A stretch of 64,000 nt of DNA from Kaistia defluvii (GTDB lineage Bacteria > Pseudomonadota > Alphaproteobacteria > Rhizobiales > Kaistiaceae), in assembly GCF_026343955.1 (NCBI RefSeq), contig NZ_JAPKNI010000008.1, positions 62,001-126,000 of the forward strand, read 5' to 3'. Numbering within the stretch: the first letter of the stretch is position 1; the number at the start of each line of letters is the position of its first letter. Made by a program: the position numbers and the translations under genes. The notes below the pieces were generated by a model, which saw only the letters and a list, made by a program, of their open reading frames with translations, searched no databases and was not told the DNA's origin. Shown here one piece after another: positions 1 through 64,000 of this stretch.

Positions 1-415
1 GGACTTCCAGGCCGACCAGCGCGATCTTGAGATAGCCGGCCTTGCGCAGCAGGTTCATCACGTCCATCAGCGCGCGATAGGCGACCGCCTCGTCGGCGCG
101 CAGGAAGATGCGGGCTTCCTTGTCGCCGGAGGTGAAGCGGTCGAGCGTGGCCGCGAGGGCTTCGCGCCGCACGGGATCATTGCCGACATGCAGCGCCAGG
201 TCCGACTTCAGCGTCAGGTAGAGCGGCTCGTCGGGACGCGCCTTCGGCTGTGCGGTCGAGGCCGGCAGGTCGATGTCGATGTCGACGGTGGCGAGCGGCG
301 CCGCCACCATGAAGATGATCAGCAGCACCAGCATCACGTCGATGAACGGCGTCACGTTGATCTCGTGGTTTTCTTCCAGCTCGCCATTGTCGCGCTGACG
401 GATGCCCCCGGCCAT
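1..415 (-). CDS. exbD: ExbD/TolR-family biopolymer transport protein (3' end outside window)
   Basis: Inner-membrane component of the ExbB-ExbD-TonB energy-transduction complex that powers outer-membrane receptors. The protein begins MAGGIRQRDNGELEENHEIN and continues VTPFIDVMLVLLIIFMVAAP, the diagnostic ExbD segment: one transmembrane helix preceded by the conserved Asp (PFIDVML) needed for proton use. A periplasmic domain follows and runs off the left edge. The ATG at 413-415 was chosen because it lies just after the ExbB stop (6 nt apart) and gives a standard ExbD N-terminus. It is the last visible gene of the heme-uptake operon; tonB may lie further left. Identification is secure; the exact end is not visible. 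Confidence 0.93.
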   Translation of the reverse strand, partial: MAGGIRQRDNGELEENHEINVTPFIDVMLVLLIIFMVAAPLATVDIDIDLPASTAQPKARPDEPLYLTLKSDLALHVGNDPVRREALAATLDRFTSGDKEARIFLRADEAVAYRALMDVMNLLRKAGYLKIALVGLEV

Positions 416-420
416 GGCGA

Positions 421-1428
<1,008 letters not shown>

Positions 1429-1623
1429 CTCTCGGCTCGGAGGGCTGCAGGCTGCGGACGGCGTTCGACCCGGCCGCAAGGCCTGGATCGTCGCGATCCC
1501 GCAGGACAGGAGTCTGGGTGCCGACGGGCGATTGCCCTGGGTGCCTGAGGGGAGCGGCGGCAGGCCGGTTCGCCCGCCGCCCGCATGCTAGTCGTGTGGG
1601 CCAGCGTGTCGCTGGGGCGGATG

Positions 1624-2226
1624 TCAGGCGAAGACGTCCGTCACCAGGCCATGCACGCGGCGGAACGCGGCCCTGGCGCCTTCGATCATGCGAGCCTCTT
1701 CGGCCTCGTCGAGTTCGAGCGCGTCGAGAGCGGCGGTAAATGTCTTCCAGTGCAGGCCGCGGCCTTCCGGCGCGCCGGCGAGATGGCGGGCGCCGAAATC
1801 TTCCGACAGGCCGAGCTTGGCGGCTTCCTTGATCAGGAAGGCGGCGCCGAGATTGGAGCCCTCCGCGACATAGAGCCAGCCGAGCGCGGTCGGGATGTCG
1901 GCCTCGCCGCTGAAAACAGGCGCCGTCGCCGGGGCAGGGGTCGCGACTTCGAGATCGCCAAGGTCCTGCTCGACGTCGCCGAAGCGCCGGCGGCCGGCGA
2001 GGTCGGGCAGCAGGCGGTCGAGATCCGGGTTGGCGTAGAGCGCGTCGATGTCGCGATGGAACTGATGCTGCACCTGCAGGAACAGCGCATAGCGATCGCG
2101 GCTTTCGAACGGCCGGCCGGCCATGATCGACTGATCCAGCCGCCGATGGGTCTCGGTGGTCTCGGCCTTCAGCAGCTTGGCGCGGCCGACTTCGAGCGGC
2201 GTCATCCGTTCCATCGTCTCGCTCAT
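1624..2226 (-). CDS. Biliverdin-producing heme oxygenase
   Basis: A 200-residue protein of the bacterial heme oxygenase family (HemO/BphO type, PF01126), which opens heme to biliverdin, CO and iron in the cytoplasm. The diagnostic segment is GWLYVAEGSNLGAAFLIKEA near residues 116-135, matching the glycine-rich distal helix over the heme. The proximal histidine is probably the one in TTETHRRLDQ near residue 27. It sits between the TonB receptor and exbB on the same strand, so it is the intracellular iron-release step of the uptake operon. A BphO role (making chromophore for a phytochrome) is the alternative, but no phytochrome is nearby. The heme-operon context and size make the uptake role the better call. 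Confidence 0.9.
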   Translation of the reverse strand: MSETMERMTPLEVGRAKLLKAETTETHRRLDQSIMAGRPFESRDRYALFLQVQHQFHRDIDALYANPDLDRLLPDLAGRRRFGDVEQDLGDLEVATPAPATAPVFSGEADIPTALGWLYVAEGSNLGAAFLIKEAAKLGLSEDFGARHLAGAPEGRGLHWKTFTAALDALELDEAEEARMIEGARAAFRRVHGLVTDVFA

Positions 2227-2272
2227 GCGGGGAGTCTTTCCATAAAAGTTGACTTTCGCGCCTTGGTATAGC

Positions 2273-2526
2273 TCAGAACGTGGCTGTCAAGCTTGCTCGA
2301 AGGGAACGCCCCGGCGCAGGCATCCATCCAAGCATAAGCGCGTCCATGTAGTCGGCGTCCGTCGGATTGTCGACGGTCGCACCTCGAGATCGCCGTCGGG
2401 CATGCGCACCGCTGCCGTGACCGTGCCGCTCTTCCTCGGCGGAACATGCAACGGCGCATAGTCGTTCTGGTCGCAGCGTGCCGATGGCAGACGGGGCTCG
2501 GAGCGGTTGCATGTCGAGGGAACCTT
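2273..2526 (-). pseudogene. Decayed C-terminus of a second TonB-dependent receptor
   Basis: No intact gene occupies 2227-2603. Two frames on the minus strand reproduce pieces of the C-terminal beta-barrel of the adjacent receptor. One frame (about 2370-2526) reads ...CDQNDYAPLHVPPRKSGTVT..., aligning with the receptor's GDYGIMNVPPKYSGTVT. A different frame (2273-2355) reads DNPTDADYMDALMLGWMPA followed by PGRSLRASLTATF and a stop, aligning with the receptor ending YYMDAMSTGPIPAPGRTLRAGLTAKF. About 60 codons between them are missing and the frame changes at the junction, so this is a paralogue or tandem duplicate reduced to its tail by internal and 5' deletion. It is not expected to make a functional protein. 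Confidence 0.72.
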
Positions 2527-2530
2527 GTTT

Positions 2531-2567
2531 CAGGGCGACCCGACCCATGGGGTGCCGGATCGCCCTG
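2531..2567 (-). terminator. Long hairpin downstream of the TonB receptor
   Basis: CAGGGCGATCCG pairs with CGGGTCGCCCTG (one G-U pair) and the stem continues with ACCC/GGGT around a CAT loop. It starts 37 nt after the receptor stop. There is no U-rich run after it, so it may be an RNA-stabilising or attenuating hairpin inside the operon rather than a true terminator. Confidence 0.45.
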
Positions 2568-2603
2568 CCTCGGGGGAGGAGCGGGGTGTCTGGCGCTGGA
2601 TGC

Positions 2604-5174
2604 CTAGAACTTCGCCGTCAGGCCGGCGCGCAGGGTGCGGCCGGGCGCGGGGATCGGGCCGGTCGACATGGCATCCATGTAGTAGCGGTCGCCAATGTTC
2701 TCGGCGCTGAAGTCGAGAGTGACGTCCTTGCTCACCTTGTAGCTGCCGAACAGGTCGACGATCGTCGACTTGTTCCAGACCGTCGGCGGGTTGACCGCGC
2801 CCGGAGCCAGCGCGTAGCCGCCGAGGCGCTCGCCGAAGGAGTAGACGCGCGTGCCGATCTCCAGCCTCTCGTCGAACAGGCGGGCGCCGACCGTGACCGT
2901 GCCCGAATATTTCGGCGGGACGTTCATGATGCCGTAGTCGCCGGCGGCGGCGGCTGCGCCGCAGACGCCGTTGCTGCCGCAGAATTCGATGTCGTCATAT
3001 TTGGTGAAGCCGGCCTCGACGAAGAACTTGCCCGTGTCGTAGCGCGCGGACAGCTCGTAGCCGCGGAACTCGGCCTGGTCGATGTTCGTCCAGGTGTAGG
3101 TCGAGTAGGGCGCGCGGACGCGGACGATGTAGTCGTCGTAATTGTTGTCGAAATAAACGGCCTTGAAGCGAAGGGCGTCGCCGACGGTGAACACGCCGTC
3201 CCGCTTCACGTTGAAGCCGAATTCGACGTTCTTGGAGACCTCAGGCTGCAGGTCGGGGTTCTGGACCACGGAGCCGATGCCGATCACCGACCACTCGCGC
3301 AGGCTCGGCGGTCGCCAGCCCTCCGTGTAGGAGGCGAAGAGCTGCAGGCCGTCGAGCGGCATCACCGTGACGGTGGCCGAGGGATTGACGCGCGAGCCGC
3401 TGCCGGACGGCAGGGAGGAGAGAGCCTCGCTCTTGCCCTCGGCCTCATAGCTGTCATAGCGGAGGCCGCCTTCCAGCCGCAGCCAGTCCGTGACGTCCAG
3501 CCGGGTCTGGTTGAAGGCGCTCCAGAGCAGGCGGTCGCCATTCGGGTTGGAGTTGATGTAGATCGGCACGTCCGGGGCCGAGGGCGAGAAGACATAGCTC
3601 TGGGTCTCGCGGGCTCGCTCGTCGACGAATTCCAGACCGTTGTTGAGGGTCAGGAGGCCGAATCCCGTCTCGACGGTCGAGCGGTTCGAGATGTCTCCGC
3701 CATAGGTCCGCACATGGGTCTTGCCGTCCGCGTCGTATCCATAGGTGTTGGAGCGCAGCGTCTGGCTGAAGGTGTCGACGTCCGTGGCCCAGAGATTGGC
3801 CGTGACGTCGACGTAGTCATTGCCGGCCGGGTCATACTTGTAGGTCGACGTGAAGGTGTTGGTCGTCGTCTCGCTGAGGCCGAATTGGTTCGGCGGGTAG
3901 TCCGGAGTCGCGAACCCAAGAAGGGTCTCGTTGTTCTCGCCATATTTGTTGTTGTAGCGGATGTAGCCGAGCTCCAGGGACTGCCCATCGCCCCAATTGA
4001 CTTTGCCTTTGGTGAGAAGCGTCGTCGTATTCTGCGAGGTGTTCAACACCTCGTCGCCGGGGCCGAAGAACGAGAACTTCTTCTCCGACGGGAATCTCGA
4101 GGCATTTCGGCTGGTGTTGAAGGTCGCGGCGCCGTTCTTGCCGGCGAAGTAGTTGCCCTGCTTGTTGCGCGCGAAGGCGGCGACGAATTCGTAGTTGTCC
4201 TCGACCAGACCGGCGGCGAGATTGCCGTTCCAGGCGTCGCCGTTGAAGCCGGGCGGGCCGTTGTCGATCGTCGTCGTTCCCGCTTCCGGCGGGCTCTGCG
4301 TGTTGGTGCCCAGCCGGCCGCGCAGGCGGGCGCCATAGGTCTGTCCCTCGGCCACGATGTCGCGCGCGTTGATCGTCCGCATGTTGACGACGCCGCCCAT
4401 CGCGCCCGTACCGCCCGCGCCGCTATAGGGGCCCTTGTTGATGTCGACGCCCGCCAGCAGGTCCGGATCGACATAGACCTCGTTGCGGCTGCCGCGATAG
4501 CCGCGATAGGAGCCGTTGGTCTGTCGTGTGCCGTCGACCATGACGTTGACGCGGCTCTGGCCCTGCAGGCCGCGGATGTTCAGGTCCATCGAGGCGCCGA
4601 CGCGGTTGCCGACCGCGTTGACGCCGGGCGTGTTGCGGAAGATGTCGCCGACCGAGGTCGGCGGCGTGCGCTGGATCTGCGCTTCCGAGACATGGGCGAC
4701 CGATCCGGGCGAGGCGAAGGGGAGGTCCGACGCCGTCGTCGTCCCGCCCGCTGTCACGTCGATGGTGTCGAGGACGGTGGCGCCCTCCGTCGAGACCGGC
4801 ACGCCGGGCGATCCCGCCGGGCCGATCGCCACCGTCGTGGCATTGGGAAAGGAGAAGACGAGGCCCGATCCCGCGAGGATGCGGGCGAGTGCCTCGTCGC
4901 GGCTGGCGCGGCCCGCCAGGCCGGGCGACGTCCTGCCGGTGGCCGAGGCGGCCAGATAGGTCACCTGCAGGCCAGACTGGCGGCCGAAAAGGACCAGCGC
5001 CTGGCTGAGCGGACCCGCGGGAATGTTGAATTCCACGGCCTGGGCCGCTTGGGCCCAGGCGGCGGGCGCCATGGCCGTCCCGGCGCCGATCGCCGTCGTC
5101 AGCATCCACGCAGCGACAAGCGCGTGGCGCGCCTCGCGTCCGTGCGCCGTCGCATTCCCCCAATTCCGCATCAT
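2604..5174 (-). CDS. TonB-dependent outer-membrane receptor with STN signalling domain (heme/hemophore type)
   Basis: 856-residue receptor. Signal peptide about residues 1-41 (ends AAWAQA). An STN (secretin/TonB N-terminal) domain follows at about 47-115 (EFNIPAGPLSQALVLFGRQS...), the periplasmic domain that talks to a FecR-type anti-sigma. Then come a plug domain (LNIRGLQGQSRVNVMVDGTR) and a 22-strand barrel ending in aromatic F. The sigma and FecR genes immediately upstream fit ligand-triggered induction of its own operon. The motif corresponding to FRAP/NPNL of heme receptors is present as WRPP...NPDL, but I see no histidine between the two halves, where heme receptors usually have one. 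The heme assignment therefore rests mainly on the neighbouring heme oxygenase. A siderophore ligand remains possible. Confidence 0.9.
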   Translation of the reverse strand: MMRNWGNATAHGREARHALVAAWMLTTAIGAGTAMAPAAWAQAAQAVEFNIPAGPLSQALVLFGRQSGLQVTYLAASATGRTSPGLAGRASRDEALARILAGSGLVFSFPNATTVAIGPAGSPGVPVSTEGATVLDTIDVTAGGTTTASDLPFASPGSVAHVSEAQIQRTPPTSVGDIFRNTPGVNAVGNRVGASMDLNIRGLQGQSRVNVMVDGTRQTNGSYRGYRGSRNEVYVDPDLLAGVDINKGPYSGAGGTGAMGGVVNMRTINARDIVAEGQTYGARLRGRLGTNTQSPPEAGTTTIDNGPPGFNGDAWNGNLAAGLVEDNYEFVAAFARNKQGNYFAGKNGAATFNTSRNASRFPSEKKFSFFGPGDEVLNTSQNTTTLLTKGKVNWGDGQSLELGYIRYNNKYGENNETLLGFATPDYPPNQFGLSETTTNTFTSTYKYDPAGNDYVDVTANLWATDVDTFSQTLRSNTYGYDADGKTHVRTYGGDISNRSTVETGFGLLTLNNGLEFVDERARETQSYVFSPSAPDVPIYINSNPNGDRLLWSAFNQTRLDVTDWLRLEGGLRYDSYEAEGKSEALSSLPSGSGSRVNPSATVTVMPLDGLQLFASYTEGWRPPSLREWSVIGIGSVVQNPDLQPEVSKNVEFGFNVKRDGVFTVGDALRFKAVYFDNNYDDYIVRVRAPYSTYTWTNIDQAEFRGYELSARYDTGKFFVEAGFTKYDDIEFCGSNGVCGAAAAAGDYGIMNVPPKYSGTVTVGARLFDERLEIGTRVYSFGERLGGYALAPGAVNPPTVWNKSTIVDLFGSYKVSKDVTLDFSAENIGDRYYMDAMSTGPIPAPGRTLRAGLTAKF

Positions 5175-5329
5175 GGCCTGGCAGTTCCCGTTGTTGGCGT
5201 GAGAGCGGGATGCCGTGCCTGAATGCTGGGTAGTGCTGTCCCTGCTGCTGATACAAACCGGACGCCGGGATTTTCACCCCGAGGGCACATTTTTTTCGCC
5301 GGCGGGGATGGCTATGTTCGCTCTGGCGT

Positions 5330-6289
5330 TCAGAGCGGCGAGATCACCGTCAGGAAGGACGAGGCCTGGCGCACGCGACCGCCGGCCGGCAGTACGACCG
5401 CCTCCAGCGCGCGACGCGGATCGCTGAGGTCGAACAGGCCGCTGACGCGCTGCGCGCCGACGAACGGGTCGGCGATGACGATCCGCCCGGGCACCCAGCG
5501 GCCGATCCGCGCCACGAGCGCCGAGACCAACTCCCGATCGGCCAGGATCAGATTGTCGCGCCAGCCGCCGATCTGGCCCGGCTCGCGCCGGCCGCGCTCG
5601 ACGAGCTGTGCGGCGGCGTCGAAGCGCATCCAGTCGCCGGCCGCGAGATCGAGCGAAGGGATGGCCGGCCCGTCGATCCGCGTCTCGACCTCGCCGGCGT
5701 CGACAGACACGCTGGCAATGCCGGCATCGCTCGTGATGTCGAAGACGGCTGCCTGCGCGATCGCGGCGAGCGGGCCGGACTGGACCTGGAACGGGCGCCT
5801 CGGATCTCGGGCGACCTCGAAGAACGACATGCCCTTGAGCAAGGTGAGGTCGCGCTGCGTCTCGCCGAAACGAATGGCGATCGCCGTGTCCGGGCCGAGC
5901 GTCGCCACGCTGCCATCGGGGAGGGCGACGCGGCGGATCTCCCCCTTGTCGGTGACATGGTCGGCGCGGGCGCGCAGGATCGCGTCCGGCCCGAAAAGCG
6001 ACCCGGCCGCCAGCGCGCCGAGGCCGACCGCACCGCCGAGCATGAGATGGCGCCGCGAGGGCGCGGCGCTCCGGCGCCGCGCGGCCTTCGCCTGCTCGGT
6101 CAGCACCTTGCCGCTCATGCCGTGGATTTCATGAACCTGCCGCCAGATGCGTTGGTACTCGGGACCGCGGGCACGCCAGGCGCGGACCCGCTCGATCGCG
6201 ACCGGATTGTCGGGGGCTGCCTGCAGGCGGATGACCAGATCGATCGCCTCGTCGAGAAGCCGGTCCGTGTCTGGCGTCAGATCACTCAT
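5330..6289 (-). CDS. FecR-family anti-sigma factor / signal transducer
   Basis: 319-residue inner-membrane regulator of the FecR family. The N-terminal cytoplasmic part (about 1-80) contains the sigma-binding DUF4880-like region (residues 8-55, with RAWRARGPEYQRIWRQV). One membrane helix follows at about 82-100 (LMLGGAVGLGALAAGSLFG), then a periplasmic FecR domain with VALPDGSVATLGPDTAIAI and FEVARDPRRPFQVQSG. It lies between the sigma gene and the receptor gene, the classic fecI-fecR-fecA order, so it should couple receptor occupancy in the outer membrane to sigma release. The start ATG at 6289 is 100 nt after the sigma stop. A 155-nt gap precedes the receptor, enough for a second, sigma-dependent promoter. 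Confidence 0.9.
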   Translation of the reverse strand: MSDLTPDTDRLLDEAIDLVIRLQAAPDNPVAIERVRAWRARGPEYQRIWRQVHEIHGMSGKVLTEQAKAARRRSAAPSRRHLMLGGAVGLGALAAGSLFGPDAILRARADHVTDKGEIRRVALPDGSVATLGPDTAIAIRFGETQRDLTLLKGMSFFEVARDPRRPFQVQSGPLAAIAQAAVFDITSDAGIASVSVDAGEVETRIDGPAIPSLDLAAGDWMRFDAAAQLVERGRREPGQIGGWRDNLILADRELVSALVARIGRWVPGRIVIADPFVGAQRVSGLFDLSDPRRALEAVVLPAGGRVRQASSFLTVISPL

Positions 6290-6389
6290 GCCGCTCCTCC
6301 GCCCATCGGCCCGCGTCGCGGCCGAGCCCCGTCCGTCCCGTTCCCGGGCCGTGGCGCGGCGCTCTTTTCCTCGCGTCCGGCATGTTCGC

Positions 6390-6893
6390 TCACAGCCCGC
6401 CGGTGCGCAGCACGATATGCCGGTAGGCTTCCCGGATCAGCGCCCAGGTCCGCGTGGTCGACAGGCCGAGGTCCTGCCCGATGGCGGCGATCGTCTGGCC
6501 GCCAAGGCGGTGGCGCTCGAAGGCGAGACGTGTCCGATCCGGCAACTCGGCCAGCGCCGCCTCGACCTGTCGCAATCGCTGGCGGTCGTAGATCACTGCC
6601 TCGGGCGAGGGCGCCGGATCCGCGACCCGCGTCAGCACGTCATCCGCCACATCGAGCATGGCCGAGCGCCGGATACGCTGGATGTGGTTGATGCTGAGAT
6701 GGCGCGAGACCTGGTGCAGGTAGGCGCGCGGATTGTGGTGCAGCGTGCCGTCCTGCGGCGGCGATGCCAGAACGCGCAGGAAGGTATCCTGTGTGATGTC
6801 GGCGGCCGTTTCCTCGGGGAGCCCGCGCCGCCGCAGTGCACGCGTGATCTCCTTGGCGTGGCGCCGAAACAGGCTCTGTATGTCCCAGCTCAT
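6390..6893 (-). CDS. ECF RNA polymerase sigma factor, FecI type
   Basis: 167-residue extracytoplasmic-function sigma factor: region 2 at about residues 10-75 (DITQDTFLRVLASP, NPRAYLHQVSRHLSINHIQR) and region 4 at about 110-160 (ALAELPDRTRLAFERHRLGG, then a helix-turn-helix QTIAAIGQDLGLSTTRTWAL). The start was set at the ATG at 6893 (MSWDIQSLF), because this gives the normal FecI N-terminus. An upstream in-frame ATG at 6986 would add 31 arginine/proline-rich residues with no family match. Together with the FecR and TonB receptor genes it forms a cell-surface signalling system. It probably drives transcription of the receptor operon when the ligand is bound. Confidence 0.9.
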   Translation of the reverse strand: MSWDIQSLFRRHAKEITRALRRRGLPEETAADITQDTFLRVLASPPQDGTLHHNPRAYLHQVSRHLSINHIQRIRRSAMLDVADDVLTRVADPAPSPEAVIYDRQRLRQVEAALAELPDRTRLAFERHRLGGQTIAAIGQDLGLSTTRTWALIREAYRHIVLRTGGL

Positions 6894-7180
6894 GCCCTGG
6901 CGCTCGCGCTGCCTTCGCCCGGCCGACCCCGCCATCGGGCCGGGGCATGGCAGCCTTCGGCCTTCGTGCAGGACGGGCGCGGACACGATCGGCGCTGCCA
7001 GCCGCGCGAGCGGATCCGGACAGGGCCTTCGGAACTATCGGTCGTGGACGTCGCAGTCATGGGAGTCGCGGTCATGGGCGTAGCGCGGGGTGGGGGAGGA
7101 GAGCCGCGCCGCCGACAGGGCGAGCGGTTCCGCCTGCTGCCGGAATAGCCCGAGCATAAAAGTGGTGCAACAACAATGAT

Positions 7181-7200
7181 TTAGAGGCTTTCTAAGCCTC
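7181..7200. promoter_or_regulatory. Possible iron-control-like box / short hairpin
   Basis: TTTAGAGGCTTTCTAAG resembles the TTTAGAA-N3-TTCTAAA iron control element recognized by Irr in Hyphomicrobiales, but with mismatches. The same bases also form a 7-bp hairpin (GAGGCTT, loop TCT, AAGCCTC). It lies about 290 nt upstream of the sigma gene of the iron/heme operon. Weak evidence; either reading is possible. Confidence 0.25.
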
Positions 7201-7319
7201 GCCTTCGTCGTCGCTAAACTTGGGGATCGGCGTGTCGGCGGGATTGGCGCCGGATCGTGGCGGGAGGGCGCGCCCCTCATCCCCGGCGGGATCGCGTGCG
7301 GGCTGATGGAAATCCAGCC

Positions 7320-7328
7320 GGTCAGACC
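7320..7328. promoter_or_regulatory. GGTCAGACC box 1
   Basis: Perfect palindromic core GGTCAGACC (GGTC/GACC around A). It matches the core found in the promoter of the FCD-GntR gene at 21738, but lacks the outer T...A bases. It is the most distal of three boxes upstream of the importer operon. Confidence 0.35.
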
Positions 7329-7484
7329 TCTGGCCGCGCCGGCTCTGGCGACGCTGCCGGGCGGTGCTCTTCTCTGCCCGGAATTGCCGGAAGCCTGTCG
7401 GGCAGGCTGTTGCCGGCGGCCTGGGAGCAGGGACGTCCAGGCGCGGCTGCTGGCAAAACCGCGGGTTCAGCATGCTGGAGATAG

Positions 7485-7510
7485 CGTCCGACCGAAACCG
7501 GTCAGACCAA
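7485..7510. promoter_or_regulatory. Paired GGTCnGACC boxes 2
   Basis: GGTCAGACCAA at 7500-7510, preceded by CGTCCGACC at 7485-7493 (one mismatch), with centres 15 bp apart. Candidate auxiliary site for the FCD-GntR regulator of the importer operon. Confidence 0.4.
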
Positions 7511-7923
7511 ATTCCAGGCAGTGGGGATTGGCTGGGGTCGCGGCGTTCGGGCCGGCCGGTGCCAAGTGTAATGCGTATCCTGGAAGTCTTTCCTTTATAA
7601 TTAGGTATATAGTTCAATCGTATTCGCCTGAAAATCAATCAAAGGGTAGTCAGAACTCCAGTCAATAGCCCAGAACGGACGGCAAATGTGATTGCATGGA
7701 ATGTGGGTCGGTCAAATATAGGAAGATAGATTTGGATGGTGACATTATAGACAAATGTAATCATTGCATGCGGCCGCAATTTTCGCGGTTCTTCTTGCGA
7801 ATTTTTGCCGAATTATCGATAAATTGCCCTGTTTTTAAGCCTGATCGAGTCTTGTGCATACTGCGCCGAAAATTTGTCGTTGTCGGCGCGGGCCTGCATC
7901 GCGACGATGCTTCTACACCTGCA

Positions 7924-7936
7924 TTGGTCAGACCAG
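7924..7936. promoter_or_regulatory. FCD-GntR operator in importer promoter, TTGGTCAGACCAG
   Basis: Fits the FadR-subfamily GntR consensus (T-nGT-nnn-ACn-A). It differs from the site in front of the regulator gene (TTGGTCCGACCAG, 21736-21748) only at the central base. It lies 35 bp before the GTG start of the substrate-binding protein, where a bound repressor would block transcription. Confidence 0.6.
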
Positions 7937-7971
7937 TCGTGCGGTGCCCCTCCCATCTCAAGGAGATAGAC

Positions 7972-9654
7972 GTGCAGACATTCCCTCATACCTCCAGCGG
8001 CATGACGAGACGTCTGCCGGACGGCATTGGCGCCGCGCGGTCCCTGTGGCTGCGCAAGGCGCCGCTCAAGGGCATCTTCGCCGGCCTCGTCGGCGCCTTC
8101 ATGGCGACGACCGTGCTGGGCACCGTCGGCGCCTTCGCGCAGGACGCCAAGACCACGCTCGTCGTGGCCGCGCCGCGCACGCCGGAATCGCTGGACCAGG
8201 AATATCCGCCGACCGAAGCCGGCCATGAAGTGCGCCGCAACGTGTTCGAGCGCCTGCTGACCTACAAGCAGAAGAAGGGCGACGACGGCATCTTCTATGA
8301 AGACTTCGATACCATCGACGGCGCGCTGGCCGAGACGTGGGAAGTCTCGGACGACCGCAAGTCGATCACCTTCCACCTGCGCAAGGGCGTCAAGTCGGCG
8401 CTCGGCAACGAACTCAACGCCGACACGGTGATGTGGTCGTTCCTGCGCGGCTGGAACATGAAGTCCAATTTCCACTGGTACATGACGCAGATCTTCAAGA
8501 TCGAGGACTTCGACACCGCGTTCCAGAAGGTCGATGACTACACCGTCAAGGTCACGCTGCCCAATGCCTCGCCGCTGATCGAGCGGATCTGGATCAACAG
8601 CGATCTCGGCATTCTCGACTCGGTCGAGGTCAAGAAGCACCTGACCGATGCCGATCCGTGGGCCGCCTCCTGGCTCGCCACCAACACCGCCGCTTTCGGC
8701 CCGTATTTCATCAGCAAGTACAAGCCCGGCCAGGAAGTCGTCTACGACGCCAACCCGAACTATTTCCGCGGCGAACCGAAGCTGAAGCGCGTCATCCTGC
8801 GCGAGATGCCGACCTCGGCCAACCGCGTCGCCGCCATTCAGGCCGGCTCCGTCGACGTCGCCGAATATCTGCTGCCGCGCGAACTGGCGCTGCTCGAAAA
8901 GGCGCCCGGCGTCGAAGTGCACAAGGTGTTCGGCAACTTCATCCACCGCGTCGAGATGAACAACGCGATGCCGCCCTTCGACAACGTCAAGGTCCGGCAG
9001 GCCCTGAACTATCTGGTTCCGCGCGACGAGATCCTGAAGAGCGTCTATTTCAATACCGCGCGCTTCACCAAGAGCCCGATCTCGGAAATCTACCCGGGCT
9101 TCACGGACGAGTTCTTCGCCTATTCGAACGATCCGGCCAAGGCCAAGGCGCTGCTCGCCGAAGCCGGCTTCCCGGAAGGCTTCAAGACCCAGCTCGCCTA
9201 CCGCACCGGCGACCAGCTTGAAGAAGAAATGGCCGTCATCCTGAAGTCGGCCTTCGCCAAGGCCGGTGTCGACGTCGAACTGCTGAAGCTGCCGGCCTCG
9301 ACCCTGGTCGAGCGCTACACCAAGGGCGAAGTGCCGATGTACTTCTTCCGCGACATGGCGATCGTTCCCGATGCCGCCTATGTCGCCAATCTCTGGCTGA
9401 ACAGCGCCTCGGCGATCAACTACTCCAAGTTCAAGAGCGACGAGGTCGACCAGCTGATCGACAGCGGCCTCAAGAGCACGGATGAGCCGAAGCGCCTCGT
9501 CGACATGAAGCGCGTGCAGCAGATCACCATGGAGCAGGCCCCTTGGGTCTTCCTGATGAACCCCGGCTACCAGCTCGCCACGCGGGCCAACGTCAAGGGC
9601 TACTCCTGGTACACGCCGAACGGCAACGCCTTCTTCGACCTCTCGAAGGAATAG
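7972..9654 (+). CDS. ABC transporter substrate-binding protein, peptide (SBP_bac_5/DppA) type
   Basis: 560-residue periplasmic binding protein of cluster C (family 5), the group that binds peptides, nickel, opines and related solutes. The start is a GTG at 7972, preceded by a perfect AAGGAG at 7960-7965. No equally good ATG exists; the reading frame stays open to 7696 but that part has no ribosome site and is AT-rich leader DNA. A signal peptide follows a twin-Arg-free leader and ends ...GAFAQDAK (near residue 58). Family landmarks are LAETWEVSDDRKSITFHLRK and later YRGEPKLK-like motifs. It heads an operon with two permeases and a fused ATPase. The true ligand is not visible; the downstream ring-amide hydrolases suggest a cyclic amide or conjugate rather than ordinary dipeptides. 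Confidence 0.9.
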   Translation: MQTFPHTSSGMTRRLPDGIGAARSLWLRKAPLKGIFAGLVGAFMATTVLGTVGAFAQDAKTTLVVAAPRTPESLDQEYPPTEAGHEVRRNVFERLLTYKQKKGDDGIFYEDFDTIDGALAETWEVSDDRKSITFHLRKGVKSALGNELNADTVMWSFLRGWNMKSNFHWYMTQIFKIEDFDTAFQKVDDYTVKVTLPNASPLIERIWINSDLGILDSVEVKKHLTDADPWAASWLATNTAAFGPYFISKYKPGQEVVYDANPNYFRGEPKLKRVILREMPTSANRVAAIQAGSVDVAEYLLPRELALLEKAPGVEVHKVFGNFIHRVEMNNAMPPFDNVKVRQALNYLVPRDEILKSVYFNTARFTKSPISEIYPGFTDEFFAYSNDPAKAKALLAEAGFPEGFKTQLAYRTGDQLEEEMAVILKSAFAKAGVDVELLKLPASTLVERYTKGEVPMYFFRDMAIVPDAAYVANLWLNSASAINYSKFKSDEVDQLIDSGLKSTDEPKRLVDMKRVQQITMEQAPWVFLMNPGYQLATRANVKGYSWYTPNGNAFFDLSKE

Positions 9655-9724
9655 CGAACAGCGCGGCCTCGCCTCCGGGCGGGGCCGCATCTCCTTCTCC
9701 GGTTGCGAAGACAGGAAAGATCCG

Positions 9725-10780
9725 ATGACCGTGGCTGTTGCCAATCTTGGCGTCTACTGGCGGGCGATACCCCGGCCGTTGCGCATCATCACCAGCCGGC
9801 TCCTGATGCTGGTGCCGCAGATGTTCGGCGTCATGATGGTGACGTTCCTGCTGGTGCGCATGCTGCCCGGCGATCCGGCGCTGCTGCTCCTCGGCAACAT
9901 GGCGACGCCCGACACGATCGCGGCCTTCCGCGAGAAGCTGGGCCTCAATCTCAGCCTGTGGGAACAGTTCGTCCATTATGTCGGCAATGCGCTGCATGGC
10001 GATCTCGGCGTTTCCATCTTCACCTCGAACCCGGTCGTGACCGATCTGCTGGAGCGCGCCCCCGCGACGCTGGAACTGATCACCTACGCGATGCTGCTGA
10101 CGATCCTGATCGGCGTGACGCTGGCGATCATCTCCGTCGTCAGGGCCGGCGGCGTCGTCGACATCGGCAGCCGCGTCTACGGCCTCGCCGCCGGCGCCAT
10201 TCCCGATTTCTGGGTCGGGCTGCTGCTGATCTATTTCTTCTTCTACATTCTCGGCTGGGCGCCGGCCCCCTTCGGCCGGATCGATACCTTCGTGTCGCCG
10301 CCGGATACGGTGACGGGCTTCTACACCATCGACAGCCTGATCGCCGGCGATCTCAACGCCTTCGTCTCGTCGCTCGGACGGCTGACGCTCCCGGTCCTCA
10401 CGCTCGCCATCGTCAATGCCGGCGCGCTGATGAAGATGACCAAGACGACCTTCGCCGACATCTATCGCAGCGACTTCATCCGCCACGCACGCGCCTCGGG
10501 CCTTTCCGAAGGCACGATCCGCCGCATCGCGCTGCGCAACAGCCTGCCGCCGATCATCACCCTGGTCGGTTTCATGTTCGGCTTCCTGCTGGGCGCCGCC
10601 GTGCTGGTCGAGACGATCTTCGCCTGGGGCGGGCTCGGCCAGTATGCCGTGCAGTCGGTCGTCAACAGCGACTACCCGGCGCTGCAGGGCTTCGTCCTCG
10701 TCGCCGCGGCCTTTATCCTGATCGTCTACACGGTGGTGGACATCCTCTACGAACTCGCAGATCCGAGGATTCGCGTCTGA
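9725..10780 (+). CDS. ABC transporter permease, DppB/OppB type
   Basis: 351-residue inner-membrane permease, the first of a pair. It has an N-terminal helix (LLMLVPQMFGVMMVTFLLVR), the usual MLPGDPALLLLG segment after helix 1, and the cytoplasmic EAA loop near residues 255-275 (RHARASGLSEGTIRRIALRN) that contacts the ATPase. It starts 70 nt after the binding-protein stop; its stop overlaps the next start (ATGA at 10777-10782 region), so the two permeases are translationally coupled. N-terminus slightly longer than average (about 30 residues before helix 1). Confidence 0.92.
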   Translation: MTVAVANLGVYWRAIPRPLRIITSRLLMLVPQMFGVMMVTFLLVRMLPGDPALLLLGNMATPDTIAAFREKLGLNLSLWEQFVHYVGNALHGDLGVSIFTSNPVVTDLLERAPATLELITYAMLLTILIGVTLAIISVVRAGGVVDIGSRVYGLAAGAIPDFWVGLLLIYFFFYILGWAPAPFGRIDTFVSPPDTVTGFYTIDSLIAGDLNAFVSSLGRLTLPVLTLAIVNAGALMKMTKTTFADIYRSDFIRHARASGLSEGTIRRIALRNSLPPIITLVGFMFGFLLGAAVLVETIFAWGGLGQYAVQSVVNSDYPALQGFVLVAAAFILIVYTVVDILYELADPRIRV

Positions 10781-11619
10781 TGACCCGCTTCATCCGCTAC
10801 GTCTCCAGGCATCCGGGCGCGATGGTCGGGCTCACGCTCCTGGCCCTCCAGATCGCCTCGATCCTGTTCGCCCCCTGGCTCACCTTCTACTCGCCGGAGG
10901 AGGCCGATCCGCTGATGTCGCTGCAGCCCCCTTCGGCCGCGCACTGGTTCGGCACCGACGTCTCGGGCATGGATATCTATACCCGCATCGTCTACGCGAC
11001 CCGCATCAACCTGCTGATCAGCATCGTCGCCGTCGCCTTCGCCTTCGTCGTCGGCGTGCCGATCGGCCTGCTGATCGGCTTCTATCGCAACTGGATGAGC
11101 GCGCTGGTCATGCGCGTGTTCGATTTCATCCAGTCCTTCCCGGTCTTCGTGCTCGGCATGGCGCTGGTGTCGGTGATGGGGCAGGAGATCTGGAACGTTG
11201 CCATCGTGCTGGCGGTGCTGTTCATCCCGATGTTCGCCCGCCTGATCCGCGCCGAGGTGCTGTCGCTGCGCGAGCGGCCCTATGTCAGCGCGGCGCGCTG
11301 CAGCGGGGCGACGGACGGCTCGATCATGTTCCGCCACATCCTGCCCAACGCCTTGACGCCGGCCATCGTCCAGGTCTCGATCAGCATCGGCCTCGCCATC
11401 CTGCTCACCGCCGGCCTCTCCTTCGTCGGCGCCGGCGTGCGCATGCCGACGCCGGAATGGGGCCTGATGGTCTCGACCGGCGCGCAGCAGATGATCCTCG
11501 GCGTCTGGTGGGTGGCGCTGTTCCCCGGCCTTGCCATCGTCATCTCCGTGCTCAGCTTCGCGCTGCTCGGCGACATGGTGAAGGACCTTTCAGACCCGAC
11601 GACGAGGGAACGCCTATGA
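10780..11619 (+). CDS. ABC transporter permease, DppC/OppC type
   Basis: 279-residue permease partner. It has an N-terminal helix (MVGLTLLALQIASILFAPWL), the family motif HWFGTDVSGMDIYTRIVYA, five to six further helices and the EAA loop SLRERPYVSAARCSGATDGS. Start at the ATG at 10780, overlapping the stop of the first permease; the stop (11617-11619) overlaps the ATG of the ATPase. Function: channel of the importer together with the preceding permease. Confidence 0.92.
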   Translation: MTRFIRYVSRHPGAMVGLTLLALQIASILFAPWLTFYSPEEADPLMSLQPPSAAHWFGTDVSGMDIYTRIVYATRINLLISIVAVAFAFVVGVPIGLLIGFYRNWMSALVMRVFDFIQSFPVFVLGMALVSVMGQEIWNVAIVLAVLFIPMFARLIRAEVLSLRERPYVSAARCSGATDGSIMFRHILPNALTPAIVQVSISIGLAILLTAGLSFVGAGVRMPTPEWGLMVSTGAQQMILGVWWVALFPGLAIVISVLSFALLGDMVKDLSDPTTRERL

Positions 11620-13289
11620 GCGATCGCAACTCCACCGCTCTGCTCAAGGTCGACAATCTCTCGGTCGATTTCGGCGAGGGTACGCCCCAGGCGCTTTCGA
11701 ACATTTCGTTCAGCCTTGGCCGCGACGAGATCCTCGGCATTGTCGGCGAGACCGGCGCCGGCAAGTCGCTGCTCGCCCGCAGCCTGCTGAACCTGCTGCC
11801 CGAGGGCGGCCGCTTCACCAGCGGCGACATCCGCCTCGAGGGTGAGACGGTGCTTGGCATCAGCGAGGCCGAACAGCGCAAGATCCGCGGCGGCCGCATC
11901 GCGCTGATCGGCACCAATGCCAAGGCCCTGCTGTCGCCGGTCGAGACGGTCGGCGCGCAGATCGCCCGCGTGCTCCGCGCTCACCGCGACTGCAGCCAGA
12001 AGGAAGCCTGGAAGGCGGCCGTCGACCTGATGGTGCAGGTCGGCATCGTCAATCCGGAACGCCGAGCCAAGGCCTATCCGCACGAGCTTTCCGGCGGCAT
12101 GGCGCAGCGTATCGTCATCGCCATGGCGATGGTGGCCGGCCCCGACGTGGTGCTCGCCGATGACGCGACGCTCGGCCTCGACGCCACGATCCAGGTCCAG
12201 GTGCTCGACCTCCTGGTCAAGCGCTGCCGCGAACTCGGAGCCGGCGCGGTGCTGATCACCCACGATCTCGGCATCGTCGCCCATTATTGCGACCGCGTCG
12301 CGATCATGAAGGAGGGGCGGATCGTCGAACTGGAAGAGGTCGGCAAGTTCCTGGCCGCGCCGAAGGAACAATACGGCCGGGCGCTGCTCGATGCCGCGCG
12401 GGTCCGCCCGACGCCGATGGTCGCCAAGGTCGAGGATCCCGTGCTCGAGAAGCAGCCCGAGACGCCGCTGCTCGACGTGCGCCGCCTGCTCAAGCTGTTC
12501 CCGATCGCCGGCACGCCGGACGTGGTGCGCGCGATTGACGACGTGTCCTTCTCGGTCAAGCGCGGCGAGACGCTGGCGCTGGTCGGCGAGAGCGGCTCCG
12601 GCAAGACGACGGTCGGGCAGTGCCTCGTGCGGCTGCTCGACAGCGATGGCGGCGGCATCACCTTCGACGGCGCCGACATCACGACCATGCCGGCGGCCGA
12701 ATTCCGCGCCATGCGCCGGCGCATCCAGATGGTCTTCCAGGAGCCCTATGTCGCGCTCAACCCGCGCTGGCCGGTCAAGGCGCTGATCGCCGAACCGCTG
12801 CGCCTCGATCCGACGCTCGACCGCGCCGCGACCGACAAGCGGGTTCGCCAGCTGATCGACCTGGTGCAGCTTCCTGCCGGTATCGCCGAGGTCTATCCGC
12901 ATCAGCTGACGGCCGGCGAGCAGAAGCGCGTCGGCATCGCCCGGGCGCTGGCGACGCGGCCGGATTTCGTCGTCTTCGACGAGCCGACCACGGCGCTCGA
13001 TATCCGCGTCCGCGCCCAGATCATCGACCTGGTGCGCGACCTGCAGGCGGAGATGGGCATGTCGGCGCTGTTCATCACGCATGATCTCAATTCGGTGCGT
13101 TCGCTGGCGCATCGCGTCGCTGTCATGCGTTATGGCAAGATCGTCGAGGAGGGCGATACCGAGATGATCTTCTCCGCTGCGAAGGAAGACTACACCAAGG
13201 CGTTGCTGGCGGCCGAACTGCCGGTGGAACAGGGCACGGCCCAGCGCGACCGGGCCGAGACCCGACGTCTGGCGGGAGCCGCGGTATGA
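11616..13289 (+). CDS. Fused two-domain ABC transporter ATPase (DppD-DppF type)
   Basis: 557 residues with two nucleotide-binding domains in one chain, powering the importer. Domain 1: Walker A GETGAGKS (44-51), signature LSGGM (158-162), Walker B VVLADD (178-183). Domain 2: Walker A GESGSGKT (324-331), signature LTAGE (431-435), Walker B VVFDEP (452-457). Domain 1 has Asp at position 183 where the catalytic Glu is expected, and domain 2 has a degenerate signature. The site made from these two parts should be weak, while the other composite site is canonical. Start overlaps the permease stop; the stop overlaps the epimerase start. The assignment is firm; the asymmetry is read directly from the sequence. 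Confidence 0.93.
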   Translation: MSDRNSTALLKVDNLSVDFGEGTPQALSNISFSLGRDEILGIVGETGAGKSLLARSLLNLLPEGGRFTSGDIRLEGETVLGISEAEQRKIRGGRIALIGTNAKALLSPVETVGAQIARVLRAHRDCSQKEAWKAAVDLMVQVGIVNPERRAKAYPHELSGGMAQRIVIAMAMVAGPDVVLADDATLGLDATIQVQVLDLLVKRCRELGAGAVLITHDLGIVAHYCDRVAIMKEGRIVELEEVGKFLAAPKEQYGRALLDAARVRPTPMVAKVEDPVLEKQPETPLLDVRRLLKLFPIAGTPDVVRAIDDVSFSVKRGETLALVGESGSGKTTVGQCLVRLLDSDGGGITFDGADITTMPAAEFRAMRRRIQMVFQEPYVALNPRWPVKALIAEPLRLDPTLDRAATDKRVRQLIDLVQLPAGIAEVYPHQLTAGEQKRVGIARALATRPDFVVFDEPTTALDIRVRAQIIDLVRDLQAEMGMSALFITHDLNSVRSLAHRVAVMRYGKIVEEGDTEMIFSAAKEDYTKALLAAELPVEQGTAQRDRAETRRLAGAAV

Positions 13290-14215
13290 GCGACAAGGCA
13301 GTTCTCGTCACCGGCGCTGCCGGCCTGGTCGGCAATGTCGTGCGCCGGAAGCTGGAGACGCAGGGGCGCGCCGTCGTCGCGATCGACCGGGTCGACCGCA
13401 GCGCGGACGGCCAGCCGATCATCCCCTGCGACGTCAACGACATCCACCGCCTGCATGCCGTCGTCACCGATCACGACGTCGACGCGATCATCCATTGCGG
13501 CGCCTATTCCGGCCCGATGGTGGCGCGCGACAATCCCTATTCCATGGTGCAGGTCAACATCGTCGGCACCGCCAACATGCTGGAACTGGCCCGCGTGCAT
13601 AAGATGCGGCGCCTGGTGTTCTGTTCCTCGACCAGCGCCTATGGCAATACGCCGGAGGGGCCGGTTCCCGAGGATGTCCCGCTCTATCCGACCACGGTCT
13701 ATGGCGCGAGCAAGGCGGCGAGCGAGCAGCTGGTCTGGACCTATTTCCGCCAGTTCGGTGTCGATGCGGTGGCGCTGCGGCTCTCCTGGGTCTACGGCCC
13801 CGGCCGCACGACGGACTGCATGATCCGCACCCTGATCGAGGATGCGCTCGCCCGGCGGCCGACGCGGGTGCCGTTCGGCGCCGATTTCCATCGCCAGTAC
13901 ATCCATGTCGACGATGCCGCGGGGGCGCTTTTGCTGGCGCTCGACGCCGCCGACCTGCCGCGTCGCATCTATACGGTGACGGGCGGCACCTATCATACGC
14001 TGCAGGAGATCGGCGACATCGTGAAGACGGTTCTTCCCGAGGCCGACATCGAGATGCAGCCCGGCGCCGATCCGGTCGACGAGGTGCATCGGCGCTTCGA
14101 TATCTCGGCCGCCCAGCGCGATCTCGGCTATGCGCCGAGCTTCGACCTCGAGGCCGGAATAAGGTCCTATGCCGACTGGATCGCCAGCCGGAAGCCGAAT
14201 GCGGGAGCCCATTGA
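13286..14215 (+). CDS. NAD-dependent epimerase/dehydratase (extended SDR)
   Basis: 309-residue extended short-chain dehydrogenase. N-terminal NAD-binding motif GAAGLVG (residues 10-16), a central CSSTSAYG segment, and the catalytic YxxxK as YGASK near residue 141. The fold and length match sugar-nucleotide or sugar-acid epimerases/dehydrogenases such as uronate dehydrogenase. It overlaps the ATPase stop by 4 nt and the next SDR by 1 nt, so it is a core member of the catabolic operon. The substrate cannot be read from sequence; it may modify a side chain of the imported compound. Confidence 0.85.
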   Translation: MSDKAVLVTGAAGLVGNVVRRKLETQGRAVVAIDRVDRSADGQPIIPCDVNDIHRLHAVVTDHDVDAIIHCGAYSGPMVARDNPYSMVQVNIVGTANMLELARVHKMRRLVFCSSTSAYGNTPEGPVPEDVPLYPTTVYGASKAASEQLVWTYFRQFGVDAVALRLSWVYGPGRTTDCMIRTLIEDALARRPTRVPFGADFHRQYIHVDDAAGALLLALDAADLPRRIYTVTGGTYHTLQEIGDIVKTVLPEADIEMQPGADPVDEVHRRFDISAAQRDLGYAPSFDLEAGIRSYADWIASRKPNAGAH

Positions 14216-14970
14216 TGAACGAATTTTCGCTTGCAGGCCGCAAGGCCCTCGTCACCGGCGGCAGCCGCGGCATTGGTGGCGAGACGGTCGAGCTCTTCGC
14301 CCGCTACGGCGCCGAAGTCGCCTTCTGCCACTATGGCGACGCGACGAATGCCGAGGCGCTGGTCGCCCGGCTGGCCGGCGAGGGCTACACGGTCCATGCG
14401 ACCGAGTGCAACGTCGCCGAGGAAGCCTCCGTCGACGCGATGGCCGCCTGGGCCAAGGAAAAGCTCGGCCAGGTCGACATCCTCGTCAACCTCGCCGGCA
14501 TTGGCGGCGACAAGGCCTTTGTCGATATCTCGGTCGCCGATTGGGACCAGATGCTGGGCGTGCATCTGCGCGGCACCTTCCTGGTCACGCGCCATTTCTT
14601 CGGCGACATGCTGGCGCGCGGCTATGGGCGGGTGATCAACTGCGCCTCGCAGCTCGCCTATAAGGGCGCACCGGGGCTGGCGCATTATTGCGCCGCCAAG
14701 GCCGGCCTCGTCGGCTTCACCCGCGCGCTTTCCTATGAGGGCGCGCCGCATGGCGTCACCGTCAACGCGATCGCGCCGGGCGCCACTGAAACCGCGCTTC
14801 TGAACGGCCTCAGCCAGGAATGGCGCGACATGAAGAAGGCCCAGCTGCCGATCGGCCGTTTCGGCAAGGTGTCGGAAATCGCCCCGACCATCCTGATGCT
14901 CGCCTCGGACGCCGGTGCCTACTATGTCGGCCAGACGCTGTCGCCGAATGGCGGCGACGTGATGGTCTGA
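14215..14970 (+). CDS. SDR-family oxidoreductase (classical, 3-oxoacyl reductase-like)
   Basis: 251-residue classical short-chain dehydrogenase: cofactor motif TGGSRGIGG near residue 14, NLAG in place of the usual NNAG, a Ser around residue 142 (CASQLAY), and catalytic YCAAK. The ATG at 14215 overlaps the previous stop (TGATG) and follows GGGAG. The C-terminus ends GQTLSPNGGDVMV, typical of the family. Likely oxidizes or reduces a hydroxyl/keto group of the substrate handled by this operon; the specific reaction is unknown. Confidence 0.85.
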   Translation: MNEFSLAGRKALVTGGSRGIGGETVELFARYGAEVAFCHYGDATNAEALVARLAGEGYTVHATECNVAEEASVDAMAAWAKEKLGQVDILVNLAGIGGDKAFVDISVADWDQMLGVHLRGTFLVTRHFFGDMLARGYGRVINCASQLAYKGAPGLAHYCAAKAGLVGFTRALSYEGAPHGVTVNAIAPGATETALLNGLSQEWRDMKKAQLPIGRFGKVSEIAPTILMLASDAGAYYVGQTLSPNGGDVMV

Positions 14971-15010
14971 CGGCCGCCTGCAAGAAAACGTCCGATCCGG
15001 AGAGGGCTCC

Positions 15011-16444
15011 ATGAGCGACTATGATCTCGTCATCCGCGGCGGCACCGTCGTCACCGCGTCCGATACGCTGCGCGCCGATGTCGGCATCCGCGACGGCCGC
15101 ATCATCGCCGTCGCCGAAAAGCTCGACGATGCCGAGCGCATCATCGACGCCACCGGCCTGCTGGTCATGCCGGGCGGCATCGACAGCCATGTGCACCTGG
15201 CACAGCCGGCCTTTGGCGGCCCGGCCATGGCCGACGGCTTCGAGAGCGGCACGCGCTCGGCGATCGCCGGCGGCAATACGACGGTGATCCCGTTCGCGCT
15301 GCAGCCGCGCGGCGCATCGTTGCGCTCCAGCGTCGTCGACTACCACAAGGAAGCCGACGGCAATTCCTATTGCGATTATGGCTTCCACCTGATCATTTCC
15401 GACCCGAGCCCGAGCGTGCTCGGCCAGGAGCTGCCTTCGCTGGTCGATGACGGCTACTCGTCGTTCAAGGTCTTCATGACCTATGACGACCTCGTGCTGA
15501 ACGACCGGCAACTGCTCGAGGTGTTCGACTGCGCGCGCGGTTGCGGCGCGCTCGTCATGGTCCATTGCGAGGGCTATGACGCGATCCGCTTCATGACCGA
15601 GAAGCTCGAGGCGGCCGGCAAGAAGGCGCCCTATTATCACGGCGTGTCGCGGCCGCAATCGGTCGAGCGCGAGGCGACGCACCGCGCCATCAGCCATGCG
15701 GAGCTTACCGACGTGCCGATCATGGTCGTGCATGTCTCCGGGCGCGAGCCGATGGAGCAGATCCGCTGGGCCCAGCAGAAGGGCCTCAAGGTCTATGCCG
15801 AGACCTGCCCGCAATATGTCGCGCTCACCGCCGACGACATGAAGGGCCTCAACATGGACGAGAGCGGCGGCAAATATGTCTGCTCGCCGCCGCCGCGCGA
15901 CCATGCCAGCTGGGACGCGATCTGGGAGGGCATCCGCACCGGCGTGTTCCAGACCTTCTCGTCCGACCATTGCCCGTTCTTCTACGAAGGCGAGATGGGC
16001 AAGCTCAATCCCAAGGCGCGCACCTCCTTCCGCTGGGTGCCGAACGGCATTCCCGGCGTCGAGACGCGGCTGCAGATCCTCTACCAGAAGGGGGTCGTCG
16101 AGGGCCGCATCACGGTCAACGAGTTCGTCGCGCTGACCTCGACCAACCACGCCAAGATCTATGGCCTCTATCCGAAGAAGGGCTCGATCGCGCCCGGCTT
16201 CGACGCCGACATCGTGCTGTGGGACCCCAACCGCAAGGAGACCATCCGGCAGGAGCTGATGCATCACGGCGCCGACTACACGCCCTATGAAGGGCTGGAG
16301 GTTACCGGCTGGCCGGTCATGACCGTGCTGCGCGGCAAGGTCGTGATGCAGGATGGCGAGATCGTCGGCGAGCCCGGCGATGGCGGCTTCCTGAAGCGCT
16401 CGCTTTCGCCCTACGCTGTGCCGAACGGCGCCGCTCCCCTGTAA
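15011..16444 (+). CDS. hydA: Dihydropyrimidinase / D-hydantoinase-type cyclic amidohydrolase
   Basis: 477-residue zinc amidohydrolase that opens cyclic amides (hydantoins, dihydropyrimidines, some imides). All metal ligands of the family are visible: H60 and H62 (DSHVHL), the carboxylated lysine K153 (SSFKVFMTY), H185 (MVHCE), H241 (VVHVS) and D319 (FSSDHCP). Start ATG at 15011 follows GGAGAGGG. The protein is the usual length for a D-hydantoinase. It is the clearest clue to the operon's purpose: an imported ring amide is opened here. It could act on dihydrouracil in pyrimidine breakdown, but no beta-ureidopropionase or dihydropyrimidine dehydrogenase is adjacent. Confidence 0.92.
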   Translation: MSDYDLVIRGGTVVTASDTLRADVGIRDGRIIAVAEKLDDAERIIDATGLLVMPGGIDSHVHLAQPAFGGPAMADGFESGTRSAIAGGNTTVIPFALQPRGASLRSSVVDYHKEADGNSYCDYGFHLIISDPSPSVLGQELPSLVDDGYSSFKVFMTYDDLVLNDRQLLEVFDCARGCGALVMVHCEGYDAIRFMTEKLEAAGKKAPYYHGVSRPQSVEREATHRAISHAELTDVPIMVVHVSGREPMEQIRWAQQKGLKVYAETCPQYVALTADDMKGLNMDESGGKYVCSPPPRDHASWDAIWEGIRTGVFQTFSSDHCPFFYEGEMGKLNPKARTSFRWVPNGIPGVETRLQILYQKGVVEGRITVNEFVALTSTNHAKIYGLYPKKGSIAPGFDADIVLWDPNRKETIRQELMHHGADYTPYEGLEVTGWPVMTVLRGKVVMQDGEIVGEPGDGGFLKRSLSPYAVPNGAAPL

Positions 16445-16458
16445 CGAACGGATATTCC

Positions 16459-17217
16459 ATGACGCAGCCCATCGCCATCATCACCGGCGCCGGCATCGGC
16501 ATCGGCCGGGCCACCGCCTTCACCTTCGCCCGCGCCGGCTATCATGTCGTGGTGACCGACGTCCTCGAGGCGGAAGGCAACGCCGTCGCCGAGGGCATCC
16601 GCGCGGAGGGCGGCAGCGCCGAGTTCCAGTTTCTCGACGTCACCTCGACCGAGCGCACCGATGCGCTGGTCGCCGATGTCGAGGCGCGCTTCGGCCAGAT
16701 CGACGCGATCATCGCCAATGCCGGCATCGCCAAGAAGGTGCCGCTCGCCGACCTCACAGACGACCAGTGGGACCGCACGCTCGACGTCGACCTGAAGGGC
16801 GTGCTGCGCATCATCCGCGCCGCGGCCCCCGGGATGCGCCGCCGCAAGTCCGGCGCCATCGTCGCGCTGTCCTCGATCATGGGCGTCGCCTATGGCTGGG
16901 ACGAGCATGTCCACTATTCCGCCGCCAAGTCCGGCGTCGTCGGCCTGGTGCGCGGGCTTGGCGTCGAGCTCGCCCCGGACGGCGTCCGCGTCAACGGCAT
17001 CGCGCCCGGCTATATCCGCACGGCGCAGGCGCTGTCGAAGGAGCACTCGCTCGGCCCCGAGGGGTTGGAGCAGGCGGCGTCCTTCATCCCGATGGGCCGC
17101 GTGGGCGAGCCGGAAGACATTGCCGACGTCATCCTCTTCCTCGCCTCGCCCGGCTCGCGCTATATCACCGGCCAGGTCATCGTCGTCGACGGCGGCCTGC
17201 TCGTCGGCCGCTACTGA
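16459..17217 (+). CDS. SDR-family oxidoreductase
   Basis: 252-residue classical SDR with TGAGIGIGRA (cofactor loop, about residues 9-18), NAGIAKK replacing NNAG-like motif at about 90, catalytic YSAAK near 154, and the typical ending GQVIVVDGGLLVGRY. It begins 15 nt after the hydantoinase stop and belongs to the same transcript. It is the third NAD(P)-dependent dehydrogenase of the operon. Its specific substrate cannot be inferred. Confidence 0.87.
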   Translation: MTQPIAIITGAGIGIGRATAFTFARAGYHVVVTDVLEAEGNAVAEGIRAEGGSAEFQFLDVTSTERTDALVADVEARFGQIDAIIANAGIAKKVPLADLTDDQWDRTLDVDLKGVLRIIRAAAPGMRRRKSGAIVALSSIMGVAYGWDEHVHYSAAKSGVVGLVRGLGVELAPDGVRVNGIAPGYIRTAQALSKEHSLGPEGLEQAASFIPMGRVGEPEDIADVILFLASPGSRYITGQVIVVDGGLLVGRY

Positions 17218-17338
17218 AAATCCGGTCGCCGGTCGCCTTGGCGGCGGTCGGCGTCTTTCCTCATTCCCTGCAGGATCCGTCCGGAATGCCCCCGTTCCGC
17301 GATCCTTTTCGCGTCTCGCGCGAATGGAGTTGGTTTCC

Positions 17339-18319
17339 ATGTCCCAGATCACCCTGATCACGACCGGCGGCACCATCGCCTCCCGGCTCGCCGCCGACGG
17401 CCGCGATGTCGTCGCCAGTATTTCCGGCGCCGACCTGCGCGAAACGCTGCAGGATCCGCTGGAGGGCATCGGGATCACGATCGACGAATTCTGCAATGTC
17501 GGCAGCTACGCGATCGACCTGCCGCTGGCTTTTGGTTTGGCGAAGCGGATCGCCGAGCATCTCGCTGATCCCGCCTGCGACGGCGTCGTCGTCACCCATG
17601 GCACCGACACGATGGAGGAGAGCGCCTGGATGGCCGATCTCCTCGTCGCCAGCGAAAAGCCCATCGTCTTCACCGGCGCGCAGCGGAGCGCCGATGAGCC
17701 CGATACGGACGGCCCGCGCAACATCGCCGCGGCGATCCGCATCGCCGCGAGCCCTGCCGCGCGCGGGCTCGGCGTCATGATCGCCTTCGAGCAGGATTTC
17801 CACGCCGCGCGCGACGTCACCAAGACCCACACCTCGCGCGTCGACACCTTCCGCTCCGGTGAACATGGCAAGCTGGGGGAGATCGATGGCGAGCGCGTCC
17901 TCGTCCAGCGCAAGCCCTTGGTGCGCAAGACCTATTCGGCCGAGCGGGTCGAGACGGATGTCGAGCTGATCAAGATGGTGATGGGCGCCTCCGACCGCGC
18001 CATCCGCTTCGCGGCATCGAGCGGCGCCAAGGCGATCGTGCTGGAAGGATTTGGCCGCGGCAACGCCACGCCGGATGTCACGCGGGCGGTCGAGGAACTG
18101 GCCGAAACCGGCATCCCCGTCATCGTCACGTCGCGCTGCCCGGAAGGCCGCGTCAAGCCGATCTACGGCAATGGCGGCGGCAAGGATCTGGAGCGCGCCG
18201 GGGTGATCTTCGCCGGCGACCTGACCGGCATCAAGGCGCGCATCCTCGCCTCGGTGCTGCTGGGCCTGGGGCTGGACCGGGAAGAGATCCGGGCGGAGTT
18301 TGAACTGCTGGGCGGGTAG
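17339..18319 (+). CDS. Asparaginase-family amidohydrolase (EcAII-like fold, cytoplasmic)
   Basis: 326-residue member of the asparaginase/glutaminase family. Catalytic elements: first threonine in TTGGTIAS (T12), second triad in THGTDTMEE (T89-D90) and the lysine in RDVTKTHT. There is no signal peptide, so it works in the cytoplasm. Start at the ATG at 17339 (MSQITL), with GGAG about 9 nt before it. As the last gene of a ring-amide operon it may act as the half-amidase that removes ammonia after ring opening; plain asparagine hydrolysis is the default alternative. A 120-nt gap separates it from the SDR. Confidence 0.88.
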   Translation: MSQITLITTGGTIASRLAADGRDVVASISGADLRETLQDPLEGIGITIDEFCNVGSYAIDLPLAFGLAKRIAEHLADPACDGVVVTHGTDTMEESAWMADLLVASEKPIVFTGAQRSADEPDTDGPRNIAAAIRIAASPAARGLGVMIAFEQDFHAARDVTKTHTSRVDTFRSGEHGKLGEIDGERVLVQRKPLVRKTYSAERVETDVELIKMVMGASDRAIRFAASSGAKAIVLEGFGRGNATPDVTRAVEELAETGIPVIVTSRCPEGRVKPIYGNGGGKDLERAGVIFAGDLTGIKARILASVLLGLGLDREEIRAEFELLGG

Positions 18320-18410
18320 GGGGCTTTCTTAGCCTCTGCCATGGGGAGAGGTCGACGGCGAAGCCGGCGGTGAGGGGTTGCGATCCCACCGGACAGGCCC
18401 CTGGGTTTCT

Positions 18411-18442
18411 GCCGTCATCCTCGCTTTCGCGAGGATGACGGC
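18411..18442. repeat. REP-like palindrome / terminator hairpin
   Basis: A 14-bp perfect stem (GCCGTCATCCTCGC / GCGAGGATGACGGC) closed by TTTC. This GTCATCCTCGC-type inverted repeat is a common dispersed intergenic element in Hyphomicrobiales. It lies between the convergent asparaginase (plus) and GTPase (minus) genes and could terminate both transcripts. Confidence 0.7.
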
Positions 18443-18494
18443 GAGCTTGACGATGCGCCCTGCGGAAATCCGCTCCAGGAGCGCCAGTCCGTCC

Positions 18495-19586
18495 TCACGC
18501 GCTCTTCGCCAGCCCGGCCGCCAGCGGCGCCAAGCCGTTGAAGGCGCGGAAGGAGCGCTCGACCAGGGCCGGGTCGAGCCCCCTGGCGATCACCACGAGA
18601 TGCGTGCCGGTGACGCCGTCCGGCCAGCGCTCGAGATGCATCGGCTTGTGGATCAGGTGCTGCACGCCCTGGATCACGACCGGGCTGGCATTGCCATCGA
18701 TGTCGAGTAGACCCTTCAGCCGCAAGATCTCGCCGCCATGCCGGTTGAGCAGCATCGACAGCCAGAGCCCGAAGCGCGCCCAGTTGAGCGGCGCATCGCC
18801 CGTCAGCACGAAGGCGCGGATGTCGCCGTGCCGGTTGATGTCGTGCTCATGCGCGTGGTGCGCATGGTCATGATGAGGGTGGCCGTGATGGTCGTGCGTG
18901 TGCGTCTCGGCCTTGAGCCAGCGGCTCACCTCCGCTCCACGCGCGGAAATGTCGTGGATGTCGCGCACGAACAGTGCCTCGTCGGGCTGCATGGTTTCGC
19001 AGAGTTCGAGGATTTCGGCCGCCGGGTTGAGCGCTTCGAGCCGGGCGCGCAGGCGGGCGGTGTCCTCGGCCGGGGCGATGTCGCTCTTCGAGACGATGAT
19101 CCGGTCGGCGACGGCGACCTGCCGCTGCGATTCCGCGAAAGCGTCGAGGTTGCTCCAGCCGTTCGGCACGTCGACCACCGTGACGATGTTGCCGACGCGA
19201 AAATGATGCCGCAGCATCGGGTCGGCGGAGAGCGTGGCGACGATGGGCGCGGGGTCGGCGATGCCCGTCGTCTCGATCGCGATGCGGGAAAAGCGGGGGA
19301 TCTCGCCGCTGCGGCTGCGCTCGAACAGCGACAGCAGGGCGGTCTTCAGATCGGTGCGGATGTTGCAGCAGATGCAGCCGCTTTTCAGAAGCACGATGTC
19401 GTCGTCGATCGCCTCGACGAGCAGGTGATCGAGCCCGACTTCGCCGAACTCGTTGATGATGACCGCCGTGCCGGAAAGCGAGGGCAGGGCGAGCAGTCGC
19501 TTCAGGAGTGACGTCTTGCCGGCGCCGAGAAAGCCGGTCAGCACATTGGCGGTGATCCGGTCGTCGATTTCGTCCGGGGCGGTCAT
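18495..19586 (-). CDS. G3E-family GTPase (CobW / COG0523 metallochaperone-like)
   Basis: 363-residue GTPase of the COG0523 group, which loads metals (often zinc or cobalt) into enzymes. Walker A GFLGAGKT (18-25), the hallmark metal site CICC (C71, C73, C74), ETTGIADP switch region, and SKSD at 166-169 where NKxD is usual. A striking histidine-rich stretch at 229-253 (about 13 His in 25 residues) separates it from the C-terminal CobW_C domain. It overlaps the upstream CGLCG gene by 1 nt and follows the deacetylase/imidase gene. Its client may be that zinc enzyme or the D-hydantoinase across the intergenic region. Confidence 0.9.
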   Translation of the reverse strand: MTAPDEIDDRITANVLTGFLGAGKTSLLKRLLALPSLSGTAVIINEFGEVGLDHLLVEAIDDDIVLLKSGCICCNIRTDLKTALLSLFERSRSGEIPRFSRIAIETTGIADPAPIVATLSADPMLRHHFRVGNIVTVVDVPNGWSNLDAFAESQRQVAVADRIIVSKSDIAPAEDTARLRARLEALNPAAEILELCETMQPDEALFVRDIHDISARGAEVSRWLKAETHTHDHHGHPHHDHAHHAHEHDINRHGDIRAFVLTGDAPLNWARFGLWLSMLLNRHGGEILRLKGLLDIDGNASPVVIQGVQHLIHKPMHLERWPDGVTGTHLVVIARGLDPALVERSFRAFNGLAPLAAGLAKSA

Positions 19587-19891
19587 CAGGAAATTCCCTC
19601 CATCCGGTCGAGGGTGGCCGGGTCGAGCGGGTCGAAGGTTCGGCCGGTGAGCCTTTCCGCTTCCGGCCAGATGGCGCCGAAATGGTCGAGGATGGCGGTC
19701 TTGCCGTTGCGGGCGCGTAGCGTGAAGCGGCCGGCCCATTCGTCCAGCGTCAGGCCATAGGGCTTCAGGATCTGGTTGGCGATGCGGGCGCGCGCCTGCC
19801 GCTCGGCCGCGGGCGTCAGCCCGGTCGCCGTAGCGGCGCTGCCGCCGGTCCAGTGGTCGCTGCCGCCAAAGGCGCCGCACAATCCGCACAT
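19586..19891 (-). CDS. Small CGLCG-motif protein of unknown function, coupled to G3E GTPase
   Basis: 101 residues starting MCGLCGAFGGSDHWTGG. I do not recognise a named domain. The N-terminus has a CxxCG pair that could bind metal; the rest is predicted soluble, with ...PYGLTLDEWAGRFTLRARNG and ...HFGAIWPEAERLTGRTFDPL segments. The ATG at 19891 was chosen because the CGLCG motif then sits at the very N-terminus; an upstream in-frame start at 20029 adds a low-complexity Arg-rich leader. The stop overlaps the GTPase start (TGATG). Close coupling to a metallochaperone GTPase suggests a partner or adaptor in metal delivery. Confidence 0.75.
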   Translation of the reverse strand: MCGLCGAFGGSDHWTGGSAATATGLTPAAERQARARIANQILKPYGLTLDEWAGRFTLRARNGKTAILDHFGAIWPEAERLTGRTFDPLDPATLDRMEGIS

Positions 19892-19970
19892 CGTCTCGTC
19901 CTTCCGGCCCGGGCCTCGGGGGCACGGCGGCGATCCGAAAACCGCCGCCGCGCAGTTTAGTACCGCTCGA

Positions 19971-20870
19971 TCAGGACTGCGGCCGCGCCGTGCCACTCTT
20001 CGGGAAGCGCTTGGCGAAGTCTTCGGCAATGGTTTCCATCGTCACGAACTTCACGCCCTCGAAGCCCTTCATGTATTCGAACAGCCGCTCATGCATCTTC
20101 AACACATGCGGCTTGCCCGAGACGTCGGGATGGATGGTCAGCGGGAAGACGGCGTAATCGTAATTCTCGTAGACCCAGTCGAACTGGTCCTTCCACATCT
20201 GCTCGATATCGCGCGGATTGACGAAGCCGTGGCTGTTCGGCGAGGCCTTGATGAACATCATCGGCGGCAGGTCGTCGAGATACCAGGAGGCGGGGATCTC
20301 GATCAGGTCGGTCTCTTCGCCCTGCACATAGGGCTTCATCCAGGTCGAGGGATGCTTCGAATAGTCGATCTTGGTCCATTCGTCGCCGACCGTCACGTAA
20401 TAGGGGTGATGGTCGTTGTGCATCAGCGAGTGGTCGTACTTGATGCCCTTCTGCTTCAGGAGCTCGTTGGTCTTGGAACCGAACTCCCACCACGGCGCAA
20501 CGTAGCCGCGCGGCGGCTTGCCGGAGAGCTTGGTGATCAGCTCGACGCATTTGTCGAAGATCGCCTCTTCCTGCTCGGGCGTCATGGCGATCGGATTTTC
20601 ATGGCTGTAGCCATGCATGCCGATCTCGTGGCCGGCATCCGCCACGGCCTTCATCTCGGTCCAGAAGCTCTCGATCGAGTGGCCGGGGATGAACCAGGTG
20701 GTCTGGATGCCCCACTTCTCGAACATCCGCAGCAGGCGGGCACTGCCGACATGGCCGGCGAAGGCGCCGCGCGAGATGTCGCAAGGGCTATCCTCGCCGC
20801 CATAGGAGCCAAGCCAGCCGGCTACGGCGTCGACGTCGATCCCGTAGGATACGAAGATCTCTTTCGGCAT
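19971..20870 (-). CDS. Polysaccharide-deacetylase-fold hydrolase, HpPgdA / cyclic imide hydrolase type
   Basis: 299-residue NodB-fold enzyme. Motifs include [20 protein letters not shown], the metal ligands D14, H86 and H90 ([12 protein letters not shown]), [10 protein letters not shown], and DHSLMHND. These match the Helicobacter HP0310/HpPgdA protein closely as I recall it. Cyclic imide hydrolases (imidases) from Pseudomonas belong to the same subgroup. The lack of a signal peptide and the position beside a GTPase metallochaperone, and near a D-hydantoinase and asparaginase, favour a cytoplasmic imidase over peptidoglycan deacetylation. Start at the ATG at 20870. Confidence 0.85.
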
Positions 20871-20914
20871 GTCGTTCCTTTCCGCTTAACATCGGGGCGG
20901 CGGGCCGCCCGCTT

Positions 20915-21676
20915 TCAGACCAGTTCAACGATGGAGATGCCGACGCGATGAGCCGTGCGGCTCAGATGGCGTCGCATGTAGTAACCCGCGCCCTCGGGAT
21001 CGTTCATCACCAGCGCTTCGACCACGCGCTCATGCTCGGCGACGGGATCCCAGAGCTTTTCCCGGGTGATCGGCAGCCGCGTGCTCTCGATCAGCACGCT
21101 GGCATAGCTGTGATGAATGTCCGAGAGCAGCCGGTTGCGCGAGAAGCGCATGATCATGGCGTGAAACTCGAAATCGACCTGCGCGAAGGCATCGACGTCG
21201 AACAGCCGCGCCGCCGTGCGGAAGGCCTGCAGATTGTCCTTGAGCAGGCCGATCTCCGGCGCGGTCAGCGCCATCGCCGCGAGCTGTGCCGCCTGGCTCT
21301 CGGCGATATAGCGCACCTGGTAGACTTCGGCCGGGCTGTAGCGGGCCGAGAAGCGCCACGACATGGCCGCGCCGGATTCCGCCACCGCATTGGGGTCGCG
21401 CACGAAAGTGCCGCGCCCGGGTTCGATCGACACCAGCCCGACGGTGGCCAGGATGGAGAGGGCCTCGCGCAGCGTGGCGCGGCTCACATTGAGTTCGCGC
21501 GCTAGCTGGCGCTGCGCCACGAGCGCCTCGCCGGCGACCAGTTCGCCATCCTCGATCATCCTGCGCAGCTTGACGACCGCAAGTTGCGCCAGGCTGGCAT
21601 TCGGGGTGGATGGGTCGCTGGAACCGCCTCCGGTCAGACCGGTTTCGATATCCTGGGTGCTGGTGTCTGCCGTCAT
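20915..21676 (-). CDS. GntR-family transcriptional regulator, FCD (FadR) subfamily
   Basis: 253 residues: winged helix at about 30-95 ([51 protein letters not shown]) and an all-helical FCD ligand domain after residue 120, with metal-binding histidines suggested by FHAMI and HERVVEAL. The gene begins 204 bp from the divergent PadR gene and precedes the imidase/GTPase genes on the same strand. Palindromes in its promoter (21736-21748) and within its first codons (21630-21642) match sites upstream of the importer operon. It therefore probably represses both itself and that operon until an acidic catabolite binds. Confidence 0.9.
   Translation of the reverse strand: MTADTSTQDIETGLTGGGSSDPSTPNASLAQLAVVKLRRMIEDGELVAGEALVAQRQLARELNVSRATLREALSILATVGLVSIEPGRGTFVRDPNAVAESGAAMSWRFSARYSPAEVYQVRYIAESQAAQLAAMALTAPEIGLLKDNLQAFRTAARLFDVDAFAQVDFEFHAMIMRFSRNRLLSDIHHSYASVLIESTRLPITREKLWDPVAEHERVVEALVMNDPEGAGYYMRRHLSRTAHRVGISIVELV
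21630..21642. promoter_or_regulatory. GntR operator inside the regulator's own coding start
   Basis: Perfect 13-bp palindrome CCGGTCAGACCGG within codons about 12-16 of the GntR gene. Same GGTCAGACC core as the sites at 7320, 7500 and 7926. A second autoregulatory site downstream of the start is plausible. Confidence 0.4.
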
Positions 21677-21735
21677 GCTTCCATTCGATTTTTTGGAGCG
21701 CGATGGCGCTCGCTCGCGATCATGGCAGCTTGGAA

Positions 21736-21748
21736 TTGGTCCGACCAG
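21736..21748. promoter_or_regulatory. GntR operator in the regulator promoter, TTGGTCCGACCAG
   Basis: Differs only at the central base from the 7924-7936 site in the importer promoter. It lies about 60 bp before the GntR start codon, consistent with autorepression. Confidence 0.6.
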
Positions 21749-21836
21749 ACTTTGATTTGTGCAATCGCACGGTGCATCCGCCAGTCAAAAAGGCAGGTGC
21801 GGCCGAAGACAGTCTCGATACGGTCGAGATAGTTCG

Positions 21837-21876
21837 CGATATATCTTGATTTACGATATATCGAGATCTATATCGG
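21837..21876. promoter_or_regulatory. AT-rich GATATATC repeats before the PadR gene
   Basis: Two copies of the palindrome GATATATC (21838-21845 and 21855-21862, centres 17 bp apart) and a third half-copy CTATATCGG at 21868-21876, ending 4 nt before the PadR start. Repeats of this kind are a likely operator for a YqjI-type autorepressor. No Shine-Dalgarno sequence is visible in the short leader. Confidence 0.5.
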
Positions 21877-21880
21877 CTTC

Positions 21881-22492
21881 ATGAAACACAGACACACCCA
21901 TGACGGCCGTGGCCGTCCCTTCGCCGCCCATGAGGATTTCTCGGGGCATCACGGCTTTCACCCACACTCCCATCCGCATGCGCTGCATGACCGGCCCGGC
22001 CGACATGGCCGTGGCGGCGGGCGCCATGGCGGTGGCCGCCTGTTCGATTATGGCGAGCTGCGCCTGCTGCTGCTGGCGATGATCGCCGAGCGGCCGTGGC
22101 ATGGCTACGAGCTGATCAAGGCGATCGAGGAACGCTTCGGCGGCAGCTATTCGCCCAGCCCCGGCGTGATCTATCCGACGCTCGCCTGGCTCGACGACAT
22201 GGGCTATGCCGCGATTGAACCGGTTGAGGCCGGCCGCAAGCGCTATCGTATCACCGCCGAGGGCGAGGCCTTCCTCGCCGCCAATCGCGCCGCGGCGGAC
22301 GAGCTGCTGGCCCGCGTCGGCCCGGTGGGTCGGGAAGGGAGCGAGGCGGTTCCCGCGCCGATGATCCGCGCCATGGAGAACCTCAAGCTCGCCCTGCGGC
22401 TTCGCATCCAGCGCGGCTCGATCGACGCCGCCACCGCGGAGGCCATCGCCGCCGCCCTCGACGCCGCAGCCCAGACCGTGGAGCGCAGCTGA
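21881..22492 (+). CDS. PadR-family transcriptional regulator, YqjI-like metal sensor
   Basis: 203 residues. Residues 1-53 are extremely His-rich (HTHDGR, HHGFHPHSHPHALHDRP, GRHGGGRLF), as in E. coli YqjI, whose N-terminal tail senses nickel/iron. A PadR winged helix follows at about 54-125 (LRLLLLAMIAERPWHGYELI, SPSPGVIYPTLAWLDDMGYA), then a C-terminal dimerization helix pair. The gene is preceded by GATATATC repeats and overlaps the DUF2218 gene (TGATG). The E. coli regulator controls a siderophore-interacting ferric reductase; here the only coupled partner is DUF2218. Very likely a metal-responsive repressor; the metal is inferred from the family. Confidence 0.9.
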   Translation: MKHRHTHDGRGRPFAAHEDFSGHHGFHPHSHPHALHDRPGRHGRGGGRHGGGRLFDYGELRLLLLAMIAERPWHGYELIKAIEERFGGSYSPSPGVIYPTLAWLDDMGYAAIEPVEAGRKRYRITAEGEAFLAANRAAADELLARVGPVGREGSEAVPAPMIRAMENLKLALRLRIQRGSIDAATAEAIAAALDAAAQTVERS

Positions 22493-22797
22493 TGACCGAT
22501 ACCAGCCCGAACCTGCAGACCGCCGTCGCCACCGTGGCAACGGAGCATGCGAGCCGCTACCTGCAGCAGCTCTGCAAGCATTTCGCGCACAAGCTTCCCG
22601 TGACCTTCGACGAGACGGCGGGACAGATCGATTTTTCGATCGGCACCTGCCGGCTGGCTGCGGCGGACGGCGTGCTGACCCTGACGCTGACCGCGCCGGA
22701 TGGCGCCGAGATGCCGCAATTGCAGGATGTCGTGGTGCGCCACCTCGTGCGCTTCGCATTCCGCGAGGAACTCGCCATCGACTGGCGTCCCGCCTGA
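22492..22797 (+). CDS. DUF2218 domain protein
   Basis: 101 residues, recognisable as a DUF2218 protein: ASRYLQQLCKHFAHKLPVTF, then ...GQIDFSIGTCRLAAADG... and LVRFAFREELAIDWRPA. Members of this family are often encoded next to, or fused with, siderophore-interacting ferric reductases and YqjI-type regulators, so a role in iron handling is inferred. Start ATG overlaps the PadR stop. The gene converges with the LysR gene, with only 7 bp between the two stops. Confidence 0.8.
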   Translation: MTDTSPNLQTAVATVATEHASRYLQQLCKHFAHKLPVTFDETAGQIDFSIGTCRLAAADGVLTLTLTAPDGAEMPQLQDVVVRHLVRFAFREELAIDWRPA

Positions 22798-22804
22798 AAC
22801 GGCG

Positions 22805-23692
22805 CTACGCCGCCTCGAATTCGCGGCGGGCGGCGCGGACACTGGCGACGATGTGGCGTTGCACCTCGGCGACCCGCCGCAGCCGGTGTGTGTCGGGGTG
22901 CGAGATCAGCCAGTAATTGCGGGTGAAGCGGATCTCCGGCAGCAGGCGCTTCAGCTCCGGAAAGCGCTGCGCGGCATAATCGTGCAGGATGCCGATGCCA
23001 TGGCCGGCGCGCACCGCCTCCATCTGGCCCATCACGCTGCCGCATTCGAACCGGCGATGCATCAGCTGGCCGAGCCTGTCGGCATAGTCGAGCGCGCGGC
23101 TATAGACGAAATCCTCGACATGCGTGACGAACAGCCGGCCGGCGAGATCGGCCTCCTGTTCGATCGGCCCCGTCTCGGCCAGGTAGCGCTCCGAGGCGTA
23201 GACGCTGAGCGTGTAGTCGGTCAGCTTCTGTACCAGCATGCGGCCCTGCTTGGGCCGGTCGAGCGTGATGACGATGTCGGCCTCGCGGCGGGACAGCGAG
23301 AAGGTCCGGGGCAGCGGCACCAGCTGGATCACGAGGTCGGGATAGCGCGCCGCCATGCCGCCCAGCGCCTCGGCGAGGAAATAATTGCCGAGCCCGTCCG
23401 GCGCGCCGACGCGGACCGCGCCGCTGATCGCCTCCGCCGTGCCGGAGAGCTCGGCCTCGAGCTGCAGGAATTCGGATTCGACCCGTTCCGCCGTCGCGAG
23501 CAGCGCCTCGCCGGCCGGCGTCAGGACGCAGCCATTGGTCTGCCTCTCGACCAGCTTGGTCGAAAGCTCTTCCTCCAGCGCCGTCAGCTGGCGGCCGACG
23601 GTCGCGTGGTTGAGGCCAAGCCGTCTGGCGGCGCCGGCCAGCTGGCCGGTACGCGCGACGGCGAGGAAGATGCGAGTTCGATCCCAATCCAT
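22805..23692 (-). CDS. LysR-family transcriptional regulator (of mmsA)
   Basis: 295-residue LysR regulator: N-terminal helix-turn-helix at about 3-60 ([40 protein letters not shown]) and a substrate-binding domain from about 90. Start ATG at 23692 (MDWDRTRIF); upstream in-frame starts add residues with no family match. It is transcribed divergently from the methylmalonate-semialdehyde dehydrogenase gene across 105 bp that contain LysR-type palindromes, so it probably activates that gene. Confidence 0.9.
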
Positions 23693-23706
23693 GTCAGGAC
23701 TATAAT

Positions 23707-23740
23707 TTCCGCACATCGGAACTGCAATTGTCGCGATTGC
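23707..23740. promoter_or_regulatory. LysR-type palindromes between the LysR gene and mmsA
   Basis: TTCCG-N5-CGGAA (23707-23721) and GCAAT-N7-ATTGC (23724-23740), side by side in the divergent promoter. Both are dyads of the T-N11-A class typical for LysR recognition and activation sites. Confidence 0.5.
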
Positions 23741-23797
23741 TGTGCAATTCTGAGAGGTCCATAAGCCCGGCATCGTAACCGGCTCGTGGAGGGCGAC

Positions 23798-25297
23798 ATG
23801 CCGAACCCGATTTCCCATTTCATCGGCGGCGGCCTCGTCGCCGGGCGCAGCGGCCGAACGGCCCCCGTCTATAATCCGGCGACCGGCGAGCAGACCGGCC
23901 TTGTGCCGCTCGCCTCGGCCGACGAGGTGCGCGAGGCGGTGGCCGCGGCGCGCAAGGCGCTGCCCGGCTGGGTCGCCACCACGCCGCTTCGCCGCGCGCG
24001 CATCCTCAACAAGTTCCTGCGCATCCTAGAAGACCGCACCGACGAACTCGCGGCGGTCATCACCGCCGAGCATGGCAAGGTGCTGTCCGACGCCAAGGGC
24101 GAGATCCAGCGCGGCATGGAGGTGGTCGAGTTCGCGACCTCGGCGCCGCAGCTGCTGAAGGGCGAGGTCACCGAGAATGTCGGTACCCGCGTCGACAGCC
24201 ATTCTCTGCGCCAGCCCCTCGGCATCGTTGCCGGCATCACGCCGTTCAATTTCCCGGCCATGGTGCCGATGTGGATGTTCCCGGTCGCGCTCGCCTGCGG
24301 CAACTGCTTCATCCTGAAGCCGTCGGAGCGCGACCCCTCCGCCTCGCTTCTGGTCGCCGAATGGCTGAAGGAAGCGGGCCTGCCGGACGGCGTGTTCAGC
24401 GTCGTGCACGGCGACAAGGAGGCGGTCGACGCTCTCCTGTTCGACCCGGACATCGCCGCCATCAGCTTCGTCGGCTCGACCCCCATCGCGCGCTACATCT
24501 ATGAGACGGCGGCGCGGACCGGCAAGCGCTGCCAGGCGCTGGGCGGCGCCAAGAACCACATGATCATCATGCCGGACGCCGATCTCGACCAGGCGGTCGA
24601 TGCGCTGATGGGCGCCGCCTATGGCTCGGCCGGCGAGCGCTGCATGGCGATCTCGGTAGCGGTGCCGATCGGCGAGAAGACGGCCGACGCGCTGATGGCC
24701 AAGCTGGAGCCGAAGGTGCGCGCGCTCAACATCGGCCCGGGCACCGATCCCGAGGCCGAGATGGGGCCGCTGGTCACCGCCCAGCACCTCGCCAAGGTGC
24801 GCGGCTATGTCGATGCCGGCGTCGCCGAAGGCGCCACGCTCGTCGTCGATGGCCGCGATTTCAGGCGCCAGGGCTATGAGGACGGCTATTTCATCGGCGG
24901 GACGCTGTTCGACAACGTCACCACCGACATGAAGATCTACAGGGAAGAGATTTTTGGGCCGGTGCTGGCCGTGGCCCGCGCGCCCGATTATGCGACGGCC
25001 GCCCAGTGGATCAACGAGCACGAGTTCGGCAACGGCACCGCGATCTTCACCCGCGACGGTGACGCCGCGCGCGAGTTCGCGCACCAGATCCAGGTCGGCA
25101 TGATCGGCATCAATGTGCCGATCCCCGTGCCGATGGCGTTCCATTCCTTCGGCGGCTGGAAGGCGTCACTGTTCGGCGATCATCACATGCACGGGCCGGA
25201 GGGCGTGCGCTTCTATACGAAGCTCAAGACCATCACCAGCCGCTGGCCGACCGGCATCCGCGCCGGGGCCGACTTCGTGATGCCGACGATGCGCTAG
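23798..25297 (+). CDS. mmsA: CoA-acylating methylmalonate-semialdehyde dehydrogenase
   Basis: 499-residue aldehyde dehydrogenase of the MmsA type, which converts (methyl)malonate semialdehyde to propionyl- or acetyl-CoA in valine, beta-alanine and inositol breakdown. Catalytic C282 lies in [11 protein letters not shown], preceded by [16 protein letters not shown]. Start at the ATG at 23798, which follows GGAGG with correct spacing; a GTG four codons upstream is less well placed. Monocistronic, divergent from its LysR regulator, with a strong hairpin 5 nt after the stop. A link to beta-alanine-type products of dihydropyrimidine opening by the nearby hydantoinase is possible but unproven. Confidence 0.92.
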
Positions 25298-25301
25298 GAA
25301 A

Positions 25302-25338
25302 GAAGGCGCGCCCTGGCGAGGATGCCGGGCGCGCTTTC
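25302..25338. terminator. Hairpin after mmsA (convergent region)
   Basis: GAAGGCGCGCCC pairs with GGGCGCGCTTTC over 12 bp (one G-U), with an inner GGC/GCC. It sits between convergent mmsA (plus) and the dps fragment (minus) and could serve both strands. Confidence 0.65.
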
Positions 25339-25358
25339 GGCCATCTCGAGCCGGCGGA

Positions 25359-25709
25359 TCAGGCCTTGCGGCCGATCTCGAACAGGAACCAGCTGCGCCG
25401 CTCGGTTTCGTCGATCCAGACTTCGATCAGGCTTGTGGTGGCGACGTCGTTATGCTCTTCGGCCGTTGCGTGGGTCGAGCGCAGGAAGCCGACCAGTTCG
25501 CGGTTGTCGCTCGCCAGTTCCGCGATCATGTCCTCGGGCGTGACGAACTCGGCGTCATTGTCGGGAATGCGCTGCAGGCGGGCGATATGCCCGATCGAGC
25601 GGATCGTCGTTCCGCCCAGCTTGCGGGCGCGCTCGGCGATCGCATCGGTCATCGCGAAGATCTGGTCGCCCTGGTCGTCGAGCATCAGGTGATAGTCGCG
25701 GAAATGCGG
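25359..25709 (-). pseudogene. dps: 5'-truncated Dps (DNA-protecting ferritin-like protein)
   Basis: The frame reads PHFRDYHLMLDDQGDQIFAM, then TDAIAERARKLGGTTIRSIG, and ends ETERRSWFLFEIGRKA: the C-terminal two-thirds of a Dps dodecamer subunit. The first 50-60 residues, including the first helix and the first ferroxidase histidine (family motif FHWxVxGPHF), are missing. The upstream 50 nt are unrelated and run straight into a bidirectional terminator at 25766, so no promoter or N-terminus remains. An ATG at 25685 could start a 108-residue product, but it would lack half of the intersubunit iron site. I call it a deletion pseudogene. Confidence 0.75.
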
Positions 25710-25765
25710 CGCTGATCGATTGCATCGAGATGGCGCAGGTCGCCTGACACCGCGCCGGCACGAAA

Positions 25766-25796
25766 AAGGCCCGCATGTCGCGGGCCTTCTTCTTTT
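25766..25796. terminator. Rho-independent terminator (bidirectional)
   Basis: AAGGCCCGC / GCGGGCCTT stem, loop ATGTC, followed on the plus strand by CTTCTTTT and on the minus strand by TTT. It ends transcription from the UBP/hydrolase side and insulates the dps fragment. Confidence 0.75.
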
Positions 25797-25904
25797 GCGG
25801 GATCGTCAGGACTGGCGCGCGCCGGGCGGCCCGCAGCCGATCACCAGCGCGGGGGGCAACGGGAAGGGCGAGGCAACCGCTCGGGAGCGGCGCGGCCCCA
25901 GGCA

Positions 25905-26210
25905 TCAGTCATAGCGCGGGATCGGCCCGACCTGCGGGGTCTGGTTGGGCAGAGTCACCGTGACCTCGTCGACATAACACCAGCCCCAGCCTTCCGGCGG
26001 GTCGTAGCCTTCGATGATCGGATGTCGGGTGGCGTGGAAATGCGCCGTCGCGTGGCGGCCGGGCGAGTCGTCGCAGCATCCGACATGGCCGCATTGCCGG
26101 CAAAGCCGCAGATGCACCCATTCCTGGCCGATCTTCAGGCACGCCTCGCAGCCCTTGCTGCCGGGGGTGACGGTCCGGATAGTGTCAACGTGATGGCACT
26201 GCATCGACAT
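25905..26210 (-). CDS. UBP-type zinc-finger domain protein
   Basis: 101-residue protein consisting of one zinc-finger UBP domain (PF02148). Its Cys/His ligands are CHH (5-7), GCEACLKIG (20-23), CRQCGHVGCCDDS (37-46) and HATAHFHATRHP (53-63). In eukaryotes this fold binds the ubiquitin C-terminus; in bacteria it is found alone with an unknown role, probably a binding module. Start ATG at 26210 (MSMQCHHV) or 26204. It follows the alpha/beta hydrolase on the same strand with an 83-nt gap. Confidence 0.88.
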   Translation of the reverse strand: MSMQCHHVDTIRTVTPGSKGCEACLKIGQEWVHLRLCRQCGHVGCCDDSPGRHATAHFHATRHPIIEGYDPPEGWGWCYVDEVTVTLPNQTPQVGPIPRYD

Positions 26211-26293
26211 GTCTCATCTCCAGGTGGGCGGATGGCGGAGCGGGAAGAGACGAGGGCGTCGCGCGGGGGGACGCGGCGCCCTCGCAGCCTGAC

Positions 26294-27115
26294 CTAGGCG
26301 CGGATGAAGGCCAGGACGTCGGCGTTGAACTTGTCGGCCTCGGTTTCGGCGAGGCCATGCGGTGCGCCCGGATAGACCTTGAGCTCGGCGCCCTTGACGA
26401 TCTTGGCGGTCTTCAGGCCGGCGGCCGCGATCGGCACGATCTGGTCGGCGTCGCCATGGATGACCAGCGTCGGCTTGTCGATCTTCTTCAGGTCCTCGGT
26501 GTAGTCGACCTCGGAGAACTCGTGGATGCAGTCATATTCGCCCTTGATGCCGCCCATCATGCCGAGCCGCCAGAAGTTCTCGCGCAGGCCCTCATTGACC
26601 TTGGCGCCCTCCTTGTTGAAGCCGTAGAACGGCATCGACAGGTCCTTGAAGAACTGCGAGCGGTCGCCGGCGGTGCCCTTGCGGATGCCGTCGAACGCTT
26701 CGAGCGGCGTGCCTTCCGGATTGGTCTCGGTCTTCAGCATCAGCGGCGGGACGGCGCCGACGAGGACCATCTTGGCGACCCGGCTGGTGCCATGGCGGCC
26801 GACATAGTGGGCGATCTCGCCGCCGCCGGTCGAATGGCCGACCAGCACGACGTCGCGCAGGTCGAGCGCCTCGATCAGTTCCGCCAGGTCGTCGGCATAC
26901 TGATCCATGTTGTTGCCGTCCCAGGGCTGGTCGGAGAGGCCATGGCCGCGGCGGTCATGGGCAATGACGCGAAAGCCCTGCGAGCCGAAGAACAGCATCT
27001 GCGGCGCCCAGGCGTCGCCGGCCAGCGGCCAGCCATGCGAGAACAGGATGGGCTGGCCGGTGCCCCAGTCCTTGTAGGAGATGGTGGTGCCGTCTTTGAC
27101 CTGGAACGTGCTCAT
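26294..27115 (-). CDS. Alpha/beta hydrolase, non-heme chloroperoxidase/arylesterase type
   Basis: 273-residue alpha/beta hydrolase. Nucleophile S95 in GHSTGGG, oxyanion segment FSHGWPL (25-31), catalytic Asp in HGDADQIVP and His in GAPHGLAE near residue 252. It matches cofactor-free haloperoxidases/arylesterases; the physiological reaction is probably ester or lactone hydrolysis, with perhydrolysis as a side activity. Monocistronic or with the UBP gene. A palindrome at 27231-27244 lies about 115 bp upstream of the start. Confidence 0.9.
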
Positions 27116-27405
27116 GGGTCTCTCTCCGCTGGGATCTCTGGGAACCGGCTCGCTGCCGGCTGGGTGATGATGACAGGGACAGCATGGGACACACCCTGCC
27201 TCGAACTATTCTATGTAGGGGTATCCCGATCATACTTGAGTATGAGCCCGCCTCGGGACGGAGCGCCGCCGGGGAGGGAACATGGCTGGTCAATGCAGCG
27301 GCAAGGGTCCCGATCCCTATGGGGGCCGCCCAAGGGGGACTTAGGGCTCGGACGGGCGGAGAGAACCCCCGTCCCGATCTTGCGAACGGCATTAGCCCGC
27401 GCGCC
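27116..27405. other. Intergenic region upstream of the hydrolase
   Basis: 290 bp with no gene. It contains the dyad CATACT-TG-AGTATG at 27231-27244, preceded by TATGTAGGGGTATCC. No clear sigma-70 or EcfG promoter pair was found. Confidence 0.4.
27231..27244. promoter_or_regulatory. CATACTTGAGTATG dyad
   Basis: 6-bp inverted repeats around TG, in an otherwise featureless leader of the alpha/beta hydrolase gene. Possible operator; the regulator is unknown. Confidence 0.3.
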
Positions 27406-27654
27406 TCAGGACGCGACGGGGCCGCCGGCCTTCTTCCAGGCGTCGATGCCGCCCTCGATGTGGCAGGCCGTCTTCAGCCCCACATCCTGCGCCGCCTGCA
27501 CGGCCATGGCCGAGCGTTCGCCGAAGGCGCAGTAGAAGACGATCCGCTTGCCGGCCGCGACGGCGAGCGCATGCAGCAGGCCGCCGGCATCGAGATTTTC
27601 CTGCAGGGCCGGGTAGGGCGCATGGATCGAGCCGGGAATGACGCCGTGGGCGGC
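27406..27654 (-). pseudogene. Rhodanese-domain protein, N-terminus deleted
   Basis: The frame gives HGVIPGSIHAPYPALQENLD, then ...GKRIVFYCAFGERSAMAVQA... and ends HIEGGIDAWKKAGGPVAS. This is the C-terminal part of a single-domain rhodanese, including the active-site loop Cys (CAFGERSA). The first strand and helix, with the normal DVR(E/D)P motif, are absent. Upstream of residue VIPG the sequence changes to DNA that codes on the opposite strand for a different protein fragment (27659-27844), so a deletion joined the two. No start codon with a ribosome site is evident. Confidence 0.65.
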
Positions 27655-27658
27655 GACG

Positions 27659-27844
27659 ACGCCGGAGCAGGTCGAGGAAGCGATCCTGACCGGCGACCGC
27701 CTGCTGACCCCGGGCGCCTGCCAGCCCTGTTCGATGGGCCTTCGCATCGCCTCGGCGGTGGCGCTCACCCAGGCCGGCGAGATGGAACAGGTCGATCGCT
27801 GCCTCAACGAGGCCGAGCGCATCGCCGGCATGTGGCAGGGCGCG
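27659..27844 (+). pseudogene. Fragment of a LuxR/TPR-type regulator C-terminus
   Basis: One plus-strand frame reads EEAILTGDRLLTPGACQPCS, then MGLRIASAVALTQAGEMEQV and DRCLNEAERIAGMWQG: a helical, TPR-like repeat pair that looks like the C-terminal region of large LuxR- or cyclase-type regulators. After MWQG the frame is lost. It has no start, no ribosome site and faces the truncated rhodanese. Family assignment is from memory and moderate. Confidence 0.45.
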
Positions 27845-27918
27845 CTGCCTGGAGCGGATAGCCGCGGTGATGCCGGCCGCCGGCGCCTTGGCCGTCCGGC
27901 AGGCCCGGGCAATCGCCT

Positions 27919-29130
27919 CTATCGACGGGCGAAGCGGGCGTGCTTGACGATCACGCCCTCGATCGTCTCGGGCCGGAGAATGGTGTCGATCGCCAGCTGC
28001 GCGGCGCCGAGGATGCCGCCATTGCCGTCCGATTTCGCCCGCACGATCTGCAATTCGCGGGTGGCGAGCGGCAAGGAGCGTTCGAAGACCAGCTGGCGCA
28101 CGCCGGACAGCAGATGGTCGGCCGCGCCGGAAAGCGTGCCGCCGATCACGATCGTGCTCGGGTTGAGCACGCTGACGACATCCGCCGTCACTTCGCCCAG
28201 CACGCGGCCCGCCTCGCGCACGCAGCGGATCGCCTCGGGCTGGTTCGCGTGGACAAGGGCGACGATGTCGCGCGCGTTCTCGGCATCAAATCCCTTGGCG
28301 CGCAGGTCGCGGGCCAGCGCCCAGCCGGCGGCGCGCGCCTCGACGCAGCCGAGCTTGCCGCATCGGCAGAGCGGCGGATCGGCGGAATTGAGCTGGATGT
28401 GGCCGATGTCGCCGGCCGCTCCCTGTGCGCCGCGATAGAGCCGGCCATCGGCGATGATGCCGCTGCCGATGCCGGTGCCGGCCTTGATGAACAGCAGCTG
28501 CTCGACCTCGGGCCAGAAGCGGCGCGACTCCGACAGCGTCATCAGGTTCACGTCGTTCTCGACCACGACCGGCGCGCCGATCGCGTCGCCCAGCCAGGAG
28601 CGGATGTCGAAATTGTCCCAGCCGGTCAGGATCGAAGGGCCGAAGACGCGCCCGGCGCCGAAATCGACCGGTGCCGGCAGGCAGAGCCCGGCGGCCAGCA
28701 GGTCGCTGCGCGGCCGGCCGATGCCGTCGAGCAGGGAGAGAAACTGCCCGGCGATCCGTTCCAGCACGGGCAGCGGGCCGTCGCGCAGGTCGATCGTGCA
28801 GGTGGATTCGGCCAGGATCGCCGGTTCCAGCGTGGTGACGGCGGTGCGCAGGATGCTTTCGCCGACATCGGCGACCAGGATGACACCAAAGCCGGTGTTC
28901 ATTTCCAGCACGCGCGTCGGCCGGCCGCCGCTCGGCAGGGTCTTCGGCGCCTCGTCGACCAGGCCGGCCGCGATCAGCGCGTTGAGGCGCTGGGTGACGG
29001 TGGTGCGGGAGAGTCCGGTGCGGTCGATCAGCTCGGCGCGGGACTGCGCCCGGCCCGAGGCGATCAGGGACAGGAGAGGGGCCCCGCTGGCCGCCGCCGC
29101 AATCTCGCTTCTATCCGGATCGTTCTGCAC
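27919..29130 (-). CDS. ROK-family transcriptional regulator (NagC/XylR type)
   Basis: 403 residues: N-terminal winged helix at about 15-75 (SRAELIDRTGLSRTTVTQRL) and a ROK sugar-kinase-like domain. The ROK zinc motif is complete (HIQLN...CRCGKLGCVEA), as are the phosphate-loop-like ADVGES and KAGTGIGSGII segments. Proteins of this type repress sugar operons until their sugar binds. It is the last gene of the FGGY kinase/ABC operon and probably regulates it. Start ATG at 29130; gap of 96 nt from the SDR gene. Confidence 0.9.
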   Translation of the reverse strand: MQNDPDRSEIAAAASGAPLLSLIASGRAQSRAELIDRTGLSRTTVTQRLNALIAAGLVDEAPKTLPSGGRPTRVLEMNTGFGVILVADVGESILRTAVTTLEPAILAESTCTIDLRDGPLPVLERIAGQFLSLLDGIGRPRSDLLAAGLCLPAPVDFGAGRVFGPSILTGWDNFDIRSWLGDAIGAPVVVENDVNLMTLSESRRFWPEVEQLLFIKAGTGIGSGIIADGRLYRGAQGAAGDIGHIQLNSADPPLCRCGKLGCVEARAAGWALARDLRAKGFDAENARDIVALVHANQPEAIRCVREAGRVLGEVTADVVSVLNPSTIVIGGTLSGAADHLLSGVRQLVFERSLPLATRELQIVRAKSDGNGGILGAAQLAIDTILRPETIEGVIVKHARFARR

Positions 29131-29226
29131 GAAATGTCGCTCTTTCTGCCGAACCAGGCCTGGCCCGGCTGCGTGCGCCCTGTTGCAAGCGCACGCTCCG
29201 GGCGACCGAACCGGCCGATTCGTCGG

Positions 29227-29994
29227 CTACCAGAGTGTATAGCCGCCGTCGACGACGAACACCGATCCGGTCACGAAAGACGACGCTTCGCTCGCGAGCA
29301 GCAGCGCGATCGGCGCGATTTCCTCCGGCGTCGCATAGCGCTGCATCGGCACCTCGTCGCGCCAGTAATGCGCGTAGTCCTCGTATTCGGTGCTGGCGAT
29401 CTCGGTCTTCACATAGCCCGGCGCGATCGCGTTGACGCGCACGCCCGACTGCGCCCATTCGGCCGCCAGCGACTTGGTCAGGTGATGCACGGCGGCCTTG
29501 GAGATGCCGTAGGGCGAATGCCATTGCGGGCGGTTGATGATCAGGCCGGAGATCGAGCCGATATTGATGATCGAGCCGGAGCCGCGCTTGACCATCTGGT
29601 TGCCGACCACCTGGCTCGCCTTCCAGACGGCGTCGAGATTGATCGAGAACAGGCGCTGCCATTCGTCGTCGGAGAGCGTCAGCGCATTGGCGTGGAAGCC
29701 GATGCCCGCATTGTTGACCAGCACGTCGATCGGGCCGAGCTCCTTCGCCACGGTCTCGACCATGGCTTCGAGATCGTCGCGGTTGGCGACGTCGGTCTTC
29801 ACGGCGATGGCGGGCACGCCGAGCTTCTTCAGGTCGGCGAGCGTCTCCTCGCTCTTGGCTTCGTCGCGCGCCGCGATGACGATCGACGACCCGGCTTCGG
29901 CGAGGCCGACCGCGATCGCCTTGCCGATGCCGCGGTTGCCGCCGGTGACGACGGAGACTTTGCCCCGCATCGAGAACTTGTCCAGGATCGACAT
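29227..29994 (-). CDS. SDR-family dehydrogenase (polyol/gluconate 5-dehydrogenase-like)
   Basis: 255 residues: TGGNRGIGKA (about 17-26), NNAGIGF (about 93), catalytic YGISKAAVHHLTKSLAAEWA, ending GSVFVVDGGYTLW. Motif spacing is that of polyol and gluconate 5-dehydrogenases. Its position between an ABC ATPase and a ROK regulator, in an operon with a ribulokinase-like FGGY kinase, suggests it oxidizes a sugar alcohol to the ketose that the kinase then phosphorylates. Confidence 0.88.
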   Translation of the reverse strand: MSILDKFSMRGKVSVVTGGNRGIGKAIAVGLAEAGSSIVIAARDEAKSEETLADLKKLGVPAIAVKTDVANRDDLEAMVETVAKELGPIDVLVNNAGIGFHANALTLSDDEWQRLFSINLDAVWKASQVVGNQMVKRGSGSIINIGSISGLIINRPQWHSPYGISKAAVHHLTKSLAAEWAQSGVRVNAIAPGYVKTEIASTEYEDYAHYWRDEVPMQRYATPEEIAPIALLLASEASSFVTGSVFVVDGGYTLW

Positions 29995-30018
29995 GGGTAT
30001 GACTCTCTCTTCGTTGAA

Positions 30019-30846
30019 CTAGGGCCCGGCCGTCTCAGGCGGCGGGCTGGGGGCGATCAGGCTCGACTGGACGGCATCGGCCGGCAGCGCGCCGGTCATG
30101 ACGCCGACCACGTCGCTCATCGAGGTCGTCTTCGGGCTGACGACGACGGCGCGGCGGCCGAGCCGGTGGATATGGATGCGGTCGGCGATCTGGAAGACGT
30201 CGGGCATCGAGTGGCTGATCAGCACGACGGAAAGTCCCTGGTCGCGCACGCGGGTGATCAGGTTCAGCACCTGGTTGGTCTCGCGCACGCCGAGCGCCGC
30301 GGTCGGCTCGTCGAGGATGACGACGCGCTTGCCCCACGCGGCGGCGCGGGCGACCGCGACGGCCTGGCGCTGGCCGCCGGAAAGGGTCTCGACCTTCTGG
30401 TTGATCGACTGGATGCGGATGCCGAGGTTCTTCATGTGGTCGGCCGCCTGCTGGCGCATGCGCGACTTGTCGAGCTGGCGGAAGATCTGCCCGCGCAGGC
30501 CCGGCTTGCGCAGTTCGCGGCCGAGGAACAGGTTCTGCGCGATGTTGAGCTGGGTCGCGACGGCGAGTTCCTGGTAGACGGTCTCGATGCCGGCGAGCCG
30601 GGCGCTGAGCGGGTTCTTGAAGTGAACCTCGGCGCCATCGACGAACACCGTGCCGGAATCGGGGATCGTCGCCCCGGTCAGCACCTTGATCAGGCTCGAC
30701 TTGCCGGCGCCATTGTCGCCGACCACGGCGAGGATCTCGCCCTTGGCCAGCTCGAAATCGGCGCCGTCGAGGGCGACGACATGGCCATAGCGCTTGGTCA
30801 GGCCCATGGCCTGCATGGCGAGCGGCGGGGTGGGGTGGGTCGTCAT
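30019..30846 (-). CDS. Sugar ABC transporter ATPase, single-domain FrcA type
   Basis: 275 residues with one nucleotide-binding domain: Walker A GDNGAGKS (43-50), signature LSGGQRQ (about 155), Walker B VVILDEPTAALG. RbsA-type ATPases have two fused domains; this one is the short FrcA-like form, which works as a homodimer. Its start overlaps the permease stop (ATGA). A Pro-rich tail closes the protein. It powers the CUT2-type pentose/polyol importer of this operon. Confidence 0.92.
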   Translation of the reverse strand: MTTHPTPPLAMQAMGLTKRYGHVVALDGADFELAKGEILAVVGDNGAGKSSLIKVLTGATIPDSGTVFVDGAEVHFKNPLSARLAGIETVYQELAVATQLNIAQNLFLGRELRKPGLRGQIFRQLDKSRMRQQAADHMKNLGIRIQSINQKVETLSGGQRQAVAVARAAAWGKRVVILDEPTAALGVRETNQVLNLITRVRDQGLSVVLISHSMPDVFQIADRIHIHRLGRRAVVVSPKTTSMSDVVGVMTGALPADAVQSSLIAPSPPPETAGP

Positions 30847-31892
30847 GCGCGCTGTCCCCGGCCCAGATACTGATCGGCGCCGACGGCGAGGATGACGAGG
30901 AAGCCGGTGGCGATCTGCTGGTAGAGCGAGTCGATGCCGGCCTGGGTCAGGCCGTTCTTCAGCACCACGACGATGAGCGCGCCGACAAAGGTTCCGGCGA
31001 CGCCGCCGCGCCCGCCGAACAGGCTGGTGCCGCCGATGACGACGGCGGTGATGCTGTCGAGGTTGGCGATCTGGTAGCCGCTCGGGTCGGCGATCGGCGT
31101 GCGGCCGAGCGCCTGCCAGCCGGCGAAGGCATAGAACACGCCGGCGAGCGCATAGACGCTGAAGATCACGCCATTGACGTTGACGCCGTTGAGGCGGGCG
31201 GCGGCGGGCGAATTGCCGATCGCATAGACGCGCACGCCCCAGGCGGTCTGGTTCAGCGCATAGGCGAGGATCAGCGTCAGCGCGATCCAGAGCATGCTGC
31301 CATAGGTGATGGTGACCAGGCCGAAGGAGGGACCCTCGCCAAGGATGGTCATGAAATCGGAATTGATCGGATAGCTGCGCGATTGCGTGTAGAGGCGCGC
31401 GGCAGCCGTCAGGATCGTGAACAGGCCGAGCGTCGCGATGAAGGGCGGAAGGCGGAAGCGCGTGATGATCAGGCCGTTGATCGAGGCGCCGACGACGCAG
31501 ACGGCGAGGCCGACCAGCATGCCCAGCCCCGGATCGCCGCCGGCGGCGATGCTGCCCGCGACCACCATGCCCAGCACCATGATCGCGCCATTGGCGAGGT
31601 CGATGCCCGAGACGAGGATGATCAGCGTCTGCCCGAGGGCCAGCGTGCCGACGACGACGGATTGCTGGAAGATGAGCGACAGATTGCCCGCATTCAGGAA
31701 AGTCGAGGTCGTGACCGAGAAGACGACGAGGATCAGGACCAGCGCCACCAGCGGTCCGGCGACCGGATAGGCGAACAGTCCCGTGGCGGCGCGGCGCAAT
31801 CCGGCGAGGAGGCCGGCAGGGGGATTCCCTGCCGGCTCCGCGTCGATCCTTGCCTGCCCGGTATCGGTGCGAACCCGGTCAGACGTTTGCAT
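30843..31892 (-). CDS. Sugar ABC transporter permease, RbsC/FrcC type
   Basis: 349-residue CUT2 permease with 8-10 hydrophobic helices. Family landmarks are GQTLIILVSGIDLANGAIM and VIGGTSLFGGRGGVAGTFVG. Start at the ATG at 31892 (MQTSDRV), preceded by GGGGAGAG; an upstream in-frame start at 31925 overlaps the binding-protein gene. The N-terminal 40 residues are polar and cytoplasmic. Confidence 0.92.
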   Translation of the reverse strand: MQTSDRVRTDTGQARIDAEPAGNPPAGLLAGLRRAATGLFAYPVAGPLVALVLILVVFSVTTSTFLNAGNLSLIFQQSVVVGTLALGQTLIILVSGIDLANGAIMVLGMVVAGSIAAGGDPGLGMLVGLAVCVVGASINGLIITRFRLPPFIATLGLFTILTAAARLYTQSRSYPINSDFMTILGEGPSFGLVTITYGSMLWIALTLILAYALNQTAWGVRVYAIGNSPAAARLNGVNVNGVIFSVYALAGVFYAFAGWQALGRTPIADPSGYQIANLDSITAVVIGGTSLFGGRGGVAGTFVGALIVVVLKNGLTQAGIDSLYQQIATGFLVILAVGADQYLGRGQRA

Positions 31893-31894
31893 GG

Positions 31895-32893
31895 TCACTC
31901 TCCCCAGCAGTTTTCCAGGCCCCACTTGGAGTCCTTGGATTCAATGCCGTCCACCGGATTGTCGGTGATCAGGATGGTGCCGGAATTGTTGACGCCGGTG
32001 GGCTTGGGGCCGCCATTGACGGCCTTGACGATCGCCTCGACGGCGAGCGTGCCCATATTGGTCGGGAACTGCATCACGGTCGCGCCGATCGTGCCGTCGG
32101 CAACGCTGCGGACGCCGGAGCAGCTGCCGTCGATCGAGGTCATCACGATGTCCTTCTTCGCCCGCTTGATGGCGAGGAAGGCGCCCTGGGCCGCCGGCTC
32201 GTTGATCGTGTAGACGGCGTTGATGTCGGGATGGGCCGACAGCAGGTTTTCCATCGACGACTGGCCGGTTTCGACATTGGCCTGCGTCAGCGCGGTGCCG
32301 GCGATCTCCGGAGCGCCCTCGGCGATGCCGAAGCCCTTCAGGAAGCCGTCATGGCGCGCCTTGGCCGTCTTGTCGGAGAGATCGTAGTCGAGCATGGCGA
32401 TGCGGGCCGGCGTGCTGCCGAGCCGGGCCTTCGCCCATTTGCCGATCAACTCGCCGGCGGCGAGATTGTCGGTCTCGTACGAGGCGTCGGCAGCGGTGGC
32501 GGGCTCCAGCGAGGTGTTGGTCGTCACCACGATGATGCCGGCGTCGCGGGCCTTCTGCACGATCTTGACCAGCGCCGAGGCGTTGGCGGGATCGAGCACG
32601 ATGCCCTTGGCGCCGCGGTTGATCATGTTCTCGATCGCGGCGACCTGGGTCGCGGAATCGCCGGCGACGCTCGATTCCGCCGTCATGGTCTCGAGGCCAT
32701 GCTTCTTGGCCGCGTCGACGCCCGCCTGCTGCAGCTTGGCGAAGAACGGATTTGCCAACTGCTGCTCGACGATGCCGATCAGGAACGTCTTGTCTTGCGC
32801 CTGAGCGCCGGCCGAAAGCGCCATGGTGGCGGTCAGCGCGAGCGTCGCGGGCATGGCGATGGACCGTAGGGTCCGGCTTGTCATCTTCAACAT
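31895..32893 (-). CDS. Sugar ABC transporter substrate-binding protein (RbsB/FrcB type)
   Basis: 332-residue periplasmic binding protein of the type-1 sugar family. Signal peptide ends near residue 33 (MALSAGAQAQ). Core motifs: TFLIGIVEQQLANPFFAKLQ, GAKGIVLDPANASALV, and the hinge region VYTINEPAAQGA. Start ATG at 32893; GGAGGAG lies 9 nt before it. It is immediately upstream of the permease (2-nt gap) and downstream of the FGGY kinase. The ligand is likely a pentose or polyol, given its neighbours. Confidence 0.92.
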   Translation of the reverse strand: MLKMTSRTLRSIAMPATLALTATMALSAGAQAQDKTFLIGIVEQQLANPFFAKLQQAGVDAAKKHGLETMTAESSVAGDSATQVAAIENMINRGAKGIVLDPANASALVKIVQKARDAGIIVVTTNTSLEPATAADASYETDNLAAGELIGKWAKARLGSTPARIAMLDYDLSDKTAKARHDGFLKGFGIAEGAPEIAGTALTQANVETGQSSMENLLSAHPDINAVYTINEPAAQGAFLAIKRAKKDIVMTSIDGSCSGVRSVADGTIGATVMQFPTNMGTLAVEAIVKAVNGGPKPTGVNNSGTILITDNPVDGIESKDSKWGLENCWGE

Positions 32894-32930
32894 AGTCCTG
32901 GTCTCCTCCAACCTGGTTTATTGTCGAGTG

Positions 32931-34571
32931 TCACGGATGTGCCTGGTCAACCTCCCGCTCCGGGCTTGCGGGGTGGCTCGCGTATCGCGGTGTTTCCGAC
33001 GAGCCGTTCGGAAAGCCGCCCGCCGTCCCAAGCGCGCGCATCGACTGGCGGAGCCGGTCGTCGGCGGCAAGCTGGCGGTATTGCTGATAAAGCGACGCGT
33101 AGACTTCGACGGCGGCGGGATCGGGCGTGAACCGGTCGAAGCGCCGGGCGCCGAAACGGGCCGCGCCGGCGGCGAAATCCGGGACGATGCCGGCCGCGAC
33201 CGCGCCATGGATGGCGGCGCCGACGGCGGTCGGATTGGCGATGTCGGGAACCTCGATCTCGCGTCCGAGCACGTCGGCCATGATCTGCAGCAGCAGCGGA
33301 TTGCGCCGCGACAGGCCGCTGGTCAGGATGACCCGGTCGATCGGCAGGTCGCCGGCGGCGAGGTGATCGAAGATCGAGCGCGCGCCATAGCAGAGCGCCT
33401 CCAGCAAGGCGCGATAGATCTGCGTCGAGCTGGTCGAGAGGTTGAGCCCGATCAGCAGGCCGCTGAGGCTCGAATCAGCGAACGGAACGCGGTTGCCGCT
33501 CCACCAGTCGAGCGCCATCAGGCGGCTCTGGCCCGGCTTCAGCGAGGCGGCGCTTTCGTCATAGAGCCGGAAGCTCTCCGCCACCGGCTCCGCGCGGGGG
33601 AAGTTGCGGATGTACCAGGCGAGGATGTCGCCGAAGCCGGCCTGCCCCGCCTCATAGCAGGCGAGATCGGGCAGGACGGCGCCATCGGCAACGCCCTCGA
33701 TGCCGGGCGGCAGATCGCGCGCCCGGTCGCCGAGCAGCAGATAGGCGGCCGAGGTGCCGAGCGCGCCGACCAGCGTGCCGGCGGCGATGCCGTCCACGGC
33801 CGGCAGCACGACATGCGAGTCGATAACGGCGACGGCCACGGCGGCATCGCCACGAATTCCGGTTCGCTCGTGCCAGCCCGGCGCCAGCAATCCCGCGGCC
33901 GAACCCACGGGCAGGGGCGGCGAGAGCCGATCGGCAAGCTGCGGCACGGCATGGCCCGGATAGCCGTCTTCGGCCGAGAACTGCGCCTTGTAGGCGGCGA
34001 AGTCGAGGCTGCGGGCCTCGATCCTGGTCAGTTGCCAGACCAGCCAGTCGCCGGCCTCGATGAAGCGGTCTGTCTGATTCCAGATCGCGGGGGCTTCGGC
34101 CTCGATCTGCGCGGCCTTGGCCAGCAGCCATTCGCCCGACAGCCGGCCGCCGAAATTCTTCAGGAAGCGGCCGCCCTGGGCATTGATCGCATCAGCGTAG
34201 GGCTGCGCGGCGGCATGCTTCCATAGCTTCACGAAGGCATGCGGTTCGCCGGGAAGCAGGGCGGAAAGCGGGGTGCCGTCGGCACGCGCGGGCAGCGGCG
34301 TACTGGCGGTGAAGCCGATGCCGATTCCGGCGATCTCGAAGCCACGGCCGATCGCGGTCAGGATCGCCTCGGCCGCTTCGAGATAGTCGGCGGCGTCCTG
34401 CAGGGCGTAGGCGGGCGGCAGCGCCGTGCCGTCGGGCAGGGCGGAGGTCATGACGCCGTGCCGGTAGGGGTGGGTATGGCTCGCTTCCTGCTCGCCCGTC
34501 GTCGCATGGATGCGGACGCCGCGCGCCGACTCCGTGCCGAAATCCAGACCTAGCAGATAGACGTCAGCCAC
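32931..34571 (-). CDS. FGGY-family carbohydrate kinase (ribulokinase-like)
   Basis: 546-residue FGGY kinase. N-terminal ATPase motif GLDFGTESARGV (8-19), FTASTPLPARADG, and a C-terminal FGGY domain with EALCYGARSIFDHL and LTSGLSRRNPLLLQIMADVL. The order and length (FAAY..., CYEAGQAGFGDI) resemble AraB-type ribulokinases rather than xylulokinases. First gene of the minus-strand operon: it phosphorylates the ketose formed by the SDR. Start at the ATG at 34571; a promoter candidate lies at 34665-34694. Confidence 0.88.
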   Translation of the reverse strand: MADVYLLGLDFGTESARGVRIHATTGEQEASHTHPYRHGVMTSALPDGTALPPAYALQDAADYLEAAEAILTAIGRGFEIAGIGIGFTASTPLPARADGTPLSALLPGEPHAFVKLWKHAAAQPYADAINAQGGRFLKNFGGRLSGEWLLAKAAQIEAEAPAIWNQTDRFIEAGDWLVWQLTRIEARSLDFAAYKAQFSAEDGYPGHAVPQLADRLSPPLPVGSAAGLLAPGWHERTGIRGDAAVAVAVIDSHVVLPAVDGIAAGTLVGALGTSAAYLLLGDRARDLPPGIEGVADGAVLPDLACYEAGQAGFGDILAWYIRNFPRAEPVAESFRLYDESAASLKPGQSRLMALDWWSGNRVPFADSSLSGLLIGLNLSTSSTQIYRALLEALCYGARSIFDHLAAGDLPIDRVILTSGLSRRNPLLLQIMADVLGREIEVPDIANPTAVGAAIHGAVAAGIVPDFAAGAARFGARRFDRFTPDPAAVEVYASLYQQYRQLAADDRLRQSMRALGTAGGFPNGSSETPRYASHPASPEREVDQAHP

Positions 34572-34664
34572 GATGCATCAAGCTCACTCCTGCGGAAGGC
34601 CGAATGGGCCCGCCTCGATCCTCTTGCCGGCGAGGGGAGAAACGCTTCCTGTCGGCGGCTGACG

Positions 34665-34694
34665 AATTAATGTCCGCACGTGGTCTTAAGTCAA
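34665..34694 (-). promoter_or_regulatory. Candidate sigma-70 promoter of the FGGY kinase operon
   Basis: On the minus strand: TTGACT (34694-34689), an 18-nt spacer, TTAATT (34670-34665), about 94 bp before the kinase start. The 5' flank is AT-rich (TATATACG..., AAAAATATACATAA), unlike the surrounding DNA, and probably also carries the ROK operator. Confidence 0.45.
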
Positions 34695-34754
34695 CTGAGT
34701 TATGTATATTTTTGGACGTATATAAATACGCGGCATTCGGGATGCCCAAACGAA

Positions 34755-34784
34755 AATCGCCCCGCCGTTGCCGGCGAGGCGATT
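34755..34784 (-). terminator. Rho-independent terminator after the sugar ABC ATPase
   Basis: AATCGCC/GGCGATT outer stem and GCCG/CGGC inner stem; on the minus strand it is followed by TTTTCGTTT. It lies 40 nt after the stop of the ATPase gene at 34825. Confidence 0.7.
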
Positions 34785-34824
34785 GTGCGACGGATGAAGT
34801 GCGGCGGAGCCGATAGAACCCCGT

Positions 34825-36351
34825 TCAGGCGAAGGAGGGCAGCCTTTCGCCGGCCGGCCTGGCGGCGCTGGTTTCCGGCAGGCTTTCATAGTGCGCGAGG
34901 CGATCGCCGAGCGTCGGAATGTCGGCGATTTCGGCCATGTCGATCCGCCCGACGATCCGCCCCCGCGACAGCACAACGACCTCGTCCGCCACGTCGAAGA
35001 TCTCCTGCACCTCGGTGCAGAAAATGATGACGGAGCGGCCGCGGGCGGCGAAGTCGCGCAGCAGTTCGTAGATGTCGGCCTTGCTGGAGATGTCGACGCC
35101 GCGCGTCGGCTCCTCGATCACGATGATGTCGGTGTTTTCCTCCATCGAGGCGCCAAGCACGACCTTCTGCTGGTTGCCGCCGCTGAGCGAGGTGATCGGA
35201 TGTTCGGGGCTGCCGGTCTTGACGCGGTAGCGGGCGATGCCCTCGCGGGCGATCGCCTCCAGCCGGCCGGGATCGAGGAGGCGTGACCGGCCGCCCAGCG
35301 CGCCGAGGCCGAGCCGCGCCGCGAGATTTTCGCCGACGCTCATATTGTGGAACACGGTGTGCCGCCGGCTTGCCGCGAGATAGGAGACGGACGTGCGCCC
35401 GCGCGGCGTCAGGCTCTTGCGGTCCGCTTCGCACATCGGGCGGAAGGCGCCGATCGCCTGTGCCAGTTCGCGTGCGCCGGAACCCTCGACGCCGGAGAGC
35501 GCGATGATGCGGCCCGGCATCAGGTCCATCGAGATGTCGCGGAAGGCGTCGAGCCGGTCGGCGCAGCGGGCAAGGCGCCAGACTGGCGAACCGTCCCGGC
35601 TTGAAGTGGCCCCTGGCGCGGCGCGGGCGGTATCCGGCTTCTTCTCGCCGGCATGGCTTGCCGTCAGATGGGCGGCGATCGCGGTCTCGCTGATCTCCGC
35701 GCCGTTTATCTCGGCGCTGATGCGGCCGTCGCGCAGCACCAGCACGCGGTCGCAACTGCGCACGAAATCGTTCAGCCGGTGCGTGATCAGCAGGACGATG
35801 CGGCCGTCCCGAGCCAGTTCGCCCATGGTGGTGAAGAGCGCCTCCGATTCCTGTTCCGTGAGCGCCGAGTTGGGCTCGTCGAACAGATAGACGTCGGCAT
35901 CGCTCAGCATGGCGCGGGCGATCTCGACGCGCTGCTGCACCGCCAGCGACAGATCGGCGAGTTCGTAATGCGCGAAGGCGGCGATCCCGAGCCGCGTCAG
36001 CACCGCCTCGGCGGCGGCCGGGTCCACGGCCATCCGGCCGAACCAGCGGCCCTCGCGACCGACGGCGAGGTTCTGCTCGACCGTCATGTTCGGCCAGATA
36101 TGCGGCTCCTGGTGCACGACGGCGACCCGCTGCCACACATCGGCGACCGGGCCGTCGGGCCGCTGCAGCACGATCTCGCCGCTATCCGCCTTTTCCTCGC
36201 CGGCGAGCATCCGCATCAGCGTGCTCTTGCCGGCGCCGTTCGGGCCGGCAATGCCGATGATGCTGCCCGAGGTGATGTCGAGATCCAGCCCGTCGAGCGC
36301 CCGCGTCGCGCCATAGCGCTTGGTGATGCCCTTGCCGGTGAGCCGGATCAT
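34825..36351 (-). CDS. Sugar ABC transporter ATPase, two-domain RbsA type
   Basis: 508 residues, two ATPase domains. Domain 1: Walker A GPNGAGKS (36-43), Walker B VYLFDEPNSAL, but the signature reads LSLAVQQ instead of LSGGQ. Domain 2: Walker A is GVEGSGAR (no lysine, as usual in RbsA-type second domains), signature LSGGNQQ, Walker B IIVIEEPTRGVD. Start ATG at 36351 overlaps the permease stop (ATGA). Last gene of the IclR-controlled importer operon, followed by a terminator. Confidence 0.9.
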   Translation of the reverse strand: MIRLTGKGITKRYGATRALDGLDLDITSGSIIGIAGPNGAGKSTLMRMLAGEEKADSGEIVLQRPDGPVADVWQRVAVVHQEPHIWPNMTVEQNLAVGREGRWFGRMAVDPAAAEAVLTRLGIAAFAHYELADLSLAVQQRVEIARAMLSDADVYLFDEPNSALTEQESEALFTTMGELARDGRIVLLITHRLNDFVRSCDRVLVLRDGRISAEINGAEISETAIAAHLTASHAGEKKPDTARAAPGATSSRDGSPVWRLARCADRLDAFRDISMDLMPGRIIALSGVEGSGARELAQAIGAFRPMCEADRKSLTPRGRTSVSYLAASRRHTVFHNMSVGENLAARLGLGALGGRSRLLDPGRLEAIAREGIARYRVKTGSPEHPITSLSGGNQQKVVLGASMEENTDIIVIEEPTRGVDISSKADIYELLRDFAARGRSVIIFCTEVQEIFDVADEVVVLSRGRIVGRIDMAEIADIPTLGDRLAHYESLPETSAARPAGERLPSFA

Positions 36352-37412
36352 GCCACGGCTCCCGTGCCCGAGCGGACCGAGCGCTGGCCCGCGCTGCGGA
36401 TCAGCTTCTGCGAGACGAGATCGAGCCACACGGCGCCGATCGTCACCAGGCCGATGAACAGGAGCTGGACGAAGGAGCTTACGCCGAGCAGGGCGAGGCC
36501 GTTGTTGAGGAGGGCGAGCAGGATGACGCCGAGCAGCGTCCCCATGATGGTGCCCCGGCCACCATTGAGGCTGGCGCCGCCGATGACGACCGCCGCGATG
36601 ACCTGGAAGGACAGCGAGCTGGACTGGGTCGGCCCGACCGAGCCGACATAGGAAAAATCCAGGATGCCGGCGAGCCCGGCCATCAGCGCGCTCAGGACGA
36701 AGACGACATATTTGTACTTCTTCAGCGGCAGGCGGGCGACGCGGGCCGCCTCCGCATTGCCGCCCATCGCCATCAGGCGGAAGCCGAACACGGTGCGGTG
36801 GCGCAGGATCCAGAACAGGATGAAGGCGCCGACCAGCCAGAGCGTCTCGACGGGAATGTCATAGGCCATCAGCGCGCCGCCGAGGCCGTGGAAGAAGGAG
36901 AGTTCCCAGGCGGGCGGCAGCGGCTCGTTATAGGCCGGGGTGAAGGTGGTGGCGTTGCTGATCAGCAGCGACAGGCCATCGGCCACGTTCAGCATGCCCA
37001 GCGTGGTGATGAAGGAGGGCAGGCCGGCCCGGACGGTCAGGAAGCCGTTGAGCAGGCCGGTGAGCAGGGCGATGCCGAGGCCGGCCGCCAGCGCCACCAG
37101 CAGCGGCGTCGTGAAGGGCAGGCTTCCGCCGCCGAGCCAGAGCGTGGCGGTGACGGTGCCGGCCAGTCCGTAGACGGCGCCGACCGAAAGGTCGATTTCG
37201 CCGAGCAGGATGACCAGCATCTGGGCGAAGGCCACCATGCCGAGGGCGACCATGGAGCGGACCAGCGTCAGCATGTTTTCGGGGCTGAGAAAGGCCGAAC
37301 GCTGCGACTGGACGATGACGGCGATGAGGACGATAGCCAATGCCAAACCAAGGGTTCGCAGGCTGTTCAGTACTTTTTGCTGCCCCAGGAGGGCAAGAGC
37401 GGACTGGGTCAT
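36348..37412 (-). CDS. Sugar ABC transporter permease, RbsC type
   Basis: 354-residue CUT2 permease: helices from residue 19 on, with QMLVILLGEIDLSVGAVYGL and VIGGASLNGGRGTIMGTLLG as family landmarks. Start ATG at 37412, after GGAG with 5-nt spacing; gap of 84 nt from the binding-protein gene. Channel of the IclR-linked importer. Confidence 0.92.
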   Translation of the reverse strand: MTQSALALLGQQKVLNSLRTLGLALAIVLIAVIVQSQRSAFLSPENMLTLVRSMVALGMVAFAQMLVILLGEIDLSVGAVYGLAGTVTATLWLGGGSLPFTTPLLVALAAGLGIALLTGLLNGFLTVRAGLPSFITTLGMLNVADGLSLLISNATTFTPAYNEPLPPAWELSFFHGLGGALMAYDIPVETLWLVGAFILFWILRHRTVFGFRLMAMGGNAEAARVARLPLKKYKYVVFVLSALMAGLAGILDFSYVGSVGPTQSSSLSFQVIAAVVIGGASLNGGRGTIMGTLLGVILLALLNNGLALLGVSSFVQLLFIGLVTIGAVWLDLVSQKLIRSAGQRSVRSGTGAVA

Positions 37413-37496
37413 GGTATCTCCGGGACGGCAGCGACAGGGAAGAAGCAGGACGGCGCGGGGACCTCGATCCCCGCGCCGTCCTGTCGGCGCTGAAAG

Positions 37497-38618
37497 CTAG
37501 CGGGCGGCCTTGAGGCGCTCGCGGCCTGCGTCCACGGTCAGTTCGTTCGCGCCGCCGGCCTGGGTGATGACGATCGGGCGCAGGAACTGCATCGGATCGG
37601 CCGGGGTCTCGCCCTTGGCCAGGAACTGGGCGCACTGCTCGACGGGAGCCTGGGCCTGGTTGTCGAAGCCCTGGTCGATCGTGACCAGCGTGTTGCCTTC
37701 GCCGATCGAGTCCAGGATGGCGCCGCTGACATTGAAGCCCGAGGCGAACACCTTGCCATTGAGCTTCAGGTTGCGGATGACGTTGCCGACGCCCTCAATG
37801 CCCTGGTCGGTGTGGAAGAACAGGGTGACGTCCGGATTGGCGGTCAGGAACGGCGTGACCGAGTTCAGCACTTCCTGCGTCGTGAAGTTCTTGCCGGTCG
37901 GGATGCCGCTCTTCACGTCATTGAAGAACTTCGCGTCGGGGAACACCGACTTGTAGCCTTCCATGAAGCCTTCCATGCGGGCCTGCGCCCAGGGCTGGTC
38001 GGGAGCGCCGCTGCCCATGGCGATCTGGTTGACCTTGATGCCCTTTTCCTTGATCAGCCGCGCGGTCGTCTCGCCGTTGATCTTGCCCGCCTGCACCTCG
38101 TTCAGCGCGTAGAAGGCGAAGCGCTTGGCCTTCGGCGCGTCGATGTTCAGCGTGAACACCGGAATGCCGGCATCGGCATATTTGTTGATGATGTTGGTGA
38201 ACTGGTTCGGCAGCGGAGGCTGCAGCGCCAGGCAGTCGACCTGTCCCGAATTCAGCAGCGTCTCCAGCTCGGAAAGCTGCTTGGCGGTGTCGGGATTGAC
38301 CGGTCCGACCATACGGCACTCGGCCGAAAGCGACTTGTTGGCGGTCTCGCAGCCCTTCTTCGTGCCGATGCGCATTTCGGCGCCCTGGATCGGCAGGCCG
38401 GTGCCTTCGATGCCGACCACGATGTTGGCTGTCTCGCCCGCCTCGAGCTTCTTGACGATGCGGGGCGCGAGCTTGAACTCCCCCCAGGGCATGGTGCGGC
38501 TTTTCGCGCCGTCCGGCACGGTGATGCCGGCCGCGTGGGCCGAGGTGGCTGCGCCGCAAACACCGGCAAGCAGCGCGGATCCGATTACCGCGAGCATGCG
38601 GCTTCTAAGGCGGGACAT
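37497..38618 (-). CDS. Sugar-type ABC transporter substrate-binding protein
   Basis: 373 residues. Signal peptide ends near residue 29 (AATSAHAAG). It has the periplasmic-binding-protein-like fold (NIVVGIEGTGLPIQGAEMRI..., IPVFTLNIDAPKAKRFAFYA...). Four cysteines are seen in the mature part (C89-region GCETANKS, AECRMVG, DCLALQ, EQCAQF), possibly disulfide pairs. Start ATG at 38618, preceded by GGAGAG at good spacing; an ATG at 38636 is possible. First gene of the importer operon, with a promoter and tandem operator upstream that are shared with hyuAB. The ligand may therefore be a hydantoin/lactam-bearing compound rather than a plain sugar. Confidence 0.88.
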   Translation of the reverse strand: MSRLRSRMLAVIGSALLAGVCGAATSAHAAGITVPDGAKSRTMPWGEFKLAPRIVKKLEAGETANIVVGIEGTGLPIQGAEMRIGTKKGCETANKSLSAECRMVGPVNPDTAKQLSELETLLNSGQVDCLALQPPLPNQFTNIINKYADAGIPVFTLNIDAPKAKRFAFYALNEVQAGKINGETTARLIKEKGIKVNQIAMGSGAPDQPWAQARMEGFMEGYKSVFPDAKFFNDVKSGIPTGKNFTTQEVLNSVTPFLTANPDVTLFFHTDQGIEGVGNVIRNLKLNGKVFASGFNVSGAILDSIGEGNTLVTIDQGFDNQAQAPVEQCAQFLAKGETPADPMQFLRPIVITQAGGANELTVDAGRERLKAAR

Positions 38619-38644
38619 GAGGCTCTCCGTTCGCATCTGGAAGT

Positions 38645-38681
38645 GTTCTGTTAGGCAGAACTGTGTTTTGTGCACTCGAAC
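38645..38681. promoter_or_regulatory. Tandem IclR-type operator at the importer promoter
   Basis: GTTCTG-N5-CAGAAC at 38645-38661 (perfect 6-bp arms) and a weaker copy GTTTTG-N5-TCGAAC at 38665-38681, exactly 20 bp apart. The distal copy overlaps the last bases of the -10 element at 38680-38685. The same arrangement occurs before hyuAB. Confidence 0.65.
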
Positions 38682-38707
38682 TGTAACGGAGGGGCACGGC
38701 TTGTCAA
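38680..38707 (-). promoter_or_regulatory. Sigma-70 promoter of the IclR-linked importer
   Basis: Minus strand TTGACA (38707-38702), 16-nt spacer, TACAGT (38685-38680). Overlapped on its downstream side by the tandem operator, so a bound regulator would block initiation. Confidence 0.6.
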
Positions 38708-38816
38708 TACGACCGCCGGGGTCGTCTGGCGGCGTTTGAAGGGAGGGTCGGGCAGGCGTGCGGAAGCGCCCCCCGCACGCACGGGAGGTCGTGCCGGAAC
38801 GGTTTTGGCGCTGGTA

Positions 38817-39635
38817 CTAGCGGGGCGAGGGCAGGGCGGCGTGCGCGGGGCCGCCGAGCAGGAGGCTGATCCGATCGGCATGGGCGCGGACGATCGCGCC
38901 CAGCCGGTGCACGTCCTCGTCGGCGCGCTTCATGGTCGTGACGCTGATCGCGGCCACGGCGGCGCTGTTGCGATCGTAGATAGCCGCGCCGACGCACAGC
39001 ACGCCGATATTGTCTTCCTCGTTGTCGAGGCTATAGCCACGCTCGGCGATCACTTTCAGTTCCTCGATCAGGGCTGCCGGTGTCGTGAGCGTGTGCTCGG
39101 TACGCCGCGGCATGCCGAGCCGCTTGAGGATCGCCTTGACCTCGTCCTGCGGCAGCCGCGCCAGCAGCGCCTTGCCGACCGACGAGCAATGCGGCAGCTC
39201 GCGCCGGCCAAGCGACGACATCATGCGGAACGGCCCCGGCGCATCGACGCGGCCGATGGCGACCGCATGGCCATCGTCCAGCACGGCGAGGCGCGAGGTC
39301 AGTTTCGTCGCGTCGGTCAGTTGCTGGAGGATCGGGGTCGCGATCTGGGTGATCCCCATCTCGGCCACCGCCCGGTCGCCCAGATGCACGAGCGCCAGGC
39401 CGAGCCGGTAGAGGCGGCCATTGCCGACACGGGTATCGGCCACGAATCCACGCGCCACCATGGTCTGCAGCAGGGTGAAGGCGGTGCTGCGCGAGACGCC
39501 GATCGCCGCCGCGATCTCGCCCACGCCCATGCCCTTGCTGTCGCCCGCGCCGAGGGCTTCGAGCACGTCGAGCGCCCGGCCGACGCTGCGCAGCGGGTAT
39601 TTGTCGGGAGTGCTCTCGTCAGGCGTGCTGGACAC
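38817..39635 (-). CDS. IclR-family transcriptional regulator
   Basis: 272 residues: winged helix at about 15-75 (SVGRALDVLEALGAGDSKGM, EIAAAIGVSRSTAFTLLQTM) and an IclR effector domain (CSSVGKALLARLPQDEVKAI, LDNEEDNIGVLCVGAAIYDR). The start is a GTG at 39635 (VSSTPDES), with AAGG 9 nt before it; no ATG fits, since the next upstream one adds about 40 low-complexity residues. It lies between two transcription units whose promoters share a GTTCTG-N5-CAGAAC operator, and so is the likely common regulator of the importer and hyuAB. Confidence 0.88.
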   Translation of the reverse strand: MSSTPDESTPDKYPLRSVGRALDVLEALGAGDSKGMGVGEIAAAIGVSRSTAFTLLQTMVARGFVADTRVGNGRLYRLGLALVHLGDRAVAEMGITQIATPILQQLTDATKLTSRLAVLDDGHAVAIGRVDAPGPFRMMSSLGRRELPHCSSVGKALLARLPQDEVKAILKRLGMPRRTEHTLTTPAALIEELKVIAERGYSLDNEEDNIGVLCVGAAIYDRNSAAVAAISVTTMKRADEDVHRLGAIVRAHADRISLLLGGPAHAALPSPR

Positions 39636-39722
39636 GGTGGGTTGCCTTCTGGGTTCGCCGCGCCTGCAACGTGCAGGGCGGATAGGGCCGTTCGCACAAC
39701 CGATACGCGGAACGATGGCCCG

Positions 39723-39752
39723 TTGACAATATCCTGGAACTGCCCCTACGAT
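39723..39752 (+). promoter_or_regulatory. Sigma-70 promoter of hyuAB
   Basis: TTGACA (39723-39728), 18-nt spacer, TACGAT (39747-39752). The tandem operator begins at 39750, on the -10 element, as at the importer promoter. The resulting mRNA leader would be about 320 nt. Confidence 0.6.
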
Positions 39753-39786
39753 CTGCATAACAGAACTATGTTCTGCATAACAGAAC
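39750..39786. promoter_or_regulatory. Tandem IclR-type operator at hyuAB
   Basis: Two nearly identical 17-mers, GATCTGCATAACAGAAC (39750-39766) and GTTCTGCATAACAGAAC (39770-39786), 20 bp apart (two helical turns). The second is a perfect inverted repeat. Confidence 0.7.
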
Positions 39787-39858
39787 GCAAGAATAATGAC
39801 GACGGGGAAGTGCAGGATGTGGTCGAAACCTCAGAGTTTCTGTCCCGGGGAGGCACGC

Positions 39859-39969
39859 ATGGATCGACCGGCTCCGGTCGGCGGGCGCGATCGCCGCCGT
39901 GTGCTTTCGACTCGGGCGGCTGCTGGCGGCCTCGTCTCGTCCCGATCCCGTGCCGGGCAACGGGCATAG
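39859..39969 (+). CDS. Possible leader peptide (36 codons) in the hyuAB leader
   Basis: Small open frame with a strong GGGGAGG ribosome site 6 nt before its ATG, lying within the long leader of hyuA. The product (MDRPAPVGGRDRRRVLSTRA...) is Arg-rich and has no known relative. The rest of 39636-40080 holds the promoter and operators only. It may be chance; the ribosome site is the only support. Confidence 0.2.
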   Translation: MDRPAPVGGRDRRRVLSTRAAAGGLVSSRSRAGQRA

Positions 39970-40080
39970 CCGTCCGGGCTCATGCCCGCCTTTCCGGGGC
40001 TGTCCGCGGTCTCGCACCTTTTCCGATCCCTTCTTGAAGGCGCCGCCGCTCTCGGTTGCGCCCGCATTCTGGAGCCGACA

Positions 40081-42144
40081 ATGGGCCTTCGCTTTGCCGT
40101 CGATACGGGCGGCACGTTCACCGACCTGATGGTCGCCACGGAAGATGGCGTTCTCAGCATGCACAAGGCGTCGACGACGCCGTCCGATCCGGTTGCCGGG
40201 GTGATCGACAGCCTGCGGATCGCTGCCGAGGCGGCGGGCGAGGACCTGCACAGCTATCTGGGTCGCGGCGAGATCCTCGTCCACGGCACGACGCATGCGA
40301 TCAACGCCATCGTCACCGGCTCGACCGCCCGCACGGCCTTCCTGACGACCAAGGGTCACCCGGATACGCTGGTTTTTCGCGAAGGCGGGCGCATCGAGCC
40401 GTTCAATTTCACGGTGCCCTATACCGAGCCTTATGTGCCGCGCGCGCTGACCTTCGAGGTGCCGGAGCGCATCACGGTCAGCGGCGCGGTCAAGACGCCG
40501 CTCGACGAGGCGGCCGTGATCGGGATCCTGGCGAAGCTGAAGGCGGAGGAGGTCGAGGCGATCGGCGTGTCGTTCCTGTGGTCGGTGGTCAATCCGGCGC
40601 ATGAACTGGCCGTCGGCGCGCTGATCGAAAAGCACCTGCCGGGCGTGCCCTATACGTTGTCGCACGAGATCAACCCGTCGATCCGCGAATATCGCCGCGC
40701 CTCGTCGACCTGCATCGACGCCTCGCTGAAGCCGGTGATGGGCGCCTATATGCGCGGCCTCGAGCAGCGGCTGCGCGACGCGGGCTTCGAGGGCCGCGTG
40801 CTCGTCGTCACCTCGCAGGGCGGCGTGATGGATGCGGCGCGGGTTGCCGAGGCCCCGGTGCATCTGATCAATTCCGGACCGAGCATGGCCCCGGTCGCCG
40901 CCAAGGCCTATGGCGCCGACGACGCGGCCGAAACCCTGATCGTCGGCGATACCGGCGGCACCACCTTCGACGTCTCGCTGGTGCGGCGCGGCCGCATTCC
41001 GCGCAGCCGGGAGACCTGGCTCGGCCAGCCCTTCCGCAGCCACATGACCGGCATGCCCTCCGTCGACGTGAAGAGCATCGGCGCCGGCGGCGGTTCGATC
41101 GCCTGGGTCGATGCGGGTGGCCTGCTTCATGTCGGGCCGAAGAGCGCCGGCGCGGTTCCCGGCCCCGTCTGCTACGGCCGTGGCGGCACGCGTCCGACCC
41201 TGACGGATGCCTCCGTGGCGCTCGGCTTCATCGATGCCGAGTTCTTCCTCGGCGGCAAGATGGCGCTCAACAAGCAGGGCGCGCTCGACGCGATCCGCAC
41301 CGACGTGGCCGAGCCCCTCGGCAAGACGGTCGAGCAGGCGGCCGAGGTGATCGTGGCGCTGGCGACCGAGCACATGGTCCAGGCGATCATGGACATCACC
41401 GTCAACCAGGGCATCGACCCGACCCAGGCGACTTTCGTCGCGGGCGGCGGCGCCGCCGGCATCAACTGCGTGGCGATCGCCCGGCGTCTCGGCTGCAAGC
41501 GCGTGCTGGTGACGGAAGCCGGCGCCGCGCTTTCAGCCTCCGGCGCGCTGATTTCCGACCTGACCGCGCACCAGCAGGCCATGTTCCATTCGCGCAGCGA
41601 CAGCTTCGACGTCGACGGCGTCAACAGGGTGCTGGCCGGCCTCAAGGCTTCTTGCGACGCCTTCGCGGCCGGCCCCGGCGCCGGCGCCAAGGCGGTCGAG
41701 ATCGATTGGTCGACCGAGGCGCGCTACATGGACCAGGCCTGGGAAATCGAGGTCCCGCTCCGGGTGCCGAGCTTCGTCGGCGGCGATGACGTTCGCACGC
41801 TGGTCGCCGATTTCCACCAGATGCACCAGGACATCTTTGCCGTCAGCGACGACAAGGCGGAGATCGAGACCGTCAGCTGGAATGCCGAGGTGCGCTGCCG
41901 GATCGGTTCCGGCGTACCCGGCCGCCTCGCGGCCGACAGCCGCCCGGCCAAGCTGCCGTCGCGCCCGGTCCGCTTCCTCGGCACCGACTGGATCGACGCC
42001 GATGTCTGGCGGCTCGAATCCATCCCGGAAGGCCAGCCCTTGCTGGGCCCGGCCATCGTCGAATCCGATTTCACGTCGATCGTCATCGATCCCGGCGCAA
42101 AGGCCTGGCGCGACGGATCCGGCAACCTCGTCATCGAAGTCTGA
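40081..42144 (+). CDS. hyuA: Hydantoinase/oxoprolinase family protein, HyuA subunit
   Basis: 687 residues of the HyuA/oxoprolinase N-terminal family, ATP-dependent hydrolases of hydantoins, 5-oxoproline and related compounds (also the ATPase part of acetophenone/acetone carboxylases). Motifs: FAVDTGGTFTDLMVA (N-terminal phosphate loop), HGTTHAINAIVTG, GDTGGTTFDVSLVRRG (actin-like ATPase loop), GAGGGSIAWVDAGG. Start ATG at 40081 after GGAG, giving the standard family N-terminus. Pairs with hyuB 15 nt downstream. It is under the IclR-type operator, together with the importer transcribed in the opposite direction. Confidence 0.92.
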   Translation: MGLRFAVDTGGTFTDLMVATEDGVLSMHKASTTPSDPVAGVIDSLRIAAEAAGEDLHSYLGRGEILVHGTTHAINAIVTGSTARTAFLTTKGHPDTLVFREGGRIEPFNFTVPYTEPYVPRALTFEVPERITVSGAVKTPLDEAAVIGILAKLKAEEVEAIGVSFLWSVVNPAHELAVGALIEKHLPGVPYTLSHEINPSIREYRRASSTCIDASLKPVMGAYMRGLEQRLRDAGFEGRVLVVTSQGGVMDAARVAEAPVHLINSGPSMAPVAAKAYGADDAAETLIVGDTGGTTFDVSLVRRGRIPRSRETWLGQPFRSHMTGMPSVDVKSIGAGGGSIAWVDAGGLLHVGPKSAGAVPGPVCYGRGGTRPTLTDASVALGFIDAEFFLGGKMALNKQGALDAIRTDVAEPLGKTVEQAAEVIVALATEHMVQAIMDITVNQGIDPTQATFVAGGGAAGINCVAIARRLGCKRVLVTEAGAALSASGALISDLTAHQQAMFHSRSDSFDVDGVNRVLAGLKASCDAFAAGPGAGAKAVEIDWSTEARYMDQAWEIEVPLRVPSFVGGDDVRTLVADFHQMHQDIFAVSDDKAEIETVSWNAEVRCRIGSGVPGRLAADSRPAKLPSRPVRFLGTDWIDADVWRLESIPEGQPLLGPAIVESDFTSIVIDPGAKAWRDGSGNLVIEV

Positions 42145-42158
42145 GCGGAGAGAGACCC

Positions 42159-43924
42159 ATGTCCGACACCAACAAGATGGATGGCTCGACGCTCGCGGTG
42201 CTGACCGCCCGCTTCGAGGGCATCGCCCGCAAGATGGCGAACACGCTGCACCGCACCGGCCGCTCCGGCATTCTCACCATCGCGCGCGATTTCTCCTGCG
42301 TGGTGCTGACCGCCAAGCACGAGCTGCTGGCCACCGCCGAAAGCCTGCCCAACCACGTGCTGCGCGGTCCCGACATCATGTCGCGCACGATGACCGACAA
42401 CCATCCCGTGCTGAAGCGCGGCGACGCCTTCCTGCACAATTCGCCCTATCACGGCTGCACCCATCCGGCCGATCACTCGATCCTGATCCCGATCATCGAC
42501 GAAGAGGGCGTGCATCGCTTCACCGTGCTCGCCAAGGCGCACCAGGCCGATTGCGGCAACTCGCTGCCGACGACCTATATGGGCGCGGCGCTCGACGTCT
42601 ATAATGAGGGCGCGCTGATCTTCCCGGCCGTGAAGGTGCAGGACAACTACCAGCACGTCATGGACATCATCCGCATGTGCCAGATGCGCATCCGCGTGCC
42701 GGACCAGTGGTGGGGCGATTATCTGGCGACGCTGGGCGCTGCCCGCGTCGGCGAGCGCGAGATCCTGGCGCTCGGCAGGGAAATCGGCTGGGACCGGCTG
42801 GAGGATTATTCGCAGCAATGGTTCGACTACAGCGAGAAGCGGATGATCGAGGTGATCCGCGCGCTGCCCAAGGGCCGCGTGACGCGCACCAGCACGCATG
42901 ACGCTTTCCCCGGCACGCCGGCGGAAGGCGTGACCATCAAGGCGACGGTCGAGGTCAAGCCGGACGAGGCGATGATCGAGGTCGACATGACCGACAATCC
43001 CGACTCAATGCCGAACGGGCTCAACCTGTCGGAGGCCTGTTCGCTGTCGGCGCCGATGATCGGCATCTTCAATTCAATCGATCACACCGTGCCGAAAAAT
43101 GAAGGAAGCTTCCGCCGCATCAAGATCCACCTGCGCGATGGCTGCGTTGTCGGCCGGCCGCGGCATCCGACCTCCTGCTCGGTCGCCACCACCAATATTG
43201 CCGATCGCGTCGCCAATCCGGTCCAGGCGGCTCTGGCCGAACTCGCCGATGGCCTCGGCCAGGCCGAGACGGGTGCGCTGATCCCGCCCTCCTGCGGCGT
43301 GGTTTCCGGCGTCCACGACGGCAAGCCCTTCGTCAACGAGGTCTATCTCGGCTGCACCGGTGGGGCGGGCACGCCCTGGACGGATGGCTGGCTGACCATC
43401 CTGCATGTCGGCAATGCCGGCATGTGCTACCAGGACTCGATCGAGATCGACGAGCTCCGCCATCCGATCTTCGTGCATGAGCGGCGGCTGATCGCGGATT
43501 CGGAGGGCGCGGGCCGCTTCCGGGGCGCGCTCGGCGCTATTCGGAATTCGCGCCGGTCGATTGCTCGATGACGGTCGCCTATGTCAGCGACGGCAACGTC
43601 AATCCGGCGCTCGGCACCCGCGGCGGCCTGGCGGGGGCGACCTCGGCGCAATATCGCCGCCTGGCCGATGGCACGCTGCAGCCGGTCCCGGCCTGTGCCG
43701 AAGTCGTCATCGGTCCGGATGAGACCATGGTCTCGATCAGCGGTGGCGGCGGCGGCTACGGCCATCCGCACGAGCGCGATCCGGCCCGCGTCCTGCACGA
43801 TGTCAAGGAAGGCTGGATTAGCCGGGACCGGGCGGCCTCGGTCTATGGCGTCGTGCTGACGGACGACAACCGGATCGACGCCGAACGGACCGCCGAGGCA
43901 AGGCAGGCGCTGCTTCCTGCCTAG
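42159..43924 (+). pseudogene. hyuB: Hydantoinase B / oxoprolinase subunit, with a one-base frameshift
   Basis: The first frame (42159-43571) starts MSDTNKMDG and carries HyuB landmarks such as LHRTGRSGILTIARDFSCVV and NSPYHGCTHPADHSILIP. After RFRGALGA it reads IRNSRRSIAR and stops. The +1 frame continues exactly where the family should, YSEFAPVDCSMTVAYVSDGN, to 43924 (GGGGGYGHPHERDP near the end). One base is missing between 43538 and 43539. Repaired length is about 588 residues, normal for HyuB. Either this gene is inactive or the base was lost in sequencing. The 118-residue downstream part could begin at an internal ATG at 43568 overlapping the stop, but would not be active alone. Confidence 0.85.
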
Positions 43925-43964
43925 CGTTTTCGCGAAGAAATGCTGGATCGCGCAACGAAAACGC
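43924..43964. repeat. Palindromic intergenic repeat / hairpin after hyuB
   Basis: GCGTTTTCG (43924-43932) pairs with CGAAAACGC (43956-43964), with an inner CGCGA/TCGCG. GCGTTTTCG-type dyads are common dispersed elements in Hyphomicrobiales and can end transcription. Confidence 0.5.
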
Positions 43965-43991
43965 GATCCGGCAATCCGTCATGCCCGTTCG

Positions 43992-44330
43992 GTGCGCCGG
44001 GCGGGCCGACCGGTCAGCGCGGGGCAGGGGCGGGACGAATGGGGTGAGGGCAGGCGCCTTGTCCACGACGACGACGCCGGCATGGGCCCGCACATCGCCG
44101 ACTGGGGCGTGCCGCATATCCTGGTCAACAATGCCGGCAGCGATTCCAAGCCCAATGGCTCGGCTGGGGCGGGTTTCCGGGGCATGCGCATCCCTGGATT
44201 CGCGGCTCGCGACGGCGAGTTGATGGACATCACCACCAATGGGCCTGTCCTCATGCGCGATATTACCGAGAGCGGTGATGCAGCAACGCGCCCCATCCCG
44301 GTCGGAAGCACTCTCGATACGGCAGCTTGA
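43992..44330 (+). pseudogene. Degenerate SDR fragment
   Basis: Within the 589-bp gap between hyuB and the amidohydrolase, one plus frame reads HDDDAGMGPHIADWGVPHIL then VNNAGSDSKPNG: the GxPxILVNNAG core of a classical short-chain dehydrogenase. A later piece, DITTNGPVLMRDI, could be the following helix. The cofactor loop and the YxxxK segment are missing and there is no ribosome site. Short, scrambled remnant. The remainder of the gap (44331-44513) holds only a hairpin. Confidence 0.45.
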
Positions 44331-44429
44331 AAGCGGACATGTTTCTAGGCTGTCGCAAGCGATTTGCCTCCACAAGACACCGCTTCAGAGGCAGCTTCCT
44401 GCTGGGCAATTGCGCCGACGGTCTTGGGT

Positions 44430-44454
44430 GGGGCAGACTTCTGTCTGCAACCCC
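44430..44454 (-). terminator. Hairpin downstream of the amidohydrolase
   Basis: GCAGAC-TTCT-GTCTGC with flanking GGGG/CCCC pairs, about 60 nt after the amidohydrolase stop (minus strand). No clear U run. Confidence 0.4.
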
Positions 44455-44513
44455 GCCCATGCGATGTCCGCCGCGTCCCGAGTGGCAGGACCTGTTCCCG
44501 TAGTTACGGTAGA

Positions 44514-45362
44514 TCAGCGCGCAATAGAGTCTCTGTCGACGTGATACAAGGCGACAGCGTTATTCTCAAAAATATCCGCCATCTCCGTGAGGCCGAAATG
44601 TCTGCTGAGAAGCGCCCGGGCAGTGTCGTGGACCTCGTCATAGCTGGCGACGAGCGTCGCTACCGGCCAGTCGCTGCCGAACATCAGCCGCTCCGGACCG
44701 AAGATACTTGCGACGTGATCAACATAGGGGCGCAACTGATCCAACGTCCAGCCATCTGGCGAGGCCTCCGTGACCATACCGGAGACCTTGCAGGAGACGT
44801 TCGGAAACGCCGCAATCTCGGCAATACGCTCGCGCCACGGATCCAGATTTCCCGCTGCGATCTCCGGTTTGGCGATGTGATTGACGACGGCACGCAGCCC
44901 CGGTGTCGCCGCCAGTGCCTTGGCCACATGCGGTAGGTGCCGTGTGAAGGCAAGGATGTCGAAAGCGAGCCCTGCTTCGGCGACGTTCTGGAGATGCTTC
45001 AGGACTCGCGGGCGCAGGATGAAGTCGTCATCCTCCAACTCCTGCAGCATGGGGCGTAGACCCACGAAATAGGGATTTGTCCGATAGTGCGCCAGCCGCT
45101 CGGGAAAGGCTGCGTCATCCATGTCGAGCCAACCAACCACGCCCGCGATAAAGTCCGTATTCTCCGCCAGATCCAATAGGAAATCGGTCTCTGCTTCTGT
45201 CTCGGCCGCCTGCACGACGATGGTCCGCGTGATCCCGGTTTGCGCCATCAGTGGCCGCAGATCATCGGGCAGGAAATCACGCAGCAAGGGGGCTACATGC
45301 GGCCCCATCCAACCATAATCGCCACGAGCGATCTTCCAGAAGTGCTGATGACTATCGAGCAT
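44514..45362 (-). CDS. Amidohydrolase-family lactonase (L-fuconolactonase/PDC-hydrolase type)
   Basis: 282 residues, TIM-barrel amidohydrolase of PF04909. N-terminal metal motif DSHQHFW (3-9), NHIAKPEIAAG (about 165), and the C-terminal FGSDWPVA with the catalytic Asp. This subgroup hydrolyses sugar lactones (L-fuconolactone, L-rhamnonolactone) or dicarboxylate lactones. Last gene of the minus-strand importer operon, directly after the RbsD/FucU-like gene. The order mutarotase then lactonase fits a non-phosphorylating sugar pathway. Confidence 0.88.
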   Translation of the reverse strand: MLDSHQHFWKIARGDYGWMGPHVAPLLRDFLPDDLRPLMAQTGITRTIVVQAAETEAETDFLLDLAENTDFIAGVVGWLDMDDAAFPERLAHYRTNPYFVGLRPMLQELEDDDFILRPRVLKHLQNVAEAGLAFDILAFTRHLPHVAKALAATPGLRAVVNHIAKPEIAAGNLDPWRERIAEIAAFPNVSCKVSGMVTEASPDGWTLDQLRPYVDHVASIFGPERLMFGSDWPVATLVASYDEVHDTARALLSRHFGLTEMADIFENNAVALYHVDRDSIAR

Positions 45363-45466
45363 GGCAGGCGCTTTCCTGGATGGAGATAGAAGAACAGTCG
45401 CTCCGTCTCGTTCGGCCCCTTCAGACTTCAGAGACGAAGCAAACCCTCGCGCAGCAGGGCGCGGTC

Positions 45467-45814
45467 TTACAAGCGGCGCTCGCCGCTCGCGATGACGGCA
45501 TAGGCATCGCGCATTCGCTCGACGAATGTCGCCGGGGCCATAATCTCGATGCCGTTCGACCTGCCTTCGGCAGGGTCCGCGCTGGCCTGGAAAGCGTCAT
45601 AGATGGGCTTCTCGACGAAATCGTAGAGCGGGAAGACTGTCGGAATGGCATCGAGCAACCCCGTCGCCGCAGTGCCTGGCAGATCGATCAGCCGGGTGGC
45701 GACGTTGCCGGCGCCAAAACTGGCGCCGGTGATGACGATCTCGTTGCCATGGCCCCTATCGTCGAGCGGCGCGAGAAGGGTGCCGTTCGGCAACGGATCG
45801 ATAGATTTCAGCAT
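45467..45814 (-). CDS. RbsD/FucU-family sugar mutarotase, C-terminus cut by a stop codon
   Basis: 115 residues as written: MLKSIDPL, the conserved His in RGHGNEIVI (about 22), LPGTAATGLLDAIPTVFPLY, and AYAVIASGERRL. The family continues RLYGNLILRKG. Here the next codon is TAA (45467-45469), and the same frame goes on DRALLREGLLRL to a natural TGA at 45428. A single base change (TAC to TAA) would explain the loss of 14 C-terminal residues, including the Tyr that forms part of the sugar site in RbsD/FucU. Probably an inactivated gene or one with strongly reduced activity. Genomic context: sugar importer operon. Confidence 0.82.
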   Translation of the reverse strand: MLKSIDPLPNGTLLAPLDDRGHGNEIVITGASFGAGNVATRLIDLPGTAATGLLDAIPTVFPLYDFVEKPIYDAFQASADPAEGRSNGIEIMAPATFVERMRDAYAVIASGERRL

Positions 45815-45871
45815 CAGAACTCTTTCAATAGCCGGAATGCATCAATGGGTTCGTAGTTCGCTCGTCGCCGC

Positions 45872-46867
45872 TCAGAGGTGAGCGCGGGTCTTGCGGCGGG
45901 TCCAGACCACGAGCGCCACGCCCGTGATCAGGAGCGCGGCCCTGACGATCTGGCGCTGCGAATCCGTCCAGCCGAGCAATGCGGCACCGCTGAGGAGAGA
46001 TGCGAGAAGCAGGACGCCGACGAGCGTTCCCATGACATTAGGCTTGCCCATCTTCAGGGCCATGCCGCCCAGGAGCACCGCCGTCAGGCCGTCGATGAAA
46101 TAGGACGAACCGATATAGGGCTGTCCGGAGGAGAGGTCGGCGGCAAGAATGACGCCGGCGACCGCGGACAGAACGCCGGACAGACAATAGAGAAGAAAGA
46201 GCAGGCGGCCGGCCGGAACACCGGCCTCGACCACCGCGTTCCGGTTCTGCTCCATCGCATAGATGTAATGTCCGAACGTCGTGCGGTCCTGAAGCACCAG
46301 GGCGATCCCGTAGAGAGCGACGACGAGGATTGCCAGCACCGGCACGATGCCGACATTGGCATTGAGCACGATGCCGACGAAGCCGACCGAGTCAAACGGG
46401 ATCGAGGTGCCCTTGCCGATCGCCGCGGCGATCGAGCCGGCGAGGCCTCCGGTCGCGATGGTGATCACCAGCGCCGGAAGACGCATGACCGCGACCAGCA
46501 GCCCGTTGAGGCAGCCGAAGAGGAGGCCGAAGAGTACCGCCACGGCCGAAGCCAGCGGCCAACCCGCTCCCATCTGGATGAGGCCCGCGACGATCATCGT
46601 GCCGAGCGCCGCCACCGACATGAACGAGACGTCGATCTCGCCGGCGGCGATGATCCAGGTCAGGCCCAGGAACATGATCGCCGAGATCGAGGCCGTCCGC
46701 AGGATGTCGTTGATATTGGCGGCGCTGGCGAAGCTCGGGCGCATCCAGGAAAAGGCGGCGACGAGCGCGACCAGCAGGAAAAACAGGCCATATCGAACCA
46801 GGAAGCGCCGCGCATCGAATCCGCCGCGCGGCGGCCGGGACGCAGTGGAGGACATGACGGCGCTCAT
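45872..46867 (-). CDS. Sugar ABC transporter permease 2
   Basis: 331-residue CUT2 permease with GLTWIIAAGEIDVSFMSVAA and VLLGGMALKMGKPNVMGTLV. Start at the ATG at 46867, overlapping the stop of permease 1 (ATGA). It forms the channel with permease 1; two different permease genes instead of one homodimer is less usual for this transporter class. Confidence 0.92.
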   Translation of the reverse strand: MSAVMSSTASRPPRGGFDARRFLVRYGLFFLLVALVAAFSWMRPSFASAANINDILRTASISAIMFLGLTWIIAAGEIDVSFMSVAALGTMIVAGLIQMGAGWPLASAVAVLFGLLFGCLNGLLVAVMRLPALVITIATGGLAGSIAAAIGKGTSIPFDSVGFVGIVLNANVGIVPVLAILVVALYGIALVLQDRTTFGHYIYAMEQNRNAVVEAGVPAGRLLFLLYCLSGVLSAVAGVILAADLSSGQPYIGSSYFIDGLTAVLLGGMALKMGKPNVMGTLVGVLLLASLLSGAALLGWTDSQRQIVRAALLITGVALVVWTRRKTRAHL

Positions 46868-47877
46868 GACCGTACCTCGCGCAGGGATGGGGACCGCAGG
46901 GGCTTCGCGGGGCGGGCCGGGCGCAAGCGCTTGAGAGCCGCGCTCACCTTTGGATCGAAGGCAGCGATGGCGACAATCAACACGGTCGAAACGATCGCGT
47001 CGGAGTAGAAATACGGCACGGCCATCAGGGTGAAGCCGTTCAGCATGGCCGACATCAGCAGCGTGCCGGCAATGGTGGCCGGTACAGAGGCTGCGCCGAA
47101 CAGCGCTGCGCCCAGATAGACGGCGGCATAGGCCGGCATCAGCAACTGGCTGCCGGCGGTGACATTGGCCGCCCCCGACGAAGCGACCAGCAGCGTGATG
47201 GCAAGGCAGGACAGCGCGCCGCAGATCGCAAAGGCGGCCAGCACATAGGCCTTGACCCGGATCCCGGAATAGACGGCTGACACCCGGTTCTCGCCCGTCG
47301 CGTAAAAGGCGCGGCCGAAGCGCGAACCATGCAGCACCAGCGCCGCGATGGCGGCCGTCAGCGCGAGGATCGCCACCGGCGCGTCGAGGCCGAAATACTT
47401 GGCATCGTTCAGGTCGAGAATTCCCGACATGAAGAAGTTTTTCGAGATCGAGGCGCCATTCGAATAGAAATAGGAGAGGCCGACCGCGACGCCGCCGGTG
47501 GCGATGGTGGCAACGATGTCGGGGAGGCGCAGATAGGCTACCGCGATACCGTTCACGAGGCCGCAGGCGAGGCCGACCGCGACCGCGCCGCCAATGCCGA
47601 CGCCGACGCCGAACTTGCTGGCGATCAGCCATCCGAGCGTCATGGCTCCGAGCGAGGCGACGCCCGGAAACGACAAGTCGAACTGGCGCACGACGATCAC
47701 GAAGGTCAGCCCCAGCGCGGCCAGTCCCTGCACCGCCATATGGCGCAGCAAAGCGTGGATGTTGTTGCCGGAAAGATAGGCCGGCGTAAGGCTCTGGAAG
47801 ATTGCCGCCACCACGGCCAGCAGGACGACGAAGGCGAGGATGCGAAGGATGATCGGATTCTTTGCGAGCGGTTTCAT
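46864..47877 (-). CDS. Sugar ABC transporter permease 1
   Basis: 337-residue CUT2 permease: LAALGLTFVIVVRQFDLSFP and YLGAALFGAASVPATIAGTL are the family landmarks. Start ATG at 47877, overlapping the ATPase stop (ATGA). A basic C-terminal tail (LKRLRPARPAKPLRS) follows the last helix. Confidence 0.92.
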   Translation of the reverse strand: MKPLAKNPIILRILAFVVLLAVVAAIFQSLTPAYLSGNNIHALLRHMAVQGLAALGLTFVIVVRQFDLSFPGVASLGAMTLGWLIASKFGVGVGIGGAVAVGLACGLVNGIAVAYLRLPDIVATIATGGVAVGLSYFYSNGASISKNFFMSGILDLNDAKYFGLDAPVAILALTAAIAALVLHGSRFGRAFYATGENRVSAVYSGIRVKAYVLAAFAICGALSCLAITLLVASSGAANVTAGSQLLMPAYAAVYLGAALFGAASVPATIAGTLLMSAMLNGFTLMAVPYFYSDAIVSTVLIVAIAAFDPKVSAALKRLRPARPAKPLRSPSLREVRS

Positions 47878-49385
47878 GCGGCGCGCGCTCCCATGATGCC
47901 GGCGGAGAGAAGTTGATCGCGGCTCGCGTTCCAGCCGCCTGTCTCGACGGGGCGCCCCTTGTAGAGCGCCATCACCCGGTCGGCGAGGCCATGCACCTCG
48001 TCGCAATCGGACGACATGACGATGACGCCGGCCCGGCGCGAGAGCTCGCGTATCAGCGTGTAAAGCTTGGCGCGGGCGCCGATATCGACGCCAACGGTTG
48101 GCTCGACGAAGATGTAGATGTCTGAAGCGCGGAACAGGCCCTTGGCGATGACGATCTTCTGCTGGTTGCCGCCGGAAAAGGCGCTGACGGGCCGGTCGAG
48201 TTCGAAGGGCTGCAGGCCGACGTCGCGGGCGAGCGCCTCGGTATCAAGGCGGTTGCGCCCGAATTTCAGCAGGCCGCCCAGGCGCGACGCACGGCCGAGA
48301 TGGGCGACGGTGGTGTTGAACACCACGTCCTGCGTCATCGCCAGCCCCTCGGTGCGGCGGTCGCCCGGCACCAGGAAGATACCGGCCTTGAGCGCATCGT
48401 GGGGACCGCGGAAGCGAACCTCCTTGCCCTTCACCTGCATCGTGCCTTCATCGGGACGGATCGCCCCGAACAGGGTCTTGGAAAGCTCATCGACACCCGA
48501 ACCGACGAGACCGAAAATGCCGAGGATTTCGCCGCGCCGCAGTTCGAAATCGACGCCGGAGAACAGGCCGCTGCGGCCCAGACCCCGTGCTGCCAGCAGG
48601 ACATCGCCCACCGCCTTGCCGTCGCGCTCCGGAAACAGGTCGCCGGCCTTCTCGTCCAGCAGCAGTTCGGGGATCGAGACGCCGCGTTCGGTCGCTTCCT
48701 GCGAGGTGAAGGTCGCAACATTGCGCCCGCCCCGGAAAACGGTGAAGCGGTCGGCGATCTCGAAGACCTCCTCCAGCCGGTGCGTGATGTAGATGATGGC
48801 GATGCCGGCGGCGCGCAGGGAGCGCATCAACTGAAAAAGCGACGCCTTCTCGCGCTCGGTCAGCGTTGAAGTCGGCTCGTCGAGGATAAGGATACGGGTG
48901 TTCTCATTGCGTAGCGCGTGCAGGATCGCGACGATTTCCCGATCGACCGCCGGCATGTCGCCGATCCGCGCCCCAAGGTCGATCTCGATTGGAAAGCGCT
49001 GCAGCAGCTTCTGCGCCGCGGCGCGCATGGCCGTGCGGTCAATGCGAGCGAAGAGGCCGGGCTTGCGGCCTTCATGGCCGAGAAAGATGTTCTCGATCCC
49101 GGTGCAGTCGGGAACCAGCTCGGGATGCTGCTGGACGGTCGCGACGCCGGCTTCGATCGCCGCACGCGGCGAACCCAATTCGACCGGCTGGCCGTCGATC
49201 TCGATCGTGCCTTCATCATGCGTGTAGACGCCCGATAGGATCTTGATCAGCGTCGATTTGCCGGCTCCGTTGACGCCGAGAAGCGCGTGGATCTCGCCGG
49301 CCTCCAGCTCGAAATCGACTCCGCCCAGCGCCTTCACCGGCCCGAAGCGCTTATGGATGCCGAGCATCCTCAAAACTCTCGCCAT
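47874..49385 (-). CDS. Sugar ABC transporter ATPase, two-domain RbsA type, with unusual motifs
   Basis: 503 residues. Domain 1: Walker A GVNGAGKS (37-44), Walker B ILILDEPTST, but the signature region reads MPAVDREIV instead of LSVGQQQ. Domain 2: Walker A GLVGSGVDE (no Lys, as normal in this family), signature FSGGNQQ, and Walker B YIFVEPTVGVD, in which Val replaces the conserved Walker B Asp. Start ATG at 49385 after GAGG. Only the domain-1 ATP site with the domain-2 signature looks complete. The substitutions may be normal for this subfamily. Confidence 0.9.
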   Translation of the reverse strand: MARVLRMLGIHKRFGPVKALGGVDFELEAGEIHALLGVNGAGKSTLIKILSGVYTHDEGTIEIDGQPVELGSPRAAIEAGVATVQQHPELVPDCTGIENIFLGHEGRKPGLFARIDRTAMRAAAQKLLQRFPIEIDLGARIGDMPAVDREIVAILHALRNENTRILILDEPTSTLTEREKASLFQLMRSLRAAGIAIIYITHRLEEVFEIADRFTVFRGGRNVATFTSQEATERGVSIPELLLDEKAGDLFPERDGKAVGDVLLAARGLGRSGLFSGVDFELRRGEILGIFGLVGSGVDELSKTLFGAIRPDEGTMQVKGKEVRFRGPHDALKAGIFLVPGDRRTEGLAMTQDVVFNTTVAHLGRASRLGGLLKFGRNRLDTEALARDVGLQPFELDRPVSAFSGGNQQKIVIAKGLFRASDIYIFVEPTVGVDIGARAKLYTLIRELSRRAGVIVMSSDCDEVHGLADRVMALYKGRPVETGGWNASRDQLLSAGIMGARAA

Positions 49386-49441
49386 GTATCGCCCTCTTCG
49401 AGAATAGGGGCGCGGCGACTGCAAGCCGCCGCGCCGATAGA

Positions 49442-50470
49442 TCAGAGGGCTCGCACCCAGCCGAGTTTGGCGGCTTCGCCGGGCTGGTCATAATTGTCCG
49501 GGATCTCGATGTCGGCGAGGCTCTCCTGCGTGACGGCGTAGGACGGCGTGATGACGAAGCGCGGTGCCTTGCGTCCCGCAATCACTTCATGAGCGTAGAA
49601 CGCGTTCATGTAGGCCATCTCGTAGAAGCTCTGCGCCATGGTCAGCGCGAATGGCGATCCCGCCTGGATGTACTCGAACGACTGCTGGCCGCCGTCGATG
49701 CCGGTGATGAAGGTGTCGCGGCCAGCCGCCTTGATAGCGAGCGTGCCTTCCGACGCCGCGCCATCCCAGGCACACCAGATCCCGTCCAGTTCCGCGTTGG
49801 CGGTCAGGATGTTGTCAACGACCTGACGTGGCGTCGTGGTTCCACCGAGGGCGAAGGCGATCTCATAGACGACCTGGATGTCTGGATAGCGCGCGAAGAC
49901 CGACTTGGCACCCAGCGTACGCTGGTCCCACGATTCATTCGAAGGCAGGCTGACCAGGGCGACCTTGCCCTTGCCCTTCAGGCGATCGACGATGTACTGC
50001 GCCCCATAAGCACCGAGGCCGAAATTGTTCGACATCGCCGTGGAGGTGACGGTGGTGTTCGGCACGTAGCTGTCGCCGCAGAAGATCGGCACGCCGGAAG
50101 CAACCGCTGCCTGTACGGCCGGGGCGATCGCGGCGGCGTCGGCCGGGGTAATGAAGATCGCGGCCGGCTTCGACGCCACGAAGGCAGCGATCTGATCCGC
50201 CTGCTTCTTTACGTCGTAATTGGCGTCGGCGATGGTCAGGGTGCCGCCCAGGCGGTTGATCGCGTCCTGGTAGCCGTTGACGATGTGGCGGCCGGATTCC
50301 CAGACGGTCCAGCCGAGCGAGGCACAGAACTGTGCGTCCTGGGCAAAGGCGCGGCCCGGGCGTGCGAGTGCTGCCGCAACGGTCAGGGCGGCGGCGCCGC
50401 TCAGGAAGCCGCGGCGGGAGAGGCGCAGGCGGGCGGCCTGCGGGCTGTTGTCGCCTTCAGATGTCGTCAT
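49442..50470 (-). CDS. Sugar ABC transporter substrate-binding protein with Tat-type signal
   Basis: 342 residues. The N-terminus contains a twin-arginine signal (LRLSRRGFLSGAAALTVAAA, about 15-34; cleavage near AFAQD), so the protein may be exported folded by Tat. Mature part: type-1 periplasmic sugar-binding fold (DQIAAFVASKPAAIFITPAD, GTTTPRQVVDNILTANAELD). Start ATG at 50470 after GGGAGGAAG. It follows the Fe-ADH gene by 74 nt. Ligand unknown. Confidence 0.92.
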   Translation of the reverse strand: MTTSEGDNSPQAARLRLSRRGFLSGAAALTVAAALARPGRAFAQDAQFCASLGWTVWESGRHIVNGYQDAINRLGGTLTIADANYDVKKQADQIAAFVASKPAAIFITPADAAAIAPAVQAAVASGVPIFCGDSYVPNTTVTSTAMSNNFGLGAYGAQYIVDRLKGKGKVALVSLPSNESWDQRTLGAKSVFARYPDIQVVYEIAFALGGTTTPRQVVDNILTANAELDGIWCAWDGAASEGTLAIKAAGRDTFITGIDGGQQSFEYIQAGSPFALTMAQSFYEMAYMNAFYAHEVIAGRKAPRFVITPSYAVTQESLADIEIPDNYDQPGEAAKLGWVRAL

Positions 50471-50544
50471 GGTGTCTTCCTCCCAGGGATTGAGATCGAA
50501 ATCAGCCTCTCCGGGCTGGTTCCGCAGTTCCGACCACCGGCCGT

Positions 50545-51657
50545 TCAGCGCGACTGGTGCAGCAGTTCGAGATATTCCTCGCGGCTGGCGATCCGCGGGT
50601 TGGTGCCGTGGCAATGGTCCTGGAGCGCTTCGCCGGCGACGCGCTCCATCATCGCTTCGGTCACGCCCATCGCATCGAGACCGGACGGCAGGCCGATCGA
50701 GGCCGACAGCTCCGCCATCACGACATCCGGTTCGCCGCCGAGGATTTCCGCCAGCACGTCCCACTTCGCGCCGATCACGTCACGGTTGAAGCGCAGGACG
50801 GCGGGGGTCAGCACGGCGTTGAGCGTACCGTGATGGAGGTTCAGCTCGCGCACCGCGCCGAGTGGATGCGTCAGCGCGTGGACGGCGCCGAGGCCCTTCT
50901 GGAAGGCCATCGCGCCTTCCAGCGCGCACATCATCATTTGCCAACGCGCATTGCGGTCGGAGCCATCGGCGACGGCTTGGCGGATCGCGACAATGCCGCG
51001 CTTGAGACCATCGATCGCGATGGCATCGGCCGGCGGATTGATCGACGGCGCCATGTAGGTTTCGAGACAGTGCGACAACGCATCCATGCCGGTCGCCGCC
51101 GTCAGATAAGGTGGCAGGCCATAGGTCAGCTCGGGATCGCAGAGCGCCACCGAGGGCAGCATGTGCGGGCTGACGATGCCGAGCTTGCGGCCCTCGGCGG
51201 TGATGATGACCGCGGCACGGCCAACCTCGGAGCCGGTGCCCGAGGTGGTGGGAACGGCCACCATCGGACAGATATTGCCGTGGATCTTCGCAGCGCCGCC
51301 TTCGACGGCGGTATATTGCGCGAGTGGGCCTTCATGGCCGGATAGCAGCCGGACTGCCTTGGCGAGATCGATCGACGATCCGCCGCCAAGGCCGACAATG
51401 CCGTCGCAGCCCGCTTCGCGATAGAGATCGGCAGCGGCAAGCACCGCCGTTTCGGTGGGGTTCGCCGGCGTTTCCTGAAAGACTGCCGGACGTGCCGGGA
51501 AGAGCGCGAGAACCCGGTCGACCAGTCCGCTCGCAACCAGACCGCGATCGGTCACGATCAGCGGACGCGCAACCTTGAGCCCTTCCAGAATAGCCGGAAG
51601 TTTCGCCGCCGCGCCTTCGTCGAACTCGATACGGGTCAGATAGGTAATCAGGGCCAT
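50545..51657 (-). CDS. Iron-containing alcohol dehydrogenase
   Basis: 370-residue group-III (Fe-dependent) alcohol dehydrogenase. NAD loop GLGGGSSIDLAKA (about 87-99), TTSGTGSEV, and metal ligands in GMDALSHCLET and GAVHALTHPLGAVRELNLHHG. Start ATG at 51657 (MALITYL). First gene of the minus-strand operon; a promoter with -35/-10 lies at 51941-51970. Possible reactions: lactaldehyde, hydroxybutyrate or other aldehyde reduction; the substrate is not readable. Confidence 0.9.
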   Translation of the reverse strand: MALITYLTRIEFDEGAAAKLPAILEGLKVARPLIVTDRGLVASGLVDRVLALFPARPAVFQETPANPTETAVLAAADLYREAGCDGIVGLGGGSSIDLAKAVRLLSGHEGPLAQYTAVEGGAAKIHGNICPMVAVPTTSGTGSEVGRAAVIITAEGRKLGIVSPHMLPSVALCDPELTYGLPPYLTAATGMDALSHCLETYMAPSINPPADAIAIDGLKRGIVAIRQAVADGSDRNARWQMMMCALEGAMAFQKGLGAVHALTHPLGAVRELNLHHGTLNAVLTPAVLRFNRDVIGAKWDVLAEILGGEPDVVMAELSASIGLPSGLDAMGVTEAMMERVAGEALQDHCHGTNPRIASREEYLELLHQSR

Positions 51658-51940
51658 CGCGGAGGTGCTTTCGGGTGCTGGAATTCTGGACAAGCAGGTG
51701 CTTTCGCAGCTCATGCGAGCCGCGTCCGGTACTGCCTCATGCTGGGATTTGGGTGCGCCTGTCCGTGGGCACGACGCATCCTGCAGCCCGGCTCTATGCC
51801 GGTCTGTTTCGTGTTTCCTCCGTCATTTCGGCCTTTGTCGAAACCGGGCAGATGATGTCCTGCGGCAGGGGGAGTGCTTTCCAGCCCTCTCTCCATGCCG
51901 TCGCGAAAACGCCCTTGCTTCGCCAACCGATATATGAGTT

Positions 51941-51970
51941 ATTGAAGTCAGACTAATTCGGCGATGTCAA
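51941..51970 (-). promoter_or_regulatory. Candidate sigma-70 promoter of the Fe-ADH/importer operon
   Basis: Minus strand TTGACA (51970-51965), 18-nt spacer, TTCAAT (51946-51941). It lies 5 bp from the CCCTGAAATATCAGGG dyad. Confidence 0.5.
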
Positions 51971-51974
51971 CACC

Positions 51975-51990
51975 CCCTGAAATATCAGGG
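51975..51990. promoter_or_regulatory. CCCTGAAATATCAGGG dyad between divergent operons
   Basis: Perfect 6-bp arms around AATA, between the -35 element of the minus-strand operon and the GntR start (28 bp away). Probable operator of the divergently transcribed GntR regulator. Confidence 0.45.
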
Positions 51991-52018
51991 AAAACCAACA
52001 AATTTTGGGAAAATCCCT

Positions 52019-52711
52019 TTGAATCTGCCAAAAGAGTCCAGCGACCGACCGATCCAGAAGGCTGAGCAGATATATGGGTTGCTGCGCGAGGCCATCGTTC
52101 GCCTGGCGATGGTTCCCGGTGCCGCGATCTCGGAAAAGGAGCTCTGCGCGCAGTTCGGCGTCTCGCGGACGCCGGTGCGAGAAGCGCTGAAGCGGCTCGT
52201 TGATGAAGACCTCGTCGACGTGTTTCCGCATTCGGGAACCTATGTCAGCAAGATCTCCTACGAGGTGGCGGAGGAAGGCTTCGTCATCCGCCGCGCCCTG
52301 GAAATCGAGAGCATCCGCCGGGCGACCCAGTTCGTCAGCGATCCGCAGATCGCGCGCCTCGATGCGCTGATCGCCGAGATGCGCGACATTCTGCGGCGCG
52401 GCGCATTGAACGACTACATCGTCGTCGATGACGCCTTCCACTCTGCCATCGCCGAAATCAGCCGTTACCCGCGGATGTGGAAATTCATCAATCTGGTCAA
52501 GGCGCATCTCGACCGGATGCGCCAGCTGAGTGCGCCGGTACCCGGCCATCTTGCCGAGGTGACCGAGCAGCACGCCGCCATCGTCCGCGCGCTGGAGCGG
52601 CGAAACGCCGATCAGGCCGAACTCGCGATGAAGATCCATCTCGATGCGTCCTTCGCGGTGATGAGCGCGATGTACGAGGACGGCAAATTCTTCAAGCGCA
52701 AGGAACTCTGA
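52019..52711 (+). CDS. GntR-family transcriptional regulator, FCD subfamily
   Basis: 230 residues: winged helix at about 15-75 (QIYGLLREAIVRLAMVPGAA, ELCAQFGVSRTPVREALKRL, VFPHSGTYVSKIS) and an FCD domain from about 85 (FVIRRALEIESIRRATQFVS; histidines in FHSAIAEIS and HLAEVTEQHAAI). The only start that gives a full winged helix is a TTG at 52019. The stop overlaps the next ATG (TGATG). Divergent from the Fe-ADH/importer operon and upstream of GMC/SDR/GldA genes, so it is the likely regulator of both. Confidence 0.88.
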   Translation: MNLPKESSDRPIQKAEQIYGLLREAIVRLAMVPGAAISEKELCAQFGVSRTPVREALKRLVDEDLVDVFPHSGTYVSKISYEVAEEGFVIRRALEIESIRRATQFVSDPQIARLDALIAEMRDILRRGALNDYIVVDDAFHSAIAEISRYPRMWKFINLVKAHLDRMRQLSAPVPGHLAEVTEQHAAIVRALERRNADQAELAMKIHLDASFAVMSAMYEDGKFFKRKEL

Positions 52712-52854
52712 TGCTCGATAGCCCCCCTGAAGCGGCCGGCCAGCGCATCTTCGAGATCATCCTGGCCGCCGCCTCGGGCGAGAAGACCCTGAGCGAAATC
52801 CATGACTATGGGGACAATGAATTCGTGCCCTGGCAAGTCGGCGCCGTGATGTGA
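52711..52854 (+). pseudogene. C-terminal remnant of a UxaA/GarD-family sugar-acid dehydratase
   Basis: A 47-codon frame, MLDSPPEAAGQRIFEIILAA then ASGEKTLSEIHDYGDNEFVP and WQVGAVM. This is the characteristic C-terminus of altronate/galactarate-type dehydratases (family ending NEFVPWQIGAVM). The rest of the protein, about 340 or more residues, is absent; upstream is the GntR gene. The ATG overlaps the GntR stop and AAGGA lies 6 nt before it, so a short peptide could still be made. Most simply, an in-frame deletion removed a dehydratase that belonged to this sugar-acid cluster. Confidence 0.75.
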
Positions 52855-52915
52855 GGAGGAACTTGGAAGCCGGTCACCACGCCAATCAGAGCCGGCATCC
52901 AGGGAGAGGAAAGAT

Positions 52916-54487
52916 ATGAGCGATCTCAAAGACAGCTACGACATCGTCATCATCGGCGCCGGTGTCGGCGGCGGCGCATTGGCCAATACGCTGGCAGCCC
53001 CCGGCCGCAACATCCTGATGATCGAGCGCGGCACCCGGCTGCCGCGCGAGCCGGACAACTGGAGCGTCGAGGCCGTCTTCCACAAGCGCAAATACGCGGC
53101 CAAGGAACAATGGCGCGACAAGAACGGCGCGCTGTTCAATCCCGGCACCTATTACTATGTCGGCGGAAATTCGAAATTCTTTGGCGCCGCGACCGTGCGC
53201 TTCCGCAAGGAGGATTTCGAGGACCTGCAGCACGAGGCCGGCGTCGCTCCGGCCTGGCCCGTCTCCTATGCCGAGTTCGAGCCCTACTATGCCCAGGCAG
53301 AGCGTCTGATGGGGACGCATGGCCAGGCCGGCCTGGATCCGATCGAGCCGCCGCGAAGCGGGCCCATGCCTTTTCCGGCCATCGGCCACGAGCCCGAGAT
53401 CGCCTTCTTCGAGAAGAAGCTGCGCGAGAAGGGCCTGCATCCGTTCCCGCTGCCGATTGCGATCGACTATCACACCGGCGGCAGATGCATCCGTTGCGCG
53501 ACTTGCGATGGCTTCGCCTGCAAGATCGGCGCAAAGGGCGATGCCGAGGTACGGCTCGTCGATCCGGCACTTGCCAAGGGAGGCGTGACGCTCATCACGG
53601 AGAGTTATGTGCGGCGGCTGATCACCGATCCCTCGGGCAAGAGGGTCGTCTCCGTTGAGCTGGAGCATGAGGGCCAGGTCCGCACGGTCGCGGGCAAGAT
53701 CTTCATCTCGTCCGCCGGCGCGATCAACTCCTCGGCGCTGCTGCTGCGCTCGGCCAATGCGAAACACCCGAACGGCCTCGGCAACAACACGTCCGACCAG
53801 CTCGGCCGCAATTACATGGCGCATAACAACACGGCGATGATGGCCGTTTCGCCCTTCAAGAAGAACCGCGTCACCTTCCAGAAGTCGATGGCGATCAACG
53901 ACTATTATCTCGCCAACAAGGAACGACCCTACCCACTCGGCAACGTTCAGGGGCTCGGCAAGCTACAGGCCGGGATGCTGACGGCGAACCTGCGCTGGGC
54001 GCCGGAAGCCCTGATGGCGCTGTTCTCAGAACGCAGCGTCGATTGGTGGCTGATGTCGGAGGATCTCCCCGATCCCAACAATCGCGTCAGCGTCGATCCC
54101 GACGGCAAGATCCGCGTCGCCTATACTGAGAACAATCTGAAATCGCATGGCGAACTGGTGAAGGTCTGGAGCCGCCACATGCGCTCGCTCGGCTATCCGA
54201 TCATCATCACGCAGAAGATGGATATCACCGTGGCGATGCATCAGTGCGGAACGGCCCGCTTCGGCAACGATCCGGCGACCTCCGTTCTCGACACCAATTG
54301 CAAGGTCTGGGACATCGACAATCTCTATGTCGTCGACGCCTCCTTCCTGCCGTCCTCGACCGGCTTCAACCCCTCGCTGACGATCGTCGCCCAGGCGCTG
54401 CGCACCGGCGAGCACCTCTTGAAGGAACTCGGCGAGACCGTTCCGGACGCGACGCAGCCAACCGTCGATGGAAGAGCCGCCGCATAA
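52916..54487 (+). CDS. GMC-family FAD-dependent oxidoreductase
   Basis: 523 residues. FAD-binding motif VIIGAGVGGGALANTLA (about 11-27), GGNSKFFGAATVRF, a cysteine cluster CIRCATCDGFACKIGAK (about 191-207) and the C-terminal catalytic region VAMHQCGTARFG...DASFLPSSTGFNPSLTI. Members oxidise alcohol groups of sugars or polyols, often in the periplasm with a cytochrome partner, but no signal peptide is visible here. Start ATG at 52916 after GAGAGGAAAG. It opens the GMC-SDR-GldA unit. Confidence 0.9.
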   Translation: MSDLKDSYDIVIIGAGVGGGALANTLAAPGRNILMIERGTRLPREPDNWSVEAVFHKRKYAAKEQWRDKNGALFNPGTYYYVGGNSKFFGAATVRFRKEDFEDLQHEAGVAPAWPVSYAEFEPYYAQAERLMGTHGQAGLDPIEPPRSGPMPFPAIGHEPEIAFFEKKLREKGLHPFPLPIAIDYHTGGRCIRCATCDGFACKIGAKGDAEVRLVDPALAKGGVTLITESYVRRLITDPSGKRVVSVELEHEGQVRTVAGKIFISSAGAINSSALLLRSANAKHPNGLGNNTSDQLGRNYMAHNNTAMMAVSPFKKNRVTFQKSMAINDYYLANKERPYPLGNVQGLGKLQAGMLTANLRWAPEALMALFSERSVDWWLMSEDLPDPNNRVSVDPDGKIRVAYTENNLKSHGELVKVWSRHMRSLGYPIIITQKMDITVAMHQCGTARFGNDPATSVLDTNCKVWDIDNLYVVDASFLPSSTGFNPSLTIVAQALRTGEHLLKELGETVPDATQPTVDGRAAA

Positions 54488-54527
54488 GGCGCCCAACCGA
54501 AAAACACGACCTCTGGAGGAACCAACC

Positions 54528-55322
54528 ATGTCCGCGAAGCGGGACTATACGCGCCTGTTCGACCTGACCGGCCGCAAGGCAATCGTCACCGGCGGTTCGC
54601 GCGGCATTGGCCGCGCTCTGACCGAAGCCCTGGCGGCGCAGGGCGCCGACGTCGCCATCGTCGTGCGCTCGTCGATCGATCTGGCGCAGAGCCTCGCCGA
54701 CGAGCTGAACGCCGAAGGCGGCGACAGCTTCGCCATCCAGGCCGATGTTTCGGTTCCCGCCGATGTCGAGCGCATGGCGCAGGAAATCGAGACGCGCTGG
54801 GGCCGGGCCGACATCCTCGTCAACAATGCCGGCATCGTGCTGCCGGGCCATGCCGAAGACTATCCGCTGGAACAGTGGCGGCAGACGCTGAACGTCAATC
54901 TCGACGGCGTCTTCCTCGTCAGCCAGGCGATCGGCAAGATGATGATTGCGCAGAAGAGCGGCTCGATCATCAATATCGGCTCGATGTCCGGCCGTATCGT
55001 CAACTGGCCGTTCCGCCACGCCGCCTATAATGTCTCGAAGGCGGCGGTCCACATGCTGACCAAGTGCCTCGCCACCGAATGGGCCGAGCACAATATCCGG
55101 GTGAACGCGCTGGCGCCGGGCTACATCATGACCGAACTGACCGAGGAAGTTCTGCGCGAGCACCCCGACGTCGTCGCCAACCACTGGGCCAAGGGGGCTG
55201 TGATGGACCGCATCGGCACTGTCGACGAACTGGCCGGCTCGGTGGTCTATCTCGCCAGCGACGCCGCCTCCTTCACCACCGGCGAAATCGTCACGGTCGA
55301 TGGCGGCCTGACGCTGCGCTGA
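54528..55322 (+). CDS. SDR-family dehydrogenase
   Basis: 264 residues: TGGSRGIGRA (about 22-31), NNAGIVLPG, catalytic YNVSKAAVHMLTKCLATEWA, ending GEIVTVDGGLTLR. Start ATG at 54528 with TGGAGGA before it. 40 nt after the GMC gene. Resembles gluconate/sugar dehydrogenases; probably a sugar or sugar-acid dehydrogenase of this cluster. Confidence 0.88.
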   Translation: MSAKRDYTRLFDLTGRKAIVTGGSRGIGRALTEALAAQGADVAIVVRSSIDLAQSLADELNAEGGDSFAIQADVSVPADVERMAQEIETRWGRADILVNNAGIVLPGHAEDYPLEQWRQTLNVNLDGVFLVSQAIGKMMIAQKSGSIINIGSMSGRIVNWPFRHAAYNVSKAAVHMLTKCLATEWAEHNIRVNALAPGYIMTELTEEVLREHPDVVANHWAKGAVMDRIGTVDELAGSVVYLASDAASFTTGEIVTVDGGLTLR

Positions 55323-55431
55323 CGTCGGAAGTCCACTCTTCGGCCAGCCAATAGGGCCGGAAGCCCTCTCCCGCTTCCGGTCCGGCGCCCTCGAATCATC
55401 TCAAATCAATGAAATAACTGGAGTATTCGCC

Positions 55432-56544
55432 ATGTCTCAACGAGGCTACGGGGGACCGCTGCGCTATGTCCAAGGCCCTGGTGTCATCGCGGATATCGGC
55501 CGCTATGCCGCGCCTCTGGGTAATTCCGCGCTCGTCGTCCTGGACGGCTTCTTCTGGGACAGCCTGCGGCCGACCCTCGAGGCCAGCCTGACGGCAGCCG
55601 GCGTGGAGGCCGATTTCGTTCGCTTCGCCGGCGAATCGTCGGAAAGCGAGATTGAACGCTGCGTCGCGGCCGGACGAACCGCAGGGGCCAGGGCCGTGAT
55701 CGGCATTGGTGGCGGAAAGGCTCTGGATACCGCCAAGATCACGGCCTTTCATATCGACGCTCGCATCATCACCGTGCCGACGATCGCCTCGACGGATTCT
55801 CCGACCAGTTCGATCGGCGTCATCTATTCGCCAGATGGCGTCTATGACCGCGTCGTGCGCTGTGGCCGTAACCCCGATGTCGTGCTGGTCGACAGCGCCC
55901 TGATCGTGCAGGCGCCGGCGCGTTTCCTCGTTTCCGGCATGGGCGACGCGCTCTCCACCTTCTACGAAGCGCGCTCCAACATCGAAACGCGTTCGCGCAA
56001 CTATATCGGAGACGGCTATGCGGCGACCGTTGCCGGTTATGGCATCGCCCGATCCTGCCATGATGTCCTGATGCGCGATGGCCGCGCCGCCTTCGCTGCC
56101 GCCAAGGCCGGCCGGCTCACCACGGCCGTGGAGAACATCATCGAGGCCAACACGCTTCTCTCCGGGCTGGGCTTCGAGAATTGCGGCGTTTCCGCCGCGC
56201 ATGGCGTGCATGACGCCCTCACGGTCCTCGAACCGACGCATCACTTCTTCCACGGCGAAAAAGTCGCCTTTGGCGTGATCTGCCTGCTGGTTCTGGAAAA
56301 CCGTTCGCCGGAGGAACTGAAGGAAGCCCTCGATTTCTGTGTCGATCTCGGCCTGCCGACGACGCTGGCGGATCTCGGTCTGCAGGACGTGACGGCGACA
56401 GAAATGGCGCAGGTCGGCGAGGCGGCGATGCAGCCCTCCAACGTCATCCACTCGGTTCCGGTTCAACTGTCCGCGACGAAGATTACCGATGCGATCTGGA
56501 CGGCGAGCGCGCTGGCCGAGGCGCAACGGCGCAAGCGCTCGTGA
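55432..56544 (+). CDS. GldA-type iron/zinc-containing dehydrogenase
   Basis: 370 residues of the glycerol dehydrogenase-like group. NAD loop GIGGGKALDTAKITA (about 91-105), TIASTDSPTSSIGVIYSPDG, and metal ligands D in GMGDALSTFYE, H in SAAHGVHDAL and H in FFHGEKVAFG. Start ATG at 55432 after TGGAG. Last gene of the plus-strand unit. With Fe-ADH, GMC and SDR it makes four different alcohol-oxidizing enzymes in one cluster. Confidence 0.9.
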   Translation: MSQRGYGGPLRYVQGPGVIADIGRYAAPLGNSALVVLDGFFWDSLRPTLEASLTAAGVEADFVRFAGESSESEIERCVAAGRTAGARAVIGIGGGKALDTAKITAFHIDARIITVPTIASTDSPTSSIGVIYSPDGVYDRVVRCGRNPDVVLVDSALIVQAPARFLVSGMGDALSTFYEARSNIETRSRNYIGDGYAATVAGYGIARSCHDVLMRDGRAAFAAAKAGRLTTAVENIIEANTLLSGLGFENCGVSAAHGVHDALTVLEPTHHFFHGEKVAFGVICLLVLENRSPEELKEALDFCVDLGLPTTLADLGLQDVTATEMAQVGEAAMQPSNVIHSVPVQLSATKITDAIWTASALAEAQRRKRS

Positions 56545-56613
56545 CGCCTGCGGCCTTTCGATTATAACTACGTCTGCAACGGACACGGTTCGCCCGATGG
56601 TAGGCTTCTGAAG

Positions 56614-56630
56614 CCAATACCAAGTATTGG
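56614..56630. repeat. CCAATAC-CAA-GTATTGG inverted repeat
   Basis: Perfect 7-bp arms in the 432-bp gap (56545-56976) between the GldA gene and the SDR. Probably part of the decayed mobile element whose integrase remnant starts 114 bp further on. I see nothing else in 56545-56740. Confidence 0.4.
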
Positions 56631-56743
56631 GGCGGGCAGTCGGCTGGCCGCTCCCCACCCGCGTGGCGCGTGGCCTGGTCGCCTGAGGCGACGTAAAGTG
56701 GGTTTTGGTTTTCCCAGCGAATGGTGCACCGGCGACTCATAGC

Positions 56744-56920
56744 AGCAGAATTACTCGCTTCGCCGCGCGAAGGCATCGATGATCTACAGGCCGACAGGCA
56801 ATATCCGTGCGATCCAGATATTGCTCGGCCACTCCAAGCTCGAGAATGCGGTCCGATGTCTTGGTGTCGACGTGGAGAATTGCACGGGAACGACCAGACA
56901 AAAGCTTATGACCACATGAC
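56744..56920 (+). pseudogene. C-terminal remnant of a tyrosine recombinase/integrase
   Basis: After a TAG at 56741 the frame reads NYSLRRAKASMIYRPTGNIR then AIQILLGHSKLENAVRCLGV and DVEN, ending TGA at 56918. This matches the end of phage-type integrases (HSLRRTKATLIYRRTGNLRA..., LLGHTKIESTVRYLG). The conserved RR and LGH motifs remain. The catalytic Tyr of VRYLG is replaced by Cys (VRCLG), and the rest of the gene is gone. An inactive scar of an integrated element. Confidence 0.78.
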
Positions 56921-56976
56921 GGGATCGGCCTCACAGTCCCAAGCCCTATTCCATTGCCAATGGCGTTTTGTCGCCA

Positions 56977-57873
56977 TCAGGCTACGCCTTTTCCGCCGGT
57001 CGCTCCGAAGACCTCCCCATTGATGTAACTGGCTTCCTGGCTGGCCAGCAGCACATAAATCGGTGCCAGCTCGACTGGCTGTCCCGGCCGGCCGAAATCA
57101 CTGTCCTTGCCGAAATTCTTCACCTTGTCCTCCGGCTGGCCACCGCTCGGCTGCAGCACGGTCCAGAAGGGGCCGGGCGCCACGACATTGGCGCGCACGC
57201 CCTTTTCGATCAATTGCTTGGCGAGCGCTTTGGTATAGGCGACGATGCCGGCCTTGGTGGTGGCATAGTCGAGCAGGATGGGCGAGGGCTCATAGGCCTG
57301 GATCGAGGCTGTGGTGATGACCGCGGCGCCCGGCGGCAGGTGCGGCGTGGCTGCCTGGGCGATCCAGTGCAGCGCATAGAGGTTGGTCTTGAGCGTCGCG
57401 TCGAAATCCTGGGTGGTGACCTGCGACACGTCCTCGCGAAACTGCTGGCGCGCTGCATTGATGACAAGGATGTCGAGGCCGCCTAAGGCTTTGACCGCAC
57501 TCTCCACCATCTCCTTGCAAAAGCCTTCTTCCTTCACGTCACCCGGCACGGCGAGAGCCGTACGACCCTCGGCTTGGATAAGCGCGATGACTTCCTTCGC
57601 GTCGGCCTCCTCGCTCGGCAGGTAGCCGATCACGACGTCGGCGCCTTCGCGGGCGTAGGCGATGGCGGCTGCTCGGCCAATCCCGGAATCGCCACCGGTG
57701 ATCAGCGCCTTGCGACCCAAGAGTTTGCCCGAACCACGATAGCTTTCTTCGCCATGATCGGGCTTTGGGTCCATTGTCGCTGCAAGGCCTGGCGCGGGCT
57801 GGTCGGGTTGGTCCGGAAAGGGTGGCGCTGGATATTGTTTGCGCGGGTCCTGCATGGTGAGGCGGTCAGTCAT
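56977..57873 (-). CDS. SDR-family oxidoreductase with N-terminal extension (YhxC/GSP39-like)
   Basis: 298 residues. The first 50 residues are Pro/Asp-rich (DPRKQYPAPPFPDQPDQPAP...), then TGGDSGIGRAAAIAYAREGA, VINAARQQ (Ile replaces the first Asn of NNAA), catalytic YATTKAGIVAYTKALA, ending NGEVFGATGGKGVA. This is the stress-associated glucose/alcohol dehydrogenase-like subgroup found in many soil bacteria. Start ATG at 57873 (MTDRLTMQDP). It sits alone between an integrase remnant and an IS3 remnant, so it may be cargo carried in by a mobile element. Confidence 0.87.
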   Translation of the reverse strand: MTDRLTMQDPRKQYPAPPFPDQPDQPAPGLAATMDPKPDHGEESYRGSGKLLGRKALITGGDSGIGRAAAIAYAREGADVVIGYLPSEEADAKEVIALIQAEGRTALAVPGDVKEEGFCKEMVESAVKALGGLDILVINAARQQFREDVSQVTTQDFDATLKTNLYALHWIAQAATPHLPPGAAVITTASIQAYEPSPILLDYATTKAGIVAYTKALAKQLIEKGVRANVVAPGPFWTVLQPSGGQPEDKVKNFGKDSDFGRPGQPVELAPIYVLLASQEASYINGEVFGATGGKGVA

Positions 57874-58025
57874 GGTGCGCTCCAGATACGTGTTGTTTGT
57901 GATGGCTAATGGCTCGCCGCCATGCGGGTTCCATGGTGGGCGACAGAGGAGCGATGGTTGACTGACCTGCCACTGCATTTTTCCGCCACGAGGATTCGGA
58001 GCCCGGCCCTCTGAAGGACGGCCAG

Positions 58026-58490
58026 ATGAAGCGAGCACGGCTTGCGGAAGAGCAGATCATCGCGGTTCTGGGCGAGCAGGGGGCTGGTGCGAAGACCGCC
58101 GATCTGGCGCGCAAGCAGGGTGTCGCCGAAGCGACCCTCTACAACTGGAAGGCCAAGTTTGGCGGCATGGACGTGTCCGAGGCCAAGCGTCTGAAGCAAC
58201 TCGAGGACGAGAACGCCAAACTCAAGAAACCGCAGGCCGATCAGATGCTGGATGCGGTCTCGATGCGGGAGCTTCTGTCAAAAAATGGTAGCGCCCGCCG
58301 TCAAGCGAGAGCTGTCGTGCATCTGCGGGCCGTGATGGACCTGTCGGAACGGCGGCCTGTTCAATCCTCGGAGCGGATCGGAAGATGGTTCGCTACCGCT
58401 GACGCTCTTCGACGTTCGCGAGACGCGTGGTGGCTCCTCGGAGCTTCCCAATCGAACGAGTCAGGAAGATCCCCAGGGAGGGGAAAGCTA
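58026..58490 (+). mobile_element. IS3-family insertion sequence remnant
   Basis: OrfA is intact for about 80 codons: MKRARLAEEQIIAVLGEQGA, KTADLARKQGVAEATLYNWK and AKRLKQLEDENAKLKK (helix-turn-helix and leucine-zipper of an IS3-group transposase). Then the frame runs into the start of OrfB (AVVHLRAVMDLSERR), which loses frame and homology within about 60 codons. The integrase DDE core is absent. No clear terminal inverted repeats were identified. It ends just before tRNA-His. Confidence 0.78.
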
Positions 58491-58515
58491 AATCCAACGA
58501 TTTCAATGGGTGCTT

Positions 58516-58592
58516 TGGTACAGTTGGGCGGGCTCGAACCGCCGACCTTCGGAGCCACAATCCGACGCTCTAACCAACTGAGCTACAACTGC
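58516..58592 (-). tRNA. tRNA-His (anticodon GTG)
   Basis: Cloverleaf on the minus strand: acceptor GCAGTTG/CAACTGT, D arm GCTC...GAGC, anticodon stem TCGGA/TCCGA with loop TTGTGGC (anticodon GTG), T arm GGCGG-TTCGAGC-CCGCC, encoded 3' CCA. A G at 58593 precedes it and could be the G(-1) of tRNA-His. Mobile-element remnants lie next to its 3' end. Confidence 0.95.
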
Positions 58593-58682
58593 CTGCCAAA
58601 AGCGAGCGGAACCTAGAATCAAAGTTCGCCGGTTACAAGCACGGAATCCGACTTATCCGCAGAAGCTTTGAGCTGATAGCGA

Positions 58683-58708
58683 AACGGCCCGAAAAAGATC
58701 GGGCCGTT
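58683..58708 (-). terminator. Terminator after the first phasin gene
   Basis: 10-bp stem AACGGCCCGA/TCGGGCCGTT with a 6-nt loop, 50 nt after the phasin stop. The U-run after it on the minus strand is weak. Confidence 0.6.
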
Positions 58709-58759
58709 CGTCATCTATGGCGGAATTCCGCGATCGGCAAGGCGCCGATCCAGCTGGAA

Positions 58760-59260
58760 TCAGCCGGGCTGGAACCCCTTCAGCGCCTTTTCGACGCCCT
58801 GCTTGACCGGCCGCGACGCGTCGGTCGCGAACTTCTGCGCGAATTCCTGCATGTCACGGGTCTGCGCCGTAAGCGTCTCGAACTGCTTGCGGGCAAAGGC
58901 AGCCTGCAACTCGACCGCTTCGGCGAACGACTTGACGCCCATGAAGGCGCGGGCGAACGCATAGGTGGCGTCCGAATGCGTCTTGGCGTTGTCGAGCGAC
59001 TTGTTGCCGAGAGCCACGAAGCCGCTGCGGGTGGTCTCGTAGCTGTCCTCGAACACTTCGCTTGCCTCTTCGGCGGCCGTCTTCAGCTTGGCATAGGCAT
59101 CCTTCGAGCCGGCGACAGCCTTGTCGGCCATCTCGCGGAAGGCTGCGGGAACCTCGACATTGGGAACCGCGAAGCTGAACGCTTCAAACGGGGCGTCGAA
59201 ACCCTTGCTCGACTTGGAGGCGGACTTGGCGCTCTTGGGGGCGGTGGCGGTATCGGACAT
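58760..59260 (-). CDS. Phasin family protein
   Basis: 166 residues. Lys/Ser/Ala-rich N-terminus (TATAPKSAKSASKSSKGF), then long amphipathic helices (FREMADKAVAGSKDAYAKLK, DNAKTHSDATYAFARAFMGV, QFETLTAQTRDMQEFAQKFA) typical of Phasin_2 proteins, which coat polyhydroxyalkanoate granules. Start ATG at 59260. A 35-bp TGC-rich palindrome 110 bp upstream resembles PhaR operators. Confidence 0.9.
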   Translation of the reverse strand: MSDTATAPKSAKSASKSSKGFDAPFEAFSFAVPNVEVPAAFREMADKAVAGSKDAYAKLKTAAEEASEVFEDSYETTRSGFVALGNKSLDNAKTHSDATYAFARAFMGVKSFAEAVELQAAFARKQFETLTAQTRDMQEFAQKFATDASRPVKQGVEKALKGFQPG

Positions 59261-59370
59261 GGACTGAAAGTCTCCTTCGGGCTCAATCGCCGTCGCGGAG
59301 CTTGGTCCCGGATCCAGGATTGCGGATCCATTGCAACTCCGATCGACTTGACGCGACCTTACGTCAGTTC

Positions 59371-59405
59371 ATTGTGCAATGCAATATTTTGTTGCATTGC
59401 ACAAT
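59371..59405. promoter_or_regulatory. PhaR-like operator palindrome before the phasin gene
   Basis: 14-bp perfect arms ATTGTGCAATGCAA / TTGCATTGCACAAT around TATTTTG. PhaR repressors of PHA-granule genes bind TGC-rich dyads of this kind. It lies between two phasin genes. Confidence 0.55.
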
Positions 59406-59517
59406 TCCGGAGTGATTCCAGCGGCTTAGCCGGGAAGATCCATCGATGCGGCCCGGCAGCCGGGCAGAAGGGGCAAGAAATCTGGCGCTTTCATCGCCAT
59501 CCTGCCCATTTCCTGGC

Positions 59518-59898
59518 CTATTTCTTCGTCTGCTGCTGCACTTCGCTGGCGGCCTTGCCGATCGTGTCTGCCATATCCTTGCCTTGGCTCTGTGCCGACT
59601 CGACTTGCTTCTTCAGGAAGTCCTGCTGGATCTGGCCCAGTTCCTCGATGCTGCGCGCACGCACCAGCTTCTGCGCGAAGTCGAAGGAGGCGGCCACATT
59701 GGCCTCCAGGAAAGCGAGCGCCTGGCGGTTGACGTCGCGCGCGCCGGACTGCAGGGTCTTGGCCGATGTTTCCGATTTCTCCACCGCCTTGACCGTGGCG
59801 CCCATGAAATCGTCGAAAGCCTTCTTGGCCTGGTCGACGCTCTTGTCGGCAAGGGCCCGCATCTGCTCCGGAATTTCGAATGCCGTCTTGTCAGACAT
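59518..59898 (-). CDS. Phasin family protein (second copy)
   Basis: 126 residues: FEIPEQMRALADKSVDQAKK, SARDVNRQALAFLEANVAAS-like helix and FDFAQKLVRARSIEELGQIQ, the standard small phasin (TIGR01841-like). Start ATG at 59898 (MSDKTAFE), seven nt after GGGAG; an ATG two codons upstream is possible. A separate, smaller phasin than the one at 58760; sequence similarity between them is low. Confidence 0.9.
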   Translation of the reverse strand: MSDKTAFEIPEQMRALADKSVDQAKKAFDDFMGATVKAVEKSETSAKTLQSGARDVNRQALAFLEANVAASFDFAQKLVRARSIEELGQIQQDFLKKQVESAQSQGKDMADTIGKAASEVQQQTKK

Positions 59899-60226
59899 CG
59901 CCATCTCCCATGTTGAGGACAAGACAACAATAGTCCCTGCTGGAAGCGACGCAAGGCGAGCTTGCGGGCAATGCTTGCGGCATGCATCGCCTTTGATGGA
60001 AAGCGCAAGCAACACATTAACCAAAGGATGGAAGAGATAAGGGGTTGCGGCGGCCGCGGCGTGGACCGGGGAGGGCAGGCCCTATATTAGCTTGTCTTCA
60101 AGGACTGACGCTCTTGAGGAGAAGATTGTTCATCGGCGGGACGATGAGCAGGCGGCCCGTTCAATCACGCGGCTGCGCCAGGCGTGAGAGTGAGTACGCC
60201 GGAATGGCGGGAAAAGTGGCAGCTAT
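59899..60226. other. Intergenic region between phasin and pdhS
   Basis: 328 bp of leaders for two divergent genes. Contains a half CtrA-like TTAACC (about 60016-60021) but no second half. No gene or strong dyad seen. Confidence 0.4.
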
Positions 60227-63200
60227 ATGAGTGCACGCAATCTTGCCTATCTCGACCTGTCGGCCTTGCCGACCGTCGGACCGGCCTTGCTGTCTGCCCG
60301 CCCGACCTTCGTCTGGGCGGCGGATGGAAGACGGGTGCTCTGGGCGAATGCCGCCGGCGCCGATTTCTTCGGCGTCGCCGAACTCGACCGGCTGCTCGAC
60401 CGCCGCTTCTCCGATACCTTCCCCTCGACCCTCCAGATCGCCCGCTTCGCCCGCGCCCTGCCGAAGGGGGCGACCCGGATGGAGCGCATCAGTTTCGCGA
60501 CCGGCGGCAGGCTGCAGAGCCTGGCGGCCCGTTGCACGCGCATCGCGCTGGCGGACGACAGCAGTGCCGTACTCATCGCGCTCGATGCGCCGCGCGGACA
60601 AGCGTCCTCGCCGAGTGAGCGGGCCGAACGCCTGGCCGATGCCCTGGCGGCCGAGGATTGTCTGGTCGCCATCCTGGATGCGTCCGGCGAGGTGGTCGCC
60701 GCCTCCGGCGGGCTCGATGCCCTGACGGCGGCGGAGGGCGCCATCGAGGCGCTGGTCGCCGGCATGGATCGTGGCGATGCGCGGTTGCTGAAGCGTGTGC
60801 TGCGCATCGACGATGTCCGCCGTCCCGCCGGTGTCGCCCGTTTCGAGCAGGACGATCGGTCTTTTCATCTCCTGGTCGTCGGCCCGGCGGAACGGGTCCG
60901 CCTGGAGCCGGCGGCTGCCGTATTGCCGCCGTCGCCCGAGGAAGAGACTGCGAGCGAAGACGTCGAGGCCGATCGGGCGGAGCTTCCCGCTCTCGGGCCG
61001 GTTGCGATCGTGACCGCGCCGGCGGAGCCTGTCGTCGCGCCGCAGGAGCCGTCTGCGCCGGCCCAGCCGGAGCCGGAAAGGGCAGTCACGCCGCTCCCGG
61101 CTGAAGCGCTGAAGGCGGAAGCCGAACCGTCCGTGGACGTCGAAAGCGCCGCCCCGTCCCTCGAGCGCGCGCCGAAGTCGATGGCCGATATCGTCGAGGC
61201 GGTCAGCGACGCGCCCGCCGTCGAGGCCCCTGTGCGGGCCGCGACCCCTGTTTCGCCGGAAACGGCCGCGCCTTCCGATACGCCGGATGTGCCGGAAGCT
61301 GCGCCTGTGGAGCCCGAGCCGGCCGCCGCTGCCGAGGCCGTCGAGGCTGTGCCGGTCGAGCCACAGCCCCGCTTCCGGTTCGAGGAGCCGTCCACCCCTG
61401 TCCGCTTCGTCTTCCAGATGGATTCCGAAAGCCGCTTCAGCTTCGTTTCGCCGGAGTTCGCCGCGGTCGTCGGTCCTCGATCGGCTGGGATCGTCGGCGT
61501 CGCCTGGCCAGTGGTCGCCGCGGAGCGCGGGCTGGACCCGCAGGGCAGCATCGCCGCCCTGATCGCCCGGCGCGATACCTGGAGCGGGGCGACCCTGAAC
61601 TGGCCGGTCGATGGCCAGGACCTGCGGGTTTCGGTCGACCTCGCCGCGCTGCCCGCCTTTTCGCGCGATCGCGCCTTTGAGGGCTATCGCGGCTTTGGCG
61701 TCATCCGTCCGGTCGAGCTGCGCCGCGAGCCGCCGGTCGCGCCGCCGAGGCCGGTCGTTGTCCTGCCGACCCGGCCGCCCGCCGCCGAGCCGTCCAATGT
61801 CGTGCGCCTGCCGCGCGCCGCGACCCTGCCAGCCGATGCCGAGCGGCTGAGCATGCCCGAGCAGGATGCCTTCCGCCGGATTGCCGTGGCGCTCGGCGCC
61901 AAGGTCGAGGACGCCGCCAAGCCGGTGGCGGAAACCCCGCCCGTCGAGGAAGCCAAGGGGCAGGGTGCTCCGACGCCCGAGGCCGAGGCGATCGTCGTTC
62001 CGGAGCCGAGGGGCGATGCGCCAGCGGCGCCCGTGGAAGTCGCCCAGGCGGATACCCAATCGAACCAGACGTCGGCTTCGGCCGAGGCGCCTGCGCCGGC
62101 TGTCGCGCAGGACGTCGCCGCCGAGACGCCGGAAATCGAGTCGACGGAAACGGCTGTCGAGCCCGACAGCGCGGCCATGCTTGCCGCTGAGTTGCCGACA
62201 GTCGACGTTACGCCTGCGCCCGAGCCTGAACCCGTCGTGGAAATCGTCCAGGCGCCGGCGCCGGTGCTTGCAGGGCGTGTGGAACCCCCGGTCGCCCGGG
62301 CGCCGTCGCCGGATCGCCAACTGGTCGAGGATCTCGCCGCCGCGGGTCAGAAGATCGCCGAGCTGGAAGCGATCCTCGATACCGCCACGGATGGCGTCGC
62401 GGTCGTCGATGCCGATGGCTGCATCGTGCGCATCAACCGCAGCGCCGAGGCGCTGTTCGGGGTCGATTCCGCCCATGTCGCGGGCCTGCCCTTTACCCAT
62501 TTGCTGGCCGAGGAAAGCCGGAAATCGGCGCTCGATTATCTCGAGGGCCTGGCACAGAACGGCGTGGCCAGCGTGCTCAATGATGGCCGCGAGGTCATCG
62601 GCCGCGTGCCGCAGGGCGGGCTCATTCCTCTGTTCATGACGATGGGCCGGCTCGGCGAGACCGGAAAATTCTGCGCCGTGCTGCGCGACATCACGCAGTG
62701 GAAGAACGCCGAGGAAGAGCTGATCAACGCCCGCCGCGCGGCCGAGACGGCCTCGATGCAGAAATCGGATTTCCTCGCCAAGGTCAGCCACGAGATCCGT
62801 ACGCCGCTCAATGCCATCATCGGCTTTTCCGAAGTCATGATGGAGGAGCGCTTCGGCCCGATCGGCACAGAGCGCTACAAGGAATATCTGCGCGACATCA
62901 ACGTCTCGGGCGCGCATCTGATGAGCCTGCTCAATGACCTGCTCGATCTCTCCAAGATCGAGGCCGGCAAGCTCGACCTGAATTTCGAGGCGGTGGCGCT
63001 GAACGAGATCGTCATGGAATGCGTCGCGATGATGCAGCCGCAGGCCAATCGCGAGCGCATCATCATTCGCACCAGCCTGTCGAGCCAGGTGCCGAGCATC
63101 GTCGCCGATCCCCGTTCGATCCGGCAGATCGTGCTCAACCTGGTTTCGAACGCCGTCAAGTTCACGCTGGCCGGCGGCCAGGTGATCGTCTCGACGGCGC

Positions 63201-63460
63201 TGGAGGAGCGGGGCGAGGTGACGCTGCGCATTCGCGATACCGGCATCGGCATGTCGGAAAAGGATGTGGAGACGGCGCTGATGCCGTTCCGCCAGATCGC
63301 CACCTCGGCGAAGCATCGCAGCGACGGCACCGGCCTCGGCCTGCCGCTGACCAAGGCGCTGGTCGAGGCCAACCGCGCGGCTTTCCAGATCGACAGCGCG
63401 GTCGGCCAGGGCACGCTGATCCGCGTGACCTTCCCGGCAACGCGGGTTCTGGCAGGGTAG
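60227..63460 (+). CDS. pdhS: PAS-domain sensor histidine kinase, PdhS (PleC/DivJ-like)
   Basis: 1077 residues, no membrane helix seen, so cytoplasmic. N-terminal PAS-like region (about 20-120), then a long low-complexity Pro/Ala/Glu-rich linker (about 225-390 and 550-690). A PAS domain at about 705-820 (LDTATDGVAVVDADGCIVRI) is followed by HisKA with H855 in KVSHEIRTPLNAIIGF and HATPase motifs NLVSNAVKFT, DTGIGMSE and GTGLGLPLTKAL. The H-box resembles Brucella PdhS and Sinorhizobium CbrA, which act on DivK and asymmetric division. Start ATG at 60227. High confidence as a kinase; the PdhS name is from H-box resemblance. Confidence 0.85.
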   Translation: MSARNLAYLDLSALPTVGPALLSARPTFVWAADGRRVLWANAAGADFFGVAELDRLLDRRFSDTFPSTLQIARFARALPKGATRMERISFATGGRLQSLAARCTRIALADDSSAVLIALDAPRGQASSPSERAERLADALAAEDCLVAILDASGEVVAASGGLDALTAAEGAIEALVAGMDRGDARLLKRVLRIDDVRRPAGVARFEQDDRSFHLLVVGPAERVRLEPAAAVLPPSPEEETASEDVEADRAELPALGPVAIVTAPAEPVVAPQEPSAPAQPEPERAVTPLPAEALKAEAEPSVDVESAAPSLERAPKSMADIVEAVSDAPAVEAPVRAATPVSPETAAPSDTPDVPEAAPVEPEPAAAAEAVEAVPVEPQPRFRFEEPSTPVRFVFQMDSESRFSFVSPEFAAVVGPRSAGIVGVAWPVVAAERGLDPQGSIAALIARRDTWSGATLNWPVDGQDLRVSVDLAALPAFSRDRAFEGYRGFGVIRPVELRREPPVAPPRPVVVLPTRPPAAEPSNVVRLPRAATLPADAERLSMPEQDAFRRIAVALGAKVEDAAKPVAETPPVEEAKGQGAPTPEAEAIVVPEPRGDAPAAPVEVAQADTQSNQTSASAEAPAPAVAQDVAAETPEIESTETAVEPDSAAMLAAELPTVDVTPAPEPEPVVEIVQAPAPVLAGRVEPPVARAPSPDRQLVEDLAAAGQKIAELEAILDTATDGVAVVDADGCIVRINRSAEALFGVDSAHVAGLPFTHLLAEESRKSALDYLEGLAQNGVASVLNDGREVIGRVPQGGLIPLFMTMGRLGETGKFCAVLRDITQWKNAEEELINARRAAETASMQKSDFLAKVSHEIRTPLNAIIGFSEVMMEERFGPIGTERYKEYLRDINVSGAHLMSLLNDLLDLSKIEAGKLDLNFEAVALNEIVMECVAMMQPQANRERIIIRTSLSSQVPSIVADPRSIRQIVLNLVSNAVKFTLAGGQVIVSTALEERGEVTLRIRDTGIGMSEKDVETALMPFRQIATSAKHRSDGTGLGLPLTKALVEANRAAFQIDSAVGQGTLIRVTFPATRVLAG

Positions 63461-63505
63461 AGAAGACCCTTACCCTGTCCCTCTCCTGCAAGCGAGCGAG
63501 GGGAC

Positions 63506-63535
63506 GCGCTCCTCAGCATGTTGGGAGGGGAGCGC
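63506..63535. terminator. Hairpin between pdhS and the VOC gene
   Basis: GCGCTCC pairs with GGAGCGC around a 16-nt loop, in the convergent gap; no U run. It lies in a CCCTCTCCTGCAAGCGAGC-type dispersed sequence. Confidence 0.35.
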
Positions 63536-63589
63536 TATGCGAAAATCGCTTCAGCAGGAGGCGAAGCGGAGTCGGCCCAGCAAGAGTTC

Positions 63590-64000
63590 TCAGCCTGCCA
63601 CCGGCCTCGTGCCGAGGCTTGTAAAGAACCGCAGCAGATAGCCATCCGGGTCGGCGACGACGAACTGGTGGTGGCCGAGTTCCTCGTCCTCGCGGCGATA
63701 CCAGCGTTCCTCGAAGGGCAGGGTGATCGGCGCCGCGTCGCGCATGCGGGCCCAGAGCGTGTCGACATCCTCGACCTCGATCTGGAAATTGACGCCGCGC
63801 CCGAAGGGACGCTCCAGTGCCGCCTTGTGAAAGCGGCGGCCGGGGCCTTCCGCTTCCTCCAGCATCAGATGCACGCCGTCGCGATCGAGGAACACGAAGC
63901 CTTCCTCCGGCCGGCCATAGAGGATGCGGAAGCCGGCCAGCCCGATATAGAAGCGGAGCGACTCGTCGAGGTTCGAAACCTCCAGTTCGGGCACCAGCTT
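63590..64000 (-). CDS. VOC-family protein (glyoxalase/bleomycin-resistance type), 5' end outside window
   Basis: Vicinal-oxygen-chelate fold in two beta-alpha repeats: VPELEVSNLDESLRFYIGLA, FVFLDRDGVHLMLEEAEG, then HHQFVVADPDGYLLRFFTSL. The frame is open to the right edge (LVPELEV...), so the true start is outside; a GTG at 63992-63994 is internal to the first strand. Family includes lactoylglutathione lyases and bleomycin-binding proteins; the short size (about 135+ residues) fits the latter. Substrate unknown. Confidence 0.85.
   Translation of the reverse strand, partial: KLVPELEVSNLDESLRFYIGLAGFRILYGRPEEGFVFLDRDGVHLMLEEAEGPGRRFHKAALERPFGRGVNFQIEVEDVDTLWARMRDAAPITLPFEERWYRREDEELGHHQFVVADPDGYLLRFFTSLGTRPVAG

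Follow-up and report, generated by a model that had tools for sequence, protein, structure and literature searches.

The window examined in this study, a 64,000-nucleotide stretch of the Kaistia defluvii genome, carries two convergent gene blocks. An earlier note on this DNA had described two such facing blocks combining an ABC importer, a D-hydantoinase with its metal ligands, an asparaginase-family enzyme, three dehydrogenases, a NodB-fold enzyme, a CGLCG protein and a G3E GTPase; all of these proteins are present. The forward-strand block is preceded by a 13-base operator, TTGGTCAGACCAG (7924..7936, +), which the genome contains at just one other place and which has similar sites in relatives. 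It encodes a solute-binding protein of the dipeptide/opine type (7972..9654, +; SBP_bac_5, Pfam 284 bits), for which a GTG start at 7972 and an upstream AAGGAG were read in the sequence, two ABC permeases (9725..10780, +, BPD_transp_1; and 10780..11619, +, start approximate, BPD_transp_1 and OppC_N) and an ABC ATPase with two nucleotide-binding domains (11616..13289, +, start approximate; two ABC_tran stretches). These are followed by an extended SDR of the NAD-dependent epimerase/dehydrogenase (Epimerase) family, here called epim (13286..14215, +; PF01370), SDR1 (14212..14970, +; PF13561), which recurs near NodB genes, a D-hydantoinase/dihydropyrimidinase-type enzyme (15011..16444, +), SDR2 (16459..17217, +; PF13561) and an asparaginase-fold amidase, a candidate half-amide hydrolase (17339..18319, +, start approximate; PF00710 and PF17763). 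On the opposite strand lie genes for a G3E (COG0523) GTPase (18495..19583, -; cobW and CobW_C), the 101-residue CGLCG protein (19586..19891, -), a NodB-fold hydrolase of the HpPgdA/cyclic-imidase type by homology (19971..20870, -) and a GntR/FCD regulator (20915..21676, -; PF00392 and PF07729). The 13-mer search located the operator of this GntR-NodB-CGLCG-G3E block, TTGGTCCGACCAG, at 21736..21748 (+).

The 4.9-Mb draft genome contains exactly two copies of the operator, TTGGTCNGACCAG, one before each block. A shorter 11-mer of it is found twice in the window, against 0.04 expected, and at two more places in the genome besides the block promoters. At all ten loci in which a similar GntR gene was identified, operator-like sites are located within or next to promoter regions: at 8/8 loci with the window-type GntR among the 103 NodB loci studied and at 2/2 among nine plasmid loci. 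At L232, L233, L235 and L236, four plasmid loci that carry hydantoinase operons and other GntR genes, no operator was found within two mismatches. Because the 13-mer is confined in this genome to the two block promoters, and because a Skermanella homologue carries the set as one operon, the blocks are predicted to form a single regulon, a proposal of the earlier note that is now strongly supported. The GntR/FCD protein may be a repressor that occupies TTGGTCNGACCAG in front of both its own and the importer operon, and that would be released on binding of the substrate or an intermediate. Palindromes at about 21835-21865, in which GATATATC appears twice, were initially taken as the GntR site and then dropped; they adjoin the PadR start.

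The hydantoinase exceeds the cut-offs of both TIGR02033 (534.5 bits, cut-off 393) and PRK13404 (713, cut-off 647). Its HVHL, SFKVF, VHCE, VHVS and SDHC motifs, which hold the metal ligands and the carbamylated Lys, are all present, and the protein aligns to 1nfg. The asparaginase-fold protein has the TGGTIAS, HGTDT and TKT motifs and both Pfam domains (Asparaginase and Asparaginase_C), and its score of 206.4 lies below the type II L-asparaginase cut-off of 314.3 (TIGR00520).

The closest PDB match of the NodB-fold protein is HpPgdA (HP0310) of Helicobacter pylori (3qbu; 464.5 bits, 291/299 residues, E 1.4e-138). The two share the same metal and active-site residues, although HpPgdA is named as a peptidoglycan deacetylase. 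This active site is conserved across the 103 loci (D12 and D14 in 102/103 rows; H86, H90 and H247 in 103/103), and the bulky W127 and W196, named in the available portion of PMC3084791, are also present in the window protein. Every match listed for this protein to the NCBIfam deacetylase models was below cut-off. By eye, its N-terminus is not signal-peptide-like; HpPgdA is described as having no signal peptide and a site suited to a small molecule (PMC3084791, in part). According to the same portion of that paper, no activity of HpPgdA was seen on any of the compounds reported: the purified enzyme did not act on acetylated polyamines, acetyl-dipeptides, GlcNAc or chitotriose, nor did HpPgdA act on allantoin, the ureide used by its structural relative PuuE; deacetylase activity of HP0310 is cited there for a crude peptidoglycan extract, with indirect mutant support (PMC3084791). 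Peptidoglycan deacetylation was set aside as the first choice for the window protein because HpPgdA is inactive and the neighbouring genes are catabolic. In the accessible part of PMC9304392, a cyclic imide hydrolase homologue from Pseudomonas putida and the fungal HxnM are named as relatives.

The CGLCG protein belongs to no Pfam or NCBIfam family and has no match among PDB sequences up to E 1. A Pfam scan of 68 members gave only ten families, each with one member, at E 0.013-0.098. An HMM of the protein found matches in 92/95 loci, and C2, C5, W14, G63 and D87 are invariant. In its structure model (pLDDT 82.9), a small alpha/beta body follows a start of low confidence, and the N-terminal Met-Cys-x-x-Cys...His tail is probably flexible; a fold search against the PDB gave nothing at E 0.001 (best 0.28). 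A class-II glutamine amidotransferase, with which the protein has an MCG start in common, was rejected on the model body and the fold search. The G3E GTPase has a Walker A motif, GCICC and a His-rich loop, and it scores below the cut-offs of the CobW (120.8/332.1), ZigA (96.1/600) and PRK11537 (165.4/361) equivalogs. In a tree that included some of the paralogues of ten genomes only (18/19 paralogue loci and all but 9/103 cassette loci gave usable rows), 92/94 GTPases neighbouring NodB form their own branch, the window's GTPase among them; those of L170 and L034 fall outside it, and several rows are long-branched.

The CGLCG and NodB genes are strongly associated. Each was found in 15/199 genomes of the order, and 14 of the CGLCG genomes also carry NodB (Fisher p 2e-19, with relatedness ignored); in the phylum sample, both occur in the same 10/398 genomes. 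Since both samples hold related genomes, such p values overstate independence. One genome (G092) has NodB without CGLCG. Another (G166) has the CGLCG-G3E pair, with NodB not found at E 1e-60; here the pair adjoins two hydantoinase/dihydroorotase-like genes that score below every NCBIfam cut-off. A G3E gene lies less than 10 kb from NodB at 13/15 order-sample loci and at 8/8 further phylum-sample loci. The earlier note's claim that the enzyme has its own metallochaperone thus gains from adjacency, from near-perfect co-occurrence and from the separate G3E branch, while metal transfer to NodB by these proteins is a predicted function.

Both SDRs are near NodB at 10/15 order-sample and 6/8 phylum-sample loci, and an amidase is near it at 7/15 and 6/8, respectively. 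Among 80 named loci, the nearest of 593 confirmed and hence a biased sample, no amidase was found within 10 kb of NodB at 39, and 30 have an AS amidase there; the former include L057 and L058, which otherwise keep the window arrangement with the blocks adjacent. A hydantoinase is within 10 kb at 2/80, 1/15 and 2/8 of these loci, and none of three scored importer types was found at 47/103. The surroundings of NodB repeatedly contain SDRs, importers and two folds of amidase, though not at every locus. Polyamine-type importers also recur beside the NodB enzyme, as is likewise remarked in the available text of PMC3084791. These neighbour clusters were named by eye, with an HMM check on nine proteins and then on ten further neighbours, and the gene finder used on relatives' loci misplaced some starts. 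The gene set recurs at L057 and L058 and on two plasmids: in Skermanella it forms one collinear operon, and in Paracoccus the blocks are adjacent in a similar pairing with more distant proteins, one of them a hypothetical protein identified as CGLCG by HMM (E 3.1e-20). The recurrence of both the gene set and the operator in other genomes indicates an association beyond chance. In K. terrae (L055), the NodB-CGLCG-G3E trio occurs with the asparaginase, and the hydantoinase block was not seen in the 20.9 kb fetched; L138 has the importer, epim, SDR1 and hydantoinase, and SDR2, asparaginase and trio were not seen in the fetched region. Each of these loci carries one block without the other, so that the imidase and hydantoinase genes form modules that can be separated. 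In 20 control hydantoinase neighbourhoods from 19 of 39 genomes (three shorter than 19.9 kb), none showed a G3E, CGLCG, NodB or asparaginase match (E 1e-8, >45 bits; CGLCG also by HMM).

We consider it likely that the two blocks constitute a substrate-induced catabolic regulon for ring amides or cyclic imides, in which the imidase has a dedicated metallation pair. The ABC system would import a small N-heterocyclic substrate, such as a cyclic imide or related ring amide. SDR2, SDR1 and the extended SDR may oxidise a ring hydroxyl to give a cyclic imide, similar to HxnW; the NodB-fold metalloenzyme, presumably cytoplasmic, would open the imide to a half-amide, and the asparaginase-fold amidase would release ammonia from the half-amide. 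The hydantoinase may open a related ureide or lactam ring. Loading of the NodB enzyme with its divalent metal would fall to the G3E GTPase acting together with the small CGLCG protein. The substrate class, the order of these steps and the location of the enzymes are all putative. The cyclic-imide or ring-amide chemistry named in the earlier note holds at the level of HpPgdA family membership and recurring SDR and amidase neighbours, with activity and substrate as predictions. A tentative and rather doubtful extension is that CGLCG is a new family of metal-transfer adaptors which, together with the dedicated G3E, metallates ring-opening amide hydrolases, namely the NodB imidase at almost all loci and, in G166, the hydantoinase-like enzyme; the SDRs would interconvert a cyclic carbinol-amide and a cyclic imide, and the hydantoinase and NodB would each open one redox state of, for instance, hydroxyhydantoin/parabanate-type or hydroxyimide-type compounds. 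This might explain the apparent inactivity of recombinant HpPgdA. The cyclic imide hydrolase of P. putida is reportedly active on expression in E. coli, which would count against the helpers being strictly required.

The imide pathway of Blastobacter sp. A17p-4 is said to comprise an imidase, a half-amidase and a D-hydantoinase, the same set of activities as predicted for the window, and its imidase is reportedly dihydropyrimidinase-like. The lower nicotinate pathway of Aspergillus nidulans uses the HxnW SDR, the HxnM imidase and the HxnN amidase in sequence (PMC9304392, in part), and the proposed route resembles it in an SDR-made cyclic imide, an HpPgdA-like NodB-fold imidase and an amidase freeing ammonia; this likeness is one of description rather than of HxnM and HxnW sequences. 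In contrast, the window has an ABC importer, a hydantoinase, CGLCG, G3E and an asparaginase-fold enzyme in place of the amidase-signature amidase of the Hxn-type set, and pyridine hydroxylases were not found in its blocks. NodB cassettes of Pseudomonas and Burkholderia have an amidase-signature enzyme, as in the Hxn pathway, and an MFS transporter. AAY98498, a cyclic imide hydrolase homologue from P. putida, is given in the same part of PMC9304392, which mentions no helper proteins, as 64% identical to HxnM; HxnM is modelled there on HpPgdA, through which AAY98498 is linked to the window protein, and the comparison made here is by description only. In the available text of PMC3546935, a hydantoinase gene of one Aminobacter strain lies near ABC transporter genes, as in the window, whereas hyu clusters often include a carbamoylase. 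COG0523 activators such as that of nitrile hydratase (PMC2770081, in part) likewise tie one G3E GTPase to one metalloenzyme, but here the GTPase would serve a NodB-fold hydrolase, and CGLCG, a third conserved protein, is almost always near. The main text of PMC2770081 has no words starting with imid-, hydantoin- or allantoin-, and "deacetylase" appears in its reference list only.

Other explanations have to be weighed. Ureidoglycolate lyase and PuuE genes occur in related hydantoinase operons, and hydantoinase relatives adjoin ureidoglycolate lyase at L135 and, by eye, L151, as would be expected if the locus mainly served a hydantoin- or allantoin-like ureide route, NodB were a ureidase akin to PuuE and the imide label were mistaken. 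However, NodB reaches 61 bits with the PuuE model (TIGR03212; cut-off 424.6), and the proteins of the two blocks contain no carbamoylase or allantoate-hydrolase domain (CN_hydrolase, peptidase). The ureidoglycolate lyase gene (PF04115) was not found in the window's genome, which weakens ureidoglycolate as a general product; we regard this route as unlikely. It is also rather unlikely that NodB deacylates an imported N-acylated small molecule, the freed amine being processed by the amidase and SDRs. The deacetylase names in the family, the evidence cited for HP0310 and the recurring polyamine-type importers would fit, but purified HpPgdA was inactive on the N-acetyl compounds tried (PMC3084791, available portion), amidases of two folds and sometimes hydantoinases recur beside NodB, and relatives are reported as imidases in the part of PMC9304392 at hand.

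CGLCG and G3E might instead have the hydantoinase as their client, by itself or along with NodB, as the pair in G166 suggests; yet the pair is near NodB at almost every locus, mostly without a hydantoinase, making this quite improbable. The idea that two unrelated operons are adjacent by chance is close to refuted and very improbable: each block does occur without the other (L055, L138 and Aminobacter), but the 13-mer common to both is absent elsewhere in the genome, and the blocks lie side by side in Paracoccus and at both L057 and L058, and are joined in Skermanella.

Under the preferred reading of an imide or ring-amide regulon, the enzyme families are already known; what appears new is the assembled system and the CGLCG family. 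The earlier note knew of no described operon with exactly this content, and a search of the open-licence PMC literature, as far as its texts were covered (older biochemistry journals lie outside it), likewise found no description of such an operon or of CGLCG. If the reading is correct, a family long filed under "polysaccharide deacetylase" would be tied to small-ring nitrogen catabolism among bacteria of the soil, bacteria associated with plants and bacteria that carry plasmids, a GTPase dedicated to metal loading would gain a likely client, and an unnamed small protein family, CGLCG, would be tied to that NodB client. With one regulator, two promoters and one importer, the question of the substrate becomes testable.

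Further observations concern the gene neighbourhoods. Besides Skermanella, 5/7 further plasmid loci inspected have epim with hydA in one cluster. By eye, the trio stands beside unrelated-looking genes at several loci where no importer was found. SDR2 of the window is 62-76% identical to the SDR2 of polyamine-importer cassettes.

The best reading of the two facing blocks is a regulated, recurrent catabolic system predicted to act on ring amides or cyclic imides. Its enzyme families are already known; as far as the literature was searched, no description was found of its putative dedicated metallation pair, a 101-aa CGLCG protein and a G3E GTPase. Both blocks and the gene content named for them in the earlier note were borne out. 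The plus-strand block (7972-18319) encodes a dipeptide/opine-type ABC importer (a binding protein, two permeases and one ATPase with two domains), an extended SDR (epim), SDR1, a D-hydantoinase (HYD), SDR2 and an asparaginase-fold amidase. The minus-strand block (21676-18495) encodes a GntR/FCD regulator, a NodB-fold enzyme, the 101-aa CGLCG protein and the G3E GTPase. The blocks converge, their ends facing each other, and neighbouring genes within them overlap or lie about 120 bases apart at most, an operon-like spacing. The genome is a 4.9 Mb draft of 21 contigs; elsewhere in it, a second hydantoinase-type gene (39% identical; G000:C12:322651-324015, locus L003) is perhaps a housekeeping dihydropyrimidinase. 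By eye, a TonB-dependent receptor gene with FecR-like and sigma-factor-like genes, an iron-uptake-type signalling set, lies on the minus strand at 2604-6986.

For the NodB-fold enzyme, "imidase-type" is the best family reading of its predicted activity, because of its likeness to HpPgdA, the residues they share, the relation to HxnM, and its sub-cut-off scores against deacetylase and PuuE models. HpPgdA (3qbu) is its closest solved structure (464.5 bits, 291 of 299 residues aligned). The metal/active-site residues D12, D14, H86, H90 and H247, together with the bulky W127 and W196, all defined for HpPgdA (PMC3084791, in excerpt), are identical in the window's protein and conserved across 102-103 of the 103 homologues. 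The excerpted text of that source cites deacetylase activity on crude extracts; it also reports no activity of purified HpPgdA on GlcNAc, chitotriose, acetylated polyamines, acetyl-dipeptides or allantoin, and argues for a small-molecule substrate of an enzyme without a signal peptide. HxnM, a fungal cyclic imidase, is grouped structurally with HpPgdA and shares 64% identity with a cyclic imide hydrolase homologue from P. putida (PMC9304392, in excerpt). The window's protein, which shares 99% identity with its Kaistia terrae counterpart, fell below the cut-off of every NCBIfam deacetylase and PuuE model among the matches listed. NodB homologues were seen on 83 plasmid records and CGLCG on 61, conjugative plasmids among them, and haloarchaea also have distant NodB homologues (41-50%).

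NodB, CGLCG and G3E travel together. A CGLCG HMM matched 92 of 95 loci (the window plus 80 named and 14 order-sample loci), missing L033, L035 and L099; at L033 the contig ends soon after NodB, and CGLCG and G3E lie at the end of another contig of the same genome. Among the 199 genomes of the order sample, NodB (E 1e-60) and CGLCG (E 0.001) each occurred in 15 and together in 14 (Fisher p 2e-19, which ignores kinship), the exceptions being G092 with NodB only and G166 with CGLCG only. The phylum sample of 398 genomes, which shares G000 and G034 with the order sample, had both in the identical ten genomes. Within 10 kb of NodB, G3E was present at 78 of the 80 named loci, 13 of the 15 from the order sample and all 8 further ones from the phylum sample. 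A tree built from 94 cassette G3Es plus 18 paralogues, the latter taken from ten genomes that carry the cassette, placed 92 of the 94 on one paralogue-free branch (SH-aLRT 99) and those of L170 and L034 outside it; GCxCC was present in 93 of 94 cassette and 18 of 18 paralogue rows. G3E, CGLCG (also by HMM), NodB and asparaginase had no match in 20 control hydantoinase neighbourhoods.

Across 92 CGLCG sequences, C2, C5, W14, G63 and D87 are invariant, and position 13 is H in 86. The window's protein had no match in Pfam or NCBIfam, a Pfam search of 68 members gave single-member matches only (E 0.013 or worse), and the family profile matched no PDB sequence up to E 1. The AlphaFold model (mean pLDDT 82.9) has a low-confidence N-terminal tail with the Cys pair, then a helix, three strands and two helices; it matched no PDB fold at E 0.001. 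The flexible CxxC...H tail, adjoining a metal GTPase gene, suggests that CGLCG may hand over metal. The client of the pair may vary, because in G166 (locus L216, 8273-9629, with 3-1145 and 5927-7372) the pair, without NodB at the threshold used, occurs with a GntR-like gene and adjoins two hydantoinase/dihydroorotase-like genes, a possible second client. These meet none of the NCBIfam cut-offs; by eye, a branched-chain-type importer also adjoins the pair.

Both SDRs lay within 10 kb of NodB at 35 of 80 named, 10 of 15 order-sample and 6 of 8 further phylum-sample loci, and an amidase at 41, 7 and 6, respectively; at 39 named loci, no amidase was found within that distance. The amidases of the named loci were of amidase-signature (AS) type in 30 and asparaginase type in 11, one with a second AS type beside the asparaginase. 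The NodB tree implies no fewer than 12 switches of importer type and no fewer than 16 of amidase type, with CGLCG and G3E mostly constant. That amidases of two unrelated folds fill one slot would suit a half-amide step. The closest worked-out parallel, in the excerpted text of PMC9304392, is the fungal Hxn sequence of HxnW (SDR), HxnM (imidase) and HxnN (amidase). At a Mesorhizobium locus, the asparaginase has beside it a gene annotated as tartrate dehydrogenase and one annotated as an enolase-superfamily enzyme, which may point to a hydroxy-dicarboxylate product. Ureidoglycolate lyase is encoded in related hydantoinase operons, two of which also have PuuE, a hint at ureides; however, no ureidoglycolate lyase was found in the window's genome. 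AHS1 and AHS2 genes (urea-carboxylase/5-oxoprolinase-like) occur no more than 10 kb from the imidase cassette at 17 of the 80 named loci; in loci of Rhizobium type, such as L088 and L118, they lie upstream of GntR11. A biotin carboxylase is near the cassette at 2 of 80. In cluster 5 (e.g., L025, 6729-7961), a homologue of the binding protein stays close to G3E even at loci with an MFS importer; seemingly without a signal peptide by eye, it might be a cytoplasmic sensor.

The full set recurs collinearly on Skermanella rosea plasmid pSR-2, in the order GntR, ureidoglycolate lyase, binding protein, permease, permease, ATPase, epim, SDR1, hydantoinase, SDR2, asparaginase, NodB, CGLCG (a hypothetical protein; HMM E 2.7e-37) and G3E. 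Transposase genes flank it at about 7 kb or less on either side, and its proteins are 57-88% identical to the window's, except GntR at 39%. Loci L057 and L058 are arranged like the window but lack asparaginase. On Paracoccus pAK1, an importer-epim-SDR-hydantoinase operon converges with a polyamine-type importer, asparaginase, NodB, CGLCG (HMM E 3.1e-20) and G3E. A separate assembly is suggested there, since NodB (59%) and asparaginase (34%) are far less alike than HYD (77%) and SDR2 was not found at the locus. L170 combines an AS amidase, CN-hydrolase, epim, NodB, CGLCG, G3E, an isochorismatase-domain gene and a D-hydantoinase (573 bits; cut-off 393), and Kaistia terrae (L055) has the trio and asparaginase, the hydantoinase block being absent from the surrounding 20.9 kb. 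The system is therefore modular. In the same-genus loci L030 (3209-17940) and L032, the NodB trio sits inside a different cluster, with HpaB-type monooxygenase, AS amidase, PuuE-like and Amdase/EutA-like genes and, by eye, an amidohydrolase.

The 11-mer TGGTCNGACCA occurs twice in the window (0.04 expected); one copy (7925-7935) precedes the importer gene and the other (21737-21747) the GntR gene. Across the genome this 11-mer is found at four places (reversed control, 13), one of the two extra ones beside another GntR gene; the 13-mer TTGGTCNGACCAG has exactly two genomic copies, both at the block promoters (reversed control, 0). The motif resembles the FadR operator. A tblastn search found a window-type GntR in eight of 103 loci; in all eight, TTGGTCNGACCAA-like sites fall within or next to the promoter region of GntR, the importer or asparaginase. 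The best site is perfect at L056, L060 and L072, differs at one position in the window and at L058, and differs at two positions at L057, L073 and L119; at L057 and L058 it coincides with the beginning of the GntR match, and a further site upstream has three mismatches. The two-mismatch sites carry less weight, because the background of 384,440 bases already held five (none with one mismatch or fewer, 72 with three). Two perfect sites occur at Mesorhizobium locus L230, and a single two-mismatch site precedes the operon at Skermanella locus L231; plasmid loci whose hydantoinase operons come with other GntR genes (L232, L233, L235 and L236) showed no operator within two mismatches. Two GATATATC palindromes at 21835-21865, directly before a PadR gene (21881), are possibly PadR's own operator.
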